Positions 1-64,000 of a stretch of 64,000 nt of DNA are shown here, piece after piece. Both the position numbers and the translations under genes were made by a program. The first letter of the stretch is position 1; each line of letters begins with the position of its first letter. The stretch lies in assembly GCF_014023125.1 (NCBI RefSeq), contig NZ_CP048914.1:310001-374000 (forward strand), in the 5' to 3' direction. Origin of the DNA: Candidatus Xianfuyuplasma coldseepsis (GTDB taxonomy: Bacteria > Bacillota_I > Bacilli_A > Izemoplasmatales > Izemoplasmataceae). Below the pieces are notes generated by a model. That model saw only the letters and a program-made list of their open reading frames with translations. It did not search any database and was not told the origin of the DNA.

Positions 1-524
1 CGAATGTATGTTTGTGATGTCATGGTTGTATCAAACGTTTCATTAAACTTGAGTAAGAAATGGATGTCTTGCCAGTCGTTCGTATCGTTTATCGGTAACC
101 GTCGTTCGTCGGTTGAACCAGTAAGACGAAAGCCAACATCCGTGAATAAGACTGGTGTATCATTCACCTGGTAGTATACATTAACAGGATAATAGGTATT
201 GAGTTGATAGGTCCCATAAATGCTGTAGTATTGCTGTAAGTCTGCGATCATTTGATCGAGTGTAGTTTGTTTAAAATCAATGACAAATGTATGCTTTTCA
301 TCCAACTTAAACAACTCTTTATACCCAGCATCGGGGTCGGTTTGAAGTGCTTCAGCCATCAGTTCTTGGATTTCTTTGGAACGTTCTTGCAAGGTTTCAA
401 TGGTTTGGATGATATCATCACTATTTGGTTGATTGAGCCACAAGGATTCACTGGAGGCGTATTGTAAAACAAACAACATCGTTGCTAATAATAGAATGAT
501 TGTAAATCGCTTGAATGTTTTCAT
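1..524 (-). CDS. CotH-family protein, partial (N-terminal part only)
   Basis: The gene runs off the left edge, so only the first ~174 codons are present. The ATG at 524 follows a strong AGGAGGTG ribosome site. The protein starts with a short charged segment and one hydrophobic helix (about residues 8-22), then a region matching the start of the CotH-family protein at 42171-43787. Shared stretches include HTFVIDF, the YYSIYGTY region, a VGFR...RRLPI segment and LKFNETFDT. CotH-family proteins (PF08757) have an atypical kinase fold and were first known from spore coats; this is a membrane-anchored paralogue. Kinase residues would lie beyond the window. Family call is confident, function is not. 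Confidence 0.8.
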   Translation of the reverse strand, partial: MKTFKRFTIILLLATMLFVLQYASSESLWLNQPNSDDIIQTIETLQERSKEIQELMAEALQTDPDAGYKELFKLDEKHTFVIDFKQTTLDQMIADLQQYYSIYGTYQLNTYYPVNVYYQVNDTPVLFTDVGFRLTGSTDERRLPINDTNDWQDIHFLLKFNETFDTTMTSQTYI

Positions 525-585
525 GTCGCACCTCCTGTATAACATTGTAACATATAATGGTCCTCTTTCTTTATAAGATTCTTAC

Positions 586-613
586 AAAAAAAAAACAGGT
601 TCGAAAACCTGTT
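586..613 (-). terminator. Rho-independent terminator of the SGNH hydrolase gene
   Basis: Eight-base-pair stem (594-601 with 606-613), CGAA loop, followed on the minus strand by a run of ten T. It overlaps the stop codon of the gene upstream. Confidence 0.85.
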
Positions 614-1262
614 ATGCGTGTTGACGGATGAGCGACGTGTAGAGATCATATCCTTTTTCATTAAGATGGAACCCGTCACTTGTATATTGAATATGGAGTT
701 GATCAAAATCATTTTTCAGATGTTTGTAGGCATCTACAATCCGCAGGTGCTTACGTCGTGCATAGTTTTTCAAGTAATAATTCAACATTTCGACTTCAAT
801 GTTATCGATGTCTTTCGCCCGTTCATGTACACCATGGCCACGCATCGATGGATGAACCGGTAATAATGTTACGAGAATAATCTCTGTTTCTTTCGTACGA
901 CGTTTTAGCTCGGTAAGGATCTCCACAATGTTGTTGTAGATTTCCTTGACACTAAGTGTTTCATCGGCGATGTCATTGAGTCCAATCGATAAAAATAGTT
1001 TGGACGGTTTGTACTTGATTGCTCGTTTGTACAGTGTTTGATGTAATGTCGTTGTTGTATCACCTGAAAGCGAGTTGTTGTATATGGTTCGATCCGGAAA
1101 ATACTTCGCCATATCGATATTTTCCATGATACAATCACCAAGTAATACAACTTGTCCTTGCTCAATCTCGCGATGGGATATGATGTCTAACTGTTCTTTG
1201 TATTTACGTTTCATGTCTCGTGTCATTGAATCCACCATCCTTATGTTAACCCTAGTAAACAT
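612..1262 (-). CDS. SGNH/GDSL-family hydrolase with Cys in place of the nucleophilic Ser
   Basis: About 216 residues with the four SGNH blocks. Block I is LLGDCIME with Cys44 where Ser is usual. Block II has Gly67 in NNSLSGDTT. Block III is SIGLND (Asn96). Block V is DGFHLN (Asp196, His199). The family comprises esterases and lipases, often acting on acetylated glycans or lipids; no signal peptide is seen, so it is probably cytoplasmic. The start is uncertain: ATG 1262 has a GAGGT site 11 bases away, and ATG 1226 is a plausible alternative. A Cys nucleophile could still give a thioester intermediate, or could mark loss of activity. Substrate unknown. Confidence 0.85.
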   Translation of the reverse strand: MFTRVNIRMVDSMTRDMKRKYKEQLDIISHREIEQGQVVLLGDCIMENIDMAKYFPDRTIYNNSLSGDTTTTLHQTLYKRAIKYKPSKLFLSIGLNDIADETLSVKEIYNNIVEILTELKRRTKETEIILVTLLPVHPSMRGHGVHERAKDIDNIEVEMLNYYLKNYARRKHLRIVDAYKHLKNDFDQLHIQYTSDGFHLNEKGYDLYTSLIRQHA

Positions 1263-1291
1263 TGTAGTCGGTTACCTCACAATGCTTTACA

Positions 1292-1338
1292 TTCCCATGG
1301 GAACATATCATTATATACTGTTCAATCGGAAAAATCAA
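1292..1338 (-). promoter_or_regulatory. Promoter of the SGNH hydrolase gene, with palindrome near the start site
   Basis: On the minus strand, TTGATT (1333-1338) and TATAAT (1310-1315) are separated by 17 bases. A perfect 12-base palindrome TTCCCATGGGAA at 1292-1303 sits about where transcription should start and could be an operator. Confidence 0.6.
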
Positions 1339-1409
1339 GAGACAAGTCAAAAATAATGATAGCGTTTTCTTTTTGAAAATCAAATCATTCGAGTATGAGT
1401 GGTATTCTA

Positions 1410-1418
1410 TGGTATAAT
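1410..1418 (+). promoter_or_regulatory. Extended -10 promoter element of the CotH lipoprotein gene
   Basis: TGGTATAAT, an extended -10 motif, lies 39 bases before the chosen ATG. No good -35 is visible at the right distance. Confidence 0.55.
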
Positions 1419-1456
1419 AAAGTACGAACATCCTGATTCAAACGAGTGTGATTATT

Positions 1457-3229
1457 ATGAAACAATGGCTAGTATTCCTTGTTGCCACACTAGCGCTACT
1501 GCTGGTGGGGTGCGAGGTCGAAACAGCATGGTCCGCCCATGAGGAAGAGTTTAATCGAATTCGTGAACTTCTTCCCCAGCAATACAGTACCAATCTATCC
1601 TTACCGGAGTCCAGTCGTGAGGATGTTTTCGTCGTGTATAGTATTGATGGGGTCATGGTAGAGGATAATCGATTGCTTTATACCAATCCTGATGTGGATA
1701 CAACCATTGAGTTAACATTATCGATTACCCACGCGAATCAAGTACGTCAATATACGATTGACATCATTGAAGTCAGTGAAGCCAATCGGGATTTAAATGT
1801 GGTGTTTGATATTATTTTTGATACGATTGATGCGAAGATTCCTTCTCGGGTTACCGCCAATCTTGCGGTACCACAGGTGTATAGTGTTGATGCGGACATT
1901 GATTACTTGATTGATTGCACCGATATCGTTCGCAATCGGATTGTCTATACATTTCCCGATCAGAATGAAACGTGCTCATTAACGGCAATTGTAACCTATG
2001 ATGGAGTGACACGGATGCAAGTCTTTACGGTAACAATGAGTGGCATATCGAGCTTACCACAAATCCCAACGGTATACATTACCACAGAAAATAACGACGA
2101 TATTTGGAGTAAAGACATCTATACCAAAGCGACGATGAGTGTCGATTATCATGGGATGTATGATGGCGATGCGATCACGAACGCCGGTATCCAAATTCGT
2201 TTACGTGGTAATTCAACGATGTTTATGCCAAAACGACCATATAAAATAAAATTTGATGAAAAGACCGCATTTTTTGCGGATTACAAAGAATACGATTGGA
2301 CATTGTTATCGAACCACGCCGATCAATCATTGGTACGGAATGCTTCCGCCTTTTGGATGGCCGATCAACTAGGAATGGCATTTGTCCCAAATTATACCTT
2401 TGTCGACGTGTATATCAATGACGAGTACCAAGGCAATTATCTCGTTAGTGATCATGTGGAAGTAACCAATGATCGTGTCGATATCGAGGAACATTCCGCC
2501 AATATTGATACAGGCTATTTGATTGAGTATGACTACAAGATCTTTGATTATCCAGAAGGAACATATAATTCCTTTTTGGTGGACAATATTCCCTTTAGTT
2601 TAAAATCTCCCGACTGGGATGAGGATGTATATTCCAATGCCCAGAAAACCTATATTGATAACTATATGACAAATTTACTCGACACCCTGCAAAATCAAGA
2701 AGACTACAGTGATTTGATTGATGAGGCATCGTTTATCGACTGGTTCATTGTCAATGAAATCTTTAAAAATGTCGACGTCGGGTACTCTAGTGTCTATTAC
2801 TATAAGGATGCAGGAGAGAAACTGAAGATGGGTCCGGTATGGGATTTTGATTTATCCTCTGGGGTTCCTGGATATCTACATGAACGGGGTCCAACAGGGT
2901 GGTATACACCAAACTGGAACAAGAATCGCTTCTTCCACTATTTAATGCAATATCCGGAATTTCAATCAGCGTTGAAAGAACGCTGGAATGAAGTCAAAGA
3001 TACCGCGATTGATGGAGTCTTGGATCAGATATTTGTCTTTGCGGATCATATGACGTATTCACGGCATAAGAATTTCTTACTCTACAGTGTGATTGGCAAT
3101 GAGGATGAATGGTGGACAGCTCCGGAAATTCTAGCGATTGATACCTATGATGGACAACTGTGGTTCTTGTATGATTACTTGGAGACAAGAATCGCATGGT
3201 TGGATACGGAAATTAATAATTTTGACTAA
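1457..3229 (+). CDS. CotH-family lipoprotein with two N-terminal Ig-like modules
   Basis: ATG 1457 gives a lipoprotein signal with a hydrophobic helix and the lipobox LLVGC (Cys about residue 19), so it is probably anchored outside the membrane. A GTG at 1448 in frame is less likely. Two related modules of ~80 residues follow (about 25-105 and 108-195) that look like short bacterial Ig-type folds. Then comes a full CotH domain (about 205-560) with IRLRGNST, KRPYKIKF, LLSNHADQSLVRN and the C-terminal GPVWDFDLS signature. CotH proteins can phosphorylate other proteins. It is monocistronic, with its own promoter and terminator. Target unknown. Confidence 0.88.
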   Translation: MKQWLVFLVATLALLLVGCEVETAWSAHEEEFNRIRELLPQQYSTNLSLPESSREDVFVVYSIDGVMVEDNRLLYTNPDVDTTIELTLSITHANQVRQYTIDIIEVSEANRDLNVVFDIIFDTIDAKIPSRVTANLAVPQVYSVDADIDYLIDCTDIVRNRIVYTFPDQNETCSLTAIVTYDGVTRMQVFTVTMSGISSLPQIPTVYITTENNDDIWSKDIYTKATMSVDYHGMYDGDAITNAGIQIRLRGNSTMFMPKRPYKIKFDEKTAFFADYKEYDWTLLSNHADQSLVRNASAFWMADQLGMAFVPNYTFVDVYINDEYQGNYLVSDHVEVTNDRVDIEEHSANIDTGYLIEYDYKIFDYPEGTYNSFLVDNIPFSLKSPDWDEDVYSNAQKTYIDNYMTNLLDTLQNQEDYSDLIDEASFIDWFIVNEIFKNVDVGYSSVYYYKDAGEKLKMGPVWDFDLSSGVPGYLHERGPTGWYTPNWNKNRFFHYLMQYPEFQSALKERWNEVKDTAIDGVLDQIFVFADHMTYSRHKNFLLYSVIGNEDEWWTAPEILAIDTYDGQLWFLYDYLETRIAWLDTEINNFD

Positions 3230-3262
3230 AAAAAAAACACCTCAAATTTCTGAGGTGTTTTT
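3230..3262. terminator. Bidirectional terminator between the CotH gene and PFOR
   Basis: Nine-base-pair stem AACACCTCA / TGAGGTGTT with T runs on both sides: five T on the plus strand, eight or more on the minus strand. It serves both convergent genes. Confidence 0.9.
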
Positions 3263-3271
3263 ATGTGTTCA

Positions 3272-6200
3272 TTATTCGGCGTTACTGTAATCCATTGCGG
3301 CATAGCGTTTGTACATATCCCAACGACGTTTTGCTTCGCTTAAGTTTCCAGCAAGAAGTTCATCGGCGTGTTCAGGGTTGATGTCTTTTAGTTGTGCATA
3401 GCGTGCTTCGTTGTCTAAGAACTCAGGGTAGAGATCCCAATTGGGTTCTTTACAATCGATTTGGAATGGATTTTTACCTTGTGGTTCTAAGGTTGGATCG
3501 TAACGGAAGGTTGGCCAGTATCCAGATTGGGTAGCCAATTTCGCTTGATTTTGCGAGTTGGTGAGTCCACCTTTGATTTTGTGCGCGATACATGGGCTGT
3601 AGGCGACAATAATCGATGGTCCTGGATAGGCTTCAGCTTCTAAGAATGCTTTGATGACTTGTGGTTGCGATGCACCATGTGATACTTGAGCAACGTAGAC
3701 ATCACCATAGGTCATGGCGATGGCAGCCAAGTCTTTTTTCTTACCGCCTTTACCAGATGCGGTAAATTTGGCGATGGATCCTTTTGGTGCAGATTTACTG
3801 GATTGTCCACCGGTGTTGGAGTAAACTTCGGTATCGAGAACAAGGATGTTGACGTCTTCGCCATTGGCGATAACGTGGTCGAGTCCACCGTATCCGATAT
3901 CGTATGCCCAACCGTCTCCACCAATAATCCAGTTGCTTTGTTTCACGATATAGTTGGCGAGTTCCTTGATTTCTTCCGCATATTCTTTGTTGTTATCTTC
4001 AAGGAGTGGTAATAATTTTTTAGAGATTTCTAAGGTTTTTTCACCGTCGCTGCGGTTTTCCAACCATTCTTCAAAGAGTTCGGCTTCTTCTTTGGATGCT
4101 TTGTCTTTGCTGTTGACAAAGATGTTTTGGAGACGATCACGCAATGTTTCGTTGGCATGGAACATACCAAATCCAAACTCCGCATTGTCTTCAAATAAAC
4201 TGTTTGCCCAAGCTGGTCCACGACCGTTATCTAAGGTTGTGAATGGGGTTGCTGGGAACGATGCACCGTATATGGATGAACATCCGGTTGCATTGGCAAT
4301 TTGCATCCGTTCTCCGAATAATTGGGTAACGAGTTTGATGTATGGTGTTTCCCCACAACCGGCACATGCACCACTGAATTCGAATAATGGTTTGGCAAAC
4401 TGTGAGTTTTTCGCATTGGTTTTTGAAACCAAGTTGTCTTTGTATGTAACTTCATTGAATAGGTATTCGGAGTTTTGAACTTCGCCTTTTTCAATTTCAT
4501 CACCGATTGGTGACATGGCGAGTGCTTTGGTTTTTGCAGGACATACTTCAACACAGACACCGCATCCAGTACAGTCTAATGTCGAGATTTGGATTTTGTA
4601 TTGTAGTCCTTCCAATCCTTTACCACGTGCTTTTACGGTGGTTAATCCGTCAGGTGCAGCTTCCATTTCGTCATCGGTTAATAAGAAAGGACGAATTACC
4701 GCATGTGGACAGGCAAATGCACATTGGTTACATTGAATACAGTTGTCGTCGAGCCACTGTGGTACATAGTCGGCGATTCCGCGTTTTTCGTATGCAGTTG
4801 AACCGTTGTCCATGGATCCGTCTTCGCGTCCTTCGAATGCAGAAACTGGAAGATCGTATCCTTTGATGGCGTTGACTTGGTCGGCAATGTCGCGTACGTA
4901 AACTGGTTTCGTGGTGTCTACTGTTGGAGCGGTTACTTTTAAGTCTTTCCATTCAGGTTTAACGTCGATTTGAACCAATCCGGATTGTCCCATGTCGATC
5001 GCTTTATAGTTATTCTCAACGATGTCTTGACCTTTACGACCATAGGTTTTTTCGGCGTATTTCTTCATCAGTTTTTGTGCGGTTTCGTATGGCATAATTT
5101 GTTCGTTTAGGGAGAAGAATGCGGATTGCATAATCGTATTTGTACGACCTGTTAATCCAGCTTCTTCTGCTAATTTTACCGCGTTGATGATGTATAGTTT
5201 CGCGTCTTTTTCAGCGAGTTGTTTTTTGACTTTATTTGGTAATAATGCTTCGACTTCGTCAGCTGGTGTAACGGTGTTGAGTAAGAAGGTTCCACCATCA
5301 CGTAAGCCACCAACCATATCGTATTGCGTTAGGTAGGAGTCTTTCGAACAAGAGACGAAGTGTGGTTTGTTTACCAAGTAGGTTGAACGGATGGGGTCTT
5401 TACCAAAACGTAAGTGCATCCGGGTAACCCCACCGGATTTTTTACTATCATAAGAAGAGTATGCTTGTCCGTATAGATCGGTGTTTTCTCCGATGATTTT
5501 GATGGTGTTTTTCGATGCACCAACGGTACCGTCGGATCCAAATCCGAAGAATAGTAATTCGGTGGTGCCTTCACTTTGTACGTCGACGTCTACTTCTGGT
5601 AATGAAGTGAAGTTGACATCGTCGTTAATACCGATGGTGAAGCGATCTCTTTTGTCTCCAACCAAGTTGTCAAATACGGCAACAATTTGTCCTGGTGTGG
5701 TATCTTTTGAGGATAGACCGTATCGTCCACCAAGGATGAGAGGAGCGTTTTCTTGTCCGTAGTATACAGCTTTGACGTCTAAGTACAATGGTTCCCCAAC
5801 GCTTCCGCTTTCTTTTGTACGGTCTAATACAGCGATTGCTTTAACGGTTTTCGGCATTGCTTGTAAGAGAAACTCGGCACTGAATGGGCGGTATAAATGT
5901 ACCGTGAGAAGACCAACTTTACGGCCGTTGTTATTTAAGTAATCAACGGTTTCTTCGATGGCTTCGGTGACACTACCCATAGCGACAACAACTTCGGTTG
6001 CTTCGTTGTCTCCGTAGTAGACGAATGGAGCGTACTCACGACCGGTTATTTTGCTGATTTCTGCTAAGTATTTAGCCGCAATGTCCGGTACTTCTGCATA
6101 ATATTTATCTTGAATTTCGCGTGCTTGCATGTACACGTCATCGTTTTGTGCAGAACCACGTGTGACGGGGTTCGCACTGTTCAATGCGTTTTTACGGAAT

Positions 6201-6808
6201 TCTTTCACCGCGTCGCGGTTTAAGAGTTTATCAAACACTTCGTAATCCATGACTTCAATTTTGTTCACTTCATGAGAGGTTCTAAATCCATCAAAGAAAT
6301 GTAGGAATGGAATGCTGGATTCGATTGCACTTAAGTGGGCAACTCCTGCTAAATCCATAACTTCTTGGACGGATCCACTTGCTAAGATTGCAAAACCAGT
6401 AGGTCGTGCTGCCATAACATCTTGGTGGTCGCCAAAGATACTTAGTGCTTGTACAGCAATACTACGTGCTGCGACATGAATAACACCGGGGAGTAATTCT
6501 CCTGCGATTTTATACATGTTTGGTAATTTTAGTAAAAGGCCTTGTGATGCAGTGAAAGTTGTTGTTAGAGCTCCTGCTTGTAACGATCCATGAACCGTAC
6601 CAGCCGCTCCACCTTCGGATTGCATTTCAATGACTTTTACCGGCATGTCAAATAAGTTCTTCTTACCTTGAGATGCCCATAAATCGATATGCTCAGCCAT
6701 TGGTGATGATGGCGTTATCGGATAAATCCCTGCTACTTCAGTAAAGGCGTATGCACAATATGCTGCAGCTTGGTTTCCGTCCATCGATTGGAAAACTTTT
6801 TTTGCCAT
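3272..6808 (-). CDS. nifJ: Pyruvate:ferredoxin (flavodoxin) oxidoreductase
   Basis: A single-chain homodimer-type enzyme of 1178 residues, the usual length. It converts pyruvate and CoA to acetyl-CoA, CO2 and reduced ferredoxin. Domains in order: POR N-terminal domain with GIYPITPSSPM, the transketolase-like domain II, the gamma domain (GFGSDGTVGASKN), the EKR linker, two [4Fe-4S] clusters (CIQCNQCAFACP and CTGCGVCVEVCP, about residues 690-760), and the C-terminal thiamine-diphosphate domain with GACAGCGETPY and GDGWAYDIG. ATG 6808 follows GGAGGT at 7 bases; an ATG at 6823 overlaps that ribosome site and is rejected. It has its own promoter with a palindromic operator candidate. This is the central fermentative source of low-potential electrons here. 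Confidence 0.97.
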   Translation of the reverse strand: MAKKVFQSMDGNQAAAYCAYAFTEVAGIYPITPSSPMAEHIDLWASQGKKNLFDMPVKVIEMQSEGGAAGTVHGSLQAGALTTTFTASQGLLLKLPNMYKIAGELLPGVIHVAARSIAVQALSIFGDHQDVMAARPTGFAILASGSVQEVMDLAGVAHLSAIESSIPFLHFFDGFRTSHEVNKIEVMDYEVFDKLLNRDAVKEFRKNALNSANPVTRGSAQNDDVYMQAREIQDKYYAEVPDIAAKYLAEISKITGREYAPFVYYGDNEATEVVVAMGSVTEAIEETVDYLNNNGRKVGLLTVHLYRPFSAEFLLQAMPKTVKAIAVLDRTKESGSVGEPLYLDVKAVYYGQENAPLILGGRYGLSSKDTTPGQIVAVFDNLVGDKRDRFTIGINDDVNFTSLPEVDVDVQSEGTTELLFFGFGSDGTVGASKNTIKIIGENTDLYGQAYSSYDSKKSGGVTRMHLRFGKDPIRSTYLVNKPHFVSCSKDSYLTQYDMVGGLRDGGTFLLNTVTPADEVEALLPNKVKKQLAEKDAKLYIINAVKLAEEAGLTGRTNTIMQSAFFSLNEQIMPYETAQKLMKKYAEKTYGRKGQDIVENNYKAIDMGQSGLVQIDVKPEWKDLKVTAPTVDTTKPVYVRDIADQVNAIKGYDLPVSAFEGREDGSMDNGSTAYEKRGIADYVPQWLDDNCIQCNQCAFACPHAVIRPFLLTDDEMEAAPDGLTTVKARGKGLEGLQYKIQISTLDCTGCGVCVEVCPAKTKALAMSPIGDEIEKGEVQNSEYLFNEVTYKDNLVSKTNAKNSQFAKPLFEFSGACAGCGETPYIKLVTQLFGERMQIANATGCSSIYGASFPATPFTTLDNGRGPAWANSLFEDNAEFGFGMFHANETLRDRLQNIFVNSKDKASKEEAELFEEWLENRSDGEKTLEISKKLLPLLEDNNKEYAEEIKELANYIVKQSNWIIGGDGWAYDIGYGGLDHVIANGEDVNILVLDTEVYSNTGGQSSKSAPKGSIAKFTASGKGGKKKDLAAIAMTYGDVYVAQVSHGASQPQVIKAFLEAEAYPGPSIIVAYSPCIAHKIKGGLTNSQNQAKLATQSGYWPTFRYDPTLEPQGKNPFQIDCKEPNWDLYPEFLDNEARYAQLKDINPEHADELLAGNLSEAKRRWDMYKRYAAMDYSNAE

Positions 6809-6872
6809 TAAATGTACCTCCAATTAAATTTTGTACTCGGTTAGAAAAATCGAGAATTCATAGCCAACCTAC

Positions 6873-6901
6873 ATTATAAAACATATTATGTTTTTTTACA
6901 A
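6873..6901 (-). promoter_or_regulatory. PFOR promoter with a 17-base palindrome filling its spacer
   Basis: TTGTAA (6896-6901), 17-base spacer, TATAAT (6873-6878) on the minus strand. The perfect palindrome AAAACATATTATGTTTT at 6878-6894 occupies almost exactly the spacer, the position of a classic repressor site. The regulator is not identifiable; it does not match the Rex consensus. Confidence 0.7.
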
Positions 6902-7007
6902 CATAGCATTCGGTGTTTTTTCAGCATTGAAAACACTTACATTCGCGCTTTATAAGGTCTTTTTTTACAGTTTAAAATCCTTCCAAATTATATTTAAAAA
7001 TCACTAT

Positions 7008-7034
7008 AAAAAAAGCACCCTTGTTAGGGATGCT
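7008..7034 (-). terminator. Terminator of the choline-kinase-like gene
   Basis: On the minus strand an imperfect AGCATCCCT / AGGGTGCT hairpin followed by seven T, just after the stop codon. Confidence 0.75.
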
Positions 7035-7037
7035 AGA

Positions 7038-7913
7038 TTATTGAATCGATTGTAAGAACTTTTCGGTTTTATCCAAGTAGAGATTGGCAACAAACATAAA
7101 ATCAACGCCAAGGTCTACACTCAACCCGATAAATTCTTTGTATAGCGCAACGTTATGCCATTGTAGACACTGATACGCTCGGAAGAAGTATAATCGATTA
7201 TAGTCTTCTGTCGTTGGTTCATGATTCAGATAAACAGGAAGTAACTGCAAAGCGTGGTTGAAATCGTTGTTTCCAAAACAGGCAATATCATAGAAGGGAT
7301 CGTTATTTCCGGTAAACTCCCAATCCATTAATCGTAGACCGTTATTGGTCACAACAAAGTTGCTAACTTGAGAGTCTCCGTGGCATAGTACCAGACGACT
7401 CTCGTCCATGTACGTTGGTTTCAATGATTCCCACTTTGCTTTTAGTTTCAGATATCGGTCAGTATGTGTATAATTAAATTCTTCCAAATGACTTTCGTAA
7501 CATTCCAATCGGTGGTTAGGGTCGTAGTTGTTGACGGCTTGCAGGTCGGAATCATGGATTTTATGCAATACTTCTGCTGCTTCTTTTAAGTGATCTATCG
7601 GATTGTTCTCACTGAGTGGTGTCCCGTCAATATAGTGGGCAATTTTGTATCCACTAGCGATATCTAAAAAGACGGTATCGTTGTTCAAACTAAGCGGTTT
7701 AACGAGTTCAATATTGGCTTTTTCAATTGTGCGGTCAACAAATTTTTCTGCTTTTTTTCCGGGGATGCGAAAGGTATATAAATCACCTTTTACATCGATG
7801 ATGTAGGTGTAATTACTCATCCCGCCCATCAGGCGTTTCACAATGTGGATATCGTGTTTGTCTACTTGTAATACTTGCATCGTAACTTCTTGGATTATTT
7901 GTTCGTGGGTCAT
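7038..7913 (-). CDS. Choline/ethanolamine kinase-like phosphotransferase (LicA/APH type)
   Basis: A 291-residue protein-kinase-like small-molecule kinase. It shows a glycine-containing N-lobe (LMGGMSNYTY), the catalytic HGDSQVSNFVV segment (His, Asp and Asn in HxDxxxxN spacing) and the metal-binding LMDWEFTGNNDPFYDIA. These fit the choline kinase/LicA branch, which phosphorylates choline or ethanolamine for teichoic acid or lipid decoration. Aminoglycoside phosphotransferase-like kinases with other substrates are the alternative. ATG 7913 follows TAGGAG. It is 9 bases downstream of the MBL hydrolase gene and so probably cotranscribed. No choline uptake or LicC gene lies nearby. Confidence 0.8.
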   Translation of the reverse strand: MTHEQIIQEVTMQVLQVDKHDIHIVKRLMGGMSNYTYIIDVKGDLYTFRIPGKKAEKFVDRTIEKANIELVKPLSLNNDTVFLDIASGYKIAHYIDGTPLSENNPIDHLKEAAEVLHKIHDSDLQAVNNYDPNHRLECYESHLEEFNYTHTDRYLKLKAKWESLKPTYMDESRLVLCHGDSQVSNFVVTNNGLRLMDWEFTGNNDPFYDIACFGNNDFNHALQLLPVYLNHEPTTEDYNRLYFFRAYQCLQWHNVALYKEFIGLSVDLGVDFMFVANLYLDKTEKFLQSIQ

Positions 7914-7922
7914 GGTGGGCTC

Positions 7923-8711
7923 CTATAGTTTAAATAGTTTTGTGGGAATGTCTTGTTTCGCTACGCATACTTCATAATCACTGAGGGTTAAGCCGTAGTC
8001 GGCAAACACGTCTTGATAGGTTTGTAAGACGAGTTCATCGGTATTGCATTCACGACTGCGATGAGCGAGAATGATGTATTTTGTGTTGGTTCGTACAAGT
8101 TGTGCCAGGTTATAGGCACTGTCGTTGTTGGACATATGTCCTTTAACGGAATCAATCCGTTGTTTTAGATAAAAGGGTCGGCTTGATGTGAAGAGCATCG
8201 TCACGTCGTAATTGGATTCGAAAATATAGGCATCCGCTCCAGTGAATAGTTCATAGTCTCGTTTTGGTAAATAGCCGATATCGGTGACGTATACGAGTTT
8301 TTTATCCTCATCTTCAATGACGTAACCGACCGCATCACTAGCATCGTGTGAGATACTAATTGGGGTGATTTTTAGATGGTTGATAAAGAATGGTTCATAG
8401 GGGGTAATAATCTCGATTTTAGTGGGATCGACATTGTCTTTGACGCGCCATGGTAATCCGTCATACGTGTCTTTTGTCATGTAGGTTGTAGCGTTGTGGC
8501 GTTTCATGGTCACATCCAATCCCTTGATGTGATCCCCGTGTTCATGAGTGATGAGGACGGCATCCAATGGATCGATGGAATGGTTGTGTGCTTTAAGTCG
8601 TGTTGTGATTTGACGGTAGGTAATCCCACAATCAATTAATAGTTTGACGCCATTGGATTCCAAATAGGTTGTATTTCCCCCAGAACCACTGGCTAATATT
8701 GTCCATTTCAT
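7923..8711 (-). CDS. MBL-fold metallo-hydrolase, WalJ/YycJ type
   Basis: A 262-residue cytoplasmic metallo-beta-lactamase-fold protein starting MKWTILASGSGGN, as in WalJ/YycJ proteins, with the metal motif THEHGDHIKG (HxHxDH) and a later ITDIGY and LAHRSRE region carrying further metal ligands. WalJ relatives are thought to act as DNA exonucleases coordinating replication and cell-wall events. Here the gene is not beside walRK but leads a two-gene unit with the kinase downstream. The family call is firm, the WalJ assignment moderate. Confidence 0.85.
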   Translation of the reverse strand: MKWTILASGSGGNTTYLESNGVKLLIDCGITYRQITTRLKAHNHSIDPLDAVLITHEHGDHIKGLDVTMKRHNATTYMTKDTYDGLPWRVKDNVDPTKIEIITPYEPFFINHLKITPISISHDASDAVGYVIEDEDKKLVYVTDIGYLPKRDYELFTGADAYIFESNYDVTMLFTSSRPFYLKQRIDSVKGHMSNNDSAYNLAQLVRTNTKYIILAHRSRECNTDELVLQTYQDVFADYGLTLSDYEVCVAKQDIPTKLFKL

Positions 8712-8732
8712 ATCATCACTCCAATCGTTACA

Positions 8733-8761
8733 ATTATAGACAATTTTGCGATAAAATTCAA
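8733..8761 (-). promoter_or_regulatory. Promoter of the MBL hydrolase-kinase unit
   Basis: Minus-strand TTGAAT (8756-8761), 17-base spacer, TATAAT (8733-8738), about 20 bases before the start codon. Confidence 0.7.
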
Positions 8762-8830
8762 TAAGAACGAACCAGATGAGGTCGGAATGTGCTTCCTATT
8801 AGGAAAATCATGAATTTCAGTAATTTATAG

Positions 8831-8866
8831 TTGTGTTTGATACACAAAAATGATAATATATATATT
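8831..8866 (+). promoter_or_regulatory. Probable promoter and dyad upstream of the large lipoprotein gene
   Basis: The dyad TTGTGTTTGATACACAA (8831-8847) overlaps a possible -35 TTGATA (8837-8842). TATATT at 8861-8866 is a fair -10 with an 18-base spacer. The dyad looks like a Rex site but is one base short of that spacing. Confidence 0.45.
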
Positions 8867-8891
8867 GCGTAAATATTAAGGAGTGATATAC

Positions 8892-11405
8892 ATGAACAAA
8901 GGAATTGTGATAAAAGCATCCATTATATTAGGATTTTTCGCCATTGTCCTAGGGTTGGCTTTTGGGTGTAGCAATGTGAAAGATGAGAATGTTACACCAC
9001 AACTAGAAAACGGTGAAGACGTATACTTGACCGTTGGCGACATTACCGTTACAAATCAAGATCTTTGGGATTTAATGAAGATTACCGACGGTGTAAACTA
9101 TTTAGAAAAATACATTCAAGAAAGCTTGTTGGCAGATTATATTGCTGACGTAACCGATGAAGAAATCGAACAAGCTCGTATTGAACAAATCTACAATACC
9201 AAAAACGAGGACGTTATTGCCGAATTACAAGCAGATGAAGAAGCTAATACCCAATTGATTTTAGCGTTTGAACAATCAATGATTCTTCAAGGATTGGATC
9301 CAACGAGTGATGAAGATTTACGGAACTACTTCCAGTTAACCGTAGCCGTAAAGAATTATACCCGTGATTTCATTGAAGCACGTACCGATGAAAGTTCACT
9401 ATACATTAGTGATGAAGACGTACAAGACTACTATGAAGACCAAACCAAAGGAACTGTTTGTGCATTGCCCATTCGTTTCAGTAGCTGGAATGAAGCAAAC
9501 GCTGTCTTTGATCAATTCTTGCTCGTACCGAATTATGAAGACAATGATGTATGGGGAGACTACTTTGGAACCGAAGACATCACGTCATTAGGAACATCCG
9601 AATTTGATTCCACCAACACACAAGTCTTAACGGATGAAGAAACATTCGCCAAATTCATTGATTTGTACAACTTCATGAATCCAACCAAAGAACAACTGGA
9701 TAACACAACGGCAATTGCTGACTTGTGTACAACATACGATGGATTTGAATTTGATTATGCAGAGTTAAACGATGACGTATTTGGTACAAGCGGACAAGCA
9801 ACCTTAGCCGATACATTATGGAATGACTTAACCGATGGTAGTGATGAAGAAAGTACAAAACCGCGTTATACGGCGGATGTCGAAGTCATCGAAGGATACC
9901 AAGTGTTATTGTACAAAGTTTCTGAAGAAGATGTAACTGCATATGCAGACTTGGATCAAGCAACCAAAGATGCGCTGTATGATGAATTATTAGAAGACAG
10001 TATTACGTCTGGGAATATCACCACAGCGATTGAAGATAAAAAAGCTGAACAAGAGTTGGAGATTTTTGATCCAATCCTAAAATTACAATATTTCTACACC
10101 AACGGTGAAGAATACGATAATAAAGGTAGCGAAACATTAGTCGCTACATACGGGGATATGGATATTACGGCACAAGAATTGTTCGATTACATGGAAGATA
10201 CACTGGGTGTATACTATTCTATGGAAATGATCAAAGTGGATTCCTTACTCTATAGTGATGTCTACACATCGATTTATGGAGATGACTATGATTTCTTAAA
10301 CAGTGATAATGAAACCATGGTCGAACACCGCGATCAATTACGTCAAATGAAAGCGGCGTTCAGCGGTGATCAATATGCAACATATGGATTCAGTAGTAGT
10401 GATTATACCTGGGAAGAATTCCTTGTTGTTGCCTTTGGGTCAACCACTGAATCCGACGTTCTCTTAAACGTATACGTGATGGCAAACTTACAACCATTCG
10501 CCGTGGAAGATATGATTGAGTATGATCGTGCTGTAGCCGTGATTCAATCAAAATTTGACAATTACTTAAATCTTGATGCGACCCATCTCCTTCTATACCT
10601 AGACAATGATTGGGACTTCGAGCCGGATAGATTCAACGACTATGTCGATGAATTGGACGCTGCCGATTTAACCGAATACAATGATTTAGTCGTTCAATTT
10701 GAGGATTTGGTAAAATCCAAAATCAACAATGATGAGTATAGTTTTGAAGACATCGTTAATGAGTACAAAGATTCGCTAATCGATGATGATGACAACGATT
10801 GGAAACCATTCAAAGAATATGGATTCTACATCATGACCGAAGATCTTGGAACCATTGATCAAGATTCCTTACTCAACTACGATTCTGACTTCGCTGCTGG
10901 TATCGAACGGATTTACAACAGTTTGAAAAACGATCGTGAAGACGACGACACCATTACGGAATTCATCGATAACCAAGTCATTCCATCGGATTTCGGTATT
11001 CACTTCGTTATCGCCGAAGCCAACGATTTCTTTGATCGTCCAAGCGCTGCATTCGATAACACCGATACGGATTACATCGATGCCTTCAACAATGAAAACG
11101 ATCTACCAACACAAGCACAAGTGGAAAAATTCATTGAGTTGAACTGGGCAAGTACCGTGAATGAAACTGTTGATTTCACCATTCCTACTGCAGTGAATGA
11201 TGCGATTAAAGAATACTATCAAGAAACATGGGATAGTTACTTCACCAGTACAGCTTACACGATTGCTATTACCGAATACTTATTAGAAAACAACGTGACC
11301 TACACAACCGATCAAGCGGATAATATTACATTCTTAAACAACATTATCGAAGTATTGTACGAAGTTAACTTCGTGGATGAATACATTACACCTTTAGAAG
11401 ACTAA
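8892..11405 (+). CDS. Large acidic lipoprotein with duplicated SurA-N/PrsA-like modules
   Basis: An 837-residue exported protein. ATG 8892 follows AAGGAG; a GTG at 8883 is in frame but unlikely. The signal ends near FGCSN, a loose lipobox with Cys about residue 26. Two similar modules can be seen, each starting with a short beta-strand and helix: VYLTVGDITVTNQDLWDLM (about 45) and LVATYGDMDITAQELFDYM (about 430). This is how the N-terminal chaperone domain of SurA, PrsA and trigger-factor-like foldases begins. No peptidyl-prolyl isomerase (PpiC) domain is obvious. The protein is very rich in Asp and Glu. It may be an extracytoplasmic foldase or holdase; that is inference. Confidence 0.8.
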   Translation: MNKGIVIKASIILGFFAIVLGLAFGCSNVKDENVTPQLENGEDVYLTVGDITVTNQDLWDLMKITDGVNYLEKYIQESLLADYIADVTDEEIEQARIEQIYNTKNEDVIAELQADEEANTQLILAFEQSMILQGLDPTSDEDLRNYFQLTVAVKNYTRDFIEARTDESSLYISDEDVQDYYEDQTKGTVCALPIRFSSWNEANAVFDQFLLVPNYEDNDVWGDYFGTEDITSLGTSEFDSTNTQVLTDEETFAKFIDLYNFMNPTKEQLDNTTAIADLCTTYDGFEFDYAELNDDVFGTSGQATLADTLWNDLTDGSDEESTKPRYTADVEVIEGYQVLLYKVSEEDVTAYADLDQATKDALYDELLEDSITSGNITTAIEDKKAEQELEIFDPILKLQYFYTNGEEYDNKGSETLVATYGDMDITAQELFDYMEDTLGVYYSMEMIKVDSLLYSDVYTSIYGDDYDFLNSDNETMVEHRDQLRQMKAAFSGDQYATYGFSSSDYTWEEFLVVAFGSTTESDVLLNVYVMANLQPFAVEDMIEYDRAVAVIQSKFDNYLNLDATHLLLYLDNDWDFEPDRFNDYVDELDAADLTEYNDLVVQFEDLVKSKINNDEYSFEDIVNEYKDSLIDDDDNDWKPFKEYGFYIMTEDLGTIDQDSLLNYDSDFAAGIERIYNSLKNDREDDDTITEFIDNQVIPSDFGIHFVIAEANDFFDRPSAAFDNTDTDYIDAFNNENDLPTQAQVEKFIELNWASTVNETVDFTIPTAVNDAIKEYYQETWDSYFTSTAYTIAITEYLLENNVTYTTDQADNITFLNNIIEVLYEVNFVDEYITPLED

Positions 11406-11415
11406 ATACAAAACA

Positions 11416-11450
11416 AAAACCTCACATCTGAGCGATGTGAGGTTTTTTTA
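11416..11450. terminator. Bidirectional terminator between lipoprotein and yhaM genes
   Basis: Thirteen-base-pair stem (11416-11428 with 11434-11446), loop TGAGC, followed by T on the plus strand and preceded by A runs that serve the minus-strand operon. Confidence 0.9.
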
Positions 11451-12356
11451 TTTTAATTTCGATTTGTAATATTTTTCGCGATCTAGTACCGGAATTGGTG
11501 ACGTGAATTCTCCTTCTTCCGTTTGATCCAGTGTTTCTTGTAAAACGGTCATCTTCGAATCGATGTTATCAATGAAATGAAGAATCAAGGCTTCGGGAAT
11601 ATTGGTTTTTTTCGGGCTTCCGTAATTGCCATAATAATGATGACTGAGAATCATGTGTTGAAGTAACAATAATTCTTCAGTATGTCGTTTACCAAGTTGT
11701 TCGGCAATTACTTCGAGTTCTTTCACCGCCATCGTAATATGGCCAATTAACCGTCCTTCTTTGGTGTATTCCGGTCCAGCGTAATTACTCAGTTCTTCCA
11801 CTTTACAGATATCGTGCAAGAGAATACCACCAATTAAGAGATCTTTGTTTAAGAACGGATAAACGGCTAGGAATCCATCGGTTAATTTCATCATCGTTGC
11901 CGTGTGATACGACAATCCGCCGATATAGGCATGATGAAATTTAGTGGCCGCGGGATAGAGATAGAACGACTGCTTGAATTTTTGATACATCGTGTCTACC
12001 AATACTTTAATCGTATCGTTTGAAATACTATCAAGGTACTCTTCAATCGTTGTTTTGATGTCTTCGGTATCAACAGGTGCGTATTCATAGAAGGTTTCCA
12101 TCAGTTCTTGGCGGCGTTTGAAAGGGATGTCCATTTGATCGATATGGGTAAAGTTTTGAACTTCTAGTTGTTCTTTTTCTTTGAATACAACGGGTTCACT
12201 CTCAAAAAAGTATATCGCCCCTGCGACAACTTCTTCGTTCTCATGGATCCGCAATGTATACCCTTCTTTGTCTTCAGCGGTTACCCGGATAGTGTTGGTG
12301 TCGTATGTTGTTGTATTGATCGTTTCGATTTTTGCATAGAACGTTGTTAGTTCCAT
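11448..12356 (-). CDS. yhaM: 3'-5' exoribonuclease YhaM-type, HD domain
   Basis: A ~302-residue protein with an N-terminal OB-like nucleic-acid-binding part (1-90) and a C-terminal HD hydrolase domain: FHHAYIGGLSYHT, GGILLHDICKVEEL, MILSHHYYGNYGSPKK and LHFIDNIDSKM. This is the YhaM/Cbf1 pattern, an exonuclease trimming RNA and single-stranded DNA. ATG 12356 follows AGGTG; a GTG at 12365 lies inside the ribosome site. It is last in the cca-pulA-yhaM unit, starting right after the pulA stop. Confidence 0.92.
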   Translation of the reverse strand: MELTTFYAKIETINTTTYDTNTIRVTAEDKEGYTLRIHENEEVVAGAIYFFESEPVVFKEKEQLEVQNFTHIDQMDIPFKRRQELMETFYEYAPVDTEDIKTTIEEYLDSISNDTIKVLVDTMYQKFKQSFYLYPAATKFHHAYIGGLSYHTATMMKLTDGFLAVYPFLNKDLLIGGILLHDICKVEELSNYAGPEYTKEGRLIGHITMAVKELEVIAEQLGKRHTEELLLLQHMILSHHYYGNYGSPKKTNIPEALILHFIDNIDSKMTVLQETLDQTEEGEFTSPIPVLDREKYYKSKLK

Positions 12357-12365
12357 TGGTTTCAC

Positions 12366-14465
12366 CTATTTTCGTTTTAAAATATATGTACTAATTTCAT
12401 CCACATTGATTTTGGTAAGCAAACGACGAGATCGTTTCCGACCGTCAAAAATGAGGGTGTATTTATCGTCTAAGTTAAAGGTTTCTTTTGTCGTGTTGTT
12501 TTTGAAGATGACAATCAGTTTGGTTTCTTCATCTTCTAGCTCGTAGCGTATCGTTCCGGATTCATGGGTATGAATTGTGACATAATCACGTATTTTTGAT
12601 GGTGCGGTTAAGCGGAACAGGTCGTATTTTTTACGGATTCGAAGCAATTCTTTGACAACGTTGATATCGCGCATGTTTTCGTCAATTAAATCCCAGTTGA
12701 TTTGATTGATGGAATCGGAGGATTTGTAGGAGTTTTCCACGCCTTGTTTACTGCGGTAAAATTCTTGTCCGCTGTGGATAAACGGTACTCCTTGACTTAA
12801 GATGACGATACTCGTTGCGAGTCGTTGACGACGTTTGATTTCATCATCTGTGACGTCTTTACCCAAAGCGATAACGGCTTTGTCATAGAAGGTGTTATTG
12901 TCATGGCATTCGACGTAGTTGATCGATTGCGTGGGATAGCGGAATAAGAACTTGTTCATGCAGCTACCCATGATAATATTCTTAATATCATCGAGTTTGG
13001 CACTGGATCCGAGGGCATAACCACGTTGTTTGATATCGAAGGTGGCTCCTTTGATCAGTTCACGGGTTTTGTCGTTGAAATGACCGATGTTGAACAGTAA
13101 GTGCTTGTTGTACATATGTGCGGCAAAATCATCACCGATTACGGTTGGCATCCGCCATCCTTCCCCATAGACGATGATGTCACTGCGGAAGCGATCAAGT
13201 TTTTGACGTAAGGTGTTCATTGTCCGAATATCGAGTAAGCCCATTAAGTCAAATCGGAAGGCATCCATTTTGTATTCTTTGGCCCAAAATAAAATACTAT
13301 CAATGATGAACTTACGAACCATGCGACGTTCACTGGCAACATCGTTGCCACAGCCACTGCTGTCGGTCATCATACCTTGGTTATCAAAGCGATAGCCATA
13401 TCCAGGGATAATTTTTTCAAAGGCAAACAATTTATGATTATACACGTGATTGTAGACAACGTCCATTGATACGCGTAAGCCAAGTCCGTGAATATCGTCG
13501 ATGACTTTGCGTAGTTCATTGATTCGTTTATATGGATCATCGGGATCGGAGGAGAAGGAACCTTCAGGAACATTGTACTGTGCGGGATCGTATCCCCAGT
13601 TGTAGGTGTTCTCTGGGTTACGTTCATCAGTGCTACCAAAATCATATACTGGCATCAACTGAATATGGGTGATACCGAGGTCTAGGACATGATCAATCCC
13701 AGCGGGATATCCTTCTTTGGTTGTGAGACCTTGTTCGGTGAAACTGGCATATTTGCCAGGGTGGGTTGCTTGTAAGGATGGGTGTTTGGTAAAATCACGA
13801 ATATGAGTTTCGTAAATCACCGCATCGGTTGGAATCCCACTGAACTTGGGTCGTTGTTGACGCATTTTATACAGTTTGGATTCATCGATGACATAGCTCC
13901 ATTCACCGTTGGCGTTGGATGACTGTCCATAGGGATCGGTTAATGTATGTTCTTTCCCGTTGACATAGCTGATGTAGCGGTATTTATAGGTTTCGTAATC
14001 GCCTTTTAAACGGAGATACCAGACGCCTTGATTGTCGTATTCCATCGGAACAATCTCATGGGTGCCATCGGGACTAAGCAATTCGAGCTTCATGTACTTG
14101 GCGACCGGTGTCCAAATTTTAAATTTGGTGCGGTCTTTGCGATAACTACTTCCAAGGTCGGACTGTTCATAATAGTAAATGTCGTCGAACAGTTCGGTAC
14201 GGACAATCTTACCGGTGAAGAGTTCACTGGTGTTGTTTAAATCGTCATAGATGTGATACATTTGATTCAGTAAAATATAGCCGTCAAAACGGGTAATGTA
14301 CTTGCGTTCATTGCCAATCATTTCCGAGGAAATAATATCGAGTTCAATTTCTTCGTCGTTGCCGATGACGGTAAACGACTTGACAAAATCATGGCGATAG
14401 CTTGTTGGTACTAAGATGGTAATTTGACTAAAATCGTCTAAGTAAGAGTAATACGTCTTATTCAT
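12366..14465 (-). CDS. pulA: Type I pullulanase (glycogen/pullulan debranching, GH13)
   Basis: A 699-residue intracellular alpha-1,6-glucosidase; there is no signal peptide. After an N-terminal beta domain and a CBM48-like domain (about 105-195) comes the GH13 barrel with the type I signature YNWGYDP (288-294), the nucleophile Asp406 in DAFRFDLMG, the acid/base Glu435 in YGEGW and the transition-state Asp522 in ECHDNN. Its role is probably debranching of glycogen or imported alpha-glucans. The start overlaps the cca stop by a few bases with a GGGAGA site, so translation is coupled. Confidence 0.95.
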   Translation of the reverse strand: MNKTYYSYLDDFSQITILVPTSYRHDFVKSFTVIGNDEEIELDIISSEMIGNERKYITRFDGYILLNQMYHIYDDLNNTSELFTGKIVRTELFDDIYYYEQSDLGSSYRKDRTKFKIWTPVAKYMKLELLSPDGTHEIVPMEYDNQGVWYLRLKGDYETYKYRYISYVNGKEHTLTDPYGQSSNANGEWSYVIDESKLYKMRQQRPKFSGIPTDAVIYETHIRDFTKHPSLQATHPGKYASFTEQGLTTKEGYPAGIDHVLDLGITHIQLMPVYDFGSTDERNPENTYNWGYDPAQYNVPEGSFSSDPDDPYKRINELRKVIDDIHGLGLRVSMDVVYNHVYNHKLFAFEKIIPGYGYRFDNQGMMTDSSGCGNDVASERRMVRKFIIDSILFWAKEYKMDAFRFDLMGLLDIRTMNTLRQKLDRFRSDIIVYGEGWRMPTVIGDDFAAHMYNKHLLFNIGHFNDKTRELIKGATFDIKQRGYALGSSAKLDDIKNIIMGSCMNKFLFRYPTQSINYVECHDNNTFYDKAVIALGKDVTDDEIKRRQRLATSIVILSQGVPFIHSGQEFYRSKQGVENSYKSSDSINQINWDLIDENMRDINVVKELLRIRKKYDLFRLTAPSKIRDYVTIHTHESGTIRYELEDEETKLIVIFKNNTTKETFNLDDKYTLIFDGRKRSRRLLTKINVDEISTYILKRK

Positions 14466-15642
14466 GATCTTCTCCCATTTCGGTTTGGAGTTGGTGTACG
14501 CGCTGTAAGGCGAACGGTTTCAATGTATCATAGGTATTTGGCATGTTGTTCATGATTACTTCATACAGTAAGTCATCAATCACAAGGCCGATGATGGATC
14601 GTTTTTTTAATGTTGTCAGTTCCAATATGTCTTGTCCTTTAAATGCCAAATCACAGACATCCTTAACCGGCATTTCATCCCACATTCTCAGGATGGCTTG
14701 TTCTTGATCGGGATACCCGAGTAGGACATTGATTCGATTGGCCAGTAGACAGGGTTCTAGTTTGTTGGAAAATAGGACAAACTTGTTGAAGGCATCATCT
14801 TTGGTGACTTCATGAAGATTCATGACTTGATAAATCAAGCGGATGTCGCGATTGGAAAACCGCCAACGATCGTCAATGTCTTCAAAGATAAAGCCAATGA
14901 TAAAGAGTTCCAACGGATGAATGTTGATGTCATTCTTTGCGAGGAATTCGATTCCCTTAGTTAGTCCTGGTAGATGGTTATGAACACCCGTCTCTACCAT
15001 ATATAAAAAGGCTTGTTGTTGATGTGGTTCCTGACAGGTTTTGTCAAGTTCCACCATGACTCGTTCAATGGCGATTGTCTCAACCAAAGCTGCGTTGTTG
15101 GCAATTGCCGTAACGGTGTCTTCTGCAAGGGTAAACCCGAGTTTACTGACAAAGCGAAAGGCCCGAAGGATCCGGAGTGCATCTTCATGGAATCGTTGAT
15201 TAGCATCACCAATGGTTCGGAGGATGCGTTTGTCCAAATCGGCTTGGCCATCAATTAAATCAATGATGTGGTCGTTATCATCCATGACGAGGGCATTGAC
15301 AGTAAAATCACGGCGTTTCAAGTCATCTTCTAGATTGGATGAAAAGGAGACCTTGGATGGATGACGATGATTGTGGTATTCGCTTTCCAAACGATAGGTT
15401 GTCACTTCATAGGAAAAACCACCCATAAGGATGGTTACACCACCGAATTTTCTTCCGGTGCGTTTGACATCATCAAATAGTGCGATGACCTGATTCGGTG
15501 TGGCACTGGTTGTAATGTCGATATCTTCACAGGAGCGCCCTAAGAGCGTATCCCGAACAAATCCACCCACAAAATACGCTTCGAAATTATTCGCATGAAA
15601 AGTACGAAGGATTTGTTTGGCGGTTTCTACGTATAATGACAT
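14458..15642 (-). CDS. cca: CCA tRNA nucleotidyltransferase
   Basis: A ~394-residue class II nucleotidyltransferase with the head motif YFVGGFVRDTLLG, the catalytic EDIDITT (DxD), the RRDFTVNAL motif and the RFHEDALRILRAFRF motif of the neck. It adds or repairs the 3' CCA of tRNAs. ATG 15642 after GGTG is preferred over 15657. First gene of the cca-pulA-yhaM unit. Confidence 0.95.
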   Translation of the reverse strand: MSLYVETAKQILRTFHANNFEAYFVGGFVRDTLLGRSCEDIDITTSATPNQVIALFDDVKRTGRKFGGVTILMGGFSYEVTTYRLESEYHNHRHPSKVSFSSNLEDDLKRRDFTVNALVMDDNDHIIDLIDGQADLDKRILRTIGDANQRFHEDALRILRAFRFVSKLGFTLAEDTVTAIANNAALVETIAIERVMVELDKTCQEPHQQQAFLYMVETGVHNHLPGLTKGIEFLAKNDINIHPLELFIIGFIFEDIDDRWRFSNRDIRLIYQVMNLHEVTKDDAFNKFVLFSNKLEPCLLANRINVLLGYPDQEQAILRMWDEMPVKDVCDLAFKGQDILELTTLKKRSIIGLVIDDLLYEVIMNNMPNTYDTLKPFALQRVHQLQTEMGEDHE

Positions 15643-15659
15643 GATAATCACCAACATAA

Positions 15660-15665
15660 ATTATA
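15660..15665 (-). promoter_or_regulatory. -10 element of the cca operon
   Basis: TATAAT on the minus strand about 18 bases before the start codon. The -35 region is weak. Confidence 0.4.
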
Positions 15666-15716
15666 CACCATTTTGTTGGTGAATTCCATTGTTTCAGCGT
15701 TTTTTTTACGGTGATA

Positions 15717-15725
15717 TGCTATAAT
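15717..15725 (+). promoter_or_regulatory. Extended -10 promoter of the YigZ-family gene
   Basis: TGCTATAAT, a complete extended -10 motif, 15 bases before the ATG. The leader would be very short. Confidence 0.6.
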
Positions 15726-15740
15726 ATAAGTGGTGATAAT

Positions 15741-16352
15741 ATGAAGAGTATCCTCAATCGCATCTCAAGCGAAATCATTGAGAAAAAGAGTCTGTTTATC
15801 AATTATACGATTCCCATTCGTTCATTGGATCATTTTAAGCAGGAATACCAAGCGATTAAGAAAGAACATCCCGATGCGAATCATCATTGTTATGCGTATA
15901 TTATTGGTTCAAAACAAGAACACCAAAAATATTATGATGATGGGGAACCCTCACGAACCGCTGGCTTTCCCATGTTAGAAGTTCTACTAAAACAGGATTT
16001 AACCGATATTTTAACCGTTACGGTGCGCTATTTTGGGGGTACAAAACTAGGAGCAGGTGGATTGGTACGAGCGTATTCCAAAAGTGTCAGCAACACCTTG
16101 CAAGAGGCGAAGTTTTCGTTTTTAAAAGTGTACCAGATAGTTGAAGTAACCATTGATTTTGATCACATCGGTAGCATTGAGCACTTCTTACACAATGACT
16201 ACACATTAATTCATACCTCATATGATGAACAGGTTCATTATCATGTGGAATTGATAGAGAAAGATGTCAAACGATTCTCTTCCTGGGTTCAAGATCAAAC
16301 AAAGGGGTCCGCTTCTATATCAATCCTACGAACCATCAAACGCTATGAATAA
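15741..16352 (+). CDS. YigZ/IMPACT-family protein (UPF0029)
   Basis: A 203-residue cytoplasmic protein with the family signatures DDGEPSRTAGFPML and VRYFGGTKLGAGGLVRAY in the N-terminal domain and a small ferredoxin-like C-terminal domain (about 130-200). The family is related to eukaryotic IMPACT; the molecular function in bacteria is not settled. ATG 15741 has a GTGGTGAT site. Monocistronic with its own terminator. Confidence 0.92.
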   Translation: MKSILNRISSEIIEKKSLFINYTIPIRSLDHFKQEYQAIKKEHPDANHHCYAYIIGSKQEHQKYYDDGEPSRTAGFPMLEVLLKQDLTDILTVTVRYFGGTKLGAGGLVRAYSKSVSNTLQEAKFSFLKVYQIVEVTIDFDHIGSIEHFLHNDYTLIHTSYDEQVHYHVELIEKDVKRFSSWVQDQTKGSASISILRTIKRYE

Positions 16353-16381
16353 GGCACAGAACGTCGTCTGTGCCTTTTTGT
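16351..16381 (+). terminator. Terminator of the YigZ-family gene
   Basis: Ten-base-pair perfect stem AAGGCACAGA / TCTGTGCCTT followed by T5. It overlaps the stop codon. In the other direction the T run is poor. Confidence 0.9.
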
Positions 16382-16597
16382 TTAGAATAGTTCGACTGTC
16401 ATTTCAATGAGGTGCATAAACGCTCTCGTAAGCAGGTATGTGAAAATGAGAACGGTAAAGATATAGGTTAGTTGAATCTCCCGATTATGACCTTTCTTAA
16501 AGAGGAGATCAAATCGGATTGATTTGAACAACTGGAGATTAAACATAAACAGAATAAAGAATAATGCAAGTTCAAATAAAATTAATAAATTATCCAT
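16382..16597 (-). CDS. DUF1146 small membrane protein (YwzB-like)
   Basis: A 71-residue protein with two transmembrane helices (about 5-25 and 44-65) joined by a basic loop KSIRFDLLFKK, matching the DUF1146/YwzB family common in Firmicutes. Function unknown. Start ATG with AGGAGG. It follows the NusG-II gene by 8 bases, so they form one unit. Confidence 0.75.
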   Translation of the reverse strand: MDNLLILFELALFFILFMFNLQLFKSIRFDLLFKKGHNREIQLTYIFTVLIFTYLLTRAFMHLIEMTVELF

Positions 16598-16605
16598 ACG
16601 TCCTC

Positions 16606-17034
16606 CTATCCAGTGATATCATCGGGTAAGTTCGGGTCTTTTGCTTCAACAACAATAATAATGTTGTTGGGTAAGCATGTCAGTGGTGATAACGGTGAGT
16701 TTGTCCATCCCTGTGTTTGACAGATGTGTTTGGGACTTTCCTCGTCGATGACACGAACCCGTTGCTCACTGTATTCAATATAAACCCCATAGGGGTTTGA
16801 TCCGAGTACATGAAAGATGTCGTTCTCTTCGTCAATGTTGATAACTCGGTCTTCATTAAAAATTTTATAATTACCATCTTCAAGTTCGATCTCGACAATT
16901 TTCTCATTATTATAGTAGACTATAGCGACACCGTCCACTAATGCATTGTCATTTGTGACTTGGCGGAAAATGAGGAAGCTTGAGACCGCCACAATGAGGA
17001 TGACAGCGATTAAAATCCAGTCTGATTTATGCAT
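16606..17034 (-). CDS. NusG domain II-containing membrane-anchored protein (EetA-like family)
   Basis: A 142-residue protein with an N-terminal transmembrane anchor (about 6-24) and an extracytoplasmic NusG-domain-II fold (PF07009), ending in the hallmark ICQTQGW...CLPNNIIIVVE with two conserved Cys. This family includes, as I recall, EetA of the flavin-based extracellular electron transfer locus of Listeria, and often accompanies Gx-transporter and ApbE genes. Both occur in this window at 30.0 and 28.7 kb. The role is probably redox or membrane-linked; unproven. Confidence 0.85.
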   Translation of the reverse strand: MHKSDWILIAVILIVAVSSFLIFRQVTNDNALVDGVAIVYYNNEKIVEIELEDGNYKIFNEDRVINIDEENDIFHVLGSNPYGVYIEYSEQRVRVIDEESPKHICQTQGWTNSPLSPLTCLPNNIIIVVEAKDPNLPDDITG

Positions 17035-17061
17035 AATATCACCTAACTACGTTCTTATCTC

Positions 17062-17070
17062 ATTATACCA
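17062..17070 (-). promoter_or_regulatory. Extended -10 promoter of the NusG-II/DUF1146 unit
   Basis: TGGTATAAT on the minus strand, about 27 bases before the ATG at 17034. Confidence 0.6.
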
Positions 17071-17163
17071 TAAGTGATGTAATTTTGAGATTCTTTTACG
17101 TCTCGTTTTCGCTTTTTTTATTAACAATATTTACTTTACTTTGTAAACTGCTTCTAAATTGTA

Positions 17164-17183
17164 ATAGTTTCTAAACAAACTAT
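17164..17183. promoter_or_regulatory. Inverted repeat in the NusG-II/rhodanese lipoprotein divergent region
   Basis: ATAGTTT, six bases, AAACTAT: a 20-base dyad in the 288-base gap between divergent genes. Possible regulator site; no known consensus recognised. Confidence 0.4.
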
Positions 17184-17258
17184 ATTTTATATGCTTTAGT
17201 TTGATTACGAACTACCGTTTATTGGCTTAACAAAAGTCTTAAACAGTTCCAAATTTGT

Positions 17259-17287
17259 TTGACAATTAACTAAATTTTAACTATAAT
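17259..17287 (+). promoter_or_regulatory. Perfect-consensus sigma-A promoter of the rhodanese lipoprotein gene
   Basis: TTGACA, 17-base spacer, TATAAT with no mismatch. It is followed by an AGGAGGA ribosome site before ATG 17323. Predicts very strong expression. Confidence 0.9.
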
Positions 17288-17322
17288 ATGTGTGGTAATA
17301 AAAAATAATTTAGGAGGACAAA

Positions 17323-18648
17323 ATGAAAAAATTACTATTGGTTTTTGCAGCATTTGCATTAACGTTTGCACTTAGTGCATGTGGGGAAGAAGGACTTCCA
17401 GAACTTCCAGATGAAGTAACAATGGATAATATTGATGACTTTTTAGGTCGTCCAGATGTACAATATGTAGACGTACGTGATTTCGACGAAAGAATGTTTT
17501 CTGGTTACATCCAAGGTTTCGAAGTTATCCCTTATTTTGATTACTTAAAATATGAAGATATCTTAGTAGACAACGGTGGATGGGTGTACGATGCTGGTGA
17601 AGCAAAAAGCGAAACTGCTTTAGAAGCATTATTCGACGACAGCAAAGCTATCTTTATCATGTGTGGTAGTGGAACTCGCGCTGGGTACATTAAAGATGCA
17701 TTAGAAGCAATCGGATTTGACAATGTATATAACATTGGTGGATACGGAAGCTATGACACAACTAGTGACTTTAACGTAGCTGGCGACAACTCTTATGTCA
17801 ATGTACCACTTGTTAAAGGTGGATGGGATGAAGGTACCTACTTCGGATTCGATCCAGTTGGATTATACATGGCTACTGTTGTTATCAACAGCCAAGGTGG
17901 AATCCAAGCCGTAGCATTTGACGCATTATACGGAGACTCTACCAAACAAATCATAGGTGAAGGTTATGACATGGGTAGATTTAGTGATCCTTATGTAGCA
18001 AACTATTGGTTCACACATGCTGACAACTTAGCAGCTGAAGTTGTAGCTAGTCAAGGTTGGTCAAACATTACTTTAGACCAAATGACATTGACTGAAATCG
18101 AAGCGGAAGACAGTCTTCCACATCACATCATCGAATTTGATGGTTTAGCAGGTGTTACTGTTGGAGCTGAAGGATTTGTCTATGCATGGAACGATGCCAT
18201 CTCTCAAGCAAGCGATAGCGATCTTGGTGTTGTAGACACAGAATTAACAAACGAAGAATGGTTATTATTACACGCTGATTGGAAAGCATATGGATGGACA
18301 TTGAGCCTTGATGGAGATGATCATGTATTTGAATTCTCTGGAACCGATGCAAATCAATTCTGGAACAACAATGCACAATACCCAATCGATCCTGCACTAG
18401 ATGCAACTGCTACAAGTGTTGATGTAACATTAACAGCACCAGAACAAGGATTCATGTTAAAAATTGAAATTACTGGTGGAGCAAACTTAGAAGTACCATT
18501 CACAGGTACTGGTGCAGAACAAGTTGTCAGTATCCCACTTGATGGATTTACTGCAGAACAAATTCCACAATTAAATCTTATCGTATTATTCGCAACTACT
18601 GTTGATGGAACTGGAACGATTACTGTTCATAGTGTTGATGTGAACTAA
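17323..18648 (+). CDS. Lipoprotein: rhodanese domain, FMN-binding-like domain, C-terminal beta domain
   Basis: A 441-residue exported lipoprotein (signal with LSAC, Cys20). Residues about 35-145 form a rhodanese domain with active-site loop MCGSGTRAG (Cys114) and the DVR motif at 50-52. Residues about 160-295 resemble an FMN_bind domain ending in FDGLAGVTVGAEGFVYAWNDA, which aligns with the flavinylation motif DGxSGATxT; Ser is Ala and Ala is Val, but Thr279 remains. A beta-sandwich-like tail (about 310-441) could bind a ligand. It faces the Rnf operon and has a consensus promoter. Probable extracytoplasmic redox or sulfur-carrier protein; function inferred. A second rhodanese lipoprotein lies at 27040. 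Confidence 0.8.
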   Translation: MKKLLLVFAAFALTFALSACGEEGLPELPDEVTMDNIDDFLGRPDVQYVDVRDFDERMFSGYIQGFEVIPYFDYLKYEDILVDNGGWVYDAGEAKSETALEALFDDSKAIFIMCGSGTRAGYIKDALEAIGFDNVYNIGGYGSYDTTSDFNVAGDNSYVNVPLVKGGWDEGTYFGFDPVGLYMATVVINSQGGIQAVAFDALYGDSTKQIIGEGYDMGRFSDPYVANYWFTHADNLAAEVVASQGWSNITLDQMTLTEIEAEDSLPHHIIEFDGLAGVTVGAEGFVYAWNDAISQASDSDLGVVDTELTNEEWLLLHADWKAYGWTLSLDGDDHVFEFSGTDANQFWNNNAQYPIDPALDATATSVDVTLTAPEQGFMLKIEITGGANLEVPFTGTGAEQVVSIPLDGFTAEQIPQLNLIVLFATTVDGTGTITVHSVDVN

Positions 18649-18670
18649 TTAATAATTCCAAAAAAGTAAA

Positions 18671-18704
18671 AAAAAGAGGATCTCATAGAGATTCTCTTTT
18701 TTTA
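18671..18704 (+). terminator. Terminator of the rhodanese lipoprotein gene
   Basis: A/T-flanked hairpin AAAGAGGATCT...GAGATTCTCTTT (one mismatch) followed by a T run. Confidence 0.8.
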
Positions 18705-18746
18705 TGAGCAAAACGCAATACATACATGTATTCTATCATTGAGAGC

Positions 18747-18762
18747 GTGTGTTGCGACACAC
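18747..18762. repeat. Unassigned hairpin between two convergent terminators
   Basis: GTGTGT, TGCG, ACACAC makes a perfect six-base-pair stem with a tetraloop. It is nested in a weaker GAGAG...CTCTC pairing at 18741-18782. No gene explains it. Confidence 0.4.
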
Positions 18763-18786
18763 ATCATGCGGATTATCTCTCCCACT

Positions 18787-18814
18787 AAAAAAGCACTCCA
18801 GCTGGAGTGCTTTT
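18787..18814 (-). terminator. Terminator of the hydrogenase-Rnf operon
   Basis: Eleven-base-pair stem AAAAGCACTCC / GGAGTGCTTTT with loop AGCT and six T on the minus strand, directly after rnfB. It shows that the short rnfB is the true end of the operon. Confidence 0.9.
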
Positions 18815-18818
18815 AATA

Positions 18819-19151
18819 TTACATTTTAACTTTAACAAATTCCCCGGATTCATCAGGATGCGTTTCCAAATATTCTTTTATCTCGTCACGCATTGCTTGG
18901 TCCCCTGGTTTACATTGTGTAAGTTTCGCATCTTCACGCAAGATGGCATCGGCCATTGCGCGACAACCTGGATTTCCACACAGACCACAGTTTTGATTGG
19001 GTAATAGATCTGTGATGTCTTGGAGACGTGGGTCTTCTTCAACGTGGAATAAAACACTTGCGCCCCATAGCAATAATGCAAGAGCAATACTAATGACGGT
19101 GGTAAGGATAATGACAGGCATTGCTTCTGAGATAAAGCTTTCAAGCAACAT
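18819..19151 (-). CDS. rnfB: RnfB-like subunit, truncated to membrane anchor plus one [4Fe-4S] domain
   Basis: Only 110 residues. It has an N-terminal transmembrane helix (about 11-33) and the RnfB Fe-S motif Cys55, Cys58, Cys63 and Cys80 (CGLCGNPGC...QC). Usual RnfB proteins continue with two or more ferredoxin-type [4Fe-4S] clusters that accept electrons from ferredoxin; here the protein simply stops and a terminator follows, with no frameshift remnant. It follows rnfA by one base (GGGGTGA site). Probably still a membrane electron relay, but its usual ferredoxin-docking part is absent. Confidence 0.88.
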   Translation of the reverse strand: MLLESFISEAMPVIILTTVISIALALLLWGASVLFHVEEDPRLQDITDLLPNQNCGLCGNPGCRAMADAILREDAKLTQCKPGDQAMRDEIKEYLETHPDESGEFVKVKM

Positions 19152-19152
19152 C

Positions 19153-19764
19153 TTAAATCACCCCACTAAAGCCACTGAAGATCATCGCCATGATGAAGGC
19201 CGTGATTAAGGCAATGGGAATCCCTTGCCAGTTCTTCTTGAGCGGATAGGCATCCATTTCTTCGCGGATCGCAGAGAATAAGAAGATGACAACGGCATAT
19301 CCTAAACTAATACCAAGGGCATAGATGGTTGCTTCTACGAAGCTTGGAATTTGGGTTCCTACCATCAATAATTTTTGCGATCCAGCACCATTAACTGTAA
19401 CGTCAATCGCAACCCCTAGAACAGCACAGTTGGTTGTGATAAGCGGTAAATATACCCCAAGGGCACTGTAGATGGCGGGACTGAACTTCTTAATCACCAT
19501 TTCGACCAATTGGACAAAGGATGCGATAACTAAAATGAAGACGATGGTCGAGAGGTACTGAATTTCATATTCCACGAGAACATAGAAGTAAATCGCGTAG
19601 GCAATCATCGTGGATAGGGTGATGACGAAGGTAACCGCCATCCCCATCGAAAGGGCACTGCTTTTCTTGGTCGATACACCAAGGAAGGGGCAGAGACCGT
19701 AGAATTGATTTAAGACAACATTATTAACAAAGATGGCCGCAAAGGCAAGAGCAAATAGTTCCAT
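19153..19764 (-). CDS. rnfA: Rnf complex subunit RnfA
   Basis: A 203-residue integral membrane protein with six predicted helices. It has the conserved half-site Cys motifs FYGLCPFLGVS in helix 1 and LITTNCAVLGVA in helix 4, which with RnfE hold an intramembrane [2Fe-2S] cluster. One of the two inverted-topology core subunits. The start overlaps the rnfE stop (TAATG). Confidence 0.95.
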   Translation of the reverse strand: MELFALAFAAIFVNNVVLNQFYGLCPFLGVSTKKSSALSMGMAVTFVITLSTMIAYAIYFYVLVEYEIQYLSTIVFILVIASFVQLVEMVIKKFSPAIYSALGVYLPLITTNCAVLGVAIDVTVNGAGSQKLLMVGTQIPSFVEATIYALGISLGYAVVIFLFSAIREEMDAYPLKKNWQGIPIALITAFIMAMIFSGFSGVI

Positions 19765-20399
19765 TATGCTGCCTCACCTCCTTCAAGGTTGCGGAATTTC
19801 AGTTTGTTGACTTGGCTGACGAGAATACCGAAGACCAAGAAGGCTCCAGCTGGTGCAACCAAGATTGGGATTTGGAAATCAACAGGAATTAATTGAATCG
19901 CCAAGTCACCCCATATGGTAATACTTCCACTACCGAGTAATTCACGGAAGAACGCAATCAACATGATTCCTCCGGTAAATCCAATGGCCATTCCAAGACC
20001 ATCTAAGACACTACGCCATGGACCGTTTTTCGAAGCGAATGCTTCGGCACGACCTAAGATCAAACAGTTAACAACGATTAAACTTAAGAAGGTTCCAAGT
20101 TGTGCGGCAATGTCTTCCATGTAGGCATACATCACCATCTCTAAGATGGTAACGAGCGAAGCGATAACAACAATATAAATTGGAATCCGAACCTCACGTG
20201 GTACGGCTTTACGAATTAAGGAAATGATCAAGTTACTGAAGACGAGAACGAAGATAACCCCAATTCCCATCCCAATCGCTTTTTCGACACTACCGGTTAC
20301 GGCGAGGGTAGGACACATTCCTAAAAACTGAACAAAGGTTGGATTTTGCTTAAAGAATCCAGTAGTGAATACTTCCATATTACTTTTTTGTCGAGCCAT
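19764..20399 (-). CDS. rnfE: Rnf complex subunit RnfE
   Basis: A 211-residue integral membrane protein homologous to RnfA, with FLGMCPTLAVT and LIVVNCLILGRAEAFAS carrying the intramembrane cluster Cys. It also has the N-terminal FKQNPTFVQ typical of RnfE. Overlaps rnfG and rnfA by one base on each side, so coupled translation. Confidence 0.95.
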   Translation of the reverse strand: MARQKSNMEVFTTGFFKQNPTFVQFLGMCPTLAVTGSVEKAIGMGIGVIFVLVFSNLIISLIRKAVPREVRIPIYIVVIASLVTILEMVMYAYMEDIAAQLGTFLSLIVVNCLILGRAEAFASKNGPWRSVLDGLGMAIGFTGGIMLIAFFRELLGSGSITIWGDLAIQLIPVDFQIPILVAPAGAFLVFGILVSQVNKLKFRNLEGGEAA

Positions 20400-22288
20400 T
20401 AGTTTGCACCTCCTACAGATTCGGATGTGTGGTAGTCATAGATGTCGGCGATGGATGCTTTCCAGGCTGTGGTTGTCACGGTTGCGCCGGACAATCCATC
20501 AAAGTCGCCATTGGCTGCATCCAAGAATGCCAAATCAATGAACTGCGTCCAGTTGGCAGCATCCGCAATTTGACCACCATAACCAGGTGTATCATTCTGT
20601 GAGATGACCATGAACTGAACGATGGTATCGCTAAGATCAACCGATAATAGATAGGTAATGTCGTCGGCAAATCCTTCAAAAGTTGCATAATAGACATAAC
20701 CAATAATTGCATCACTACCATCTTTGGCAGCATATAAGTTTAGAATATTGCTGTCGTAAGAATAGGTTGTATAGACCGATTCAAAGGTTATGGCATCGGG
20801 ATAGACCGTTTGCAAATTGGCGATACTAGTGTCTCCCGGTACTTCAAAGAGTGGATATTTATTGATGTGGTAATCGACTAGAATCTCAACCGCATCCCGA
20901 ACTTGAGCGAAGGTTATGGTTGCGCCACCAACTTCATCCAAATCGAGTTCAGCGGTAATCGCATCCCCGATCATTGAAGTATCGTATGCATCATCATAAT
21001 ATCCTTCGACACGATTTTTGGTATCGGTTGTATCAATGAATTGTAGTCCGGTGAAGTTATCATCGGCATCAATCCCAACCATAAACTCAATGTAGGTAAT
21101 CTCACTATAGGATGCACCGATGGTAATCATGTGGTATACCGTACCAAGGTAGGTATTGCCATTGTACGCATCATACACACCTTCGATGAGTGGGTTGGTT
21201 AGTTTACCACCCGTCACATCGACATACTCTGTCGCCGATGCAAATAGTTCATCAAATGCTTTGTCAACGCGTTCGTTATAGGTAAGTTCTTTTTCACCCT
21301 CAAATTCCCAACGGTGGTATAATGCCACGAGTTGGAGACTCGATTCAAAGGCGAGTCCAGTTACACTTGCTCCACCAAAGGTATCGACACTAACACCGGT
21401 CATATCGGTACTTAGGTTGCCATCAAATTGGCTCCATAAGGTTTCATCATACATTTTTTCAGCACCGTATTCAGCGGTATCACCACTATATAAGGTGATG
21501 TATCCAAGCACTTCATTGGTAGTGGTATCATAGGCAATCGCATATTGATTTTCATCGTCTCCGTTGAATCCAACAAAGGATGCTTCGTAGACAACAACAG
21601 CATCACCATCGGTAGTATAAATACTAGTGATTCCATAACTGTCGAATGGATTCGTCGGTGTATATTCTGTGATGGTTCCACCGGCAAGTGCTTCAAGTTT
21701 TTTCATTTTTACTTGTTCTGGTGTCAGTGGTGTGAAGCCATAGGTATCGAGATGGTAGTTATAGACACTTTGCATCGAGGTTTTCCAATACCCGGTGGTA
21801 AAGGTTGCCCCGGCAACGCCATCAAAGTCACCACTTCCAGCTAATTGTATCGACATTCCAGAGAATTGGGCCCACAGGTCTGGGCTCATAAACTCATCTG
21901 CCGTCGATGCACTTTCGGCTTGACTTAACATTTCAAAGCCTCCAATGTTTCCTTCTGCATCGACACTCATCATATATTCCAAGTTACTAGCATAACCGCG
22001 GAAGGTGACAAAGTAGACATAGCCAACGGCATTGCCACTACTGTCGGTAATTTCTAAGATGCTGGTAATTCCAGCGGTAGCTGCATCGGAGGTTGGCTCC
22101 GCAGTTTCCACTTGGTACGTGGGTTCCATCGCGGGGAAAATATCCGATAAGGAATCAATGATTTCTTTCATTTCTTCGGCTTTACGACGAGCAATTTCCT
22201 CACTCGTAAATCCTTCGACAACGAAGACAGCAAGACTGAGTCCAACAACGGTGATAAATAACATAAACACGATTTTTAGAGGTTTCAT
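20399..22288 (-). CDS. rnfG: RnfG-like subunit expanded to four FMN-binding repeats
   Basis: RnfG is normally ~200 residues with one covalently bound FMN; this protein has ~629. After one transmembrane anchor (about 5-26) there are four FMN_bind repeats with a very regular ~147-residue spacing. The flavinylation-type motifs are DGVAGATFT (156-164), DTFGGASVT (302-310), DEVGGATIT (451-459) and DGLSGATVT (597-605). Only the last is canonical, but all keep the Thr or Ser that would carry FMN. ATG 22288 follows GGAGGTG inside the rnfD end. Predicted extracytoplasmic, flavinylated by ApbE (28659). May act as a flavin wire. Confidence 0.92.
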   Translation of the reverse strand: MKPLKIVFMLFITVVGLSLAVFVVEGFTSEEIARRKAEEMKEIIDSLSDIFPAMEPTYQVETAEPTSDAATAGITSILEITDSSGNAVGYVYFVTFRGYASNLEYMMSVDAEGNIGGFEMLSQAESASTADEFMSPDLWAQFSGMSIQLAGSGDFDGVAGATFTTGYWKTSMQSVYNYHLDTYGFTPLTPEQVKMKKLEALAGGTITEYTPTNPFDSYGITSIYTTDGDAVVVYEASFVGFNGDDENQYAIAYDTTTNEVLGYITLYSGDTAEYGAEKMYDETLWSQFDGNLSTDMTGVSVDTFGGASVTGLAFESSLQLVALYHRWEFEGEKELTYNERVDKAFDELFASATEYVDVTGGKLTNPLIEGVYDAYNGNTYLGTVYHMITIGASYSEITYIEFMVGIDADDNFTGLQFIDTTDTKNRVEGYYDDAYDTSMIGDAITAELDLDEVGGATITFAQVRDAVEILVDYHINKYPLFEVPGDTSIANLQTVYPDAITFESVYTTYSYDSNILNLYAAKDGSDAIIGYVYYATFEGFADDITYLLSVDLSDTIVQFMVISQNDTPGYGGQIADAANWTQFIDLAFLDAANGDFDGLSGATVTTTAWKASIADIYDYHTSESVGGAN

Positions 22289-22289
22289 T

Positions 22290-23384
22290 TTACAAGACAC
22301 CTCCTATAAATGCATTGAACGCTTCGATTAATCGGCTTTGGACAATAAATCCTAAGACGGCACCGACAACAAGAACGACAACAGCTAAGCTGATACCGGT
22401 TTTAATCAGTGCTTGTTTATCGGAGCGGACAACGGTCCGATTGATAAACGGTGTAATCATGTTTCCGAGTAAGACGGCAAAGACAACACCTTCAATGGAT
22501 GATCCGACAACACGAACGAGCATCGTCATGATCGCCACGACAACGGCGTAAACCAGTTTTGCTTCACGAGAGGTCGGGCTACTAACACTTTCAGCAACCA
22601 AGAAGACGGCTCCAAACATGGTTAGTCCCGTCATTAAGTTGATGAGCGTAAAGTTTACGGCACCAGCTCCAAAGTTGATGTATCCAACGATGAGACTGAT
22701 GACGCTGACAGTACCAATAAAGGTGACACTGATGCGCCAATCAATGACTTTAGTTACAACGAGATAAATCAGTAATAATGTCAGTAAGATGATACTCGTC
22801 GATCCAATTGCATAGGCTTCGTAGTGACCCAGCATCAAATCAACCATGTTGAAGTTGACGCTTGCACTTTCGACCAATACCGATTTTAGTTGGACGAGTG
22901 GGGTATTGCCTATACTGAGAAAATCACCAAAGGAGATGTTCGCAAATAAGACCCCAACCAAGGCGGGATTAAAGATGTAATATCCGTATCCACCAAAGAC
23001 GAGTTTTCCAATGTATACCCCAACAAATACGGCAAGAATTAAGACGTAGATTGGGGTTGAAGTTGGTAAGAGTAAGGCAATTAATAATCCCGAGTTGATC
23101 GGATCAATCCAACGTTTGTACTCGGAAAAATCGTTGGCACTGCCTTCTCCAAGTGCGTAGAGGAGTTCAATAATGACACTAACGAGTGCTCCTACTACGA
23201 GCATTAAGAAGGTTTTAAATAATTGATCCGGTGCCCAAGAAGTTTCTGCGGCAACAGGAATAAATGCACGAGTGATGATTGCAATAACGCTGACAATCAA
23301 CAGGGATATGTGGAGGTTTAGAGATCGTTTATAGGATCGTTGTTGGTTGTTTTTAATTGGTGGCTTTTTCATTGTAAAGTTCAT
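22290..23384 (-). CDS. rnfD: Rnf complex subunit RnfD
   Basis: A ~364-residue integral membrane protein with about ten helices. Family motifs include YIFNPALVG, the periplasmic-side flavin attachment region and GAVFLVAESVSSPTS. In other RnfD proteins FMN attaches to Thr in SGATPL; here the segment is SIGNTPL, with the Thr (about residue 161-162) kept and the preceding residues changed. Starts at the second of two ATGs after GGAG. Carries electrons and ions across the membrane with RnfA/E/G. Confidence 0.93.
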   Translation of the reverse strand: MNFTMKKPPIKNNQQRSYKRSLNLHISLLIVSVIAIITRAFIPVAAETSWAPDQLFKTFLMLVVGALVSVIIELLYALGEGSANDFSEYKRWIDPINSGLLIALLLPTSTPIYVLILAVFVGVYIGKLVFGGYGYYIFNPALVGVLFANISFGDFLSIGNTPLVQLKSVLVESASVNFNMVDLMLGHYEAYAIGSTSIILLTLLLIYLVVTKVIDWRISVTFIGTVSVISLIVGYINFGAGAVNFTLINLMTGLTMFGAVFLVAESVSSPTSREAKLVYAVVVAIMTMLVRVVGSSIEGVVFAVLLGNMITPFINRTVVRSDKQALIKTGISLAVVVLVVGAVLGFIVQSRLIEAFNAFIGGVL

Positions 23385-23393
23385 CATACGCTC

Positions 23394-24617
23394 CTATCCG
23401 ACACGACGTTTTGCACGTCGCACCCATTCGAGAACATTGATTTTTGATGGACATACATAGCTGCACAGTCCACATTCAACACAACGATCGGTATTGAGTT
23501 CCACAATCCGAGAGTTCACAGCGCGCAGTTCGGCGTCCATGATGTTTTGTGGTAAGATCCCTGCGGGACAGATGTCGTTGCATTCTCCACATTTAATGCA
23601 GACATCTTCGACTTCCTCACGGAAGCCACTCACATTGATGTTATCAATGCTTGCTGTAATCGTGAAACTATCATTGTCAACTTGTTCACCAGATAAGAAA
23701 CTACCGATGTGACAGTTGAGTTCTTCGGTTTCATCGTGGTACCCACCAAGATCGTCAACGATCTCGGTAAAGGGGGTTCCAATTTTCACATCGTACATCG
23801 CGTTGATTAAGAAGGCATCGCCTGTTATCGCCAAGTGACGATTGGTTGCAGGTTTTCCTTCACGAACGGCGTCATAGACCATTTTCGCAGCGACGGTGGA
23901 TGTATATAATATTTGATTGTCAATTAAGTCGATGGACAACACCTCACCAACGAGTTTCTTGGCGATGTGATAATCCCATCCTTTGATTTTTTTGGTGTTA
24001 ATTTCGGCGACATCGATTCCTTTGTCGACAGTGGCTTTCCCTAAGGCCTCAAGCGTATCATAATCCATGTACTTATCAACGATTAGGGTTGCTTTTTCCG
24101 CATGTGCTGCGACTTTTAAGAGATCGATTCCATCGGCAATGGCTTCGGCATTTTGCTTAATGAAGTCATAATCGGTAGAGACGAATGGTTCGTTGATATA
24201 GACAGCATTGATTAAGATGTGTTTGAGGGGTCGTTCAAAGGTGATATCGGTATAGATGCCATCGACGGTTACTTGATGGATTCCGCATGCTTGAAGACGT
24301 TCACGGATGAGTGCCGGAGCTACGTCACCATCTAATTTTGTAAGGTCGATGGATTGATTCAATTTGTCGTTTTCAATCACGATGTGATCGACGATTTTAT
24401 TAAAGCGATCGAGTCGTTGTTCGAAGCCGGTAACTTCACCACTTACCGTGGCGATGACGGGGGTTTGTTGTTTGCCATTGTATTTGTGCGCAACAACTTG
24501 TCCAACGAGGACTTTGTCCCCGATTTCGACTTGAGGAACAGCGATTTTTGAGGTTTTATCAGTTAATGGTAGAAACACCTTGTCTGGAGTTAAATATATT
24601 CGATTTTCCGTAATCAT
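23394..24617 (-). CDS. rnfC: RnfC-like subunit without the NADH/FMN glycine loop
   Basis: A 407-residue peripheral subunit. An N-terminal barrel-sandwich part is followed by a SLBB-like region and two [4Fe-4S] motifs (Cys340/343/346/350 and Cys379/382/385/389, CIKCGECNDIC and CVECGLCSYVC). In usual RnfC the segment AGIVGLGGAGFPTHVK binds FMN/NADH; the aligned stretch here is CGIHQVTVDGIYTDITF (111-127). The following NGAECEP is NAVYINEP. So the Fe-S relay is intact but the NADH site appears lost. ATG 24617 after AGGTGA, 8 bases past the hydrogenase gene: electrons may instead come from that protein. Confidence 0.9.
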   Translation of the reverse strand: MITENRIYLTPDKVFLPLTDKTSKIAVPQVEIGDKVLVGQVVAHKYNGKQQTPVIATVSGEVTGFEQRLDRFNKIVDHIVIENDKLNQSIDLTKLDGDVAPALIRERLQACGIHQVTVDGIYTDITFERPLKHILINAVYINEPFVSTDYDFIKQNAEAIADGIDLLKVAAHAEKATLIVDKYMDYDTLEALGKATVDKGIDVAEINTKKIKGWDYHIAKKLVGEVLSIDLIDNQILYTSTVAAKMVYDAVREGKPATNRHLAITGDAFLINAMYDVKIGTPFTEIVDDLGGYHDETEELNCHIGSFLSGEQVDNDSFTITASIDNINVSGFREEVEDVCIKCGECNDICPAGILPQNIMDAELRAVNSRIVELNTDRCVECGLCSYVCPSKINVLEWVRRAKRRVG

Positions 24618-24625
24618 GATGTCAC

Positions 24626-26500
24626 CTACTCTCTTCTGAATTCTTTCTTGGTGTATGTGGTGTGAATCAATGGTTCGATGTCATCCACATCAATGGTTTC
24701 TAGCATTGGATCATGCATCGGGTTCCATAGAGGCATGTCCGGTGTACATAATGCTTGTTCACGTCGGGCGATAACCTCGTGCGTTGGCAAGTTCTTAATG
24801 ATTGGCATACCGCCACCATTGAGGCATCCACCAGGACACATTTGTAGTTCGACAAGATCGTATGCTTTTTTCTCCATAATGGTCATGAACGCTTTGATGG
24901 CCGCTCCACCTTGAACGCGAGCAATCCATAGTTTTTTGCCTTGGAATGGTACAACGGCTTCTTCGATGATGCCATCGCTTTCTTTGTCTCCATAGACTTT
25001 TTTAAACGATACATCACCAATGAGTTTTTCGTGGGACAGTTCAAAAATTGCTTGCAACGTTCCCATCAATGGTCCCCCTTTGACAAGCGGACGACTAACG
25101 GTGATGTTTTCGTGTGGTTTGATGCCTTGTAAGGCTTTGTAGTTGATGCCTTTTTGTTTTACTAATTTGACAACCTCGCGCGCCGTTAATACAGCATCGA
25201 CATCGGCAACACCATTGGTGGTAAGTTCGTTTCTTGTGATCTCATATTTTTTAGAGCTACACGTTCCAACGGTAACGACTTTGATATTACCTGCTTTGGT
25301 TGCTAACATTTTATGTTTGAGTAATGCTCCTTGAAGAATGTGAGGTGATTTCACAGGAGAGAGATACTGGATTCGTTTGTTGATGGCTTCTTGCAAAGCT
25401 TCTTTGGCAAGAGTAAGTTGTTCTTTGGCCACAGACATTTGTTGATCCAGTGTTGTCGAATCCTCGTCATTTGCTAGTGCTTCAGCCAATGATGTTTCCA
25501 GTTCGTTTAACTTTGTGGTTGCTTTGGTTACGGCATTTTTGAGTGGTTGAATCCCAAATTGATACAGTTCCACAAATCGGTTGCTGGCCGCACAAGTGGT
25601 TGTGAAGACGGGGAAGGTTCCACCGGTTTCACGGCGTTTGATGAACTCACGAGCGGTTGCTATTGCTTGTATATCTTCACCTAAATCCGTGTTTGTTATC
25701 ACATCAAATCCTAGTTTCTCGAGAGCTTCATAGGTTTTCCCAATGGTCTCTTCAAACGGTGTCTCGAGCGGATATCCGAACTCTTCAGCAATGGCGATAC
25801 TGGCTTGTTTGTCGAGTTGAACAACAACTTGATTGTTGTCATCACGAATGAACTGCAAGACTTCGGTCGTGGAGTCGGTTTCAAACAGGGTTCCCGTTGG
25901 ACATGCTTTGACGCATTGGCCACAGAAAACACAGCCAGTTTGATCAAATGATAATCCCACAGTTGGAGAGACAAATGGATTCATTCCATCGTCATCGTGG
26001 AATTTGAGTACATTTGCGGTTACGACATTTTGGCATACGGCAACACAGCGTTTGCACAGTACACATTTGGATTGGTCTTGTGATATTCCTGAACCAGCAA
26101 TAATATCTTTGCTACGTCCTATTCCAGGTCCAAATTCGTCAAAGACCACGTCGTGTTGTTTTAATAAATCGTAAAACTCGCACATCCCGTCTTTCGGGCA
26201 GCGCCAACAATCGAATCGATGGCGTGATGCGAGTAATTGTAATGTTGCTTCACGTGATTGAATCACTTTTTCACTGTCGGTATGTATCACCATACCACTT
26301 TTGATTTCTGTATTACATGCAGAGACCAAATCTTGTTCGCCTTCTACTTCAACAACACAGATACGACAAAAGCCAATTTCGTTGATTTCCTCGATGAAAC
26401 ACAACGTTGGAATGTCGATACCGATGCTTTTCGCAGCTGATAAAATGGTGGATCCATTTTTGACTTTGACAGTGGTTCCATTAATTGTAATCTTTGCCAT
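24626..26500 (-). CDS. [FeFe]-hydrogenase-like protein with altered H-cluster motifs
   Basis: A 624-residue protein with the modular Fe-S relay of HydA: [2Fe-2S] (Cys34/45/48/62), His-ligated [4Fe-4S] (His94, Cys98/101/107), and two [4Fe-4S] (Cys146/149/152 and 156; Cys190/193/196/200). The H-cluster domain follows. All four cluster ligands are present: Cys303, Cys414, Cys555 and Cys559 (ELQMCPGGCLNGGG). But motif L1 is TTTCAAS instead of TSCCPxW, so the proton-relay Cys is Thr302, and L2 is VGTCSSKK instead of MPCxxK. An extra ~50-residue coiled coil (about 321-378) sits between L1 and L2. It may be a slow or sensory-type hydrogenase, or an electron-transfer protein. Second gene of the Rnf operon. 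Confidence 0.9.
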   Translation of the reverse strand: MAKITINGTTVKVKNGSTILSAAKSIGIDIPTLCFIEEINEIGFCRICVVEVEGEQDLVSACNTEIKSGMVIHTDSEKVIQSREATLQLLASRHRFDCWRCPKDGMCEFYDLLKQHDVVFDEFGPGIGRSKDIIAGSGISQDQSKCVLCKRCVAVCQNVVTANVLKFHDDDGMNPFVSPTVGLSFDQTGCVFCGQCVKACPTGTLFETDSTTEVLQFIRDDNNQVVVQLDKQASIAIAEEFGYPLETPFEETIGKTYEALEKLGFDVITNTDLGEDIQAIATAREFIKRRETGGTFPVFTTTCAASNRFVELYQFGIQPLKNAVTKATTKLNELETSLAEALANDEDSTTLDQQMSVAKEQLTLAKEALQEAINKRIQYLSPVKSPHILQGALLKHKMLATKAGNIKVVTVGTCSSKKYEITRNELTTNGVADVDAVLTAREVVKLVKQKGINYKALQGIKPHENITVSRPLVKGGPLMGTLQAIFELSHEKLIGDVSFKKVYGDKESDGIIEEAVVPFQGKKLWIARVQGGAAIKAFMTIMEKKAYDLVELQMCPGGCLNGGGMPIIKNLPTHEVIARREQALCTPDMPLWNPMHDPMLETIDVDDIEPLIHTTYTKKEFRRE

Positions 26501-26512
26501 GAATGATCCTCC

Positions 26513-26866
26513 TTAGTATTTTTTCACTGGGCTGTATAGTACGTGATAGTTGTTTTCGAGGATAACCTCCATATTTTTACCAATGTCCAGCCCCACACTG
26601 CATCGGCTAGCGCGCAAGTTATAAACCAGTCGCTCAATTTCTTTTAAGGTTTTTAATGTTGCCTCACCTTGGATGTACTGATCAAACAGGGTTTCGAGTT
26701 TGCGAACTCCATCCCGGCAGGGGATGCATTTTCCGCAAATCTCTGGATGTGTCGACTCGAGATAGCTTTTGATTTTGACAAACATGTCGTCTTCTAGCAT
26801 CTTGGTTTCAGCATCCAAAATCCATTGTTCGAAGAGTGCATTGACGTCTTGAGACTTTGTCGTCAT
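26513..26866 (-). CDS. Stand-alone NuoF C-terminal [4Fe-4S] domain protein
   Basis: A 117-residue protein matching only the C-terminal NADH_4Fe-4S domain of NuoF/HydB. CGKCIPCRDGVRKL and a later SRCSVG give the four Cys of one cluster. The large FMN- and NADH-binding domain of NuoF is missing, and upstream there is only promoter sequence. ATG 26866 follows GAGGTGA (GTG 26875 is inside the site). First gene of the hydrogenase-Rnf operon; probably a small Fe-S subunit joining the hydrogenase-like protein to RnfC. Confidence 0.85.
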   Translation of the reverse strand: MTTKSQDVNALFEQWILDAETKMLEDDMFVKIKSYLESTHPEICGKCIPCRDGVRKLETLFDQYIQGEATLKTLKEIERLVYNLRASRCSVGLDIGKNMEVILENNYHVLYSPVKKY

Positions 26867-26911
26867 TACGTTCACCTCACTTTAGTATGTAAAAAAAATA
26901 TAACCTATTAC

Positions 26912-26917
26912 ATTATA
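26912..26917 (-). promoter_or_regulatory. -10 element of the hydrogenase-Rnf operon
   Basis: TATAAT on the minus strand, 45 bases before the start codon. The -35 (TTTATT at 17 bases) is poor, suggesting the promoter may need an activator. Confidence 0.5.
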
Positions 26918-26957
26918 ACAAAACTACTTCGAAAAATAAACAAAAAATCTAGGTTAT

Positions 26958-26992
26958 ATATATAAAGTTTTTAAAATATATACTTTATATAT
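26958..26992. promoter_or_regulatory. Long inverted repeat between the Rnf operon and the rhodanese paralogue
   Basis: Eleven-base perfect arms ATATATAAAGT (26958-26968) and ACTTTATATAT (26982-26992), 13 bases apart. It lies between divergent promoters, the place for a shared operator. Confidence 0.5.
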
Positions 26993-27004
26993 GGCCAGTA
27001 AAAA

Positions 27005-27013
27005 TGCTATAAT
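27005..27013 (+). promoter_or_regulatory. Extended -10 promoter of the 27040 lipoprotein gene
   Basis: TGCTATAAT, 26 bases before the ATG. The -35 region is taken by the inverted repeat at 26982-26992. Confidence 0.6.
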
Positions 27014-27039
27014 AAATACGGTATTTTGGAGGTGATGTT

Positions 27040-27858
27040 ATGCGACGTTTAATGGCTTTATTTAGCGTATTTCTATTAGTTTTTATACTAACTAGTTGTA
27101 CAGAAGAAATCACAATATTGGATATCACTACCGACTCGGAAATCACAATGGCGAATCTCGACGATTATATGTTTCGTGATGATGTGCAATATGTCGACTT
27201 GCGGAACTTTAACGATCCTTTTATGTCAGGAACGATTGATGGGTTTATCAATATCCCCTTCTTCGACTATTTAGATTTCCGGGCATTTGATCGCAATGGT
27301 GTCTTTGAGTTTGATCCTGACCAGATAGTAAATGTTCGTGAAATCGAACGATTGTTTGATTCGGATAAAGCAATCTTTTTATATGCCGATGGTTGCATCC
27401 GCAGTGGTTATGTAAAAGATGTTTTAGATTACTTGGGATATGAACGTGTGTTTGTTCTGGGTGGCTTTTATGAGTATCAAGGTGAACACCGGATTGTTGG
27501 CACAGGTGAATTCTCTTTTGGGAATACCTTTTATGGTAGTTATGTCGATGAAGAGACGGATTATCAGTATCTTGTCTATGGTTCTATTGATGTTGCGCAC
27601 AACATTAAATCAGTTCGATTTGATATCATTGATGATCGTGGTTTGACTCTTCGAAGTGAGGGATATGCTGCAGAAATAAATTACAATGAACAGTTGACCA
27701 TACTAGAGAACTTCATTCTAAATCAAGGAGGAAACTGGAATCAACACTACGATAATATCCTACATGCTGAAACCAGTGGATACGATGAAATCGAGGGATA
27801 TGAATTGGGGTTTTCTGAGAATCTACTATCTTTAATTGAAACCGTAATTAGAAAGTGA
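27040..27858 (+). CDS. Rhodanese-like lipoprotein, paralogue of 17323 with decayed active sites
   Basis: A 272-residue lipoprotein (lipobox LTSC, Cys20) collinear with the first 300 residues of the 17323 protein. Where that one has MCGSGTRAGY, this one has YADGCIRSGY: the catalytic Cys is Ala116 and a Cys (119) appears three places later, the Arg kept. The following FMN-like domain ends YDEIEGYELGFSE (248-260), so the flavin-accepting Thr is Glu255. It lacks the C-terminal beta domain. It may be a binding rather than catalytic partner in the same pathway. SD GGAGGTGA before ATG 27040. Confidence 0.75.
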   Translation: MRRLMALFSVFLLVFILTSCTEEITILDITTDSEITMANLDDYMFRDDVQYVDLRNFNDPFMSGTIDGFINIPFFDYLDFRAFDRNGVFEFDPDQIVNVREIERLFDSDKAIFLYADGCIRSGYVKDVLDYLGYERVFVLGGFYEYQGEHRIVGTGEFSFGNTFYGSYVDEETDYQYLVYGSIDVAHNIKSVRFDIIDDRGLTLRSEGYAAEINYNEQLTILENFILNQGGNWNQHYDNILHAETSGYDEIEGYELGFSENLLSLIETVIRK

Positions 27859-27888
27859 AAAATAGTTCGATTTTTAATGTTTTAGTGG

Positions 27889-27917
27889 TTGTTTTTATAT
27901 ACGTAATTATATATAAT
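27889..27917 (+). promoter_or_regulatory. Promoter of the 27952 lipoprotein gene
   Basis: TTGTTT (27889-27894), 17-base spacer, TATAAT (27912-27917). Confidence 0.6.
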
Positions 27918-27951
27918 ATGTAGTGAAGTCAATTTTCAGGGGAGGATTTAC

Positions 27952-28605
27952 ATGAAAAAACTAGTATTTTTAATCGCGGTATTTGCTACTGTACTTTCAC
28001 TTTCAGCGTGTGAAGAAGTCTGTGTTGGAGCAGAGTGTATCACCGGTGAAGTTGAAACTACAGGGGAAGCAGACAATACATTACCGTTTACCCACATTGA
28101 TGGTCATGGAACCGAAACAGCAAAACAAGGATATATTTTATTTGAGATTCCCACGAGAGATTATGTCAAATATCAAGTAGCATACTTATCTTGTACTTGT
28201 CGACCAGCTGTTTATAATTACCTACAAGTCATGTATATTGAAGTCAATATTGGCGATAATGCCATAAATTATATATCGTTTGACACCGATGGTGAAGATG
28301 GCCATTATCATCCTGGAACATGGGGTGATAGTAGTGAGATTCCTAGATATGGTGATGAAAGCAATGGTACCGTAGCCTATGAAACAGTTGTGGAAGATTT
28401 TATTCCGTGGTTAGTAGGAAAAACATCCGCAGATTTTGATGGTATTAGTGTCTTTACGAATGAAACATATCATGATACGGTAACCAACACCACCAACATT
28501 GAAGAACAAGATTTGATTGATGAGTTTGCTGGTAGTAGTGTTTCAACAAATAATATGATTCGCATGGTAAAAGAAGTTCTTGCGTATCACGAAAGTAAAT
28601 ACTAA
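27952..28605 (+). CDS. Lipoprotein with FMN-binding-like C-terminus
   Basis: A 217-residue lipoprotein (signal ending LSAC, Cys20). It contains a Cys pair CTC (81-83) and ends in DEFAGSSVSTNNMIRMVKEV, which has the spacing of an FMN_bind flavinylation motif (DxxSGA[ST]xT) with Ala for Ser and Ser196 at the flavin position, followed by the usual closing helix. No database family is recognised with certainty. It sits between the rhodanese paralogue and the ApbE gene, which supports an extracytoplasmic redox role. It has its own promoter and terminator. Confidence 0.7.
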   Translation: MKKLVFLIAVFATVLSLSACEEVCVGAECITGEVETTGEADNTLPFTHIDGHGTETAKQGYILFEIPTRDYVKYQVAYLSCTCRPAVYNYLQVMYIEVNIGDNAINYISFDTDGEDGHYHPGTWGDSSEIPRYGDESNGTVAYETVVEDFIPWLVGKTSADFDGISVFTNETYHDTVTNTTNIEEQDLIDEFAGSSVSTNNMIRMVKEVLAYHESKY

Positions 28606-28609
28606 TGAT

Positions 28610-28634
28610 AAAAACTGGCTAAGCCAGTTTTTTT
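28610..28634 (+). terminator. Terminator of the 27952 lipoprotein gene
   Basis: AAAACTGG, CTAAG, CCAGTTTT hairpin followed by T. Confidence 0.8.
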
Positions 28635-28658
28635 GTCTCTTGATGAAAGGATGATTCG

Positions 28659-29984
28659 ATGAAACGAATAGTTACAGTCGTACTGACAATTCTCGTTGTT
28701 GCTACATTGTCGGCGTGTAAAGAGAATGACGCGACAATTGAGTTGATAGGTGAGGATGTGTTGTCGCTTGAAATCGGGGATGAGTATGTCGAAAAGGGAT
28801 TTATTGCCAAAGATGGTTTTACGGATATTAGTGAGTATGTATCGGTTACAGATGACATTGATAATACGGTAGCTGGGGATTATGAAGTAAGATACACATT
28901 GTCCTATGAAAACCAGGAATCATCGGTTACGAGAACCGTTTATTACCGGGAATCCGGATGTACTGTCATTGAAGATACAACGATTACAGAGTGTCGCGTG
29001 TATTGGGCTCAGTACCTCCATACTACGGTGAAGTTAAATTTGTACTACGATGGAGATATCTACAACAATCAAATCGATTCGATTGTGAATAATGTGGAAA
29101 ACATCTTAGCGAAGTACCATCAATTAACGACCAAGTACGATGCATATGATGGTGTGATGAATGTCTATGCGATTAATCAAGATCCAACGGCTGTACATAC
29201 GATTGATTATCGGTTGTTTGATTTGATTCAATTTTCTTTGGATCATCAAGATGAGGTGAATAATCTATTTAATATTGCCCTTGGCCCTGTATTGAAGTTA
29301 TGGCACGATGCTCGAGAAGCGTGTAATGCATTTACCAATCCTGTATGCAATCTGCCAGCAATGGTGGATTTAGAAGCGGCTGATCAATATACCGACCCGA
29401 GTGAGATTACGCTAGATGAAGAGAATCTAACGATTCAAATGGGTGCGAATATGTCGATTGATTTAGGTGGTGTTTCCAAAGGGTACATCAGTGGCAAAAT
29501 AATGGACTATTTGGATAGTTTGGAGTTTTCTGGTTATCTTCTGAATAACGGTACCAGTAATATCTCGATTGGGGGAACTCATCCAGTTCGTGAGAATGAG
29601 AAGTTTTCACTTGCTGTAACCGATCCAACGAATCCCTATTCGTATTATGCGATTGTGTTCTTAGGGGATGGCGATCAGTTGGTGACATCCGGTGATTACC
29701 AACAGAACTTTATCGTTGATGGGGAGTTATATCATCATATTATCAACCCCAATACCTTGATGCCTGAGCGTTATAGCCGCGCCGTGTCAATCGCCACTAG
29801 CGATCCGGCACTTGCCGATTTGTACTCGACAGCAATCTTCACGATGCCGATTGAAGATGGTTTAGCCTTTGTCAATGCCATTGATGGACTAGAGGCAATT
29901 TGGTATACGTTGGACAACACTGTGGTGATGAGCGATAAATTTGAAGCTCAGTATGTCTATGACCTATCTGTCGATAAAGACTAA
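28659..29984 (+). CDS. apbE: ApbE-family FAD:protein FMN transferase, lipoprotein with N-terminal Ig-like domain
   Basis: A 441-residue exported lipoprotein (LSAC, Cys20). Residues about 25-96 form a DUF5011-type Ig-like domain (LEIGDEYVEKGF, AGDYEVRYTLSY). From ~115 on is an ApbE catalytic domain: IDLGGVSKGYISGKI, LLNNGTSNISIGG, LVTSGDYQQNF, HHIINPNTL and ADLYSTAIF. ApbE moves FMN from FAD onto Thr/Ser of FMN_bind domains outside the membrane. Its likely substrates are RnfG, RnfD and the nearby lipoproteins. The Ig domain is an unusual addition. An AAAGGA-type site precedes the ATG. Confidence 0.93.
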   Translation: MKRIVTVVLTILVVATLSACKENDATIELIGEDVLSLEIGDEYVEKGFIAKDGFTDISEYVSVTDDIDNTVAGDYEVRYTLSYENQESSVTRTVYYRESGCTVIEDTTITECRVYWAQYLHTTVKLNLYYDGDIYNNQIDSIVNNVENILAKYHQLTTKYDAYDGVMNVYAINQDPTAVHTIDYRLFDLIQFSLDHQDEVNNLFNIALGPVLKLWHDAREACNAFTNPVCNLPAMVDLEAADQYTDPSEITLDEENLTIQMGANMSIDLGGVSKGYISGKIMDYLDSLEFSGYLLNNGTSNISIGGTHPVRENEKFSLAVTDPTNPYSYYAIVFLGDGDQLVTSGDYQQNFIVDGELYHHIINPNTLMPERYSRAVSIATSDPALADLYSTAIFTMPIEDGLAFVNAIDGLEAIWYTLDNTVVMSDKFEAQYVYDLSVDKD

Positions 29985-29986
29985 AA

Positions 29987-30014
29987 AAATAAAAGCCCGC
30001 TAGAGGGCTTTTTT
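29987..30014. terminator. Bidirectional terminator between apbE and the Gx transporter gene
   Basis: AAAAGCCC / GGGCTTTT stem (29991-29998 with 30005-30012) with T after it and A before it. Overlaps the end of the minus-strand gene. Confidence 0.85.
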
Positions 30015-30497
30015 CATAATTTGTAGACTTCTTGTGGCGATCATTCCGGTAAAGACTCCGGTGACGATGGAAAGTACTAAGATATAAGGGAAATAAAAGA
30101 TTAGTTCACGTCGTTCAATGATAAAGATTGCCATGACGATTTGGCCGACGCTGTGACCGAAGGCTCCCATGATTGAGATGGAAATAATGTTGAAGCGTTT
30201 TAAGTGCTTAAATAGAAACATCATGAGGTAGGCTACCATACCTCCACTTAGGCTTAAGAAGAAGGTGACACTGAAGATATTACCGCGTAATAATCCAACA
30301 AGGATGATACGCAATAAAAGAATGGTAAAGGCGTCACGATCGCCATAGATAAATAGGATCAGGATTGTTACTACGTTCGCGAGTCCTAGCTTGACACCGG
30401 GTACGGGAATCGGGATTGGAATCATCGATTCGACGATGGATAAAACGATGCTGATGGCTAGTAATATCGCGAGTAACGTGAGTCGTTTTGTTCGCAT
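30000..30497 (-). CDS. Gx transporter family membrane protein (EetB-like)
   Basis: A ~165-residue protein with five to six helices and the family motif PIPIPVPGVKLGLANV (PF07456, once called heptaprenyl diphosphate synthase component I). Proteins of this family resemble ECF substrate-binding subunits and pair with NusG-II proteins in flavin-based electron-transfer loci (EetB, as I recall). ATG 30497 follows GGTGATT; an upstream ATG at 30542 lies before the -10 and is rejected. It may import a flavin or quinone precursor, or be part of the electron path; unproven. Confidence 0.85.
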   Translation of the reverse strand: MRTKRLTLLAILLAISIVLSIVESMIPIPIPVPGVKLGLANVVTILILFIYGDRDAFTILLLRIILVGLLRGNIFSVTFFLSLSGGMVAYLMMFLFKHLKRFNIISISIMGAFGHSVGQIVMAIFIIERRELIFYFPYILVLSIVTGVFTGMIATRSLQIMKKAL

Positions 30498-30513
30498 AAT
30501 AATCACCGAGGTT

Positions 30514-30542
30514 ATTGTATCATTTTTCAGGTATTGAAGCAA
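30514..30542 (-). promoter_or_regulatory. Promoter of the Gx transporter gene
   Basis: TTGCTT (30537-30542), 17-base spacer, TACAAT (30514-30519) with TGA before it. Located just past the DegV-operon terminator. Confidence 0.6.
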
Positions 30543-30544
30543 TT

Positions 30545-30570
30545 AAAAAAGGAACCGCGGTTCCTTTTAT
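30545..30570 (-). terminator. Terminator of the PadR-DegV unit
   Basis: Palindrome AAAAGGAACCGCGGTTCCTTTT followed by T on the minus strand, at the end of the DegV gene. Confidence 0.85.
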
Positions 30571-31433
30571 TTTTTTGTCAGATTGAAATAAGCTATACCA
30601 ACGGTACCAATACCGGTGTGGCAACCAATCACAGGGGTGATTGGGGCTTCATAGTATGTGTAACCAGGGAAGGCTTGTTCCATTTGCTCTTTGACATAGG
30701 CGATGCCTTCTTTGTTATCTGAGGTATCATAGGTGACTACAAAGTCGTCGATTTGTTTTAAGTCTTCGATAACGAGATTCACCATTTCTTGTAAGGCTTT
30801 TTTCTGGGTCCGGACTTTTAGAAATGGAACGATTTTACCATCATCATTGACTTCTAAAATCGGTTTGATTTTAAGCATACTTCCAATGAATCCACTGGCT
30901 CCACTAAGGCGACCATTGGCGACAAATAGACGAAGATTGTCAACCATAAAGTATTGTTTGCGGTTGGTGCGCATCTGCTCTAAATAGGCGATGATGTCCG
31001 ATGATGGAACGTCTTCTTTGATGAGACGTAAAGCTTCAAGACTGAGCCATCCTTCACTGATGGCGGCATTACGAGAATCGATGACGTGAGTCGTAAGTTT
31101 ACCTTCGTAGTTTTTCACAGCCATGGTGCAAACACCATAGGTTCCAGATAGTTCACTACTGATGGTGATGATAAAGACTTCGTCGTAGCCTTCTTGTTCC
31201 AAGTCATCTAATAATTCTAGTAGTTCTCCTGGTGATGGCATCGATGAGGTTGGTACCAGTGAGGTATCGGTTTTTAAATGGGTATAGAACTCATCGGCAT
31301 TCATTTCGACAAAATCATCGTAGGTTTGATCGTTCATGATGATTTTCATGCGAAGGATGCGTAAGTTGGGTTCATCAAGATTTAAATAATCAAGACAACC
31401 AGTGCTGGTTGCGATAACAGCGCGTTTATTCAT
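30567..31433 (-). CDS. DegV-family fatty-acid-binding protein (FakB-like)
   Basis: A 288-residue two-domain EDD-fold protein. Motifs: TSTGCLDYL near the start, LVPTSSMPSPGELLELL, ITISSELSGTY, NGRLSGASGFIGSMLKIKPILE and the closing GCHTGIGTVGIAYF. DegV/FakB proteins hold a fatty acid for phosphorylation by FakA; no fakA is in the window. Third gene of a PadR unit, overlapping the permease-prefix gene by 8 bases. A second DegV lies at 32728; two FakBs with different fatty-acid preference are common. Confidence 0.9.
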   Translation of the reverse strand: MNKRAVIATSTGCLDYLNLDEPNLRILRMKIIMNDQTYDDFVEMNADEFYTHLKTDTSLVPTSSMPSPGELLELLDDLEQEGYDEVFIITISSELSGTYGVCTMAVKNYEGKLTTHVIDSRNAAISEGWLSLEALRLIKEDVPSSDIIAYLEQMRTNRKQYFMVDNLRLFVANGRLSGASGFIGSMLKIKPILEVNDDGKIVPFLKVRTQKKALQEMVNLVIEDLKQIDDFVVTYDTSDNKEGIAYVKEQMEQAFPGYTYYEAPITPVIGCHTGIGTVGIAYFNLTKK

Positions 31434-31860
31434 GATCGTTATTCATCCCTTCTTTTTTATTCAATAATCGATATAAGACGGCAAGAGGCCACCACAAAAC
31501 CGCAAGTGCGGGTAGGACGAACCAGATGAGATCTGGTGCGTAGTATAAGTTCGCAAAGACGAGCATACCGATGATGATTACAGTACCAAATAAACTGAAG
31601 AGTAAGTCGTTGCGATAGTGTTTGATGGTTTTGATTCGTTTAAAGAAGCGTCGATTTGGATGAAGGGAAGCGAAGTAGTCTTCGGCATTACCAAATTCTA
31701 CTACGGTACGGTCGATGGCTTCATCTAAGGTACAACCACTTTCTTGGAGGTCTTCTACTTTTTCAATAAGCATTTGGGTTACTTTTTCAATGATCGCCTG
31801 TTTTTCCTCTTTTGGGGCATTTTTAAAGGTGTGTTTGACAAAGTTGTGAATTCGTTTCAT
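31426..31860 (-). CDS. Permease-prefix-domain membrane protein paired with PadR regulator
   Basis: A 144-residue protein. Residues 1-65 are the helical permease prefix domain 1 (KEEKQAIIEKVTQMLIEKVEDL...GCTLDEAIDRTVVEFGNAEDY), usually found at the start of FtsX-like permeases or in small proteins next to PadR regulators. Two transmembrane helices follow (about 85-105 and 108-130). It overlaps the PadR stop (TCATGA) after GGAGGA. Likely a membrane partner controlled by the PadR regulator. Confidence 0.8.
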   Translation of the reverse strand: MKRIHNFVKHTFKNAPKEEKQAIIEKVTQMLIEKVEDLQESGCTLDEAIDRTVVEFGNAEDYFASLHPNRRFFKRIKTIKHYRNDLLFSLFGTVIIIGMLVFANLYYAPDLIWFVLPALAVLWWPLAVLYRLLNKKEGMNNDHE

Positions 31861-32186
31861 GAGGATTCCTCCAATAAGGTATCAAGCACGTTTTTGAGCT
31901 CAATCCATTCTTGTTTTTTCTCAGTGTAGTACGCTTTCCCCAAAACGGTAATTTTATAATAACGACGTTTTTTACCGTGTGTTTTTTCCCCATAGTAGGA
32001 TTCGATTAATCCTTTGTGTTCCAAACGGTTGACGATACTGTATAATGTAGCTTCCTTAATCATGAACTGTTCTTTTGTGCGTTTTTTGATGCAGTTGGCA
32101 ATTTCATAGCCGTAGCGATCTTGCTCGATAATCAGCTTTAATATGATGATTTCGAGATGACCACGAATGAGATCGGAATTAATCAA
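31857..32186 (-). CDS. PadR-family transcriptional regulator (TTG start)
   Basis: About 109 residues with the PadR winged helix: LIRGHLEIIILKLI, DRYGYEIANCI, KEATLYSIVNRLEHKGLIESYYGE, KRRYYKITVLG. GGAGGTG lies 7 bases before TTG 32186, so TTG is the start; the GTG further up overlaps that site. Probably senses envelope stress or a small aromatic compound and autoregulates. It leads the unit with the permease-prefix and DegV genes. Ends in TGA. Confidence 0.9.
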   Translation of the reverse strand: MINSDLIRGHLEIIILKLIIEQDRYGYEIANCIKKRTKEQFMIKEATLYSIVNRLEHKGLIESYYGEKTHGKKRRYYKITVLGKAYYTEKKQEWIELKNVLDTLLEESS

Positions 32187-32222
32187 AAAAAACACCTCCA
32201 CTTCTACCTGTTCATATGGTTA

Positions 32223-32251
32223 ATCATACCAAAATGTAGCGGTAAAGTAAA
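32223..32251 (-). promoter_or_regulatory. Promoter of the PadR unit
   Basis: TTTACT (32246-32251), 17-base spacer, TATGAT (32223-32228) preceded by TGG (extended -10). Confidence 0.65.
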
Positions 32252-32267
32252 GGCATTTTGTTGGTTG

Positions 32268-32705
32268 TTAGTACTTTCGCTTGAAGTATTCGCTGATGTT
32301 TTTTAAGGATTGTAATAGGACTTCATCTTCGTCCAATTTCATATCGGCGATGGTTGCTTCAATCATCTCTTCATGGAACTCATCGTGAATCCGTAAGGCT
32401 TTGATTGCTTTATCGGTTAATGCGATATAGACTTTGCGTTTGTCTTCTTCGAGACGGTAGCGTGTTACATAGCCTTTTTCAACAAGGCGATTCATAGCGG
32501 TGGTGAGTGTTCCAACCGTTACACGAAGCCGTTTTGCTAGATGCGACATCGTTGGTTCTGCGGTTTTTTCGATGGCTTCTAATACATGAATTTCGTTCAT
32601 CGATAGTTTGATTCCACGTTTGCGTAAAGCTTCGGCTTCAATGCTTAAAATATGGTTAAATACTTCAACCAATAGTTCATTGATAATTTCTTTTGGTGTG
32701 TCCAT
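32268..32705 (-). CDS. MarR-family regulator, FabT-like
   Basis: A ~145-residue winged-helix regulator: LSMNEIHVLEAIE, PTMSHLAKRLRVTVGTLTTAMNRLVEKGYV, RLEEDKRKVYIALTDKA. ATG 32705 follows GGGGG. Its size, sequence style and position directly downstream of a FakB gene fit FabT, the MarR-type repressor of fatty-acid synthesis that responds to acyl-ACP. A FabT-like palindrome lies in the promoter region of this pair. FabT identity is moderate. Confidence 0.85.
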   Translation of the reverse strand: MDTPKEIINELLVEVFNHILSIEAEALRKRGIKLSMNEIHVLEAIEKTAEPTMSHLAKRLRVTVGTLTTAMNRLVEKGYVTRYRLEEDKRKVYIALTDKAIKALRIHDEFHEEMIEATIADMKLDEDEVLLQSLKNISEYFKRKY

Positions 32706-32727
32706 CTCATTCCCCCTATCTATATGG

Positions 32728-33579
32728 TTATTTATGGATGTATCCAACACCGACAACGCCGGGTCCTGCGTGAGCACCGACGACTGGTGTTAATGGGTAT
32801 GCTTTGATTTCTTTGATATCGGGTCGAGCTTTTTGAATGGCTTTGCGGACCACATCAGCACGTTCTTCCGCGTTGGCATGAATTAAGAACACTTCCATGT
32901 CTTTATCCCCGAGATCTTCGAGAAACTTTTCAATCAAGCGATTGGTGGCTTTACTTAGTGTACGGATTTTTTCAATGGCTTCCACGCGACCATCTTTGGT
33001 CACTTCTAACATTGGTTTGATTTTTAACATGCTACCGAGGAATCCACTTGCACCGCTTAAACGGCCGTTTTTCACAAGGTAACGCAAGGTTTCAACACTG
33101 AATAAAATGCGGTGATTATCGCGTAGAACTTCGAGATGATTCCAGATTTCTTCAATGGTTTTACCTTCTTCAATCATTTTGGCGGCATCGAGAATCATTT
33201 TCGCTTCTGGGTATGATACGGATTTTGAATCAAATACATGTACTTTTACGTCGTCTAACATATTGGCAGCAAGCATACATCCTTCGTATGTACCAGATAA
33301 TTTGTTGGAAATTGATACAACAAGCAATTCATCATATCCTTTGGCGACCATTGCTTCGTATTGTTCCAAGATAACACCGGTTGCCGCTTGGGCTGTTGAC
33401 GGGGTTAAACTAGGATCATCGGCAAGCATTTGATAAAAGTCTCCTGCTGTAATATCAACGTAATCTGAGTATTCTTTATCACCAACTAATAAAATCGAGC
33501 GAATAACGGGAATATCATACTTGTGTTCAATATAATCAATACCTGAGTTCCCACATACTAGTAAGCCAATCTTTGACAT
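32728..33579 (-). CDS. DegV-family fatty-acid-binding protein (FakB-like)
   Basis: A 283-residue EDD-fold protein with SIRSILL-type start region, DPSLTPSTAQAATGVILEQY, VSISNKLSGTYEG, NGRLSGASGFLGSMLKIKPMLE and the end PVVGAHAGPGVVGVGY. Paralogue of the protein at 30567. GGAGGA precedes the ATG. Cotranscribed with the MarR gene 22 bases downstream, which suggests exogenous fatty-acid use coupled to its regulator. Confidence 0.92.
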   Translation of the reverse strand: MSKIGLLVCGNSGIDYIEHKYDIPVIRSILLVGDKEYSDYVDITAGDFYQMLADDPSLTPSTAQAATGVILEQYEAMVAKGYDELLVVSISNKLSGTYEGCMLAANMLDDVKVHVFDSKSVSYPEAKMILDAAKMIEEGKTIEEIWNHLEVLRDNHRILFSVETLRYLVKNGRLSGASGFLGSMLKIKPMLEVTKDGRVEAIEKIRTLSKATNRLIEKFLEDLGDKDMEVFLIHANAEERADVVRKAIQKARPDIKEIKAYPLTPVVGAHAGPGVVGVGYIHK

Positions 33580-33604
33580 TTTTGTTCCTCCAATAAATTT
33601 TTAT

Positions 33605-33656
33605 TTTGAATTTCAAAGTATATGACTAGTTTACATTTACTTTAAATAAATGTCAA
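33605..33656 (-). promoter_or_regulatory. Promoter and FabT-like operator of the DegV-MarR unit
   Basis: TTGACA (33651-33656) with a weak -10 TAAACT (33628-33633) at 17 bases. Downstream, the perfect palindrome TTTGAATTTCAAA (33605-33617) resembles the FabT box TTTGATTATCAAA and lies in the leader before the ribosome site. Confidence 0.55.
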
Positions 33657-35032
33657 TTGTTTTCCGCTTTAATATAGGCGTCCATATAGGTACTTGCGTC
33701 CTTACCAGCACCCATTGCAAGAATGACGGTGGCAGCACCACTAACGACGTCTCCTCCAGCAAAAACACCGGGAATGGAGGTTTGGTGATTCTCAGTGACA
33801 ATCCGGCCCCATTGATCAACCTCTAGTTCTTTTGTAGCATCTTTAATGATTGGATTGGGCTTCTGACCTATAGAAATAATACAAGAGTCAATATCAAATG
33901 TTTGATATTTTCCAGTTGGCATTGGTCGTCTACGACCGGATGAATCTCGTTCCCCTAATTCCATAATTTCACAGACAACTTGTTTAACAACATAATTTTC
34001 ACCAATAAATTCAATGGGATTTAAGAGCAATCGAAACTCAATATCTTCTTCCATCGCATGATGGATCTCATCGAGCCTTGCGGGTAGACTTTCCATATCT
34101 CTTCGATAAACAATAAACACATTTTTGGCACCCAGACGCTTCGCTGTTCGAGCAGCATCCATCGCGACGTTTCCACCACCGACCACCATGACATTATTTC
34201 CGGTTTTTACCGGTGTCGGAGCTTTCGGAAAGTTCTTCGACTTCATTAAATTAACTCGCGTAAGAAATTCGTTCGCATAATAGACTCCAGAGTAATTTTC
34301 ACCAGGAATATTTAAGGCACTTGGCAGTCCAGCACCTGATCCAACGAAGATTGCACGGTAATGGTACTCGTTCTTTAACTGGTCAATCGTAATTGACTTT
34401 CCGATAATAACATTTTTCTCAAAATGAATCCCCATATCTCGCAATCTGTCGATTTCACGTGCCACAATTTCCTTTGGTAACCGGAAGTCTGGAATCCCAT
34501 ATTGAAGGACTCCTCCATATTCATGAAGCGCTTCATATAGCGTTACATCGTATCCTAGTCGACGCATACTTGCTGCATTCGCAAGACCTGCAGGTCCACT
34601 ACCTACGACAGCGACTTTGATACCGTTCTCCGGTATGCTCTGAATCTGCTCTAAATCGTTTTCTAATGCATAATCACCTAAAAAGCGCTCTAGTGCACCT
34701 ATAGCAACACTCTCTCCTTTAATACTTAAAATGCAAGCTCCTTCACATTGTTTTTCTTGAGGACAAACACGACCACATATTGAGGGTAGAATATTATCTT
34801 TATATAGCGTAAAATAGGCACTTTCTATGTCACCATCAATAATAAAATTAATAAATTCAGGTATCTCAATATGGACTGGACAAGCGGCAACACAACGTGG
34901 ATTCTTACAATTCAAACAACGACGTGCTTCTAGTTTAGCCATGTCTAAATCGTATCCACAGGCTACTTCATCAAAGTTGGTTTGACGGACCTTTGGATCT
35001 TGGACTGGCATTTGTACTCTAGGAGTCTTCAT
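33653..35032 (-). CDS. nfnB: NfnB/GltD-like NADPH-binding subunit (NADH-dependent ferredoxin:NADP oxidoreductase)
   Basis: A 459-residue flavoprotein. The N-terminal double [4Fe-4S] domain (RRCLNCKNPRCVAACP and CGRVCPQEKQCEGAC) is followed by an FAD-binding fold (VAVVGSGPAGLANAASM), an NADPH-binding fold (MVVGGGNVAMDAARTAKRLG) and the closing FAD motif PGVFAGGDVVSGA. With NfnA it balances ferredoxin, NADH and NADPH by electron bifurcation. A glutamate synthase small subunit is the alternative, but the NfnA neighbour (14-base overlap) decides for Nfn. The sequence is more AT-rich than the genes on the left. Confidence 0.9.
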   Translation of the reverse strand: MKTPRVQMPVQDPKVRQTNFDEVACGYDLDMAKLEARRCLNCKNPRCVAACPVHIEIPEFINFIIDGDIESAYFTLYKDNILPSICGRVCPQEKQCEGACILSIKGESVAIGALERFLGDYALENDLEQIQSIPENGIKVAVVGSGPAGLANAASMRRLGYDVTLYEALHEYGGVLQYGIPDFRLPKEIVAREIDRLRDMGIHFEKNVIIGKSITIDQLKNEYHYRAIFVGSGAGLPSALNIPGENYSGVYYANEFLTRVNLMKSKNFPKAPTPVKTGNNVMVVGGGNVAMDAARTAKRLGAKNVFIVYRRDMESLPARLDEIHHAMEEDIEFRLLLNPIEFIGENYVVKQVVCEIMELGERDSSGRRRPMPTGKYQTFDIDSCIISIGQKPNPIIKDATKELEVDQWGRIVTENHQTSIPGVFAGGDVVSGAATVILAMGAGKDASTYMDAYIKAENN

Positions 35033-35843
35033 TTGTATTCAACCCCAAATTGCATATATGTTCTTCTTCTATATAGTAGTTTTGTCGCACCATTAGTTCG
35101 TCAAAGTCAATTCCATCTGCATCAAAATCAGGACCATCAATACATGCAAAGTATGTTTTACCATTCTTAGTAAAACGGCAATTACCACACATGCCTGTTC
35201 CATCAATCATAATCGGATTTAACGATACATCTGTGGGTAGGTCAATACTCTTTGTAAGTTCTACAACGTTTCTCATCATTATCAAAGGACCAATAGTGAC
35301 GGCTCTATCATATGATTTTGTAGTTAGAAGATCTTGGACTACTGTTGTAACAAAACCTTTCGTTCCAAGACTTCCATCATCGGTTGTAATGTATATATTT
35401 CTGCATATATTTTTGTATTTATCAAGTAATATTAAATAATCTTTTGACTTAGCTCCAAACACCAAATCAATATTGACCCCTTTATCATAATATGCTTTAA
35501 GTTGAGGAAATAAAGGTGCTGCACCAACACCACCGGCAACTGCTAATAACTGTTGCACATCATGTATGTGTGCTGGACGTCCTAAAGGTCCAACAAAATC
35601 ATGAATTTCATCACCAGTTTCAAGCTTACCTAGTAATCGAGTAGAATAACCAAGCTTCTGATAGATAATCGTTACAGTATTTTGATCATGCTCCACAATA
35701 GTAAGAGGAATACGTTCACCATCTTCATCAACACGTAAAATCACAAAGTGTCCCGGCTTAGCATTATTAGCAACTAGTGGTGCTTCAATGATCATCTGGT
35801 CAACATGCTCATTTAAGACTTTTTTATCAATTATTCTATACAA
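35019..35843 (-). CDS. nfnA: NfnA-like FAD/NAD-binding subunit with [2Fe-2S] (TTG start)
   Basis: About 274 residues of the PyrK/SudB type: FAD-binding barrel (GHFVILRVDEDGERIPLTI), NAD-binding fold (LAVAGGVGAAPLFPQL) and a [2Fe-2S] cluster in DGTGMCGNCRF plus FACIDGPDFD. Residue 15 of the longest reading is a TTG at 35843, six bases after GAGGTG. It gives the usual family start MYRIIDKKVL, so it is chosen over ATG 35885. Forms NfnAB with the downstream gene. Confidence 0.9.
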   Translation of the reverse strand: MYRIIDKKVLNEHVDQMIIEAPLVANNAKPGHFVILRVDEDGERIPLTIVEHDQNTVTIIYQKLGYSTRLLGKLETGDEIHDFVGPLGRPAHIHDVQQLLAVAGGVGAAPLFPQLKAYYDKGVNIDLVFGAKSKDYLILLDKYKNICRNIYITTDDGSLGTKGFVTTVVQDLLTTKSYDRAVTIGPLIMMRNVVELTKSIDLPTDVSLNPIMIDGTGMCGNCRFTKNGKTYFACIDGPDFDADGIDFDELMVRQNYYIEEEHICNLGLNTNEDS

Positions 35844-35905
35844 AGGTATCACCTCACTTAGTATCATAATATTAGTTGTTTTCATATTATTTTCATTAAT
35901 AAATA

Positions 35906-36001
35906 ATGTAAAGATAAATGTAAATGGAAGTACAATTGTATATATTAAAACTAACTTAAAGCCCTTTATTAGGCTATTATATAATGTAAATATCTATGTA
36001 A
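35906..36001. repeat. Repeated ATGTAAA motifs upstream of nfnAB
   Basis: Four copies of ATGTAAA at 35906, 35918, 35984 and 35995, in two pairs with 12- and 11-base spacing. Half-turn spacing within the nfnA promoter region suggests protein binding. The gap is very AT-rich; a weak AGCC...GGCT hairpin near 35960-35975 may end the MFS gene. Confidence 0.4.
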
Positions 36002-36002
36002 A

Positions 36003-37190
36003 TCACTCTGAAATATCAATTTTTGATAGTAAAAATAATAGTGAAAGATAAGCTAATGTTGCAAGTCCTGCAAGCACTGCAAATCCAGTCATTAATGTGG
36101 AAAATTCAGAAATAATCCCAACTAGCGGAAACACAATGATCATGACTAAACTGAATGCCATATTATTAAAACTTAAAATAGTAGCCCGTTGAGAAGAAGG
36201 AGTTATTCGATTAATGTAATCACTTAACACTACATAGAATATACTATCAAAGAATCCCAAAAGTATGAATGGTATATATGAAATTTCTTCAAATAGTATT
36301 AACCACAGTAAAATTACGATAAAAATTGGAACAATATATAAAACTAACTTTTCTTTGTATTTTCGTTCAATAATGTGTGCACTGTATCCACCTATGATTC
36401 CCATGATCGAAGATGCACCCAAAATTATACCAATTGTAAAAATTGAGTAATTGTCGATGTAAAAATTTTGGAGATAGAAAAACAAAGTTGTAATGGGTGC
36501 AGCTAGTAAAGCACCTATAGATAATAGAAACACTAATCTTGTTGAAGAAAATACAGTTTTTGTACTTTTTACGAAATGTTCGTACATTTTAGTAGTGAAT
36601 CTTTTGTGTTCATATTCCACATTTAGTGGAATTTCTTTCATAAGTAAAATGGGGATAGAGGCCACAACAAAGACGATAATCATGATTTCAAAGTTCAAAT
36701 TATAGGCGATAATTGCAATCATACCTCCGATTGGTAGCGCAATACTACTACTCAATTGAAAGATAATTTCCTTAATACCTTGTACTTTCATGTACTTATC
36801 TTGTTCATTTAGTTCAATTAGTGTATCATAGATCAAAGCATCTCCACTACCAGACTCAAATGTATAAGAAATTCCACAAATTACAAATCCAATACCAATT
36901 ATCCAAAAATTACTACTAAACAAAATTATTATTAGATATATAATATAGAAAAGTATACCAAGAAGTCTACTTACTTTTCTACCTAGTAAATCTCCAATCA
37001 TTCCAGTTGGTACTTCCGAAGAAATACTTGAAATATGAAAAACACTTTCGAATATTCCTAATTGCCAAAGATCAAAACTTTTTGCCTGTGCTAAGTAGAT
37101 CATCCATACACCTTGGGTGAAATTCAGACTTCGTAAGAATATATAGAAATATTCTAATGTAACATTACGTTTTAGCGCTTTACTGTTCAT
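36003..37190 (-). CDS. MFS transporter
   Basis: A 395-residue protein with about twelve helices and the MFS loop-2/3 signature GMIGDLLGRKVSRLLG. It begins with a cytoplasmic segment typical of the family. Substrate cannot be told; drug efflux is the default guess. Base composition is clearly more AT-rich than flanking genes, with many ATA and AAA codons, consistent with transfer. The start overlaps the upstream zinc-ribbon gene by 11 bases; the ribosome site is weak. Confidence 0.88.
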   Translation of the reverse strand: MNSKALKRNVTLEYFYIFLRSLNFTQGVWMIYLAQAKSFDLWQLGIFESVFHISSISSEVPTGMIGDLLGRKVSRLLGILFYIIYLIIILFSSNFWIIGIGFVICGISYTFESGSGDALIYDTLIELNEQDKYMKVQGIKEIIFQLSSSIALPIGGMIAIIAYNLNFEIMIIVFVVASIPILLMKEIPLNVEYEHKRFTTKMYEHFVKSTKTVFSSTRLVFLLSIGALLAAPITTLFFYLQNFYIDNYSIFTIGIILGASSIMGIIGGYSAHIIERKYKEKLVLYIVPIFIVILLWLILFEEISYIPFILLGFFDSIFYVVLSDYINRITPSSQRATILSFNNMAFSLVMIIVFPLVGIISEFSTLMTGFAVLAGLATLAYLSLLFLLSKIDISE

Positions 37191-37491
37191 TTTCTTTTAA
37201 CTTCTCTCCACAAAATATGCAATACTGATCTTCTAACACATTCATTTTATGACAATTTACACATTCGACAATGGTTAAGCCTTGCTGTTTTAACTGTTCT
37301 AAATCTAAAATCTTATCTCTTTTGAATAGCTCAAATACTTGGTAAATCATAAGAAATAGTATACTGACCAGTAAAGTGATTGTGCTAATAACCATTAGAA
37401 ATATATTTTCCATAAAGAAAGAAAGTCCTATCAAAATTAGTGATAGCACGATAATTATCAACAATGTAATTTTAGGAATCTTAGAAATCAT
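37180..37491 (-). CDS. Small membrane protein with C-terminal zinc ribbon
   Basis: A 103-residue protein with two transmembrane helices (about 8-25 and 29-50), a short linker and a CxxC...CxxC zinc ribbon at the C-terminus (CVNCHK and CIFCGEK). No family recognised. It lies between the MFS gene and another zinc-ribbon membrane protein, with the same AT-rich composition; perhaps accessory to the transporter. Confidence 0.65.
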   Translation of the reverse strand: MISKIPKITLLIIIVLSLILIGLSFFMENIFLMVISTITLLVSILFLMIYQVFELFKRDKILDLEQLKQQGLTIVECVNCHKMNVLEDQYCIFCGEKLKENEQ

Positions 37492-37503
37492 ACTAATCAG
37501 CTT

Positions 37504-37899
37504 CTACATGTCATATTTGTCATAGTGGTCAGTGGTTAATATACGAACACCGCAGTTTTCACAATATTCTCTAGAAGTATCGTTATGGTGACCACAGTAT
37601 TCACATTCTTCTCTATTCTTTGATGTAGATAGGTATGGATTACTTGGTTTGTTGTAAACACTATCAATTTCGTTATCAAACAAGCGGTCTTCATCAACAT
37701 CTTTATATTTTGAGGGTTTTTTCTTATCTTTATCAACAATACTACTTAATATAGATAGTGCAACTAGGATACCAATGATACCTCCCCAGCTAAAATCGTC
37801 TAACCCAAAGACTTCAAGGATTGCAGGGAAAAACCATCCAATCACATTGATTAGGACGAATATTGTTATTATTCGTGAGAATATGCTTTTTGATTTCAT
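37504..37899 (-). CDS. Small membrane protein with C-terminal zinc ribbon
   Basis: A ~131-residue protein. ATG 37899 follows GGAGGTG and is chosen over 37929. Two short hydrophobic segments (about 7-25 and 35-53), a charged linker and a zinc ribbon (CEYCGHH and CENCGVR) that resembles the one in the next gene. Function unknown; probably expressed with its neighbour. Confidence 0.65.
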   Translation of the reverse strand: MKSKSIFSRIITIFVLINVIGWFFPAILEVFGLDDFSWGGIIGILVALSILSSIVDKDKKKPSKYKDVDEDRLFDNEIDSVYNKPSNPYLSTSKNREECEYCGHHNDTSREYCENCGVRILTTDHYDKYDM

Positions 37900-37925
37900 A
37901 GGCACCTCCATGTTGCGATTAAAAA

Positions 37926-38162
37926 TCAATAGAGTTCAAATATTGTTTCTCCTCGGTTCTTGGTAAATTTCTTACGTTTAATTCGTTTTGATCGGATCGA
38001 ATTAGGTCGCTGTATGAATTCACGGATATTGTCGCCGTGGGAATACCCATGAATGACTCGAACGTGTGTGACGTTGTTATCACAAGAAGCGATGAAGCGC
38101 TCTATTTCACGTTTTGCCATATCAACTGTTAGACCGTGAACGTCAATTGTCTTCTCGTTCAT
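37926..38162 (-). CDS. Smr-domain protein (MutS2 C-terminal type), stand-alone
   Basis: A 78-residue protein that is essentially one Smr domain: IDVHGLTVDMAKREIERF with the DxHG motif, then VRVIHGYSHGDNIREFI with HGxG-like HGYSHG, and the closing GETIFEL. Smr domains nick DNA or cleave RNA, for example at collided ribosomes. It overlaps the dehalogenase-like gene by 20 bases, so is coupled to it. Confidence 0.85.
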   Translation of the reverse strand: MNEKTIDVHGLTVDMAKREIERFIASCDNNVTHVRVIHGYSHGDNIREFIQRPNSIRSKRIKRKKFTKNRGETIFELY

Positions 38163-39243
38163 CTTCTAGCTTAACGATATCTAATTCGTGTTTTGTAAAT
38201 ATGCGGCGACCATATTTTTGGTAATGCTCATCCATCATTTCATGGATAATTTCAGGATGTTCTTTTGTTTGTGAAAGTTTGATTAAGTCGACTCCTTGGG
38301 TAAACGGGCAGGTAGAAATGCAGGTTCCACAATCGGTACCTGATTTCAACCAAATGTCATAACAGGCATTGTCATCAAATTTATAGAATTGTCGTCCGTT
38401 AACCATCCGTGTTTTATGAGTAATTGCTCCACCAGGACAATTGCTTAAGCATAGGGCACATTGTTTACAGAAGTTGGTTAAATTAAAATCGATGGGTACA
38501 TCGGTTGCCACTTCCAGATTGGTAAAAACTGCACCGAGACGAACATTATTTCCATATTCTTTGGTAACAATGTGATTCGCCATACCAATTTCTCCCAGTC
38601 CCGCATCGTAGGCGAGTGGGACCAAAGGAGCTAAATAATATTCCGAGTTATTAAACATCGCTTTATATCCTAAATCTTTTAAATACATCGCAAGGCGACT
38701 ACCGATGGTTGCGATTCGAACGTATGCTTCTTCGGTTGCTAGAAGTTCTTCATACATCGGACCACGATTCATCATCTCTTTATCCATGAGTACAGTATAG
38801 ACAATGGCGGTTTTATATGTTGGATGGATTGGTTGATTATATGTATCTTTATTAAGATGCTCGCTAACGCCTCCGAAGTGGCTATAAAAATGGTCGGGAC
38901 GTAATGTTGTAATTCCGACAGAGGTCGCACCATAATATTTCGTAATTTCCTTGATATTGGCTGCAAAGCGAGGTTCAATTGGAATTCTAGGAGTATGGAT
39001 GGGGTAGCTCTCCGTTAGCTCAAACACGTGTTTGATATAGTTCTTGTTGTGTTTTGTGATGGGATAGAAGAGTTCTTTGAAGCGATTACTCTTACGTAAT
39101 TTATGACGAAAAGATACACGACGTTGTTTATCATCGGCAGGTTTATAGGTTGAATTCTTACGGTAGAATTCGTTGTACTCTTTGGTTCCTTTTTGTAAGG
39201 CGACTCGAGAAAATAACGTTTCTCGTTCATCGTATTTTTTCAT
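38143..39243 (-). CDS. Reductive-dehalogenase-like iron-sulfur protein (cytoplasmic)
   Basis: A ~366-residue protein of the reductive dehalogenase/QueG superfamily. The cobalamin-domain segment DAGLGEIGMANHIVTKEYG...VRLGAVFTNLEV precedes two [4Fe-4S] motifs: CKQCALCLSNCPGGAI (Cys259/262/265/269) and CGTCISTCPF (Cys305/308/312). Respiratory RdhA proteins carry a Tat signal and an RdhB anchor; neither is present, so this is a soluble enzyme, possibly catabolic dehalogenation or another cobalamin-dependent reduction. Epoxyqueuosine reductase is a less likely alternative. ATG 39243 follows GGTGA; extended -10 TGCTATAAT at 39260-39268. Confidence 0.8.
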   Translation of the reverse strand: MKKYDERETLFSRVALQKGTKEYNEFYRKNSTYKPADDKQRRVSFRHKLRKSNRFKELFYPITKHNKNYIKHVFELTESYPIHTPRIPIEPRFAANIKEITKYYGATSVGITTLRPDHFYSHFGGVSEHLNKDTYNQPIHPTYKTAIVYTVLMDKEMMNRGPMYEELLATEEAYVRIATIGSRLAMYLKDLGYKAMFNNSEYYLAPLVPLAYDAGLGEIGMANHIVTKEYGNNVRLGAVFTNLEVATDVPIDFNLTNFCKQCALCLSNCPGGAITHKTRMVNGRQFYKFDDNACYDIWLKSGTDCGTCISTCPFTQGVDLIKLSQTKEHPEIIHEMMDEHYQKYGRRIFTKHELDIVKLEDEREDN

Positions 39244-39259
39244 TGGTATCACCATCCAT

Positions 39260-39268
39260 ATTATAGCA
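39260..39268 (-). promoter_or_regulatory. Extended -10 promoter of the dehalogenase-like gene
   Basis: TGCTATAAT on the minus strand, 17 bases before the ATG at 39243. Confidence 0.55.
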
Positions 39269-39295
39269 TGGATTGCAAACTATAACTGTACAATT

Positions 39296-40213
39296 CTAAA
39301 GTAGGTTCGTTAGATCGAGTTGTGTCGATGTATCACCAGAAGCGATGGCTTCTAGTAATTGTACTAAATCTTGATTGACAAACTCATTGGTGTGTTCGGT
39401 AAATCCACCGGAATGATTAGATAACACAACGTTATCCATTTCATAGATTGGGTAGTTACTAGGATATTGTTGTTCTTTATGTTTCGGGTAATTGTACCAT
39501 ACATCGGAAGCGTAGCCGGCAAGGATGTTATCGTCAAGTGCGTGATACAAGGATTCTTCATCAACGATTTTACCGCGGCCTACATTGATTAAGTATTTGT
39601 GTTTCATCCGTTGTAATTGGTTGTAATCAAAGATGCCTTCGGTGGTTTTATTTAATGGGGTAGATATGATGATGATGTCGCTTAACTGTATCAAATTGGT
39701 TAAATTCTTTACCGTTTTGATACCCTCAGGGTATGATTTGCCACGATCAATGGTATAAAAATCACAACCGAATCCTCGTAGAAACTGGTGAATCAGTTTC
39801 CCAATTCGACCATACCCAAATAGGCCGACACTCCGGTCTTGAATGCTTGCCCATGGTATACGTTTTTCACTATTACGCGAACTCCAGTTTCCCTGTTTTA
39901 ATTGTTCATGGTAGGGAATTGTTTTTCCGAGTAAAGTCAGGGTGAGGGTTACCGCTTTTTCAGCAACCCATCTTGAACGGGTTGGTAGGATGAAAAGTTG
40001 TAGGTTGTCTTGTCGCATATCGTCCAAGTTAATACCATTATGGCCAGTATAAGGAATAATGATACCTTTTAAATTGTCGGTTTGCATGTCATGGTTGTAG
40101 TGTCCAGTAATGATGTAATCTGCTAGTGAACGATCCTCAACGACATGAACTTGATTCATAGATATGGATTGTAAAAATTCTTGAATACGATGATGTTCTG
40201 CGTATACGTTCAT
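39296..40213 (-). CDS. D-isomer-specific 2-hydroxyacid dehydrogenase
   Basis: A 305-residue NAD-dependent dehydrogenase. The Rossmann motif VGLFGYGRIGKLI, IISTPLNKTTEGIF, the catalytic-Arg segment INVGRGKIVDEESL and a late Glu/His region (SNHSGGFTEHT) place it in the family. The N-terminal catalytic domain is short and diverged, so substrate cannot be assigned (D-lactate, phosphoglycerate or glyoxylate types possible). GGAGATGA before ATG. Follows the radical SAM gene by 11 bases. Confidence 0.87.
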   Translation of the reverse strand: MNVYAEHHRIQEFLQSISMNQVHVVEDRSLADYIITGHYNHDMQTDNLKGIIIPYTGHNGINLDDMRQDNLQLFILPTRSRWVAEKAVTLTLTLLGKTIPYHEQLKQGNWSSRNSEKRIPWASIQDRSVGLFGYGRIGKLIHQFLRGFGCDFYTIDRGKSYPEGIKTVKNLTNLIQLSDIIIISTPLNKTTEGIFDYNQLQRMKHKYLINVGRGKIVDEESLYHALDDNILAGYASDVWYNYPKHKEQQYPSNYPIYEMDNVVLSNHSGGFTEHTNEFVNQDLVQLLEAIASGDTSTQLDLTNLL

Positions 40214-40224
40214 TCAATCATCTC

Positions 40225-41100
40225 CTAAAATAAGCTAAGTTGCGTTGTTGTAATATGATTCTGTGCTCCTTTAATGATATCCTTCATCGAATAGATTATG
40301 CCACATTCATCACAGTACGATTTAAATTTCCTTTTGAGCGCTTCAGCGTTCGGTGAGATACACATATATTGATCCTTAAAGGTATCTACATATTGCTTTG
40401 TTAAGTCGGGACCAATCTTTTGAAAGAAGTATTGACGTTGATTGTCACGCAAGGTTACACCAAAGGATGGATAGATATACTTCGCTCCAGCTTCTTTTGC
40501 TTGATCAATGATTCCCTTGATATTGTCCCAGTTATCATTAATAAAGGGAAGAATCGGCATCATCAATATTCCTGCATACAATCCAGCATCGATTAAGGTT
40601 TTGATAGCCTTAAACCGATCCGAAGTTGTTGACACAGAACGTTCAATACGCTTTTGTAAACGATCATCTGCCGTTGTAATAGTAATCCCGATATTCATTA
40701 TCGAGTGGCATTGAATTGCTTGAAATATATCAATATCACGAACAACAAGATCACTCTTGGTAATGATATGTGCTCCAAAACCATACTTATTTACAGATTG
40801 AAGAGCTTTCCTGGTCTCTTCTTGTGATTTTTCAAAGGAATTATAAGGATCGTTCATACCTCCAAAGCCAAGAACTCCTTTTTTACGTTTTGTTGATAAT
40901 TCTTGGTCAATCTTCACAGAGGCTTCTTTTTTGACACGAATTGTATCGAAATTATCAATCTGATAACAACTGCTTCGTGAGTCACAATAGATGCAGCCAT
41001 GATTACAACCACGATAGATATTGGTGTTATGAGTAACGCCAAACCATGATTGACCAGATTGAACAGGATGAATGAGATGTATAGCATGTACCTCTTCCAT
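40225..41100 (-). CDS. Radical SAM protein, SPL-like
   Basis: A ~291-residue enzyme with a [4Fe-4S] motif GCNHGCIYCDSR (CxxxCxxC), the FGGMNDPYN segment and a TIM-barrel-like core. It fits the radical SAM proteins annotated as SPL-family or Rv2578c-like. It is not a proven spore photoproduct lyase, since the organism shows no sporulation genes here. ATG 41100 follows GGAGGG and overlaps the kinase stop in TAATG. Confidence 0.85.
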   Translation of the reverse strand: MEEVHAIHLIHPVQSGQSWFGVTHNTNIYRGCNHGCIYCDSRSSCYQIDNFDTIRVKKEASVKIDQELSTKRKKGVLGFGGMNDPYNSFEKSQEETRKALQSVNKYGFGAHIITKSDLVVRDIDIFQAIQCHSIMNIGITITTADDRLQKRIERSVSTTSDRFKAIKTLIDAGLYAGILMMPILPFINDNWDNIKGIIDQAKEAGAKYIYPSFGVTLRDNQRQYFFQKIGPDLTKQYVDTFKDQYMCISPNAEALKRKFKSYCDECGIIYSMKDIIKGAQNHITTTQLSLF

Positions 41101-42092
41101 TATAGACCCTCCAAGACATAGTCTAAGTCTACTGCAACCCAATTATTGATACTAGCTTCTCTTCGATATGCATGTACTTCGCGATATCGAGGATTCTCAT
41201 GTTGATCAAAACCAGCTGCCGTCATAACAACGTATAAAATTACTGAACGCAGTAATAAGAATTCGTTTAGATGTTTGAAAAATTCGAGATCTAGCATGTT
41301 CTCTAATTGGTATCCCTTCATTACATTATGAAGGATAAATCGTACTTTTTCGTTATATTTTTCGTGTCGATTATCCAATCCTCGAAAATGATAGAATATG
41401 ATGATCGCGATATCGCTTAAAAAGTGTTTATATGCAGAATCATCAAAGTCGAAAAACGTTAGTTTTTCGCCATCATAAAACATGTTTCCAAAGTGTAGAT
41501 CGGTATGAATTAATCCATAGTTATCAATGCTTTTTGGTAGCGATTTAATCGTGGCTTCTACTTGCTGATATAGATCAATAATTTCCGAATCATACTGCAA
41601 GTACTTATTTGCGATATCTGAAAAGTTTTCTTCATACCATTGCGGACGTTTGTGTTTTGGATTAAACGTCTTAGTTAAGCGGTGAAGTTTGCCAACTTCA
41701 CGACCAAACATCTGATAGAATTCTGCTGTGAGATCCTCATTTTTAACAAGATCCCCTCGTGCTTTCTCAAAGACGGAAACGGTGAAATAGTGTTCACTAT
41801 TAATCGTGATTTTTTCAGCGATTTTATCATGGATAGAGTGCACCACAGTAGATACTCTTGCATCGTGATGATCAAGGTAATCAATAAATTCAATTTCCGC
41901 TAAAACAAGGTCATAAGTTCGATGGCCACTATGAACAAATCGTAAGATATAGTCTTGCTTGTTTTTATGGTATTCGTAGACAAAGTTCTCAAATCCACCT
42001 ATTTTCGTTATTGTTGTGGGGTCTGCATCGTATAATATTGCAGCTTGTTCAATGATTTTATCGGTTAATTCTTGTTGCATATACTGTTCCAT
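41100..42092 (-). CDS. APH-family phosphotransferase
   Basis: A ~330-residue kinase-fold protein. Catalytic loop GLIHTDLHFGNMFYDG (HxDxxxxN) and metal motif TFFDFDDSAY are intact. Size and FDFDDS resemble stress-response or homoserine-kinase-like phosphotransferases rather than drug-resistance APH enzymes. ATG 42092 after GAGGTGG; the upstream in-frame start lies in the promoter region. First gene of the kinase, radical SAM, dehydrogenase unit. Confidence 0.82.
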   Translation of the reverse strand: MEQYMQQELTDKIIEQAAILYDADPTTITKIGGFENFVYEYHKNKQDYILRFVHSGHRTYDLVLAEIEFIDYLDHHDARVSTVVHSIHDKIAEKITINSEHYFTVSVFEKARGDLVKNEDLTAEFYQMFGREVGKLHRLTKTFNPKHKRPQWYEENFSDIANKYLQYDSEIIDLYQQVEATIKSLPKSIDNYGLIHTDLHFGNMFYDGEKLTFFDFDDSAYKHFLSDIAIIIFYHFRGLDNRHEKYNEKVRFILHNVMKGYQLENMLDLEFFKHLNEFLLLRSVILYVVMTAAGFDQHENPRYREVHAYRREASINNWVAVDLDYVLEGL

Positions 42093-42111
42093 GGAACCAC
42101 CTCGTTTCTTA

Positions 42112-42125
42112 GTACAATTGTACCA
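42112..42125 (-). promoter_or_regulatory. Extended -10 and palindrome upstream of the APH-family gene
   Basis: TGGTACAAT on the minus strand (42117-42125) overlaps the perfect 12-base palindrome GTACAATTGTAC (42112-42123). Confidence 0.5.
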
Positions 42126-42149
42126 TAATCGACCGTTTACCGCTATCTT

Positions 42150-42185
42150 ATAAAAAAATTCCACAGTTCATTAACTGTGGAATTT
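42150..42185 (-). terminator. Terminator of the VTC-DUF4956-CotH operon
   Basis: Thirteen-base-pair stem AAATTCCACAGTT / AACTGTGGAATTT, followed by T on the minus strand. It includes the last codons of the CotH gene. Confidence 0.9.
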
Positions 42186-43787
42186 ACGTATTGCGCGGTA
42201 TTGTTCGACATCTTCTAGTACATTTGTGATTTTGGTTGTAATGTAGTATTCTTTATCATTTACCATATAGTACTGATCGCCGTATAATGCTTCTGCTTGA
42301 TTAAACAATGCGCTGAAACCAGCATAACTAAAGGTACCATCACTTATAAAGGCTTCTAAGTAGTCTTCATAGAGTATTTGATACTCCTCATAGGCAAGTA
42401 ATATATTATCAATTAGTGGTATATTTCTCGTCGCAGCACTAAATCCATCACCTTCCCAGGTATAGATATCGTTTCCTAGAGAATAGTCGATAAAGACTGG
42501 ATTACCAGCCCATCCTTGTCCTAAGGAATGATCAAAATCAAAGGGAATGTAGGTGAATACACCTTGTTGATCAAAATATAAATAGTAATTGTTGGCGTTA
42601 CCACGGTAATCATCGGGGTTACCGAGAAAGATACTTGCGGCAAAAGCGCGAATCATGGTGTCAACATCAATTGATTGATCAATGAAGGTTTTACGCTCTG
42701 TTTCGTTGCTGTTATCAAGGGCAAAGGTAAAGTCGATTAACTGTTGGTAATTCATGATGTCATCGTTTGATTCTAAGCCATAGACTGGCCGTGTGTTGGT
42801 TTCCCATTCACGGATGCCAACTAGCGACGTATCGTAGATGGGTTCTAGTGTACCTGGCCAGATAACCTTGTAGAGATCGCCAACGTCTTTGGTTGGGATG
42901 TCTTGTAGTTGCTTACGGACAAACTCTTCATCAATGTATTCCTGTACACCGTAGAGTTCTTCAAAGACGACTTCACCATCAATGCGAATAATGTAGTTTG
43001 CAAGGCTCATCATGGGTGCGGGAACACCTGCATCACGAAAGACTTGCATACTGTAGACTTCACTTAAGTAGGTTGGATCATTGTTACGATTCCATTTAAA
43101 GATCAGTTTCTCAACGTCAAATACTTCACGGGTCTTTAATAATGTATATTCTTCTGTACCAACTTCAGTATCAAAGGTTTCATTAAACTTCAGTACATAA
43201 TGAATCGGAATCACGTCACCTTGGTTAGATATTGGCAGACGGCGACTGTAATGATTTCCTTTGGAGCGAATCCCAACATCTTGGATTGAGATCGTCTCTT
43301 CGTCGGTAATATAAGTCACATTTACTTTCCGATAATTATTGCTGCGGTAGGTTCCAAATAGATCATAGTAGTCTTCCATATCTTGGATCAAACCTTCCCA
43401 CTCAGCGGTATCAAAATCTACAATAAATGTGTGTTTGATACTATTATCGAATAGGTTTAGATAGTCTTGAGGCTTATCTCTGTTGCCAAGTGTATAGGCA
43501 TCGATGAGTGCCTGAGCCTCTTCTTCAAGACGTTGTTGTTCTTCAAGTAGTTCCTGTTCTCGTTGTTCACGAGCGTCTTCTTCTAGTTGCTCTAATCGAG
43601 CAATTTCTGCTTCAATTTCTGCTCGTAAGATTTCTTGTTGTTCGCGCTTTTGAAGGAGCGCTTGAATGACATCAATTTCTTCTGGTGCAGTAAGGAATAA
43701 ACTATCACCATAGGAAATCGACGCACCGACAAGAATTGCTAGTAGTCCAGTAAAGATGACAATTCGTCGAATCCATAGATTCAACAT
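42171..43787 (-). CDS. CotH-family protein with membrane anchor and coiled coil
   Basis: A 538-residue protein: N-terminal transmembrane anchor (about 9-26), a long Glu/Gln-rich coiled coil (about 38-95), then a CotH domain (about 110-520) with HTFIVDFD, GIRSKGNHYSRRLPI, LKFNETFDT, RNNDPTYLSEVYSMQVFRDAGVPAP (only partly quoted), NYYLYFD and YIPFDFDHSLGQGW. The Asp-rich FDFDHSLG corresponds to the metal-binding end motif of CotH kinases. Overlaps the DUF4956 stop in TAATG. Same architecture as the partial gene at 1-524. In this operon it may phosphorylate or bind a surface component. Confidence 0.88.
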   Translation of the reverse strand: MLNLWIRRIVIFTGLLAILVGASISYGDSLFLTAPEEIDVIQALLQKREQQEILRAEIEAEIARLEQLEEDAREQREQELLEEQQRLEEEAQALIDAYTLGNRDKPQDYLNLFDNSIKHTFIVDFDTAEWEGLIQDMEDYYDLFGTYRSNNYRKVNVTYITDEETISIQDVGIRSKGNHYSRRLPISNQGDVIPIHYVLKFNETFDTEVGTEEYTLLKTREVFDVEKLIFKWNRNNDPTYLSEVYSMQVFRDAGVPAPMMSLANYIIRIDGEVVFEELYGVQEYIDEEFVRKQLQDIPTKDVGDLYKVIWPGTLEPIYDTSLVGIREWETNTRPVYGLESNDDIMNYQQLIDFTFALDNSNETERKTFIDQSIDVDTMIRAFAASIFLGNPDDYRGNANNYYLYFDQQGVFTYIPFDFDHSLGQGWAGNPVFIDYSLGNDIYTWEGDGFSAATRNIPLIDNILLAYEEYQILYEDYLEAFISDGTFSYAGFSALFNQAEALYGDQYYMVNDKEYYITTKITNVLEDVEQYRAIRKFHS

Positions 43788-44467
43788 TATTCGGAGATAT
43801 AATCTCCTTGGTGAGATAAGACAATGACGCTCTTCACAGATTCAATGTCTTTAATTTGGGATACCAATAACGATTTATCTTCTTTACTACGAACTTCGAG
43901 AGTGAGATCAAGTGCTTGATCTTTTACGGTTTTATTGCGTAATGTGTATTTTTTATATACGTCCTTAACACTATCCAATATCGCTTGTTCTTGTTTTGGA
44001 TCGGTTGCTCGTACAATCAAGAAGTAGGTTGATGTAAAGACTTCTAAGTAAATCAATAAGAACACTGCACCAGCAATTAATAAAGTACTGAGGATTGCGA
44101 CAATGATCAATCCAGCACCGATGGTAATTCCGAGGCCAATCGCCCAGAACATAAATACGGTATCAAACGGATTTTTTAGAGCAGTCCGGAAACGAACGAT
44201 TGACAGTGCCCCAACCATCCCTAACGATAGGATGATGTTGGATGCAACCGAGATAATGATAACACTCGTAACCATCGCAGTAATTGGTAAGCTAACTGCA
44301 AAACTGCGGTTGTATACGGTTGTTTGATAGCTTTTCTTGTAGGTAAATAAAATGAGTAAACTAAGTAAGAATACGACAATAATGTTAAATACAATGACTT
44401 CTAAAGATATGTTTTGTGCATTGTATAAATCAATAATATCCTGATTAATTAAATCACTAAATGACAT
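43787..44467 (-). CDS. DUF4956 membrane protein
   Basis: A 226-residue protein with four to five helices and the DUF4956 signature LGMVGALSIVRFRTALKNPFDT, followed by a soluble C-terminal domain (about 150-226). This family regularly sits beside VTC and CotH genes. Probably works with the VTC protein at the membrane. GGAGGA before ATG. Confidence 0.9.
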   Translation of the reverse strand: MSFSDLINQDIIDLYNAQNISLEVIVFNIIVVFLLSLLILFTYKKSYQTTVYNRSFAVSLPITAMVTSVIIISVASNIILSLGMVGALSIVRFRTALKNPFDTVFMFWAIGLGITIGAGLIIVAILSTLLIAGAVFLLIYLEVFTSTYFLIVRATDPKQEQAILDSVKDVYKKYTLRNKTVKDQALDLTLEVRSKEDKSLLVSQIKDIESVKSVIVLSHQGDYISE

Positions 44468-44479
44468 AGCGTTCTCCTC

Positions 44480-45157
44480 CTAAGGGGTAATTTGCGTATA
44501 TCCTAAGAAATACTTGGATACCGATAGTTGTTGTAATGGAACATGTTTTAATACTTGTTTAATGGATTTGGGAATGTAGTGTTCATATTTGACTTCTAAA
44601 ATCATTGTTGTTGGATGCATTAAACTCCCTTTTTCGGTTAAATTATTGATTGAAAACGGAGCTACTTCCAATGACTGGTCAAAGGTGATTCGAAGATTAT
44701 CCGATTCATCTTTGAACGCTTCCCGTTGATAGATGATATCACACATTGGTTCGAGATGGAACCGCAACATATCTAACGTAAATCGACGGATTAATGGATC
44801 GGAAAAATGTTGTTCTAAGACATCCAAATCTTGAGATAAAATTGCCTGATATACCGCATCGGAAATCATTGTTGAATGTTTTGTTGATTCATCACCAACC
44901 TTTTCTTTCAGCTCCAGTTTCTTCTTCGATTCATCATGATAATGACGAATTCTGTATTTTTTATGGAACTGATTTCCAAAGGCTTTGTCGGCAGCTCCTG
45001 ATCGATAGATATCATCTAAATATAAGCTATTGACAGGATACGACAGGTCTTCTCCATGTTGATCATGAATCAATAAAGATTCAATCATCGGTTTGATTGT
45101 TAAGTAATCTTGAAAGGTAATTTTATATTTGAATTCAAATCGTTTTGTTGTTTTCAC
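44480..45157 (-). CDS. VTC-domain protein (polyphosphate polymerase-like), GTG start
   Basis: A 225-residue single-domain protein of the triphosphate-tunnel type. It shows the basic and acidic tunnel residues of the VTC family: RFEFKYKI, SLYLDD, KKYRIRHY, LELKEKV, RITFD, ILEVKYEHYIP and SKY. In yeast this domain makes polyphosphate from ATP; bacterial stand-alone homologues are less studied. GTG 45157 follows a full AAGGAGGTGAT site. First gene of the operon. Confidence 0.9.
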   Translation of the reverse strand: MKTTKRFEFKYKITFQDYLTIKPMIESLLIHDQHGEDLSYPVNSLYLDDIYRSGAADKAFGNQFHKKYRIRHYHDESKKKLELKEKVGDESTKHSTMISDAVYQAILSQDLDVLEQHFSDPLIRRFTLDMLRFHLEPMCDIIYQREAFKDESDNLRITFDQSLEVAPFSINNLTEKGSLMHPTTMILEVKYEHYIPKSIKQVLKHVPLQQLSVSKYFLGYTQITP

Positions 45158-45205
45158 TACATCACCTCCTTAACACAATATAAAACGTATGTTAACATTC
45201 AATTC

Positions 45206-45234
45206 ATTATACACTTTTTTTGATGTTTTGCCAA
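45206..45234 (-). promoter_or_regulatory. Promoter of the VTC operon
   Basis: TTGGCA (45229-45234), 17-base spacer, TATAAT (45206-45211). It overlaps the 3' end of the helicase gene. Confidence 0.75.
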
Positions 45235-47555
45235 AATTTCTCGAGATAATTTTGCACATAATTATTTACCCGAATTGTAATCGCGTGTTGCCAGTTTTTT
45301 GGAAACAGTGTTCGGTAGTTTCGGTGACTGTATCGGTCGTCAAAAAGAATCGCAATTCCTTGGTCCTCTTCAGTACGAATGACGCGACCTACCGCCTGGA
45401 TAACTTTGTTCATGCCAGGGAATGTATAGGCGTAATCGAAACCCGTTTCAAAGAGTTCATCGAAGTAATTACGCAGCAGTTCGTTATAGGGGTTAAACTG
45501 AGGCATCGCCACACCGACTATTAAGACACCGTGTAATTTGTCACCGATGTAATCAATCCCTTCACTAAAGCTTCCACCCATAACAAAAAAGCCTACTGTA
45601 GACGTTTCACCGACTTCGTCAAATGACTGAAGCAACTTATTTCTCGTCTTGAAGTTCATGTTTCGTTCTTGAACGACAACGTCGTAAGCTTCCGTGTCGA
45701 ACTGCTCTAACACACGATTTAGATATCGATAAGAGGGAAAGAACACAATATAATTCCCAACTTTGGTTTCCAACATTGCATAGATATTATCAATGATACT
45801 ATCGATGCTTCGTTCGCGATCACGGTACCTTGTACTTGTTGAATCATCAACAAATAAACCCAAGTGATGTTGGGGGAAGGGGGACGGAATGGAAATACTT
45901 TTTCCTTCTCCTTTTGTGATTAAGCGAACATGATAATCCACGGGTTCTAACGTCGCGCTAAAGAAAATTGCTCCTTTGGCGCGGCGCTCTATCGTATCAA
46001 GGATATATTTCGACGCATCGAGACAACTTAAGGTAATGACAATGTCTTCATCTTTAGCTTCTAATATATAGCGATACGATGAGGCATAGAAATCACTGAT
46101 GCGAATAAACTGGGTGCACATGAAATAACCATCCAGTACTTGATCTCGATTGGGAAACTTTTTGTTTTCCACGAGAATTTGATCGAGTTTATTCACCAAT
46201 CGTTCGAGAAGTACAAGCAATTGTTCATCGAGTTCTTCCTGATGATAAAATGGTTGTTTAATCAGTTCAATATTCGTCGCAAATTCATCGATATACTTGA
46301 TGATTTTCGTAATGGTTGACTGTACCGATGGTTTGACTTTTTTCGCAGCTTTTTTCAACGCTAAAAGTCCTGATTTTGTGATAGATGAAGAGTACATTGA
46401 ACGAGACCGGTCAATCATATTATGAGCCTCATCGACTAAGAGAATTGGATTGTAGTAATCTTCATCAAAATAACGAATAAGATGAGTTCGCGGATCAAAA
46501 GCGTAATTGTAATCGCAGATGACAATGTCACTAAAGTTGGAAATGGATAAACTGAACTCATGCGGACAGATTTTATGATACTCGCCATAACTTTTAATCA
46601 ATTCCGATTCATACACGTCCTTATGAACAAATATATCATTCAAGGCTTCTTGGACACGATCAAAATACCCTTTGGCATAGGGACAGATATCCGGATCACA
46701 ATCGACGGTGTCCATCAGACACATATGTTCTTTGTTATTGATGACGACGGTTTTGGCTACAAGGCCGTTGTCTTTTAATAAGTTCACGGTATCAACGACA
46801 ATCGCTTTTCCCGCGTTTTTCGCCGTTAAGTAGAACACTTTATCACGTTCGGTCTCAATCGCTTTTAACGCAGAGAATAACGCGGCTACAGTTTTTCCTA
46901 TACCGGTTGGGGCAATCGAGTATAAAATATCGTTAGCGATGATGGTTTTATAGATGGCCCCCATAAACGTATACTGGCCTTCGCGATAATCCTCAAAGGG
47001 AAAGGTAAGACCTTCAATCGAGGTTAGTTTTTGCGCTTGATGTTGATCGTATATCGTCACCCAGTTCAAGTATTCAAAAACGGTATTCTCAAAAAATTTC
47101 GTTAATTGGCTGATGTTGTATCGTTTGGTAAAGGATTTGGTTTCATAATCCGGGATGTGAATATAGACAAGACGAACTTTGATGGATTTTAAATGGTTCG
47201 CTTTGCAGTACATGTAGGCATACATCTTCACTTGGGCAAGGTGTTCGGGCCTGGTATCAATGTCCATGAACTCAAGATCGGTTTGGGTACTTTTAATTTC
47301 TTCAATCAAGGGTTTATTGTTTACCTGTAATAAGCCGTCCATACGGCCGCTAATGTGAAGTTCGTAGTCGTCATTTTGATACAAGGTTTCAACCATAACT
47401 TCTTGCTGATCATCGTCTCCGTATTTAGCTTGCAAAAAAGCATGCGCTTCTTGGCCAAGCTTCGCACGCTTATTGGATTTGAATTCACTGGTTAAATCTC
47501 CACCAACGTGGATGAATTCAACCATCTCTTTCACTGCAATCTTGATTGATTTCAT
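45207..47555 (-). CDS. PD-(D/E)XK nuclease-DinG/XPD-type helicase fusion
   Basis: A 782-residue protein. Residues 1-130 carry a Cas4/RecB-like nuclease domain: GRMDGL (Asp73), IEEIKST (Glu86, Lys88) and QVKMYAYMY (Gln108, Tyr112). Residues ~185-780 are a superfamily 2 helicase with Walker A APTGIGKT (Lys221), DEAH (375-378) and four Cys (279, 286, 291, 330) for the XPD/DinG Fe-S cluster. The C-terminal motif AVGRVIRTEEDQG is present. A repair enzyme that could unwind and cut DNA. GTGGTGA before ATG; 11 bases after the methyltransferase gene. Confidence 0.92.
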   Translation of the reverse strand: MKSIKIAVKEMVEFIHVGGDLTSEFKSNKRAKLGQEAHAFLQAKYGDDDQQEVMVETLYQNDDYELHISGRMDGLLQVNNKPLIEEIKSTQTDLEFMDIDTRPEHLAQVKMYAYMYCKANHLKSIKVRLVYIHIPDYETKSFTKRYNISQLTKFFENTVFEYLNWVTIYDQHQAQKLTSIEGLTFPFEDYREGQYTFMGAIYKTIIANDILYSIAPTGIGKTVAALFSALKAIETERDKVFYLTAKNAGKAIVVDTVNLLKDNGLVAKTVVINNKEHMCLMDTVDCDPDICPYAKGYFDRVQEALNDIFVHKDVYESELIKSYGEYHKICPHEFSLSISNFSDIVICDYNYAFDPRTHLIRYFDEDYYNPILLVDEAHNMIDRSRSMYSSSITKSGLLALKKAAKKVKPSVQSTITKIIKYIDEFATNIELIKQPFYHQEELDEQLLVLLERLVNKLDQILVENKKFPNRDQVLDGYFMCTQFIRISDFYASSYRYILEAKDEDIVITLSCLDASKYILDTIERRAKGAIFFSATLEPVDYHVRLITKGEGKSISIPSPFPQHHLGLFVDDSTSTRYRDRERSIDSIIDNIYAMLETKVGNYIVFFPSYRYLNRVLEQFDTEAYDVVVQERNMNFKTRNKLLQSFDEVGETSTVGFFVMGGSFSEGIDYIGDKLHGVLIVGVAMPQFNPYNELLRNYFDELFETGFDYAYTFPGMNKVIQAVGRVIRTEEDQGIAILFDDRYSHRNYRTLFPKNWQHAITIRVNNYVQNYLEKFWQNIKKSV

Positions 47556-47566
47556 GAGTTCACCAC

Positions 47567-48232
47567 TTATTGTTTTTGAAACACCACCACATCATAATAG
47601 TTATTGTGAATGATATGAAGTGGAAATATGGTTGTTAGATATTGAAAGGTTGTCGTGTTAAAGAACGCGACATGGGTTTCATCACGACGGTACCACCAGG
47701 TACAAAATCCCATTTCATCCATATTCCGAAATCGGGTTCGAATGATAAGATACCCGCCTTCACGTAGTAGTGGTAGTAGTTTCTTCAGTTCGTCCAGGGG
47801 ATGGTGCATATGTTCTAAGACTTCGACGAGGACAATCGCATCATAGGTTTTGTTGCGATAGCTGGGATCATCATGAAAGAACGGGTCGTAGTACTCGACA
47901 TGATACCCTTGTAATAGCAATCGATTGGTCAGCATTGGATAGGGTCCAGAGCCAAAATCTAAAATGGTTTCGATGCCACGTAATGGGGCAATATGATTGC
48001 GAATAAACGTATCCATGTAGGCGATATAGCCGTCGCTACTCTCATCATTGTTGTGTTGTTGATAGCGATACTCTTCTTGTGTCAGTGACGGATAACACGT
48101 TGGATCTTTCACAATCAATTGACAATGATCACAAACATGATAGGAATAGGGGTATTGCGGATCTGTTAACGGATGTGTTTCTTGCCCACAAAGAATACAG
48201 AAATTAGTTGTGGCGACGTCGTTGTTGCTCAT
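47567..48232 (-). CDS. SAM-dependent methyltransferase with N-terminal zinc ribbon
   Basis: A ~221-residue protein. The N-terminus has CILCGQ and CDHCQL, a zinc-finger pair, then a class I methyltransferase fold with ILDFGSGPYPM (SAM-binding), YYDPFF and VLVEVLEHMHHP. The layout fits zinc-ribbon methyltransferases acting on sugars or proteins. ATG 48232 lies inside the end of the LURP-one gene; a TTG at 48253 is in frame but no better placed. Confidence 0.85.
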   Translation of the reverse strand: MSNNDVATTNFCILCGQETHPLTDPQYPYSYHVCDHCQLIVKDPTCYPSLTQEEYRYQQHNNDESSDGYIAYMDTFIRNHIAPLRGIETILDFGSGPYPMLTNRLLLQGYHVEYYDPFFHDDPSYRNKTYDAIVLVEVLEHMHHPLDELKKLLPLLREGGYLIIRTRFRNMDEMGFCTWWYRRDETHVAFFNTTTFQYLTTIFPLHIIHNNYYDVVVFQKQ

Positions 48233-48695
48233 GGATAATTTGATCGAGGACAATCACAATAAAGAGATAGAGTTCGGTATTGTTGATGTCATTGATGTCA
48301 ATCTCATAACTGTCCCCCCAGGAGATTAGTTTCTTCTGGATTGAGGCGACAATGAGGTCGTCTTTGTAGATTTGAAACGAATGGGCAAAGAAGGATCCTT
48401 CGACGCGTAAATTATCGACTCCGGCTTGAATCTCAAATTTTGGACGAAGACCAAATTTACGCTCAATCGTCGCTACTTCTTCATCATGAGGATCGTACAA
48501 GAAGTATTTTGGTAGGAAGCGAAACACTTGTTTTTTTGCGTGCAAGACAACACTACCATTGGGATTCTGGAGTTGAAGTTTGTTGGAAAAACTAAACATT
48601 TTTCCTTGGACGTTATAGATCGGATTTCCCGATTCATCCATAATACTAAACTGATCTTTTAAGGTAAACACTTTTTGTTTAATATAAAATTTCAT
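48204..48695 (-). CDS. LURP-one-related/tubby-like protein (YxjI type)
   Basis: A 163-residue protein of the LOR family (PF04525): FYIKQKVFTLKDQFSIMDESG, YNVQGKMFS, and repeated beta strands closing with a hydrophobic helix (LYLFIVIVLDQII). The fold resembles the tubby C-terminal domain and phospholipid scramblases; the role in bacteria is unknown. AGGAGGA before ATG. Confidence 0.85.
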   Translation of the reverse strand: MKFYIKQKVFTLKDQFSIMDESGNPIYNVQGKMFSFSNKLQLQNPNGSVVLHAKKQVFRFLPKYFLYDPHDEEVATIERKFGLRPKFEIQAGVDNLRVEGSFFAHSFQIYKDDLIVASIQKKLISWGDSYEIDINDINNTELYLFIVIVLDQIIHEQQRRRHN

Positions 48696-48703
48696 AGTTC
48701 CTC

Positions 48704-49171
48704 CTAGGTCATTAATAAGGCTTTTAAACGAACGGCATGCGCTAAGAAAAAGAGCGCTAGGGTAAAGACATCATTGTTGTCTTGTAACGTAATGCGGTAA
48801 TAGCGTTTATGATCGCGTTTGATTAACCGTAAATCACCAATCATCTTGCGATCATCGTAGATGCGATAAAACAGTTTCCATATCGCCGACTTCACAAAGA
48901 AGTATTTGTCCTGTTCGATGATCGAGTGAATGATTTTTACGCCTGCTCGAACTCGAGCTTTAACATTGTTGTGTACATCTTTTATGATGTAGCGATTATT
49001 TAGTTTTAAACGATTGCTTTCGACAAGATAAATCACATTGTTTAATTGAGCTGTGATATCATCTTTCTTATTGGATGGAAAGGTAATTGACCCGACTTGA
49101 TTGAAGTCCTCATCGAGGATTTCGAGTGGTTCGGTTTGTACGACTTTCTTATATTCAACATAATAGGTCAT
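48704..49171 (-). CDS. Second tubby/LURP-one-like protein
   Basis: A 155-residue protein with a beta-rich body (SITFPSNKKDDITAQL, RYIIKDVHNNVKARVR) and a closing hydrophobic helix (LALFFLAHAVRL), the same plan as the next gene. It is probably a diverged LOR relative. GGGGGA before ATG; 8 bases separate it from the LOR gene. Function unknown. Confidence 0.65.
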   Translation of the reverse strand: MTYYVEYKKVVQTEPLEILDEDFNQVGSITFPSNKKDDITAQLNNVIYLVESNRLKLNNRYIIKDVHNNVKARVRAGVKIIHSIIEQDKYFFVKSAIWKLFYRIYDDRKMIGDLRLIKRDHKRYYRITLQDNNDVFTLALFFLAHAVRLKALLMT

Positions 49172-49183
49172 TGAATTCCCCCT

Positions 49184-50350
49184 TTATAGATACTGTGCGA
49201 TTTCTTGCACAAACGGATGATCCGCCGTTAAGTGCTTTTTCGCCCAGTGACTTAGTATGTTCTTCGCCACATCATCCTTAACGGTGAGGGCTTTAAAAAA
49301 TGTATGTTTGGATTTCGGTATATGTGTGAAATCGGTATGGAACGTTCGATTGATAAAATCGAGATCACCATAGAGTTCAACAATCTCTCGCTCTAAGGGA
49401 TGATAGTGATTGGAATCCCCATCGGTGATCACCAAAGTTTTGTATCCTTCTTTTTCCAGTTGTTCCTTGACAAAGGTGATATTACCAACCCCGCCACAAG
49501 GGATGACGGTATATGATTCTTGTTTGTCTAATAAGCGAATTGCGGTCTCATACCAGTTGACGTCATACTTGCCTTCAACCAGTAAATAGGTCTTGTTTTG
49601 TTTCGATGATAATCGTTTCTTAACGGTATCAAAATCATCGTTTTTGTTCCCTTTATATAGGGTCGAGACGTAATAATCGTTCGTTTTAACAATCGCTGAA
49701 TCGTTCGTTGTGTAGATGGTTTGATAGGTGTATTGATTGATTTTCTTGAGCGATTCAGTGTCGAAATGTTGCTCGACATTATCGATTCCTATTACCAGAT
49801 ATTGATAGGTGATATTGGATAAGATTCGTTGATATTCTTCGGTAGTAAATGAAATGTCTTCATCGAAGTACATTTGATAATCACTGGTTGTTTGAAAGAT
49901 TTTATAATTGGAATTACCCAGGGTTCCATCGATGTAGTCCGATACTTTGAAGATCCGAGCTTGCATTGTTGGATCAAGTTTGGTGGTTAGGTTGATTGTT
50001 AAGATATCATTGAGTAGTTTTTGATTATTGATGGTTTTACCAATGTGCAAATAGCGGATGTGATTGATGTCATACATATTGCCAATGCACTTCTGATAAT
50101 CGATGTAGTAGTCCGGTGGTGCATAGACTTTGCGATATCGTGTGTCGTTGATCAACAATTCGATGACAATGTCTTCTTTTGTATTCCGAATAAAGTCATG
50201 TCGTAAATGATTGTTAAAAAAGAGATCCAATGCTTCTAAAACGGTTGTTTTACCGGAATCATATGGACCGATGAGTAAGGTGTGTTTGTCAACGACAATA
50301 TTTTCGCGCTTGAACGCTTTATAATTTTTAATATAGATGTGTTCAATCAT
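49184..50350 (-). CDS. Compact OLD-like ATPase-TOPRIM protein
   Basis: A ~388-residue protein. Walker A GPYDSGKTT (28-36) begins an AAA/ABC-type ATPase; LVIGIDNVEQ (185-194) may be Walker B. A TOPRIM domain starts with LLVEGKYD (Glu259) and has LVITDGDSN (Asp310, Asp312). This order is that of OLD-family nucleases, but the ATPase is much shorter than usual and I see no ABC signature. GGAGGTGA before ATG 50350. First gene of the unit with LOR, methyltransferase and helicase genes. Repair or defence nuclease by inference. Confidence 0.8.
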   Translation of the reverse strand: MIEHIYIKNYKAFKRENIVVDKHTLLIGPYDSGKTTVLEALDLFFNNHLRHDFIRNTKEDIVIELLINDTRYRKVYAPPDYYIDYQKCIGNMYDINHIRYLHIGKTINNQKLLNDILTINLTTKLDPTMQARIFKVSDYIDGTLGNSNYKIFQTTSDYQMYFDEDISFTTEEYQRILSNITYQYLVIGIDNVEQHFDTESLKKINQYTYQTIYTTNDSAIVKTNDYYVSTLYKGNKNDDFDTVKKRLSSKQNKTYLLVEGKYDVNWYETAIRLLDKQESYTVIPCGGVGNITFVKEQLEKEGYKTLVITDGDSNHYHPLEREIVELYGDLDFINRTFHTDFTHIPKSKHTFFKALTVKDDVAKNILSHWAKKHLTADHPFVQEIAQYL

Positions 50351-50369
50351 TGTCTCACCTCCATACTCT

Positions 50370-50378
50370 ATTATACCA
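50370..50378 (-). promoter_or_regulatory. Extended -10 promoter of the OLD-like gene
   Basis: TGGTATAAT on the minus strand, 20 bases before the ATG. Confidence 0.6.
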
Positions 50379-50393
50379 CAGCAGCAAGCGAAA

Positions 50394-50424
50394 GAAAAAA
50401 GCACAAATTGAATTTGTGCTTTTA
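50394..50424 (-). terminator. Terminator of the ABC transporter operon
   Basis: AAAAGCACAAATT / AATTTGTGCTTTT stem followed by T on the minus strand, just past the stop codon. Confidence 0.9.
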
Positions 50425-52830
50425 AAAATCGTATTTGCTTAAGATTTCAGCTGGGGTTTTACGCAGAAGGTTTCCTACCGGAATCAATCCACTGACAATG
50501 TTGATCAGATAGATAATCAGTACACCCGCAATGACACTGAGTGGGGTGACTTGGATTGCCTCAGTGAAATCATCTACCGCTAGTTGAATCCGCCATAATA
50601 ACCAGGTGGTTAGAGCGTATCCAAATAAACTCGTCAAGGATGTGATTAAGACGGTTTCCGTTAAGAACATCTTGTGCACGTCCAGCTTACTGACACCAAG
50701 AGCGCGGTAGACACTAACTTCATAAATCCGAGCGAGTAAGCTACTGCGGATGACGAAGAAGTAACTGACGGCGGAGGCGACGAGGACAATGGCGATGAAG
50801 GTAATCGTTCCGATTCCTTGGCTAATCCGTTGATTTTGATAATCCGCAAGCATTTGATTGGCGTAACTGGTGGCGGTATATCCTTGACTATCAAGATACG
50901 ATAGCGCATTATCGACATCATTGGCAATTACCGCTACATTCGAGCTATAAGAATCGTTATATAAATCGAAATAGGCGACACCTAAATCTTGTTTCCGGAT
51001 GAGGATTTGCGGAACATCGGCTGCTGTCGTACTAAACGTACCGACAGCTTCATAATCTCGTTGTTTTACAGGGATCACCAAATTACCAATTGGATCGACT
51101 TGAGATCCATCAAGTACTAAAAGTTCGTCTCCTTCTGGTAAGTCTCCCGTTTCTAAGGTGATTTGATCTTCATACATCTCGTAAATTCCTACGCCATAAT
51201 ACAGGGAATAGGCAAGATTATCGTCCATGTACATGAGTGGTGTTTGATTATCGACAATACCAACCAATGTCAGTTCGTAGGTGAGATTCATCATCGTCGC
51301 TTCATAGTCGAGTTCAAACAGTTTCTCGTAACTATCAATTCCGACATATTTATAGTTGGTACTTGCCAATAACTGATCAGCGACTTGTTGATCGATGACG
51401 AATTCAAATGTGGTTTCCGGCAAGCGTCCCGCTTCTACATCGCGCGAGGACAGTTTATCCACTGATTCAATCTGATTTGAAAATGCCGATTCGGTATCTC
51501 GTAATTGAAACACTTTTGGTAGTAACGCGTTAATACTGATACTATCGACTGCGCGAATATAATCAATCGAATCGTCTGCCGTTAAGGCAATGAAATCATC
51601 GTATGTAAAATCTTCACGACGGACACGAATCAAATACTCCGAATCATTTAAGTAGGAGTCTTTATCAATTGAAATGAAACTATTACCCATCCCAATCGCC
51701 AGGGCGATGAGGCCGGCAATTAAACCAAAGCCGATGTAGAATACTTTCCCTAGTCGTGTCGCATCTTTCATCCGGTTCCAGGCGATACGAAGACTATCTT
51801 TGACACTGATGACACTGTGTTTATCAATGTCTGATGTTTCTTGTTCGATCACACTTTCCAAATCGAACTCTTTAATATCAAGACTCTCTTTATTGGTGTG
51901 TTCGTATTTCTTATCGTAAATCCGTACTTCACTGTCTTTTTCAACCAATTGTAGTTTCTTGACATTGGTTTGATCGACATCGATGTATAGGGTTTTATTT
52001 TTGACAATTAAACGAACGTTTATCGGTTCACTTAGTTCTTCATCGGTATAGACTTTTAACGTCGACTGATCGCTTGTTAATTCCGTGATTTGCTCCATAT
52101 CTTTAAGATAGATATCCGCTTCATGGCGCGTATCTAATGTACCACTGGAGCGATTGTCTTCATCACTAACGATTTGGCCATCGGATAGTTTAATGATGCG
52201 ATCACCATAAAACTCAGCGATGTTTTCTTCATGGGTAACCAAAACAACCAGTTTATTGACACTAATCGCTTTGATGATGTTCATGATGTCTTGCGTGTTT
52301 TTACTATCTAAGTTACCGGTTGGTTCATCAGCGATAATGACTTTCGGGTTTTTCGCGAGTGCCCGAGCAATCGCAACCCGTTGTTGCTGTCCGCCGGATA
52401 ACTGCGATGCTTTTCGTTTCCGATAATTGATCATCCCCATATGATCCAAGATGTAATCGATACGGCGATCGATTTCATCTTTATCATAAATACCAATCAT
52501 ATTTAATGTTAAACTAATGTTTTCATAGACGGTTAAATGATTGAGTAAATTATAGTTCTGGAAGATGTAGCCAACTTCACGGTTTCGGATTTTATCCCAG
52601 GTACTGGACGAGTAATGACCAATGCTTGTCTCATCAAACTGGATTGTTCCCGATTGGACTTTATCAAGACCACCAAGCACATTGAGTAGGGTCGTTTTCC
52701 CCGATCCTGATGGACCGAGTAAGACGACAAGTCCGGTACTTGGTAGGTCTAATGAGATGTCGTTTAATACATGAATTTCATTGCTTTTATTACGGTTATA
52801 GTATTTATCGAGTTTTCGTAGTTTAATCAT
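50422..52830 (-). CDS. MacB/FtsX-type ABC transporter, fused ATPase and permease
   Basis: About 802 residues. The N-terminal ATPase has Walker A GPSGSGKTT, signature LSGGQQQR, Walker B VIIADEPTGNLDS and the switch His in VTHEE. After a linker, a transmembrane helix (about 365-390), a ~330-residue extracytoplasmic region and three C-terminal helices form an FtsX-like permease. MacB-type exporters drive lipoproteins, peptides or drugs outward by mechanotransmission. ATG 52830 follows AGGTGA directly after the upstream gene. Likely a heterodimer with that gene product. Confidence 0.92.
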   Translation of the reverse strand: MIKLRKLDKYYNRNKSNEIHVLNDISLDLPSTGLVVLLGPSGSGKTTLLNVLGGLDKVQSGTIQFDETSIGHYSSSTWDKIRNREVGYIFQNYNLLNHLTVYENISLTLNMIGIYDKDEIDRRIDYILDHMGMINYRKRKASQLSGGQQQRVAIARALAKNPKVIIADEPTGNLDSKNTQDIMNIIKAISVNKLVVLVTHEENIAEFYGDRIIKLSDGQIVSDEDNRSSGTLDTRHEADIYLKDMEQITELTSDQSTLKVYTDEELSEPINVRLIVKNKTLYIDVDQTNVKKLQLVEKDSEVRIYDKKYEHTNKESLDIKEFDLESVIEQETSDIDKHSVISVKDSLRIAWNRMKDATRLGKVFYIGFGLIAGLIALAIGMGNSFISIDKDSYLNDSEYLIRVRREDFTYDDFIALTADDSIDYIRAVDSISINALLPKVFQLRDTESAFSNQIESVDKLSSRDVEAGRLPETTFEFVIDQQVADQLLASTNYKYVGIDSYEKLFELDYEATMMNLTYELTLVGIVDNQTPLMYMDDNLAYSLYYGVGIYEMYEDQITLETGDLPEGDELLVLDGSQVDPIGNLVIPVKQRDYEAVGTFSTTAADVPQILIRKQDLGVAYFDLYNDSYSSNVAVIANDVDNALSYLDSQGYTATSYANQMLADYQNQRISQGIGTITFIAIVLVASAVSYFFVIRSSLLARIYEVSVYRALGVSKLDVHKMFLTETVLITSLTSLFGYALTTWLLWRIQLAVDDFTEAIQVTPLSVIAGVLIIYLINIVSGLIPVGNLLRKTPAEILSKYDF

Positions 52831-52839
52831 GATGTTCAC

Positions 52840-55113
52840 CTACTCTTGTTTCAACGACGTTATCACGGATTGTCCGAAGATTCGTTTGTTAAAACGTCGT
52901 CCTAATAGAATTGCGAGTGCACTTAATAACGCGATTAATAACACATAACTGCCAACCGTAAAGAAATGCAGGTACTGTGGAATAATCCAGATTTGATTGA
53001 TTTGATTGATTGCTGCAAAGAGTAATACCAAGACAATGGCGGCAACAAACAAATACACAAGTTCAATGTTCGTGACTTTATGAAGATCTTTCTTACTGGC
53101 ACCGATGGAGCGGAAAATCAAAAAGCCTTTGACTTTTGCATTTTGGATGTTCCGTAAAACAACATAGGTAATGAAGTACATGACAATCATTAACATCAAT
53201 GTCCGTGCGGCAAACCAAATACCAAGTAAGAGTGACATCAAAGCGAAGTCATCGACTTCGATTCCTGCCGGATAAATGGCATTATAGGTAATATCTTCTT
53301 GAATCGCATTCATAACGATGTTGGCGTCATTCCCATCGCGAACTAGAAGACTAATTTGATAGGGTTCTAAGGATACTAAGCTGGATAAACTTTCTGGGTG
53401 AAGACGAACAATGTTGTAATACTCTTCTTGTTCTTCATTTAGATCGTCCATGACACCAGTGATGGTGTAATCCAACTGATTTTCATAGAATAATGATGTT
53501 CCAGTAATGGAAACGTCAACGGATAAACACTGGTTCAATTGCGTTGTGTAATCCAACTCCAACGCAGCACAGAGTTGTTTTGCGAGCGATGGTGATAAAA
53601 TCATTTCATCGAGTTCCATCGAGGAATCGTATTCAAACTCATACCAGTCACCAAAGTTTACCGTTGTGCCGTTAATATCAATTTTCATTCCCAGCGAAAC
53701 AAGTTGGGGCCAGCGTTCACGGGAGAGATAGTTGGTGATGATGACATCGTGTTGTGACAAGAATTCATCATGTAAATAAAGGAAATCATCATTGGTGGTT
53801 GTTACGCTGTTTTTGGTTTTCCCAACAACGGTAAGACGATAGGTATTCAGGCCGTCTAATGTATAGTCCCCTTCTTTGGTATAACGCGGATATTCGTAAC
53901 CGACATCAATGGTTTCACCGACTTCAAATTCGGACTCATACCCTACGACTACTTCGTTTTTATTAGCAGGTAAGACACCGGAATCCAAATCATCTTGGCG
54001 GAGCATGGCTGATGGATTGACATAGTAATACCACGATTCAATCCAACCACCGTCCCATTCACTGTCCATATAGACATAAATAGGAGTATCAAACAACACA
54101 TCATGTTCTAAAACACCCATGACGCGGTTCATATTTTCAAAGTCTTCAATTTCCTGATCGGTAAATGGGGTTTGATCAAATTTGGTGACGATAATGCGAC
54201 CGTCAGGCGTATTATTATATATCGACCAATAATCATAGCTGAATCCACTACTAGTGGATTCTTGTACGTAACTACCGTAACTGAAATAGAAAATCGCAGC
54301 GATGAAAATTCCAATAACTAATGTAAAGATCGAACGCCGTGGTGTTCGATATAAATTACGAAGCGCCATCATCATCAAACTCGGGATACTCATCCGGTAA
54401 TTGGCAAGAGTGACTCCCTCGGTGATGTCTTGGCGTGGTTTCATTACTTTGTCTTCGACGACTTCACCATCAAATAAACGAATTCGTCTCGTGGCGTATT
54501 CGGCGACTTGTTGGTAGTTGTGGGTTACGACGATAACCAGTTTGTCTTGACTGATTTCTTGTAATAATTCAATGATTTTACGTCCCGATTCACTATCTAG
54601 ATTCCCTGTCGGTTCATCGGCAACGATAATCGGACAATCTTTGGCAAGAGCCCGTGCAATTACCGCACGTTGTTTTTGCCCACCCGATAGTTTCGATGCT
54701 TTGTGATGAACATGGCTGGTTAATCCAACCTTGTCGATCAATTCTAAGGCCCGTTCTTTGCGTTTATCTTTGTCGTAACCTTGAATCGTCAAAGCAACCA
54801 TGACATTTTCCAAAACGCTGTAAGAATCGATTATATTGTAGTTCTGGAAGACAAAGCCAATGTATTGACGGCGATAACTTTCCCATTCTTCAATCGTGTA
54901 ATAGGAGGTTTCTTCCCCGTTTACATACATTTCTCCATCTTCATAGGTATCGAGTCCACTAATGACGTTTAGTAGGGTGCTTTTCCCACTACCGCTTTCC
55001 CCGGTAACCGCAACAAATTCCCCGAGTTTGAACTCGAGGGATACTTTACGCAGGCCGAGGGCCACGACATCATTACTGTGATAATACTTGGATATGTTTT
55101 CTAATCGTAGCAT
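52840..55113 (-). CDS. MacB/FtsX-type ABC transporter, fused ATPase and permease
   Basis: About 757 residues with the same layout: Walker A GESGSGKST, signature LSGGQKQR, Walker B PIIVADEPTGNLDS and VTHNY, then a helix (about 265-285), a large outer region and three C-terminal helices. The two genes are paralogues of different length and outer-domain sequence, fitting a heterodimer. ATG 55113 follows GAGGTGA. No two-component system or accessory HlyD-like gene is adjacent. Confidence 0.92.
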   Translation of the reverse strand: MLRLENISKYYHSNDVVALGLRKVSLEFKLGEFVAVTGESGSGKSTLLNVISGLDTYEDGEMYVNGEETSYYTIEEWESYRRQYIGFVFQNYNIIDSYSVLENVMVALTIQGYDKDKRKERALELIDKVGLTSHVHHKASKLSGGQKQRAVIARALAKDCPIIVADEPTGNLDSESGRKIIELLQEISQDKLVIVVTHNYQQVAEYATRRIRLFDGEVVEDKVMKPRQDITEGVTLANYRMSIPSLMMMALRNLYRTPRRSIFTLVIGIFIAAIFYFSYGSYVQESTSSGFSYDYWSIYNNTPDGRIIVTKFDQTPFTDQEIEDFENMNRVMGVLEHDVLFDTPIYVYMDSEWDGGWIESWYYYVNPSAMLRQDDLDSGVLPANKNEVVVGYESEFEVGETIDVGYEYPRYTKEGDYTLDGLNTYRLTVVGKTKNSVTTTNDDFLYLHDEFLSQHDVIITNYLSRERWPQLVSLGMKIDINGTTVNFGDWYEFEYDSSMELDEMILSPSLAKQLCAALELDYTTQLNQCLSVDVSITGTSLFYENQLDYTITGVMDDLNEEQEEYYNIVRLHPESLSSLVSLEPYQISLLVRDGNDANIVMNAIQEDITYNAIYPAGIEVDDFALMSLLLGIWFAARTLMLMIVMYFITYVVLRNIQNAKVKGFLIFRSIGASKKDLHKVTNIELVYLFVAAIVLVLLFAAINQINQIWIIPQYLHFFTVGSYVLLIALLSALAILLGRRFNKRIFGQSVITSLKQE

Positions 55114-55148
55114 GTCTTCACCTCTAGATGTCAAATAAATACTATCTA

Positions 55149-55180
55149 ATTATACACTAGTTTCAATTGTAAAACAATTG
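55149..55180 (-). promoter_or_regulatory. Promoter and operator candidate of the ABC transporter operon
   Basis: TTGTTT (55172-55177), 17-base spacer, TATAAT (55149-55154). The dyad CAATTGT, AAA, ACAATTG (55164-55180) covers the -35 region. Confidence 0.65.
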
Positions 55181-55213
55181 AGACGTTAACTTACAGATAA
55201 AGTAAAATAGGTT

Positions 55214-55241
55214 ACAAAAAAGCAACCATTTAAGGTTGCTT
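55214..55241 (-). terminator. Terminator of the alpha/beta hydrolase unit
   Basis: AGCAACC / GGTTGCT stem followed by T on the minus strand. Confidence 0.8.
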
Positions 55242-55944
55242 ATCCTGTGATAAAGTTACATATATCATCGATTAATTCATCGTGGTAATGTTTGCGTTCA
55301 AAGCAGTGGGGTGCACCGGGGTACACTTTGACACGACTATCAAGTAGTTGATCGTTTAACCAAATGGCATTGTCTTTACCAACCGCGGTATCTTCTTCGC
55401 CTTGAAGGATGAACACTGGTTTTTTGTAGGCTTTGACGTGGTCTAGTGGTTTCCCTTTGGCAAAACTGCGGATAAACTCCCGGTGGATGATTAGTCCATG
55501 TAAGTCCCGTGTCATTCCTTCGTCTTCACTGAAGATATTGGATTCCATTTTACCGATATGAATCGCAGGAGCCATTAAAATCAGTTTATCAATGTCGTCT
55601 CGCACCGCATCCATCGCTAAAAATCCGCCCATGCTAAATCCGAGTAAGATGACGTGTTGATAGTGTTCTTTCGCATAGTCTAATATCGTTTGTGCTTGGG
55701 CTTGCATGAGTGGTACCCGTAAGTCTTCAAATTGGACATCGCTTTCGCCATGGCCAAACCAATCAAAGCGTAGGGTGGCAATCCCTTTGTCTTCAAGTCC
55801 ATCGGCAATATCTTTGAAGAGGTTACGACTTTCGGTACGGTTACCGGTAAATCCATGCAGCATCACGAGGACAGTATCACTCGATCCTTGCTTGTACCCA
55901 CGCATGGTGTGTCCATTTGTTTGTAGTTCTATATGTGTTTTCAT
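55240..55944 (-). CDS. Alpha/beta hydrolase (esterase-like)
   Basis: A 234-residue enzyme. Oxyanion motif MLHGFTGNR, FDWFGHGES, nucleophile elbow LLGFSMGGF (Ser), acid LQGEEDTAVG (Asp) and His in APHCFERK complete the triad. Similar to cinnamoyl/feruloyl-type or general carboxylesterases; substrate open. No signal peptide. 12 bases after the 56571 gene, so cotranscribed. Confidence 0.88.
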   Translation of the reverse strand: MKTHIELQTNGHTMRGYKQGSSDTVLVMLHGFTGNRTESRNLFKDIADGLEDKGIATLRFDWFGHGESDVQFEDLRVPLMQAQAQTILDYAKEHYQHVILLGFSMGGFLAMDAVRDDIDKLILMAPAIHIGKMESNIFSEDEGMTRDLHGLIIHREFIRSFAKGKPLDHVKAYKKPVFILQGEEDTAVGKDNAIWLNDQLLDSRVKVYPGAPHCFERKHYHDELIDDICNFITG

Positions 55945-55956
55945 TGGGTTCTCCTT

Positions 55957-56571
55957 TTATTCTAGAAGTAACATAAATACCGCTTGAAATGCTCCATTGT
56001 TTCGTGATAGCCGTGGATCACATTGGGCTTTTACAATATTAATCATATCACGATATTTTTGGTAAAAGGCAAAGGATGCTTTGGGGGAATAGGTAATATC
56101 GGTACATTCTAAATACGATAGTACTTTCTTTACGGTGGTTGGTTTCACTAATACTTCATACTCACCGTCTAGGTAAAATAGTAATACACTTAGGATGGGC
56201 CACTTCGCCATTTTATATGGTGCAAGTAACGATACCAATCGATCAAAGCCTTGAGCTTGATTCTCATGAATCATCGTATACACCGCATCGACGATATCTT
56301 GTTTGAAGAGGTCATCGGCTTCATTGATAAGATTTCGAAATCTCGTTTTCTCAAAGAGACTTACCAAGGATGAACGCGTAATCAATTTGACAATGCCGTT
56401 AATCGCACCGACTTGATTGAGGGATTCTTTACTAAGGACTTCTTTGGCCATTTGTTCCATTTTATCGACTTTGTGTTTCTTGCCCGCTTCTTTCATCTCG
56501 GGGCTATCAAAGCCTTTGGGATAGAGACTTAAAAATCGTTGTTCGAGGATTCTCATATGTTTCATATTCAT
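55957..56571 (-). CDS. Conserved hypothetical helical protein
   Basis: A 204-residue, mostly helical cytoplasmic protein with no recognised motif. It contains AINGIVKLITRSSLVSLFEKTRF and a YKMAKWPILSVLLFYL stretch. GGTGGTGA before ATG 56571. Its neighbours are an esterase and htpG; no function is proposed. Confidence 0.6.
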   Translation of the reverse strand: MNMKHMRILEQRFLSLYPKGFDSPEMKEAGKKHKVDKMEQMAKEVLSKESLNQVGAINGIVKLITRSSLVSLFEKTRFRNLINEADDLFKQDIVDAVYTMIHENQAQGFDRLVSLLAPYKMAKWPILSVLLFYLDGEYEVLVKPTTVKKVLSYLECTDITYSPKASFAFYQKYRDMINIVKAQCDPRLSRNNGAFQAVFMLLLE

Positions 56572-56599
56572 CGAATCACCACCTTATATATAGTATAAC

Positions 56600-56627
56600 A
56601 AAAAATGCCAGCTTAGCTGACATTTTT
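56600..56627 (-). terminator. Terminator of htpG
   Basis: AAAATGTCAGCT / AGCTGGCATTTT hairpin with one mismatch, T run on the minus strand. Confidence 0.8.
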
Positions 56628-58511
56628 GTTTCGTTCAATCATTAACTCAACCATTAAGTTACTGAACTCAACTGGATTATCCAGTGGGAGTCCTTCAATG
56701 AGTAATGCTTGGTTGTACAAAATGGTTGCGTATTTATTAATGTTTTCTGGGGCTGTTTCATGAATCGATTCCAAGGTTTGGAAGAGTTCATGATTTGGAT
56801 TGATTTCTAAGATGCGTTGTGCTTTGGCATCGGGTTTGTTGGGGAGTTGTTGTAAGACTTTTTCCATTTCCATGGAGAGTCCTTCACCACTTACTAAACA
56901 GACAGGACTGTCTTTTAAGCGTTTTGACAATACAACATTTTCCACTTTGCCTTCAAGTCCTTCTTTTAAGGCATCTAATAAGGATTGTTTTTCTTTGGTG
57001 AGTTTGTCGACTTTCTTTTGTGCTTTCTTATCGATTAGGTCCAAGTCACCTTGGTTGATCGATTTAAAGGTTTTGTCGTTGTATTTCATTAAGATGTTTA
57101 CCATGAACTCATCGATATCGTCGGTGAAGAGTAATACTTCATAGTCTTTGTCTATGATTAAATCCATTTGTGGTAAGGCAAGAATACTGTCTTTGGTTTT
57201 ACCAGATGCGTAGTAGATGTGTTCTTGGCCTTCGCGCATATCATCGATGTATTCTTGTAAGGTTTTAAATTCATCGGATTTGGTGGTTTTAAACATGATT
57301 AAGTCTTGGAGTTTTTCTTTGTTCATTCCAAAACCTTCGTAGATACCATATTTCAAGTTAATACCATAGATTTTATAAAACTCGTTGTATTGTTCGCGTT
57401 CGTTTTTGAGCATTTTTTCGAGTTCGTTTTTGATTTTGGTTTCAACATTGCTTGCGATTTTTTTGAGCAAGCGATCGTGTTGTAACATTTCACGAGAGAT
57501 GTTTAATGATAAATCACTGGAATCAACAAGTCCTTTGACAAAGCGGAAGTAATCGGGGATAAGCGACTTGTTTTTATCCATGATGAAGACGCCTTTACTA
57601 TAGAGTTGAAGTCCTTTTTCGTACTTTTCACTATAGAGATCAAATGGGGCGTGTTTCGGAATAAAGAGTAAGGATGTGTAGGTTGTAAGACCTTCGACTT
57701 TGGTGTGAATGACGCGCATTGGTTCTTCGTAGTCGTTGAACTGATGTTTGTAGAAGTCGTTGTACTCTTCTTCTTTGATGTTGCTTTTATTGCGACGCCA
57801 AAGGGGAATCATCGAGTTTAAGGTTTCGGTTTCACTATAGGTGATTGGATCCGCATCTTTGTCTTCGGGATAATCCGTTTTAGTGACATCCATTTTGATC
57901 GGGTAACGGATATAGTCGCTGTATTTTTTAACGAGGTTTTTCAGTTTGTATTCACTTAAGAACTCGTCGTAGTTTTCTTCGGTTTCGTCATTGTTGTCAC
58001 GCAGTTCTAAGATGATGGTCGTTCCAAAATCATCTTTTTCGGATTCACTGATGGTGTAGCTTGCACTACCGGTGCTAACCCATTTATACGCTTGATCACT
58101 ATTAATCGATTTGGTGATGACGGTAACTTTTTTCGATACCATAAAGGCACTGTAGAATCCAACACCAAATTGGCCGATGATTTCAATGTCAGCATTATCA
58201 AGTCCTTCTTGGAATTCTTTACTACCACTTTTCGCTATGGTACCTAAGTTGTTGATTAACTCTTCTTCGGTTAATCCAACACCGTTATCGGTAATGGTAA
58301 TCGTGCGTTTGTCTTTGTCAAACTCGAGAAAAATCTCATATTCATCCGCTTTATCCGCATCGGTTAAAGCGATGTAGTGACGTTTGTCAATCGCATCACT
58401 GGCGTTGCTGATTAACTCGCGTAAAAAGATTTCTTTGTGGGTGTAAATACTATGCACCATTAAATCCAATAATTTTTTCGATTCGGTTTTAAATTGTTTT
58501 GTTTTTGCCAT
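56613..58511 (-). CDS. htpG: Molecular chaperone HtpG (Hsp90)
   Basis: A 632-residue Hsp90. The GHKL ATPase motifs are intact: ELISNASDAIDK, ITDNGVGLT, IAKSGSKEF, QFGVGFYSAFMV. The middle and C-terminal dimerisation domains follow. ATP-dependent cytosolic chaperone. GGAGGA before ATG. Expression is under a consensus promoter covered by a CIRCE element, so it is HrcA-controlled, which is not the case in every Firmicute. Confidence 0.97.
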   Translation of the reverse strand: MAKTKQFKTESKKLLDLMVHSIYTHKEIFLRELISNASDAIDKRHYIALTDADKADEYEIFLEFDKDKRTITITDNGVGLTEEELINNLGTIAKSGSKEFQEGLDNADIEIIGQFGVGFYSAFMVSKKVTVITKSINSDQAYKWVSTGSASYTISESEKDDFGTTIILELRDNNDETEENYDEFLSEYKLKNLVKKYSDYIRYPIKMDVTKTDYPEDKDADPITYSETETLNSMIPLWRRNKSNIKEEEYNDFYKHQFNDYEEPMRVIHTKVEGLTTYTSLLFIPKHAPFDLYSEKYEKGLQLYSKGVFIMDKNKSLIPDYFRFVKGLVDSSDLSLNISREMLQHDRLLKKIASNVETKIKNELEKMLKNEREQYNEFYKIYGINLKYGIYEGFGMNKEKLQDLIMFKTTKSDEFKTLQEYIDDMREGQEHIYYASGKTKDSILALPQMDLIIDKDYEVLLFTDDIDEFMVNILMKYNDKTFKSINQGDLDLIDKKAQKKVDKLTKEKQSLLDALKEGLEGKVENVVLSKRLKDSPVCLVSGEGLSMEMEKVLQQLPNKPDAKAQRILEINPNHELFQTLESIHETAPENINKYATILYNQALLIEGLPLDNPVEFSNLMVELMIERNKNVS

Positions 58512-58556
58512 GTAAATGTCCTCCTAAATCGGTGTGTGTTTATATTATCCGAGACT

Positions 58557-58585
58557 ATTATACACATTCTTGTTAGCACTGTCAA
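58557..58585 (-). promoter_or_regulatory. Consensus promoter of htpG
   Basis: TTGACA (58580-58585), 17-base spacer, TATAAT (58557-58562), both perfect. Confidence 0.9.
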
Positions 58586-58599
58586 GCCATGAGTGCCAA
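58573..58599. promoter_or_regulatory. CIRCE element (HrcA operator)
   Basis: TTAGCACTG, nine bases, GAGTGCCAA. This is the CIRCE inverted repeat (TTAGCACTC-N9-GAGTGCTAA) with two substitutions and the exact spacing. It overlaps the -35 of htpG. Confidence 0.88.
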
Positions 58600-58618
58600 A
58601 GAGTTTTCAATTGTTGTT

Positions 58619-58647
58619 TTGACACCTTTAAGGTACAATAGTATTAG
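58619..58647 (+). promoter_or_regulatory. Possible promoter of lplA
   Basis: TTGACA (58619-58624), 17-base spacer, TATTAG (58642-58647). The leader would be only a few bases, so TACAAT further upstream with another -35 may be used instead. Confidence 0.4.
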
Positions 58648-58658
58648 GATGTGATGCG

Positions 58659-59567
58659 ATGAAAACAATCATCAACCCAAGTACCAATCCATACTTTAAT
58701 TTAGCACTGGAAGAATATGTCTTAAAACATCTTGATCTTGATGAAGATGTATTTTTCTTATGGCGTAATGATCCCTGTGTGGTGATTGGTCGGAATCAAA
58801 ATCCATTTAATGAAATTAATATCCACTATACATCGTCTCACAACATCCCAATCTTACGACGAATCAGTGGTGGCGGGACGGTCTATCATGATCATGGGAA
58901 TGTCAATTTCACATTTATCACCAGTACAATTCAAGAACGATTGAATAATTACGAGTTCTTTATTCATCCATTAATTGCGATTCTTCAAAAAACAGGTGTT
59001 CCTGCTCGTTTTGTCCCATCCAGTCATATTTATATCAACGATACCAAGATTAGTGGTAACGCCCAGTCATTCTATAAGAATAAAATGATGCATCATGGGA
59101 CCCTACTCTTTGAGAGTGATTTAACCCATTTAAAGAATGTCTTACATCACCACAAACACTACAATTCTAAAGCCGTTTCCAGCACCAGAGCATCGACTAC
59201 TAATATTAAAAACCATATGACTGTATCCGCTACAATAGAGGAGTTCATGGACTTCATCCTCAATGAGTATTTTATCGAAGATTACCACAATCATATTGTA
59301 GAATTGAACGATGAAGATATAAAACAGATTAACAAAATCATGAACGACAAATACCATTCCTGGAGTTGGAACTTAGGGGAAACACCAGAGTTTTGGATTA
59401 ACGAAGAGATTGATGGGGAAATCATTCAGATGCGAATTCATAAAGGGATCGTTCAGGAAAGCTCCTTCTACCCGGAAGATATTGAAGGATTACGGTTTGT
59501 TGAAGAGGAATTGCAAGAACGACTTCCCGATAGTGAACACGCAAAACTACATCAATTATTTCAATAG
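58659..59567 (+). CDS. lplA: Lipoate-protein ligase A
   Basis: A 302-residue enzyme that activates lipoate with ATP and attaches it to E2 or H proteins. Motifs: NLALEEYVL, IGRNQNPFNE, RRISGGGTVYHDHGN and the catalytic-Lys segment DTKISGNAQ. A short C-terminal accessory domain follows. It is 4 kb from a pyruvate dehydrogenase E2/E3 pair, its likely target. Own terminator. Confidence 0.93.
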   Translation: MKTIINPSTNPYFNLALEEYVLKHLDLDEDVFFLWRNDPCVVIGRNQNPFNEINIHYTSSHNIPILRRISGGGTVYHDHGNVNFTFITSTIQERLNNYEFFIHPLIAILQKTGVPARFVPSSHIYINDTKISGNAQSFYKNKMMHHGTLLFESDLTHLKNVLHHHKHYNSKAVSSTRASTTNIKNHMTVSATIEEFMDFILNEYFIEDYHNHIVELNDEDIKQINKIMNDKYHSWSWNLGETPEFWINEEIDGEIIQMRIHKGIVQESSFYPEDIEGLRFVEEELQERLPDSEHAKLHQLFQ

Positions 59568-59590
59568 GCACGATGGTGCCTATTTTTTTG
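59563..59590 (+). terminator. Terminator of lplA
   Basis: AATAGGCAC, GATG, GTGCCTATT stem followed by T7. Confidence 0.9.
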
Positions 59591-59626
59591 TGAAAACGCT
59601 TTATCTGATTAAAGTGATTATTTCCT

Positions 59627-59635
59627 TGTTATAAT
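59627..59635 (+). promoter_or_regulatory. Extended -10 promoter of the PEPCK/HprK-like gene
   Basis: TGTTATAAT, 21 bases before ATG 59657. Confidence 0.6.
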
Positions 59636-59656
59636 GGAGAATACGAGGTGACACCT

Positions 59657-61381
59657 ATGATTAAAGAATTTTCTATAAATTCCAACAATGTGATTGTGAA
59701 CTTCTCGATCAAGTATTGTCAAACAGAAAAAGAATTACTGGATTCCAAATCGTTTGAGAAGATTTTACACAATCAGATTAAATACTTACAAAAACAAAAC
59801 GCATCGTTGCTTGATCGTTTGCATTTAATCATGCCATCTACCGATTTAGAAAACGAGTTTTTACGATTGTTTAAATTACTGATTATCATGGATAAACAAT
59901 CGATTGCGGAAGTCAATCCCGAATATCTAAAAGTGTTTCAACACACGTCAGATGTTATTGATTTTATCGAAGGTTTATATAATTACTGGCGAGGTCTAGA
60001 ACGTTACGCACTGATTCAAACAACCGGTGATAAAAGTGGGATTCAAAATGTGAACTTTATCGAAGCGAAAAATGCCTTTACCAATTTGGTTCTTAAAACC
60101 TATCGCCGGATTGAAGAAAACCTCATGGAAAAAGATCAAAATATCTACCGTCAACTATCCGCAGGGATTAATGCGGGTATTGTCTTAACGGATAATAAGA
60201 TTGATCTTCCGTCTACCTATGACAAAGTCGAGGATATTCCGATTATTCAAAAGATTGTCTTTACGCCACCATTTATCATCTATCCCAATGAAAATAAACG
60301 CAGTGGTTTGTTTGAAAGGAGCGATGTCAATCCAATCGATTACATCGAACTGAACCAAAGCCATTTCTTCTGTTACCCTGCGAAAGTAGGATCTAGTTTA
60401 GCATTTGTCTACTTCCATCGTGACTTTATGAATCATGGGGTTAGTTTATGTAACTTGTTTGATCTTGCAGAACCAGAGGAATACATCAATAAATCACCGG
60501 ACTTAATTTATGTCTTTGGTGCACGTTTGCCAAAACATGAAAAACGAACCGTATACTATTATGATAAAAAAAATGATATTCATGTTGGGTACGTATCCAA
60601 TACCAAAGAAGTGGATTACTTTGGGTACATGAAGAAGATGATTCTGACACTTCATAATTTGCGAATGATTAAATTAGGGAATCTTCCGATTCATGGAGCA
60701 ATGGTTCATATTACCCTTAAAAATGGGATTGAAAAAACGATTGCGATTGTCGGCGACAGTGGTGCTGGTAAGAGTGAATCGTTAGAAGCGTTCCGAACCC
60801 TATCCAAGAAATATCTCAAGGAGATTAAGATCATTTTTGATGATATGGGTAGTTTCCATATTGAGGATGGTAAAGTCATTGGCTATGGAACCGAAATTGG
60901 GGCCTTTGTTCGATTGGACGATCTTGAAATGGGGTACTCCTTTAAAGAAATGGACCGTGCCATCTTTATGAATCCCCATCGTCAGAATGCTCGTGTACTA
61001 CTTCCGGTATCGACCTATGATGTGGTAACAAGAGGATACGAAGTTGATATCTTACTCTATGCGAATAATTATGAAGATACCAATGATGTTTTACGTTTCT
61101 TTGATACCCCTGAGAAAGCGATTGATGTCTTCAGTAAGGGTCGACGCAAAGCCAAAGGAACAACCAGTGAGAGTGGACTTGTCGAGAGTTTCTTCGCCAA
61201 TCCCTTTGGACCGGTACAAGAGGAACAAGCAACGACAAAACTAATCAATCAATATTTTAATCAATTGTTTGATAACAACATACCGGTAGGTGAAATCTAT
61301 ACCAAACTGGCGATTCCTACATTTGAACGAAAAGGACCTGAACAAGCCGCAAAACAATTATTCAAATGGTTACAACAATAA
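59657..61381 (+). CDS. PEP carboxykinase/HPr-kinase-superfamily P-loop protein
   Basis: A ~574-residue protein. The N-terminal ~330 residues have no recognised domain. The C-terminal third has a P-loop IAIVGDSGAGKSES (366-373), as in HPr kinase (GDSGxGKSE), then FDDMGSF, NARVLLPVSTY, and KAKGTTSESGLVE. These line up with the R-loop and the AGTExG motif of ATP-dependent PEP carboxykinase. So it belongs to the PEPCK/HprK fold, but key PEPCK metal and substrate residues look changed. May be a protein or small-molecule kinase; not asserted as a gluconeogenic enzyme. GAGGTGA before ATG 59657. Confidence 0.75.
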   Translation: MIKEFSINSNNVIVNFSIKYCQTEKELLDSKSFEKILHNQIKYLQKQNASLLDRLHLIMPSTDLENEFLRLFKLLIIMDKQSIAEVNPEYLKVFQHTSDVIDFIEGLYNYWRGLERYALIQTTGDKSGIQNVNFIEAKNAFTNLVLKTYRRIEENLMEKDQNIYRQLSAGINAGIVLTDNKIDLPSTYDKVEDIPIIQKIVFTPPFIIYPNENKRSGLFERSDVNPIDYIELNQSHFFCYPAKVGSSLAFVYFHRDFMNHGVSLCNLFDLAEPEEYINKSPDLIYVFGARLPKHEKRTVYYYDKKNDIHVGYVSNTKEVDYFGYMKKMILTLHNLRMIKLGNLPIHGAMVHITLKNGIEKTIAIVGDSGAGKSESLEAFRTLSKKYLKEIKIIFDDMGSFHIEDGKVIGYGTEIGAFVRLDDLEMGYSFKEMDRAIFMNPHRQNARVLLPVSTYDVVTRGYEVDILLYANNYEDTNDVLRFFDTPEKAIDVFSKGRRKAKGTTSESGLVESFFANPFGPVQEEQATTKLINQYFNQLFDNNIPVGEIYTKLAIPTFERKGPEQAAKQLFKWLQQ

Positions 61382-61383
61382 TC

Positions 61384-61409
61384 AAAAGAGACTACTTGTC
61401 TCTTTTTTT
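61384..61409 (+). terminator. Terminator of the PEPCK/HprK-like gene
   Basis: AAAAGAGAC, TACTT, GTCTCTTTT stem followed by T. Confidence 0.85.
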
Positions 61410-61513
61410 GTTAACCAGATTGTTAACCACATCATTAACAGATTGTAAACCAGATTGTAAACTTCATCGTACATCGTATTGTTAATCGTATTGTAAATCA
61501 TATTGTTAACTTG
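61410..61513. repeat. Degenerate 12-base tandem repeat, about nine units
   Basis: Successive units GTTAACCAGATT, GTTAACCACATC, ATTAACAGATT, GTAAACCAGATT, GTAAACTTCATC, GTACATCGTATT, GTTAATCGTATT, GTAAATCATATT, GTTAAC. One unit is 11 bases, the others 12. The consensus is close to GTWAACCAKATT. It lies between two facing terminators, outside any gene. Confidence 0.8.
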
Positions 61514-61545
61514 ACTAATAATTAGACTTTAATTGCTTAGAATAG

Positions 61546-61583
61546 AAAAAAGACTACGAATATTGAGTTTCGTAGTCTTTTGT
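61546..61583 (-). terminator. Terminator of the pyruvate dehydrogenase operon
   Basis: AAAAGACTACGAA / TTCGTAGTCTTTT, a perfect 13-base-pair stem, followed by T on the minus strand. Confidence 0.92.
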
Positions 61584-61584
61584 T

Positions 61585-62961
61585 TTAAATATGGATTGGT
61601 TTATCGATGACACCATGAGCAGCTTCCATGACAATTTCACTAAGGGTCGGATGGGGATGAATGGCTTTGGCCAGTTCATTCGCTGTTCCTTCTAGTTCCA
61701 TGGTTGTTACGGCTTCAGCAATCATGTCGGTTGCGTTTGGTGCTAAGATGTGCATTCCTAAAATTTCGTTGTAGGTGGTTTCCGCAAGAATTTTAATGAA
61801 GCCATCGCTCTCACCTTCGGCGAGTGCTTTTCCATTGGCTGCTAGAGGGAAGATACTTTTCTTGTACGAAAGTCCTCGCTCTTTACATTCTTGTTCGGTT
61901 AATCCAACATAGGCAATTTCTGGGAATCCATAGATTCCCGATGGAACACGTTCATAGTTAATTTCTTCACCATCGCCAAAGATGTTTTCTATAGCAACAA
62001 GACCTTCTTTAGAAGCAACATGAGCAAGCATCATAATGCCGTTCATATCACCGATGGCGTACACATTTTTCACATTGGTTTCCATTTTCTCATTGGTGAC
62101 AACTCCAACCTTATTGGTTTCTAAGTTTAAGGCTTCTAAACCTTTTACGTTTGGTCGTGTTCCAATTGAGACGAGAATTTTTTCGGCTTCTATTTGATGT
62201 TCCTTGCCATCTTTTTCATAGATGACATGAGTATCCGTTACTTTTGTTACTTTGGCTTGTGTGTGAATCGTCAGATGTTTATTTTTTAAGATTTTGACAT
62301 AGGTACTACGTACTTCATCATCAATTCTCGTTAAGATTTGATCCGACATTTCCAGCATCGTAACGTCGACACCAAGTGTACTATAGAGCGTTGCAAATTC
62401 AACACCGATGACGCCTCCTCCGATAATCACAAGATTTTTGGGAAGGATATCTAAGTCTAGTATTTCTTTGGCAGTTAAGGCACGGTTGTTCTTGAAGGCA
62501 TCTTCAATACCAGGGATTGGTGGGATGAATGGATGGCTACCGGTAGCTAAGATTAAATAGTCTGTTTGTAAGGTTTCATCATTCACATTGACAGTCTTAT
62601 TATCCACTACAGTACCAAATCCATCATAGACATCGACGCCAGCTTTTTTGAGGAGTCCGCGGACACCCCCAGTGAGACGCTTGACAACTTTGTCCTTGCG
62701 TTTTTTGATGTCGGCGAGATTTAGGGTAATCGCGCTTTTGTCATTGATTGTTAGCCCATAATCCTCGGCATGGAGGAATTGTTTGTAGACTTTGGCGGTT
62801 TTCAGCATTGCCTTTGTGGGGATACATCCCCAGTTCAGGCATACACCTCCGACATTGTCTTTTTCAATGAGGGCTACTTTTTTTCCGAGATGTCCCGCTT
62901 TGATCGCGGCGACGTACCCACCGGGTCCGCCACCAACGACAATGAGATCATATTGTTTCAT
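61585..62961 (-). CDS. lpdA: Dihydrolipoyl dehydrogenase (E3)
   Basis: A ~458-residue flavoprotein that reoxidises dihydrolipoyl groups with NAD+. FAD motif VVGGGPGGYVAAI, redox disulfide GGVCLNWGCIPTK, NAD motif VIIGGGVIGVEFA, second FAD motif YAIGDMNG and the catalytic HPHPTLSE. Full-length and intact. ATG 62961 follows AGGTGA, 9 bases after the E2 stop. Last gene of the PDH operon. Confidence 0.96.
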   Translation of the reverse strand: MKQYDLIVVGGGPGGYVAAIKAGHLGKKVALIEKDNVGGVCLNWGCIPTKAMLKTAKVYKQFLHAEDYGLTINDKSAITLNLADIKKRKDKVVKRLTGGVRGLLKKAGVDVYDGFGTVVDNKTVNVNDETLQTDYLILATGSHPFIPPIPGIEDAFKNNRALTAKEILDLDILPKNLVIIGGGVIGVEFATLYSTLGVDVTMLEMSDQILTRIDDEVRSTYVKILKNKHLTIHTQAKVTKVTDTHVIYEKDGKEHQIEAEKILVSIGTRPNVKGLEALNLETNKVGVVTNEKMETNVKNVYAIGDMNGIMMLAHVASKEGLVAIENIFGDGEEINYERVPSGIYGFPEIAYVGLTEQECKERGLSYKKSIFPLAANGKALAEGESDGFIKILAETTYNEILGMHILAPNATDMIAEAVTTMELEGTANELAKAIHPHPTLSEIVMEAAHGVIDKPIHI

Positions 62962-62970
62962 CGTTATCAC

Positions 62971-64000
62971 CTAACTTAAGAGTAAAAACATCGGGTCTTT
63001 AAGATACGATTTAAAGGTTTTTAAGAATCGTCCCGCATCGCCGCCATCAATCACACGGTGATCGATGGATAACGATAGTGGAAGAACGTGGCGAATGACG
63101 ATGTCATCGTCAATCACAACGGGTTTTTTCATGATTCGACCAATACCAATAATCGCAACTTCGGGATATTTAATGACGGGTGCACCAAAGGTGGAATCAA
63201 AGACACCGTAGTTGGTGATTGATATCGTTCCATCTTTTAAATCATCTAATGTGATTTTTTTATTGTGAGCTCGTTCTTTAATATCGGCGAGTTCTTTGGC
63301 TATTGTTAGAATTCCTTTCGTATCCGCATCTTTGATATTGGGGACGATGAGTCCATCCGGAGTATCCACGGCGACACCGATGTTCATGTAGTTTTTGTAG
63401 ACAATTTCGTCCGTGGTATGATCAAAGCTGCTGTTAAAGATAGGGAATTCTTGTAGGGTTTGCGTTAATGCCTTAATGATAAATGGCATATAGGTTAATT
63501 TAATACCTTTTTGCTCGGCTAAAGGTTTTTGCGTTGTCCGTAAATCGACTAAGTTACTGACGATGATTTCATCCATCACGGTTGTATGCGGAATAATCGT
63601 TTTGCTGGTTGTCATGTTTTCCGCAATGGTTTTACGAAGTTTTGAGATTTTCTCACGACGTGTTCTCTCTTGTGCAAACGTTGGTACCGCTACTTCTTTA
63701 AATGGATTAACGGTTACTTTTTGCAGTGGTGTTTGCGTGGTTTCTTTGTCGGCAAAGGCACGGATATCCGCTTTCATAACGCGGCCATTTTCACCACTAC
63801 CTGGGACGAGTTTGATATCAACACCAAGGTCTTTGGCAAGTTTTCTCGCAACCGGCGTTGCGAGGACGCGTTTCTTCGCGGGTGTTGCCTCGTCTTCGTG
63901 TTCAATGCTTGATGCGATAACATCATTGGACACTTCAATACTACCAACGACTCCTGCGGCATTTTCTTCTTCGCCTTCGCTAATCGGTTCAGCTTTGGCT
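62971..64000 (-). CDS. Dihydrolipoamide acetyltransferase (E2 of pyruvate dehydrogenase), 5' part outside window
   Basis: The frame stays open to the right edge, so the start and the lipoyl domain lie outside. Present are a Glu/Ala-rich linker, the E1/E3-binding domain ([16 protein letters not shown]...[14 protein letters not shown]) and the catalytic domain (about the last 230 residues) ending [19 protein letters not shown], with the catalytic His and Asp. Its neighbour lpdA makes a PDH complex more likely than another 2-oxoacid complex. A GTG at 63933 is only an internal Val codon. Confidence 0.93.

Follow-up and report, generated by a model that had tools for sequence, protein, structure and literature searches.

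A Four-Domain RnfG in a Modified Rnf Gene Block of Candidatus Xianfuyuplasma coldseepsis

Organization and Distribution of the Gene Block

The deep-sea bacterium Candidatus Xianfuyuplasma coldseepsis strain zrk13 is available in pure culture, and its genome of 1,958,905 bases forms a single contig. The window analyzed here, a stretch of 64,000 nucleotides of that contig, contains a block of genes for a modified Rnf complex, hydrogenase-like proteins, and lipoproteins (Table 1). On one strand are encoded ApbE, an FMN_bind-like lipoprotein, and a rhodanese lipoprotein; on the opposite strand follow NuoFc, HydA, and RnfC, D, G, E, A, and B, with rnfG lying inside a tight operon of the order rnfC-D-G-E-A-B. 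Beyond RnfB come a second rhodanese lipoprotein and then a NusG-II protein. A promoter scan between the divergent units of the block gave results at chance level.

Table 1. Genes and domains of the modified Rnf block, in window coordinates.
Feature	Position	Strand	Remarks
NusG domain II protein	16606..17034	-	Conserved neighbor, position kept
Lipoprotein with rhodanese domain, CGSGTR loop, and a part with DGLAGVT	17323..18648	+	Pfam Rhodanese; Cys114 invariant; lipobox LSAC
Short RnfB, 110 aa	18819..19151	-	Membrane helix and one 4Fe-4S domain; Pfam FeS 43.7 bits
RnfA	19153..19764	-	TIGR01943 217.3 bits
RnfE	19764..20399	-	TIGR01948 229.3 bits, above cut-off
RnfG, 629 aa	20399..22288	-	N-terminal membrane helix (~residues 2-27) and four FMN_bind domains
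RnfG FMN_bind domain 4	20402..20845	-	Motif DGLSGAT at 20480-20500; Pfam 42.1 bits
RnfG FMN_bind domain 3	20840..21286	-	Motif DEVGGAT at 20918-20938; Pfam 29.3 bits; D3 clade support 100/99
RnfG FMN_bind domain 2	21287..21727	-	Motif DTFGGAS at 21365-21385, Ser replacing Thr; custom HMM and grouping with domain 2 of relatives
RnfG FMN_bind domain 1	21728..22180	-	Motif DGVAGAT at 21803-21823; Pfam 31.0 bits; D1 clade in domain tree
RnfD	22290..23387	-	Without DxxxGAT flavinylation motif
RnfC	23394..24617	-	4Fe-4S motifs retained (both); FMN/NAD(H) motifs GGxGFP and NAxECEPY missing
HydA-like [FeFe]-hydrogenase subunit, 624 aa	24626..26500	-	All 15 N-terminal Fe-S cysteines present; H-cluster motifs altered (TTTCAAS, GTCSSKKYE)
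NuoFc, 120 aa	26513..26875	-	Solely the C-terminal 4Fe-4S domain of NuoF/HydB, without FMN/NADH domain; Pfam NADH_4Fe-4S only
Rhodanese-like lipoprotein with shifted Cys (DGCIR)	27040..27858	+	Pfam Rhodanese; lipobox LTSC
CTC lipoprotein, motif conserved; C-terminus FMN_bind-like (AGSSVSTNN)	27952..28605	+	Under the cut-off for FMN_bind (16.1 bits)
ApbE, FAD:protein FMN transferase lipoprotein	28659..29984	+	Sole ApbE of the genome

Related loci belong to Candidatus Izimaplasma/Izemoplasma. The block recurs in approximately 17 genomes of the Candidatus Izemoplasma type (the family or its near kin); a second family of the class contributes three more (L083, L062, and L089), in which the block is partly rearranged. 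Several copies end at contig ends, and not every member displays every gene. These relatives were recovered with an RnfC alignment, a search with the single RnfG protein having returned no loci. RnfC profile scores were 590-694 bits for the block, with one member at 389, and at most 269 bits for the others among the matches listed, a gap that sets the block scores apart as a class of their own; the search covered 395 genomes at the level of the class and 392 at that of the phylum. The 1.96-Mb genome has four rnf-type gene sets in total; the three besides that of the window, each with a one-domain RnfG, map to contig 1 at about 118-124 kb, 127-131 kb, and 1403-1406 kb (L064, L065).

Four FMN-Binding Domains in RnfG

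The usual RnfG has one flavin-binding unit. The rnfG reading frame of this block runs on the minus strand from an ATG at 22288 to a stop ending at 20399; an in-frame GTG at 22300 yields a longer mechanical ORF, and the ATG is preferred as the start. The original prediction, made from the sequence of the window, described this protein as an RnfG enlarged to four FMN-binding repeats, with motifs at residues 156, 302, 451, and 597 and a spacing of about 147 residues. These positions were correct (DGVAGAT, DTFGGAS, DEVGGAT, and DGLSGAT, respectively; spacing 146-149 residues), and DxxxGA[ST] is retained in all four domains. Relative to shuffled sequences, the alignment of repeats 1 and 4 lies 29 SD above expectation, those of repeats 1-2 and 1-3 more than 10 SD, and those of repeats 2-4 and 3-4 9 and 5 SD, respectively; the alignment of repeats 2 and 3 is marginal, at 3 SD, a score reached by 5 of 500 shuffles.

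When the domains were cut out and scored singly against Pfam FMN_bind, domains 1, 3, and 4 exceeded the cut-off of 22 bits and domain 2 alone gave no match. The orthologous second domains of relatives scored 30.5 and 32.0 bits, with one at 21.8, and from its grouping with such domains, domain 2 of the window is assigned to FMN_bind by orthology. The custom FMN_bind HMM was trained on the same sequences, such that its scores are not independent, which those of Pfam are. Two features mark a multi-flavinylated protein, namely covalent FMN at more than one site and at least two FMN_bind domains per chain, the latter being also the number on which the four-repeat prediction had been staked; of such domains, the present chain has three above the Pfam cut-off and one by orthology.

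Other evidence likewise places the protein within RnfG. Its closest sequence match in the PDB is the RnfG 7zc6_G (profile E 1.7e-20), and its N-terminal membrane anchor and location in the rnfCDGEAB operon are those of an RnfG; its NCBIfam TIGR01947 score is 88.1, below the cut-off of 102. Structure prediction, which had been recommended as a check, recovered the RnfG fold (8rb8/7zc6, E <1e-6) but, at a pTM of 0.44, did not define the arrangement between the domains. Judged from sequence, several covalent flavins on RnfG and a relay outside the membrane are plausible.

RnfG Domains in Related Genomes

RnfG proteins of the block relatives have three to five domains. The attachment motif, D-x(2-3)-[GN]-x-[ST], is kept in all 58 full-length domains (21% predicted by shuffles), and the strict form, DxxxGA[ST], in 32 of them (0.9% predicted). 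The earlier proposal of an enlarged RnfG with four FMN_bind domains outside the membrane is supported, each domain keeping its attachment Ser/Thr. A further statement, that only repeat 4 has the canonical SGAT, holds in the window; in relatives, the fourth domain mostly reads DxxxGV[ST] and the canonical motif resides in domain 1. Indeed, the last RnfG domain has GV[ST] in nearly all block relatives, the exceptions being the window (SGAT) and L036 (TGAS), and the restriction of the canonical motif to repeat 4 is, from the sequences compared, a peculiarity of the window species.

In a tree of 78 domains, positions 1, 2, 3, and 4 cluster largely by position across the family, which suggests that the multi-domain form is old in the family. 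Domains 1, 2, and 3 of the window fall with the same-position domains of relatives, and domain 4 falls with the domain 4 group at weak support. RnfG proteins with several domains also occur in the Rnf of other families that have no HydA module (L085, L086). Because multi-domain RnfG is also found in Rnf with intact RnfC, the extra domains, as far as these gene sets indicate, need not accompany rewiring of the complex. The RnfG of L085 (3390-7694, minus strand), from another family of the class, reaches 1434 aa, with eight FMN_bind calls by the custom HMM and four by Pfam.

Rewiring of the Rnf Core

The original prediction overlooked a larger point, namely that the rest of the complex is also rewired, including RnfC, RnfD, HydA, the NuoF fragment, and the lipoproteins. 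A ferredoxin:NAD+ Rnf has an FMN/NAD(H) site in RnfC, marked by GGxGFP and NAxECEPY, and this site is lacking in the RnfC of the window. In the block RnfC, GGxGFP has become VDGLYT and NAxECEPY has become NAxYxNEPF; in the alignment with solved RnfC, GMGGATFPTHVKL stands opposite VTVDGLYTDLKF. Both motifs are gone in every block member compared and persist in ordinary Rnf, in relatives as well as in the window genome. Similarly, Complex1_51K scores 26.6 bits on the window RnfC, under the cut-off of 31.2, as against 132.5 on the ordinary RnfC that this genome also encodes.

Block RnfD has no DxxxGAT at the usual site, where most ordinary RnfD proteins of relatives have it. Most block members still have a Thr-Pro-Leu, making flavin attachment at the block RnfD possible; those of the second family have lost it. 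A DVLSGAT in the RnfD of one block member (L058) was rejected as a flavinylation site, as it aligns elsewhere. The RnfB of the window has one cluster domain and no C-terminal ferredoxin-type cluster. An RnfB of approximately 100 aa, without the usual C-terminal ferredoxin part, occurs in both ordinary and modified Rnf of the order (the window, L040-L047); the short RnfB was dropped as part of the rewiring, all ordinary Rnf of the order examined sharing it.

HydA and NuoFc

NuoFc is conserved across the block at 42-90% identity. The N-terminal Fe-S cysteines of HydA are likewise retained, with 15 of 15 in all 23 sequences compared (20 from the block and three canonical), while the H-cluster site in this same set ranges from canonical to ligand-free. 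In place of the group A [FeFe]-hydrogenase motifs TSCxP, PCx2Kx2E, and ExMxCxGGC, the window has TTTCAAS, TCSSKKYE, and ELQMCPGGC. Four cysteines are left as candidate H-cluster ligands, and hydrogenase activity of the window HydA is accordingly possible on its sequence. The same may be said of eight of the 20 block HydA proteins, in which the motifs are intact (L033, L035, L037, L038, L054, and L055) or near-intact (L062 and L083). The ligands have been lost independently in L032, of one family, and in L089, of the other. The L089 protein (3009-4736, minus strand), from a 0.8-Mb genome, has no H-cluster cysteine of any kind and keeps all 15 Fe-S cysteines. The window HydA also contains a coiled-coil-like insert of ~45-60 residues (~25375-25552) that is absent from the aligned relatives. 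Elsewhere the genome encodes three canonical hydrogenases, whose NADH-binding partners are complete (three full NuoF/HydB).

Lipoproteins and ApbE

A lipobox is present in all four lipoproteins, ApbE included. The CGSGTR loop of one rhodanese lipoprotein is conserved, as is the shifted Cys of the other. Profile comparison of the C-terminus of the CTC lipoprotein with the RnfG domains gave a weak match, and a fold search with the model of this protein (pLDDT 69) gave no significant match. The rhodanese lipoprotein, compared by profile with the same domains, gave no significant match (probability 7%). ApbE has an N-terminal bacterial Ig-like domain (28659-29984, plus strand), and the second-family block of L083 encodes a lipoprotein (12528-13400, plus strand) with a tandem pair of rhodanese domains, each having a CxxGTR loop.

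Relation to Known Systems

Multi-flavinylated RnfG, and with it the idea of outward or branched electron transfer, was published in 2021 by Meheust et al. (PMC8238504). In the RNF clusters of that study, too, an rnf operon encodes an RnfG with two or more FMN_bind domains, but the text makes no mention of hydrogenase, rhodanese, or Tenericutes; here, the cofactor motifs of RnfC and RnfD are lost, and HydA, NuoFc, and rhodanese genes are part of the block. The two-subunit Nqr/Rnf-like systems (PMC10979944/PMC11334425) share an RnfD-like subunit without a flavinylation site, and one-way transfer to extracytosolic acceptors was proposed for them. However, they comprise only RnfG-like and RnfD-NAD-domain proteins (PMC11334425), whereas the present block has RnfA, B, C, D, E, and G and no NAD domain on RnfD. 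The proteins CbFMN4 and SaFMN3 (PMC10339131) resemble the present RnfG in having four or three tandem FMN domains with DxxxGAT, and the mass of SaFMN3 demonstrated that ApbE can load all sites of one chain; they differ in that they are not described as Rnf subunits and match RnfG weakly in sequence (8p2b, E 8e-4).

The domain order of the HydA-like Fe-S region is that of group A, NADH-dependent HydA/HydB, and NuoFc corresponds to the C-terminal 4Fe-4S domain of NuoF/HydB. Unlike in these enzymes, the HydB part has no flavin/NADH domain, the H-cluster is altered or lost in many members, and the genes lie within an rnf operon. Finally, ExtH of the Geobacter extHIJKL conduit (PMC6148476), likened here by family, is a rhodanese-family lipoprotein in an extracellular electron-transfer cluster, but the conduit is a Gram-negative cytochrome/porin system with neither Rnf nor flavins. 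No description of an Rnf with a HydA/NuoFc module and a lost NAD(H) site was found in the literature searched, which covered few subscription papers.

Possible Roles of the Modified Complex

The reading that we favor, by a little over even chances, is that the modified Rnf, once a ferredoxin:NAD+ loop, now exports electrons outward via the RnfG flavins to surface lipoproteins. Given the missing NAD(H) site, together with the absence of an H-cluster in L032 and L089, ferredoxin is the sole evident cytosolic partner, and the exit should thus be outside. Cytosolic electrons would reach RnfG domain 1 either from ferredoxin via RnfB and RnfA-E or along a HydA-NuoFc-RnfC Fe-S chain, and would then hop between the covalent FMNs, attached by ApbE, of domains 1 to 4. 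Such hopping would require the flavins to be close together, at interdomain distances that the predicted model does not fix. RnfG would pass the electrons to the surface lipoproteins, i.e., the two rhodanese proteins and the CxC protein with its FMN_bind-like end, and these would reduce an acceptor outside the cell, for which thiosulfate or another form of sulfane sulfur is the most plausible candidate. We infer the flavinylation of RnfG, the outward direction, and the subunit contacts, and the acceptor is a guess. It is suggested by the promotion of zrk13 growth by thiosulfate and by the rhodanese lipoprotein of the Geobacter conduit cluster. Specifically, growth of the strain was improved by 100 mM thiosulfate, but for its transcriptomes with thiosulfate no clear up-regulation of sulfur genes was reported, the response of the block not being stated (PMC8397711). 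It also counts against this reading that a NADH-binding partner encoded elsewhere, among the three full NuoF/HydB, could dock on NuoFc/HydA.

The position of HydA and NuoFc upstream of rnfC in the same operon in block members invites another explanation, in which the Rnf core and HydA form an energy-converting hydrogenase that passes electrons from ferredoxin to protons (H2), or in reverse, while Na+ is pumped, the extra RnfG domains serving as an electron buffer or side path. HydA would be the natural new terminus of a complex whose RnfC has no NAD(H) motifs, and the H-cluster motifs are intact or near-intact in the eight members named above. Against this, the window reads TTTCAAS and GTCSSKK where TSCxP and PCx2Kx2E are expected, L032 and L089 have retained the remainder of the block without H-cluster ligands, the genome already has its three canonical hydrogenases, and the lipoproteins and the three to five flavin domains are left unexplained. 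This explanation is regarded as unlikely. It is quite improbable that the complex is still a ferredoxin:NAD+ Rnf of the ordinary type, its RnfG merely decorated, with domain 1 as the sole working unit and the others serving as a spacer or decorating the surface: the core subunits RnfA, C, D, E, and G are recognizable and multi-domain RnfG does occur without a HydA module in other families, but the RnfC motifs are missing across the block, the same genome encodes a separate Rnf of the ordinary kind whose RnfC is intact, and the attachment motif, which a spacer would not need, is kept in every domain.

The anatomy of the complex indicates no direction, and Rnf is reversible (PMC12174285), so the chain could conceivably run inward, carrying electrons from extracellular donors (reduced sulfur or partner cells) to ferredoxin under the drive of the Na+ gradient. 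Such electron uptake is very improbable, zrk13 being described as a fermenter that must discard electrons (PMC8397711).

Conclusions

The multi-flavin RnfG is of a kind already known, and the wider rewired system is an Rnf variant worth testing. The function of multi-flavin RnfGs has been unclear since the outward-branching proposal of 2021, and in zrk13, a cultured strain in which the NAD+ exit is apparently gone, outward transfer can be tested without a competing route. It is a tentative and rather doubtful suggestion that Candidatus Izemoplasma and its relatives possess a distinct class of Rnf, in which NAD(H) chemistry has been lost, an incorporated [FeFe]-hydrogenase with a decaying catalytic site relays electrons through its Fe-S clusters, and extracellular sulfane sulfur, either thiosulfate or polysulfide, is respired via an RnfG with three to five flavins and rhodanese lipoproteins. 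The block shows a hydrogenase being reduced, stepwise, to an electron relay, and thereby bears on the sharing of parts between respiratory complexes and hydrogenases.
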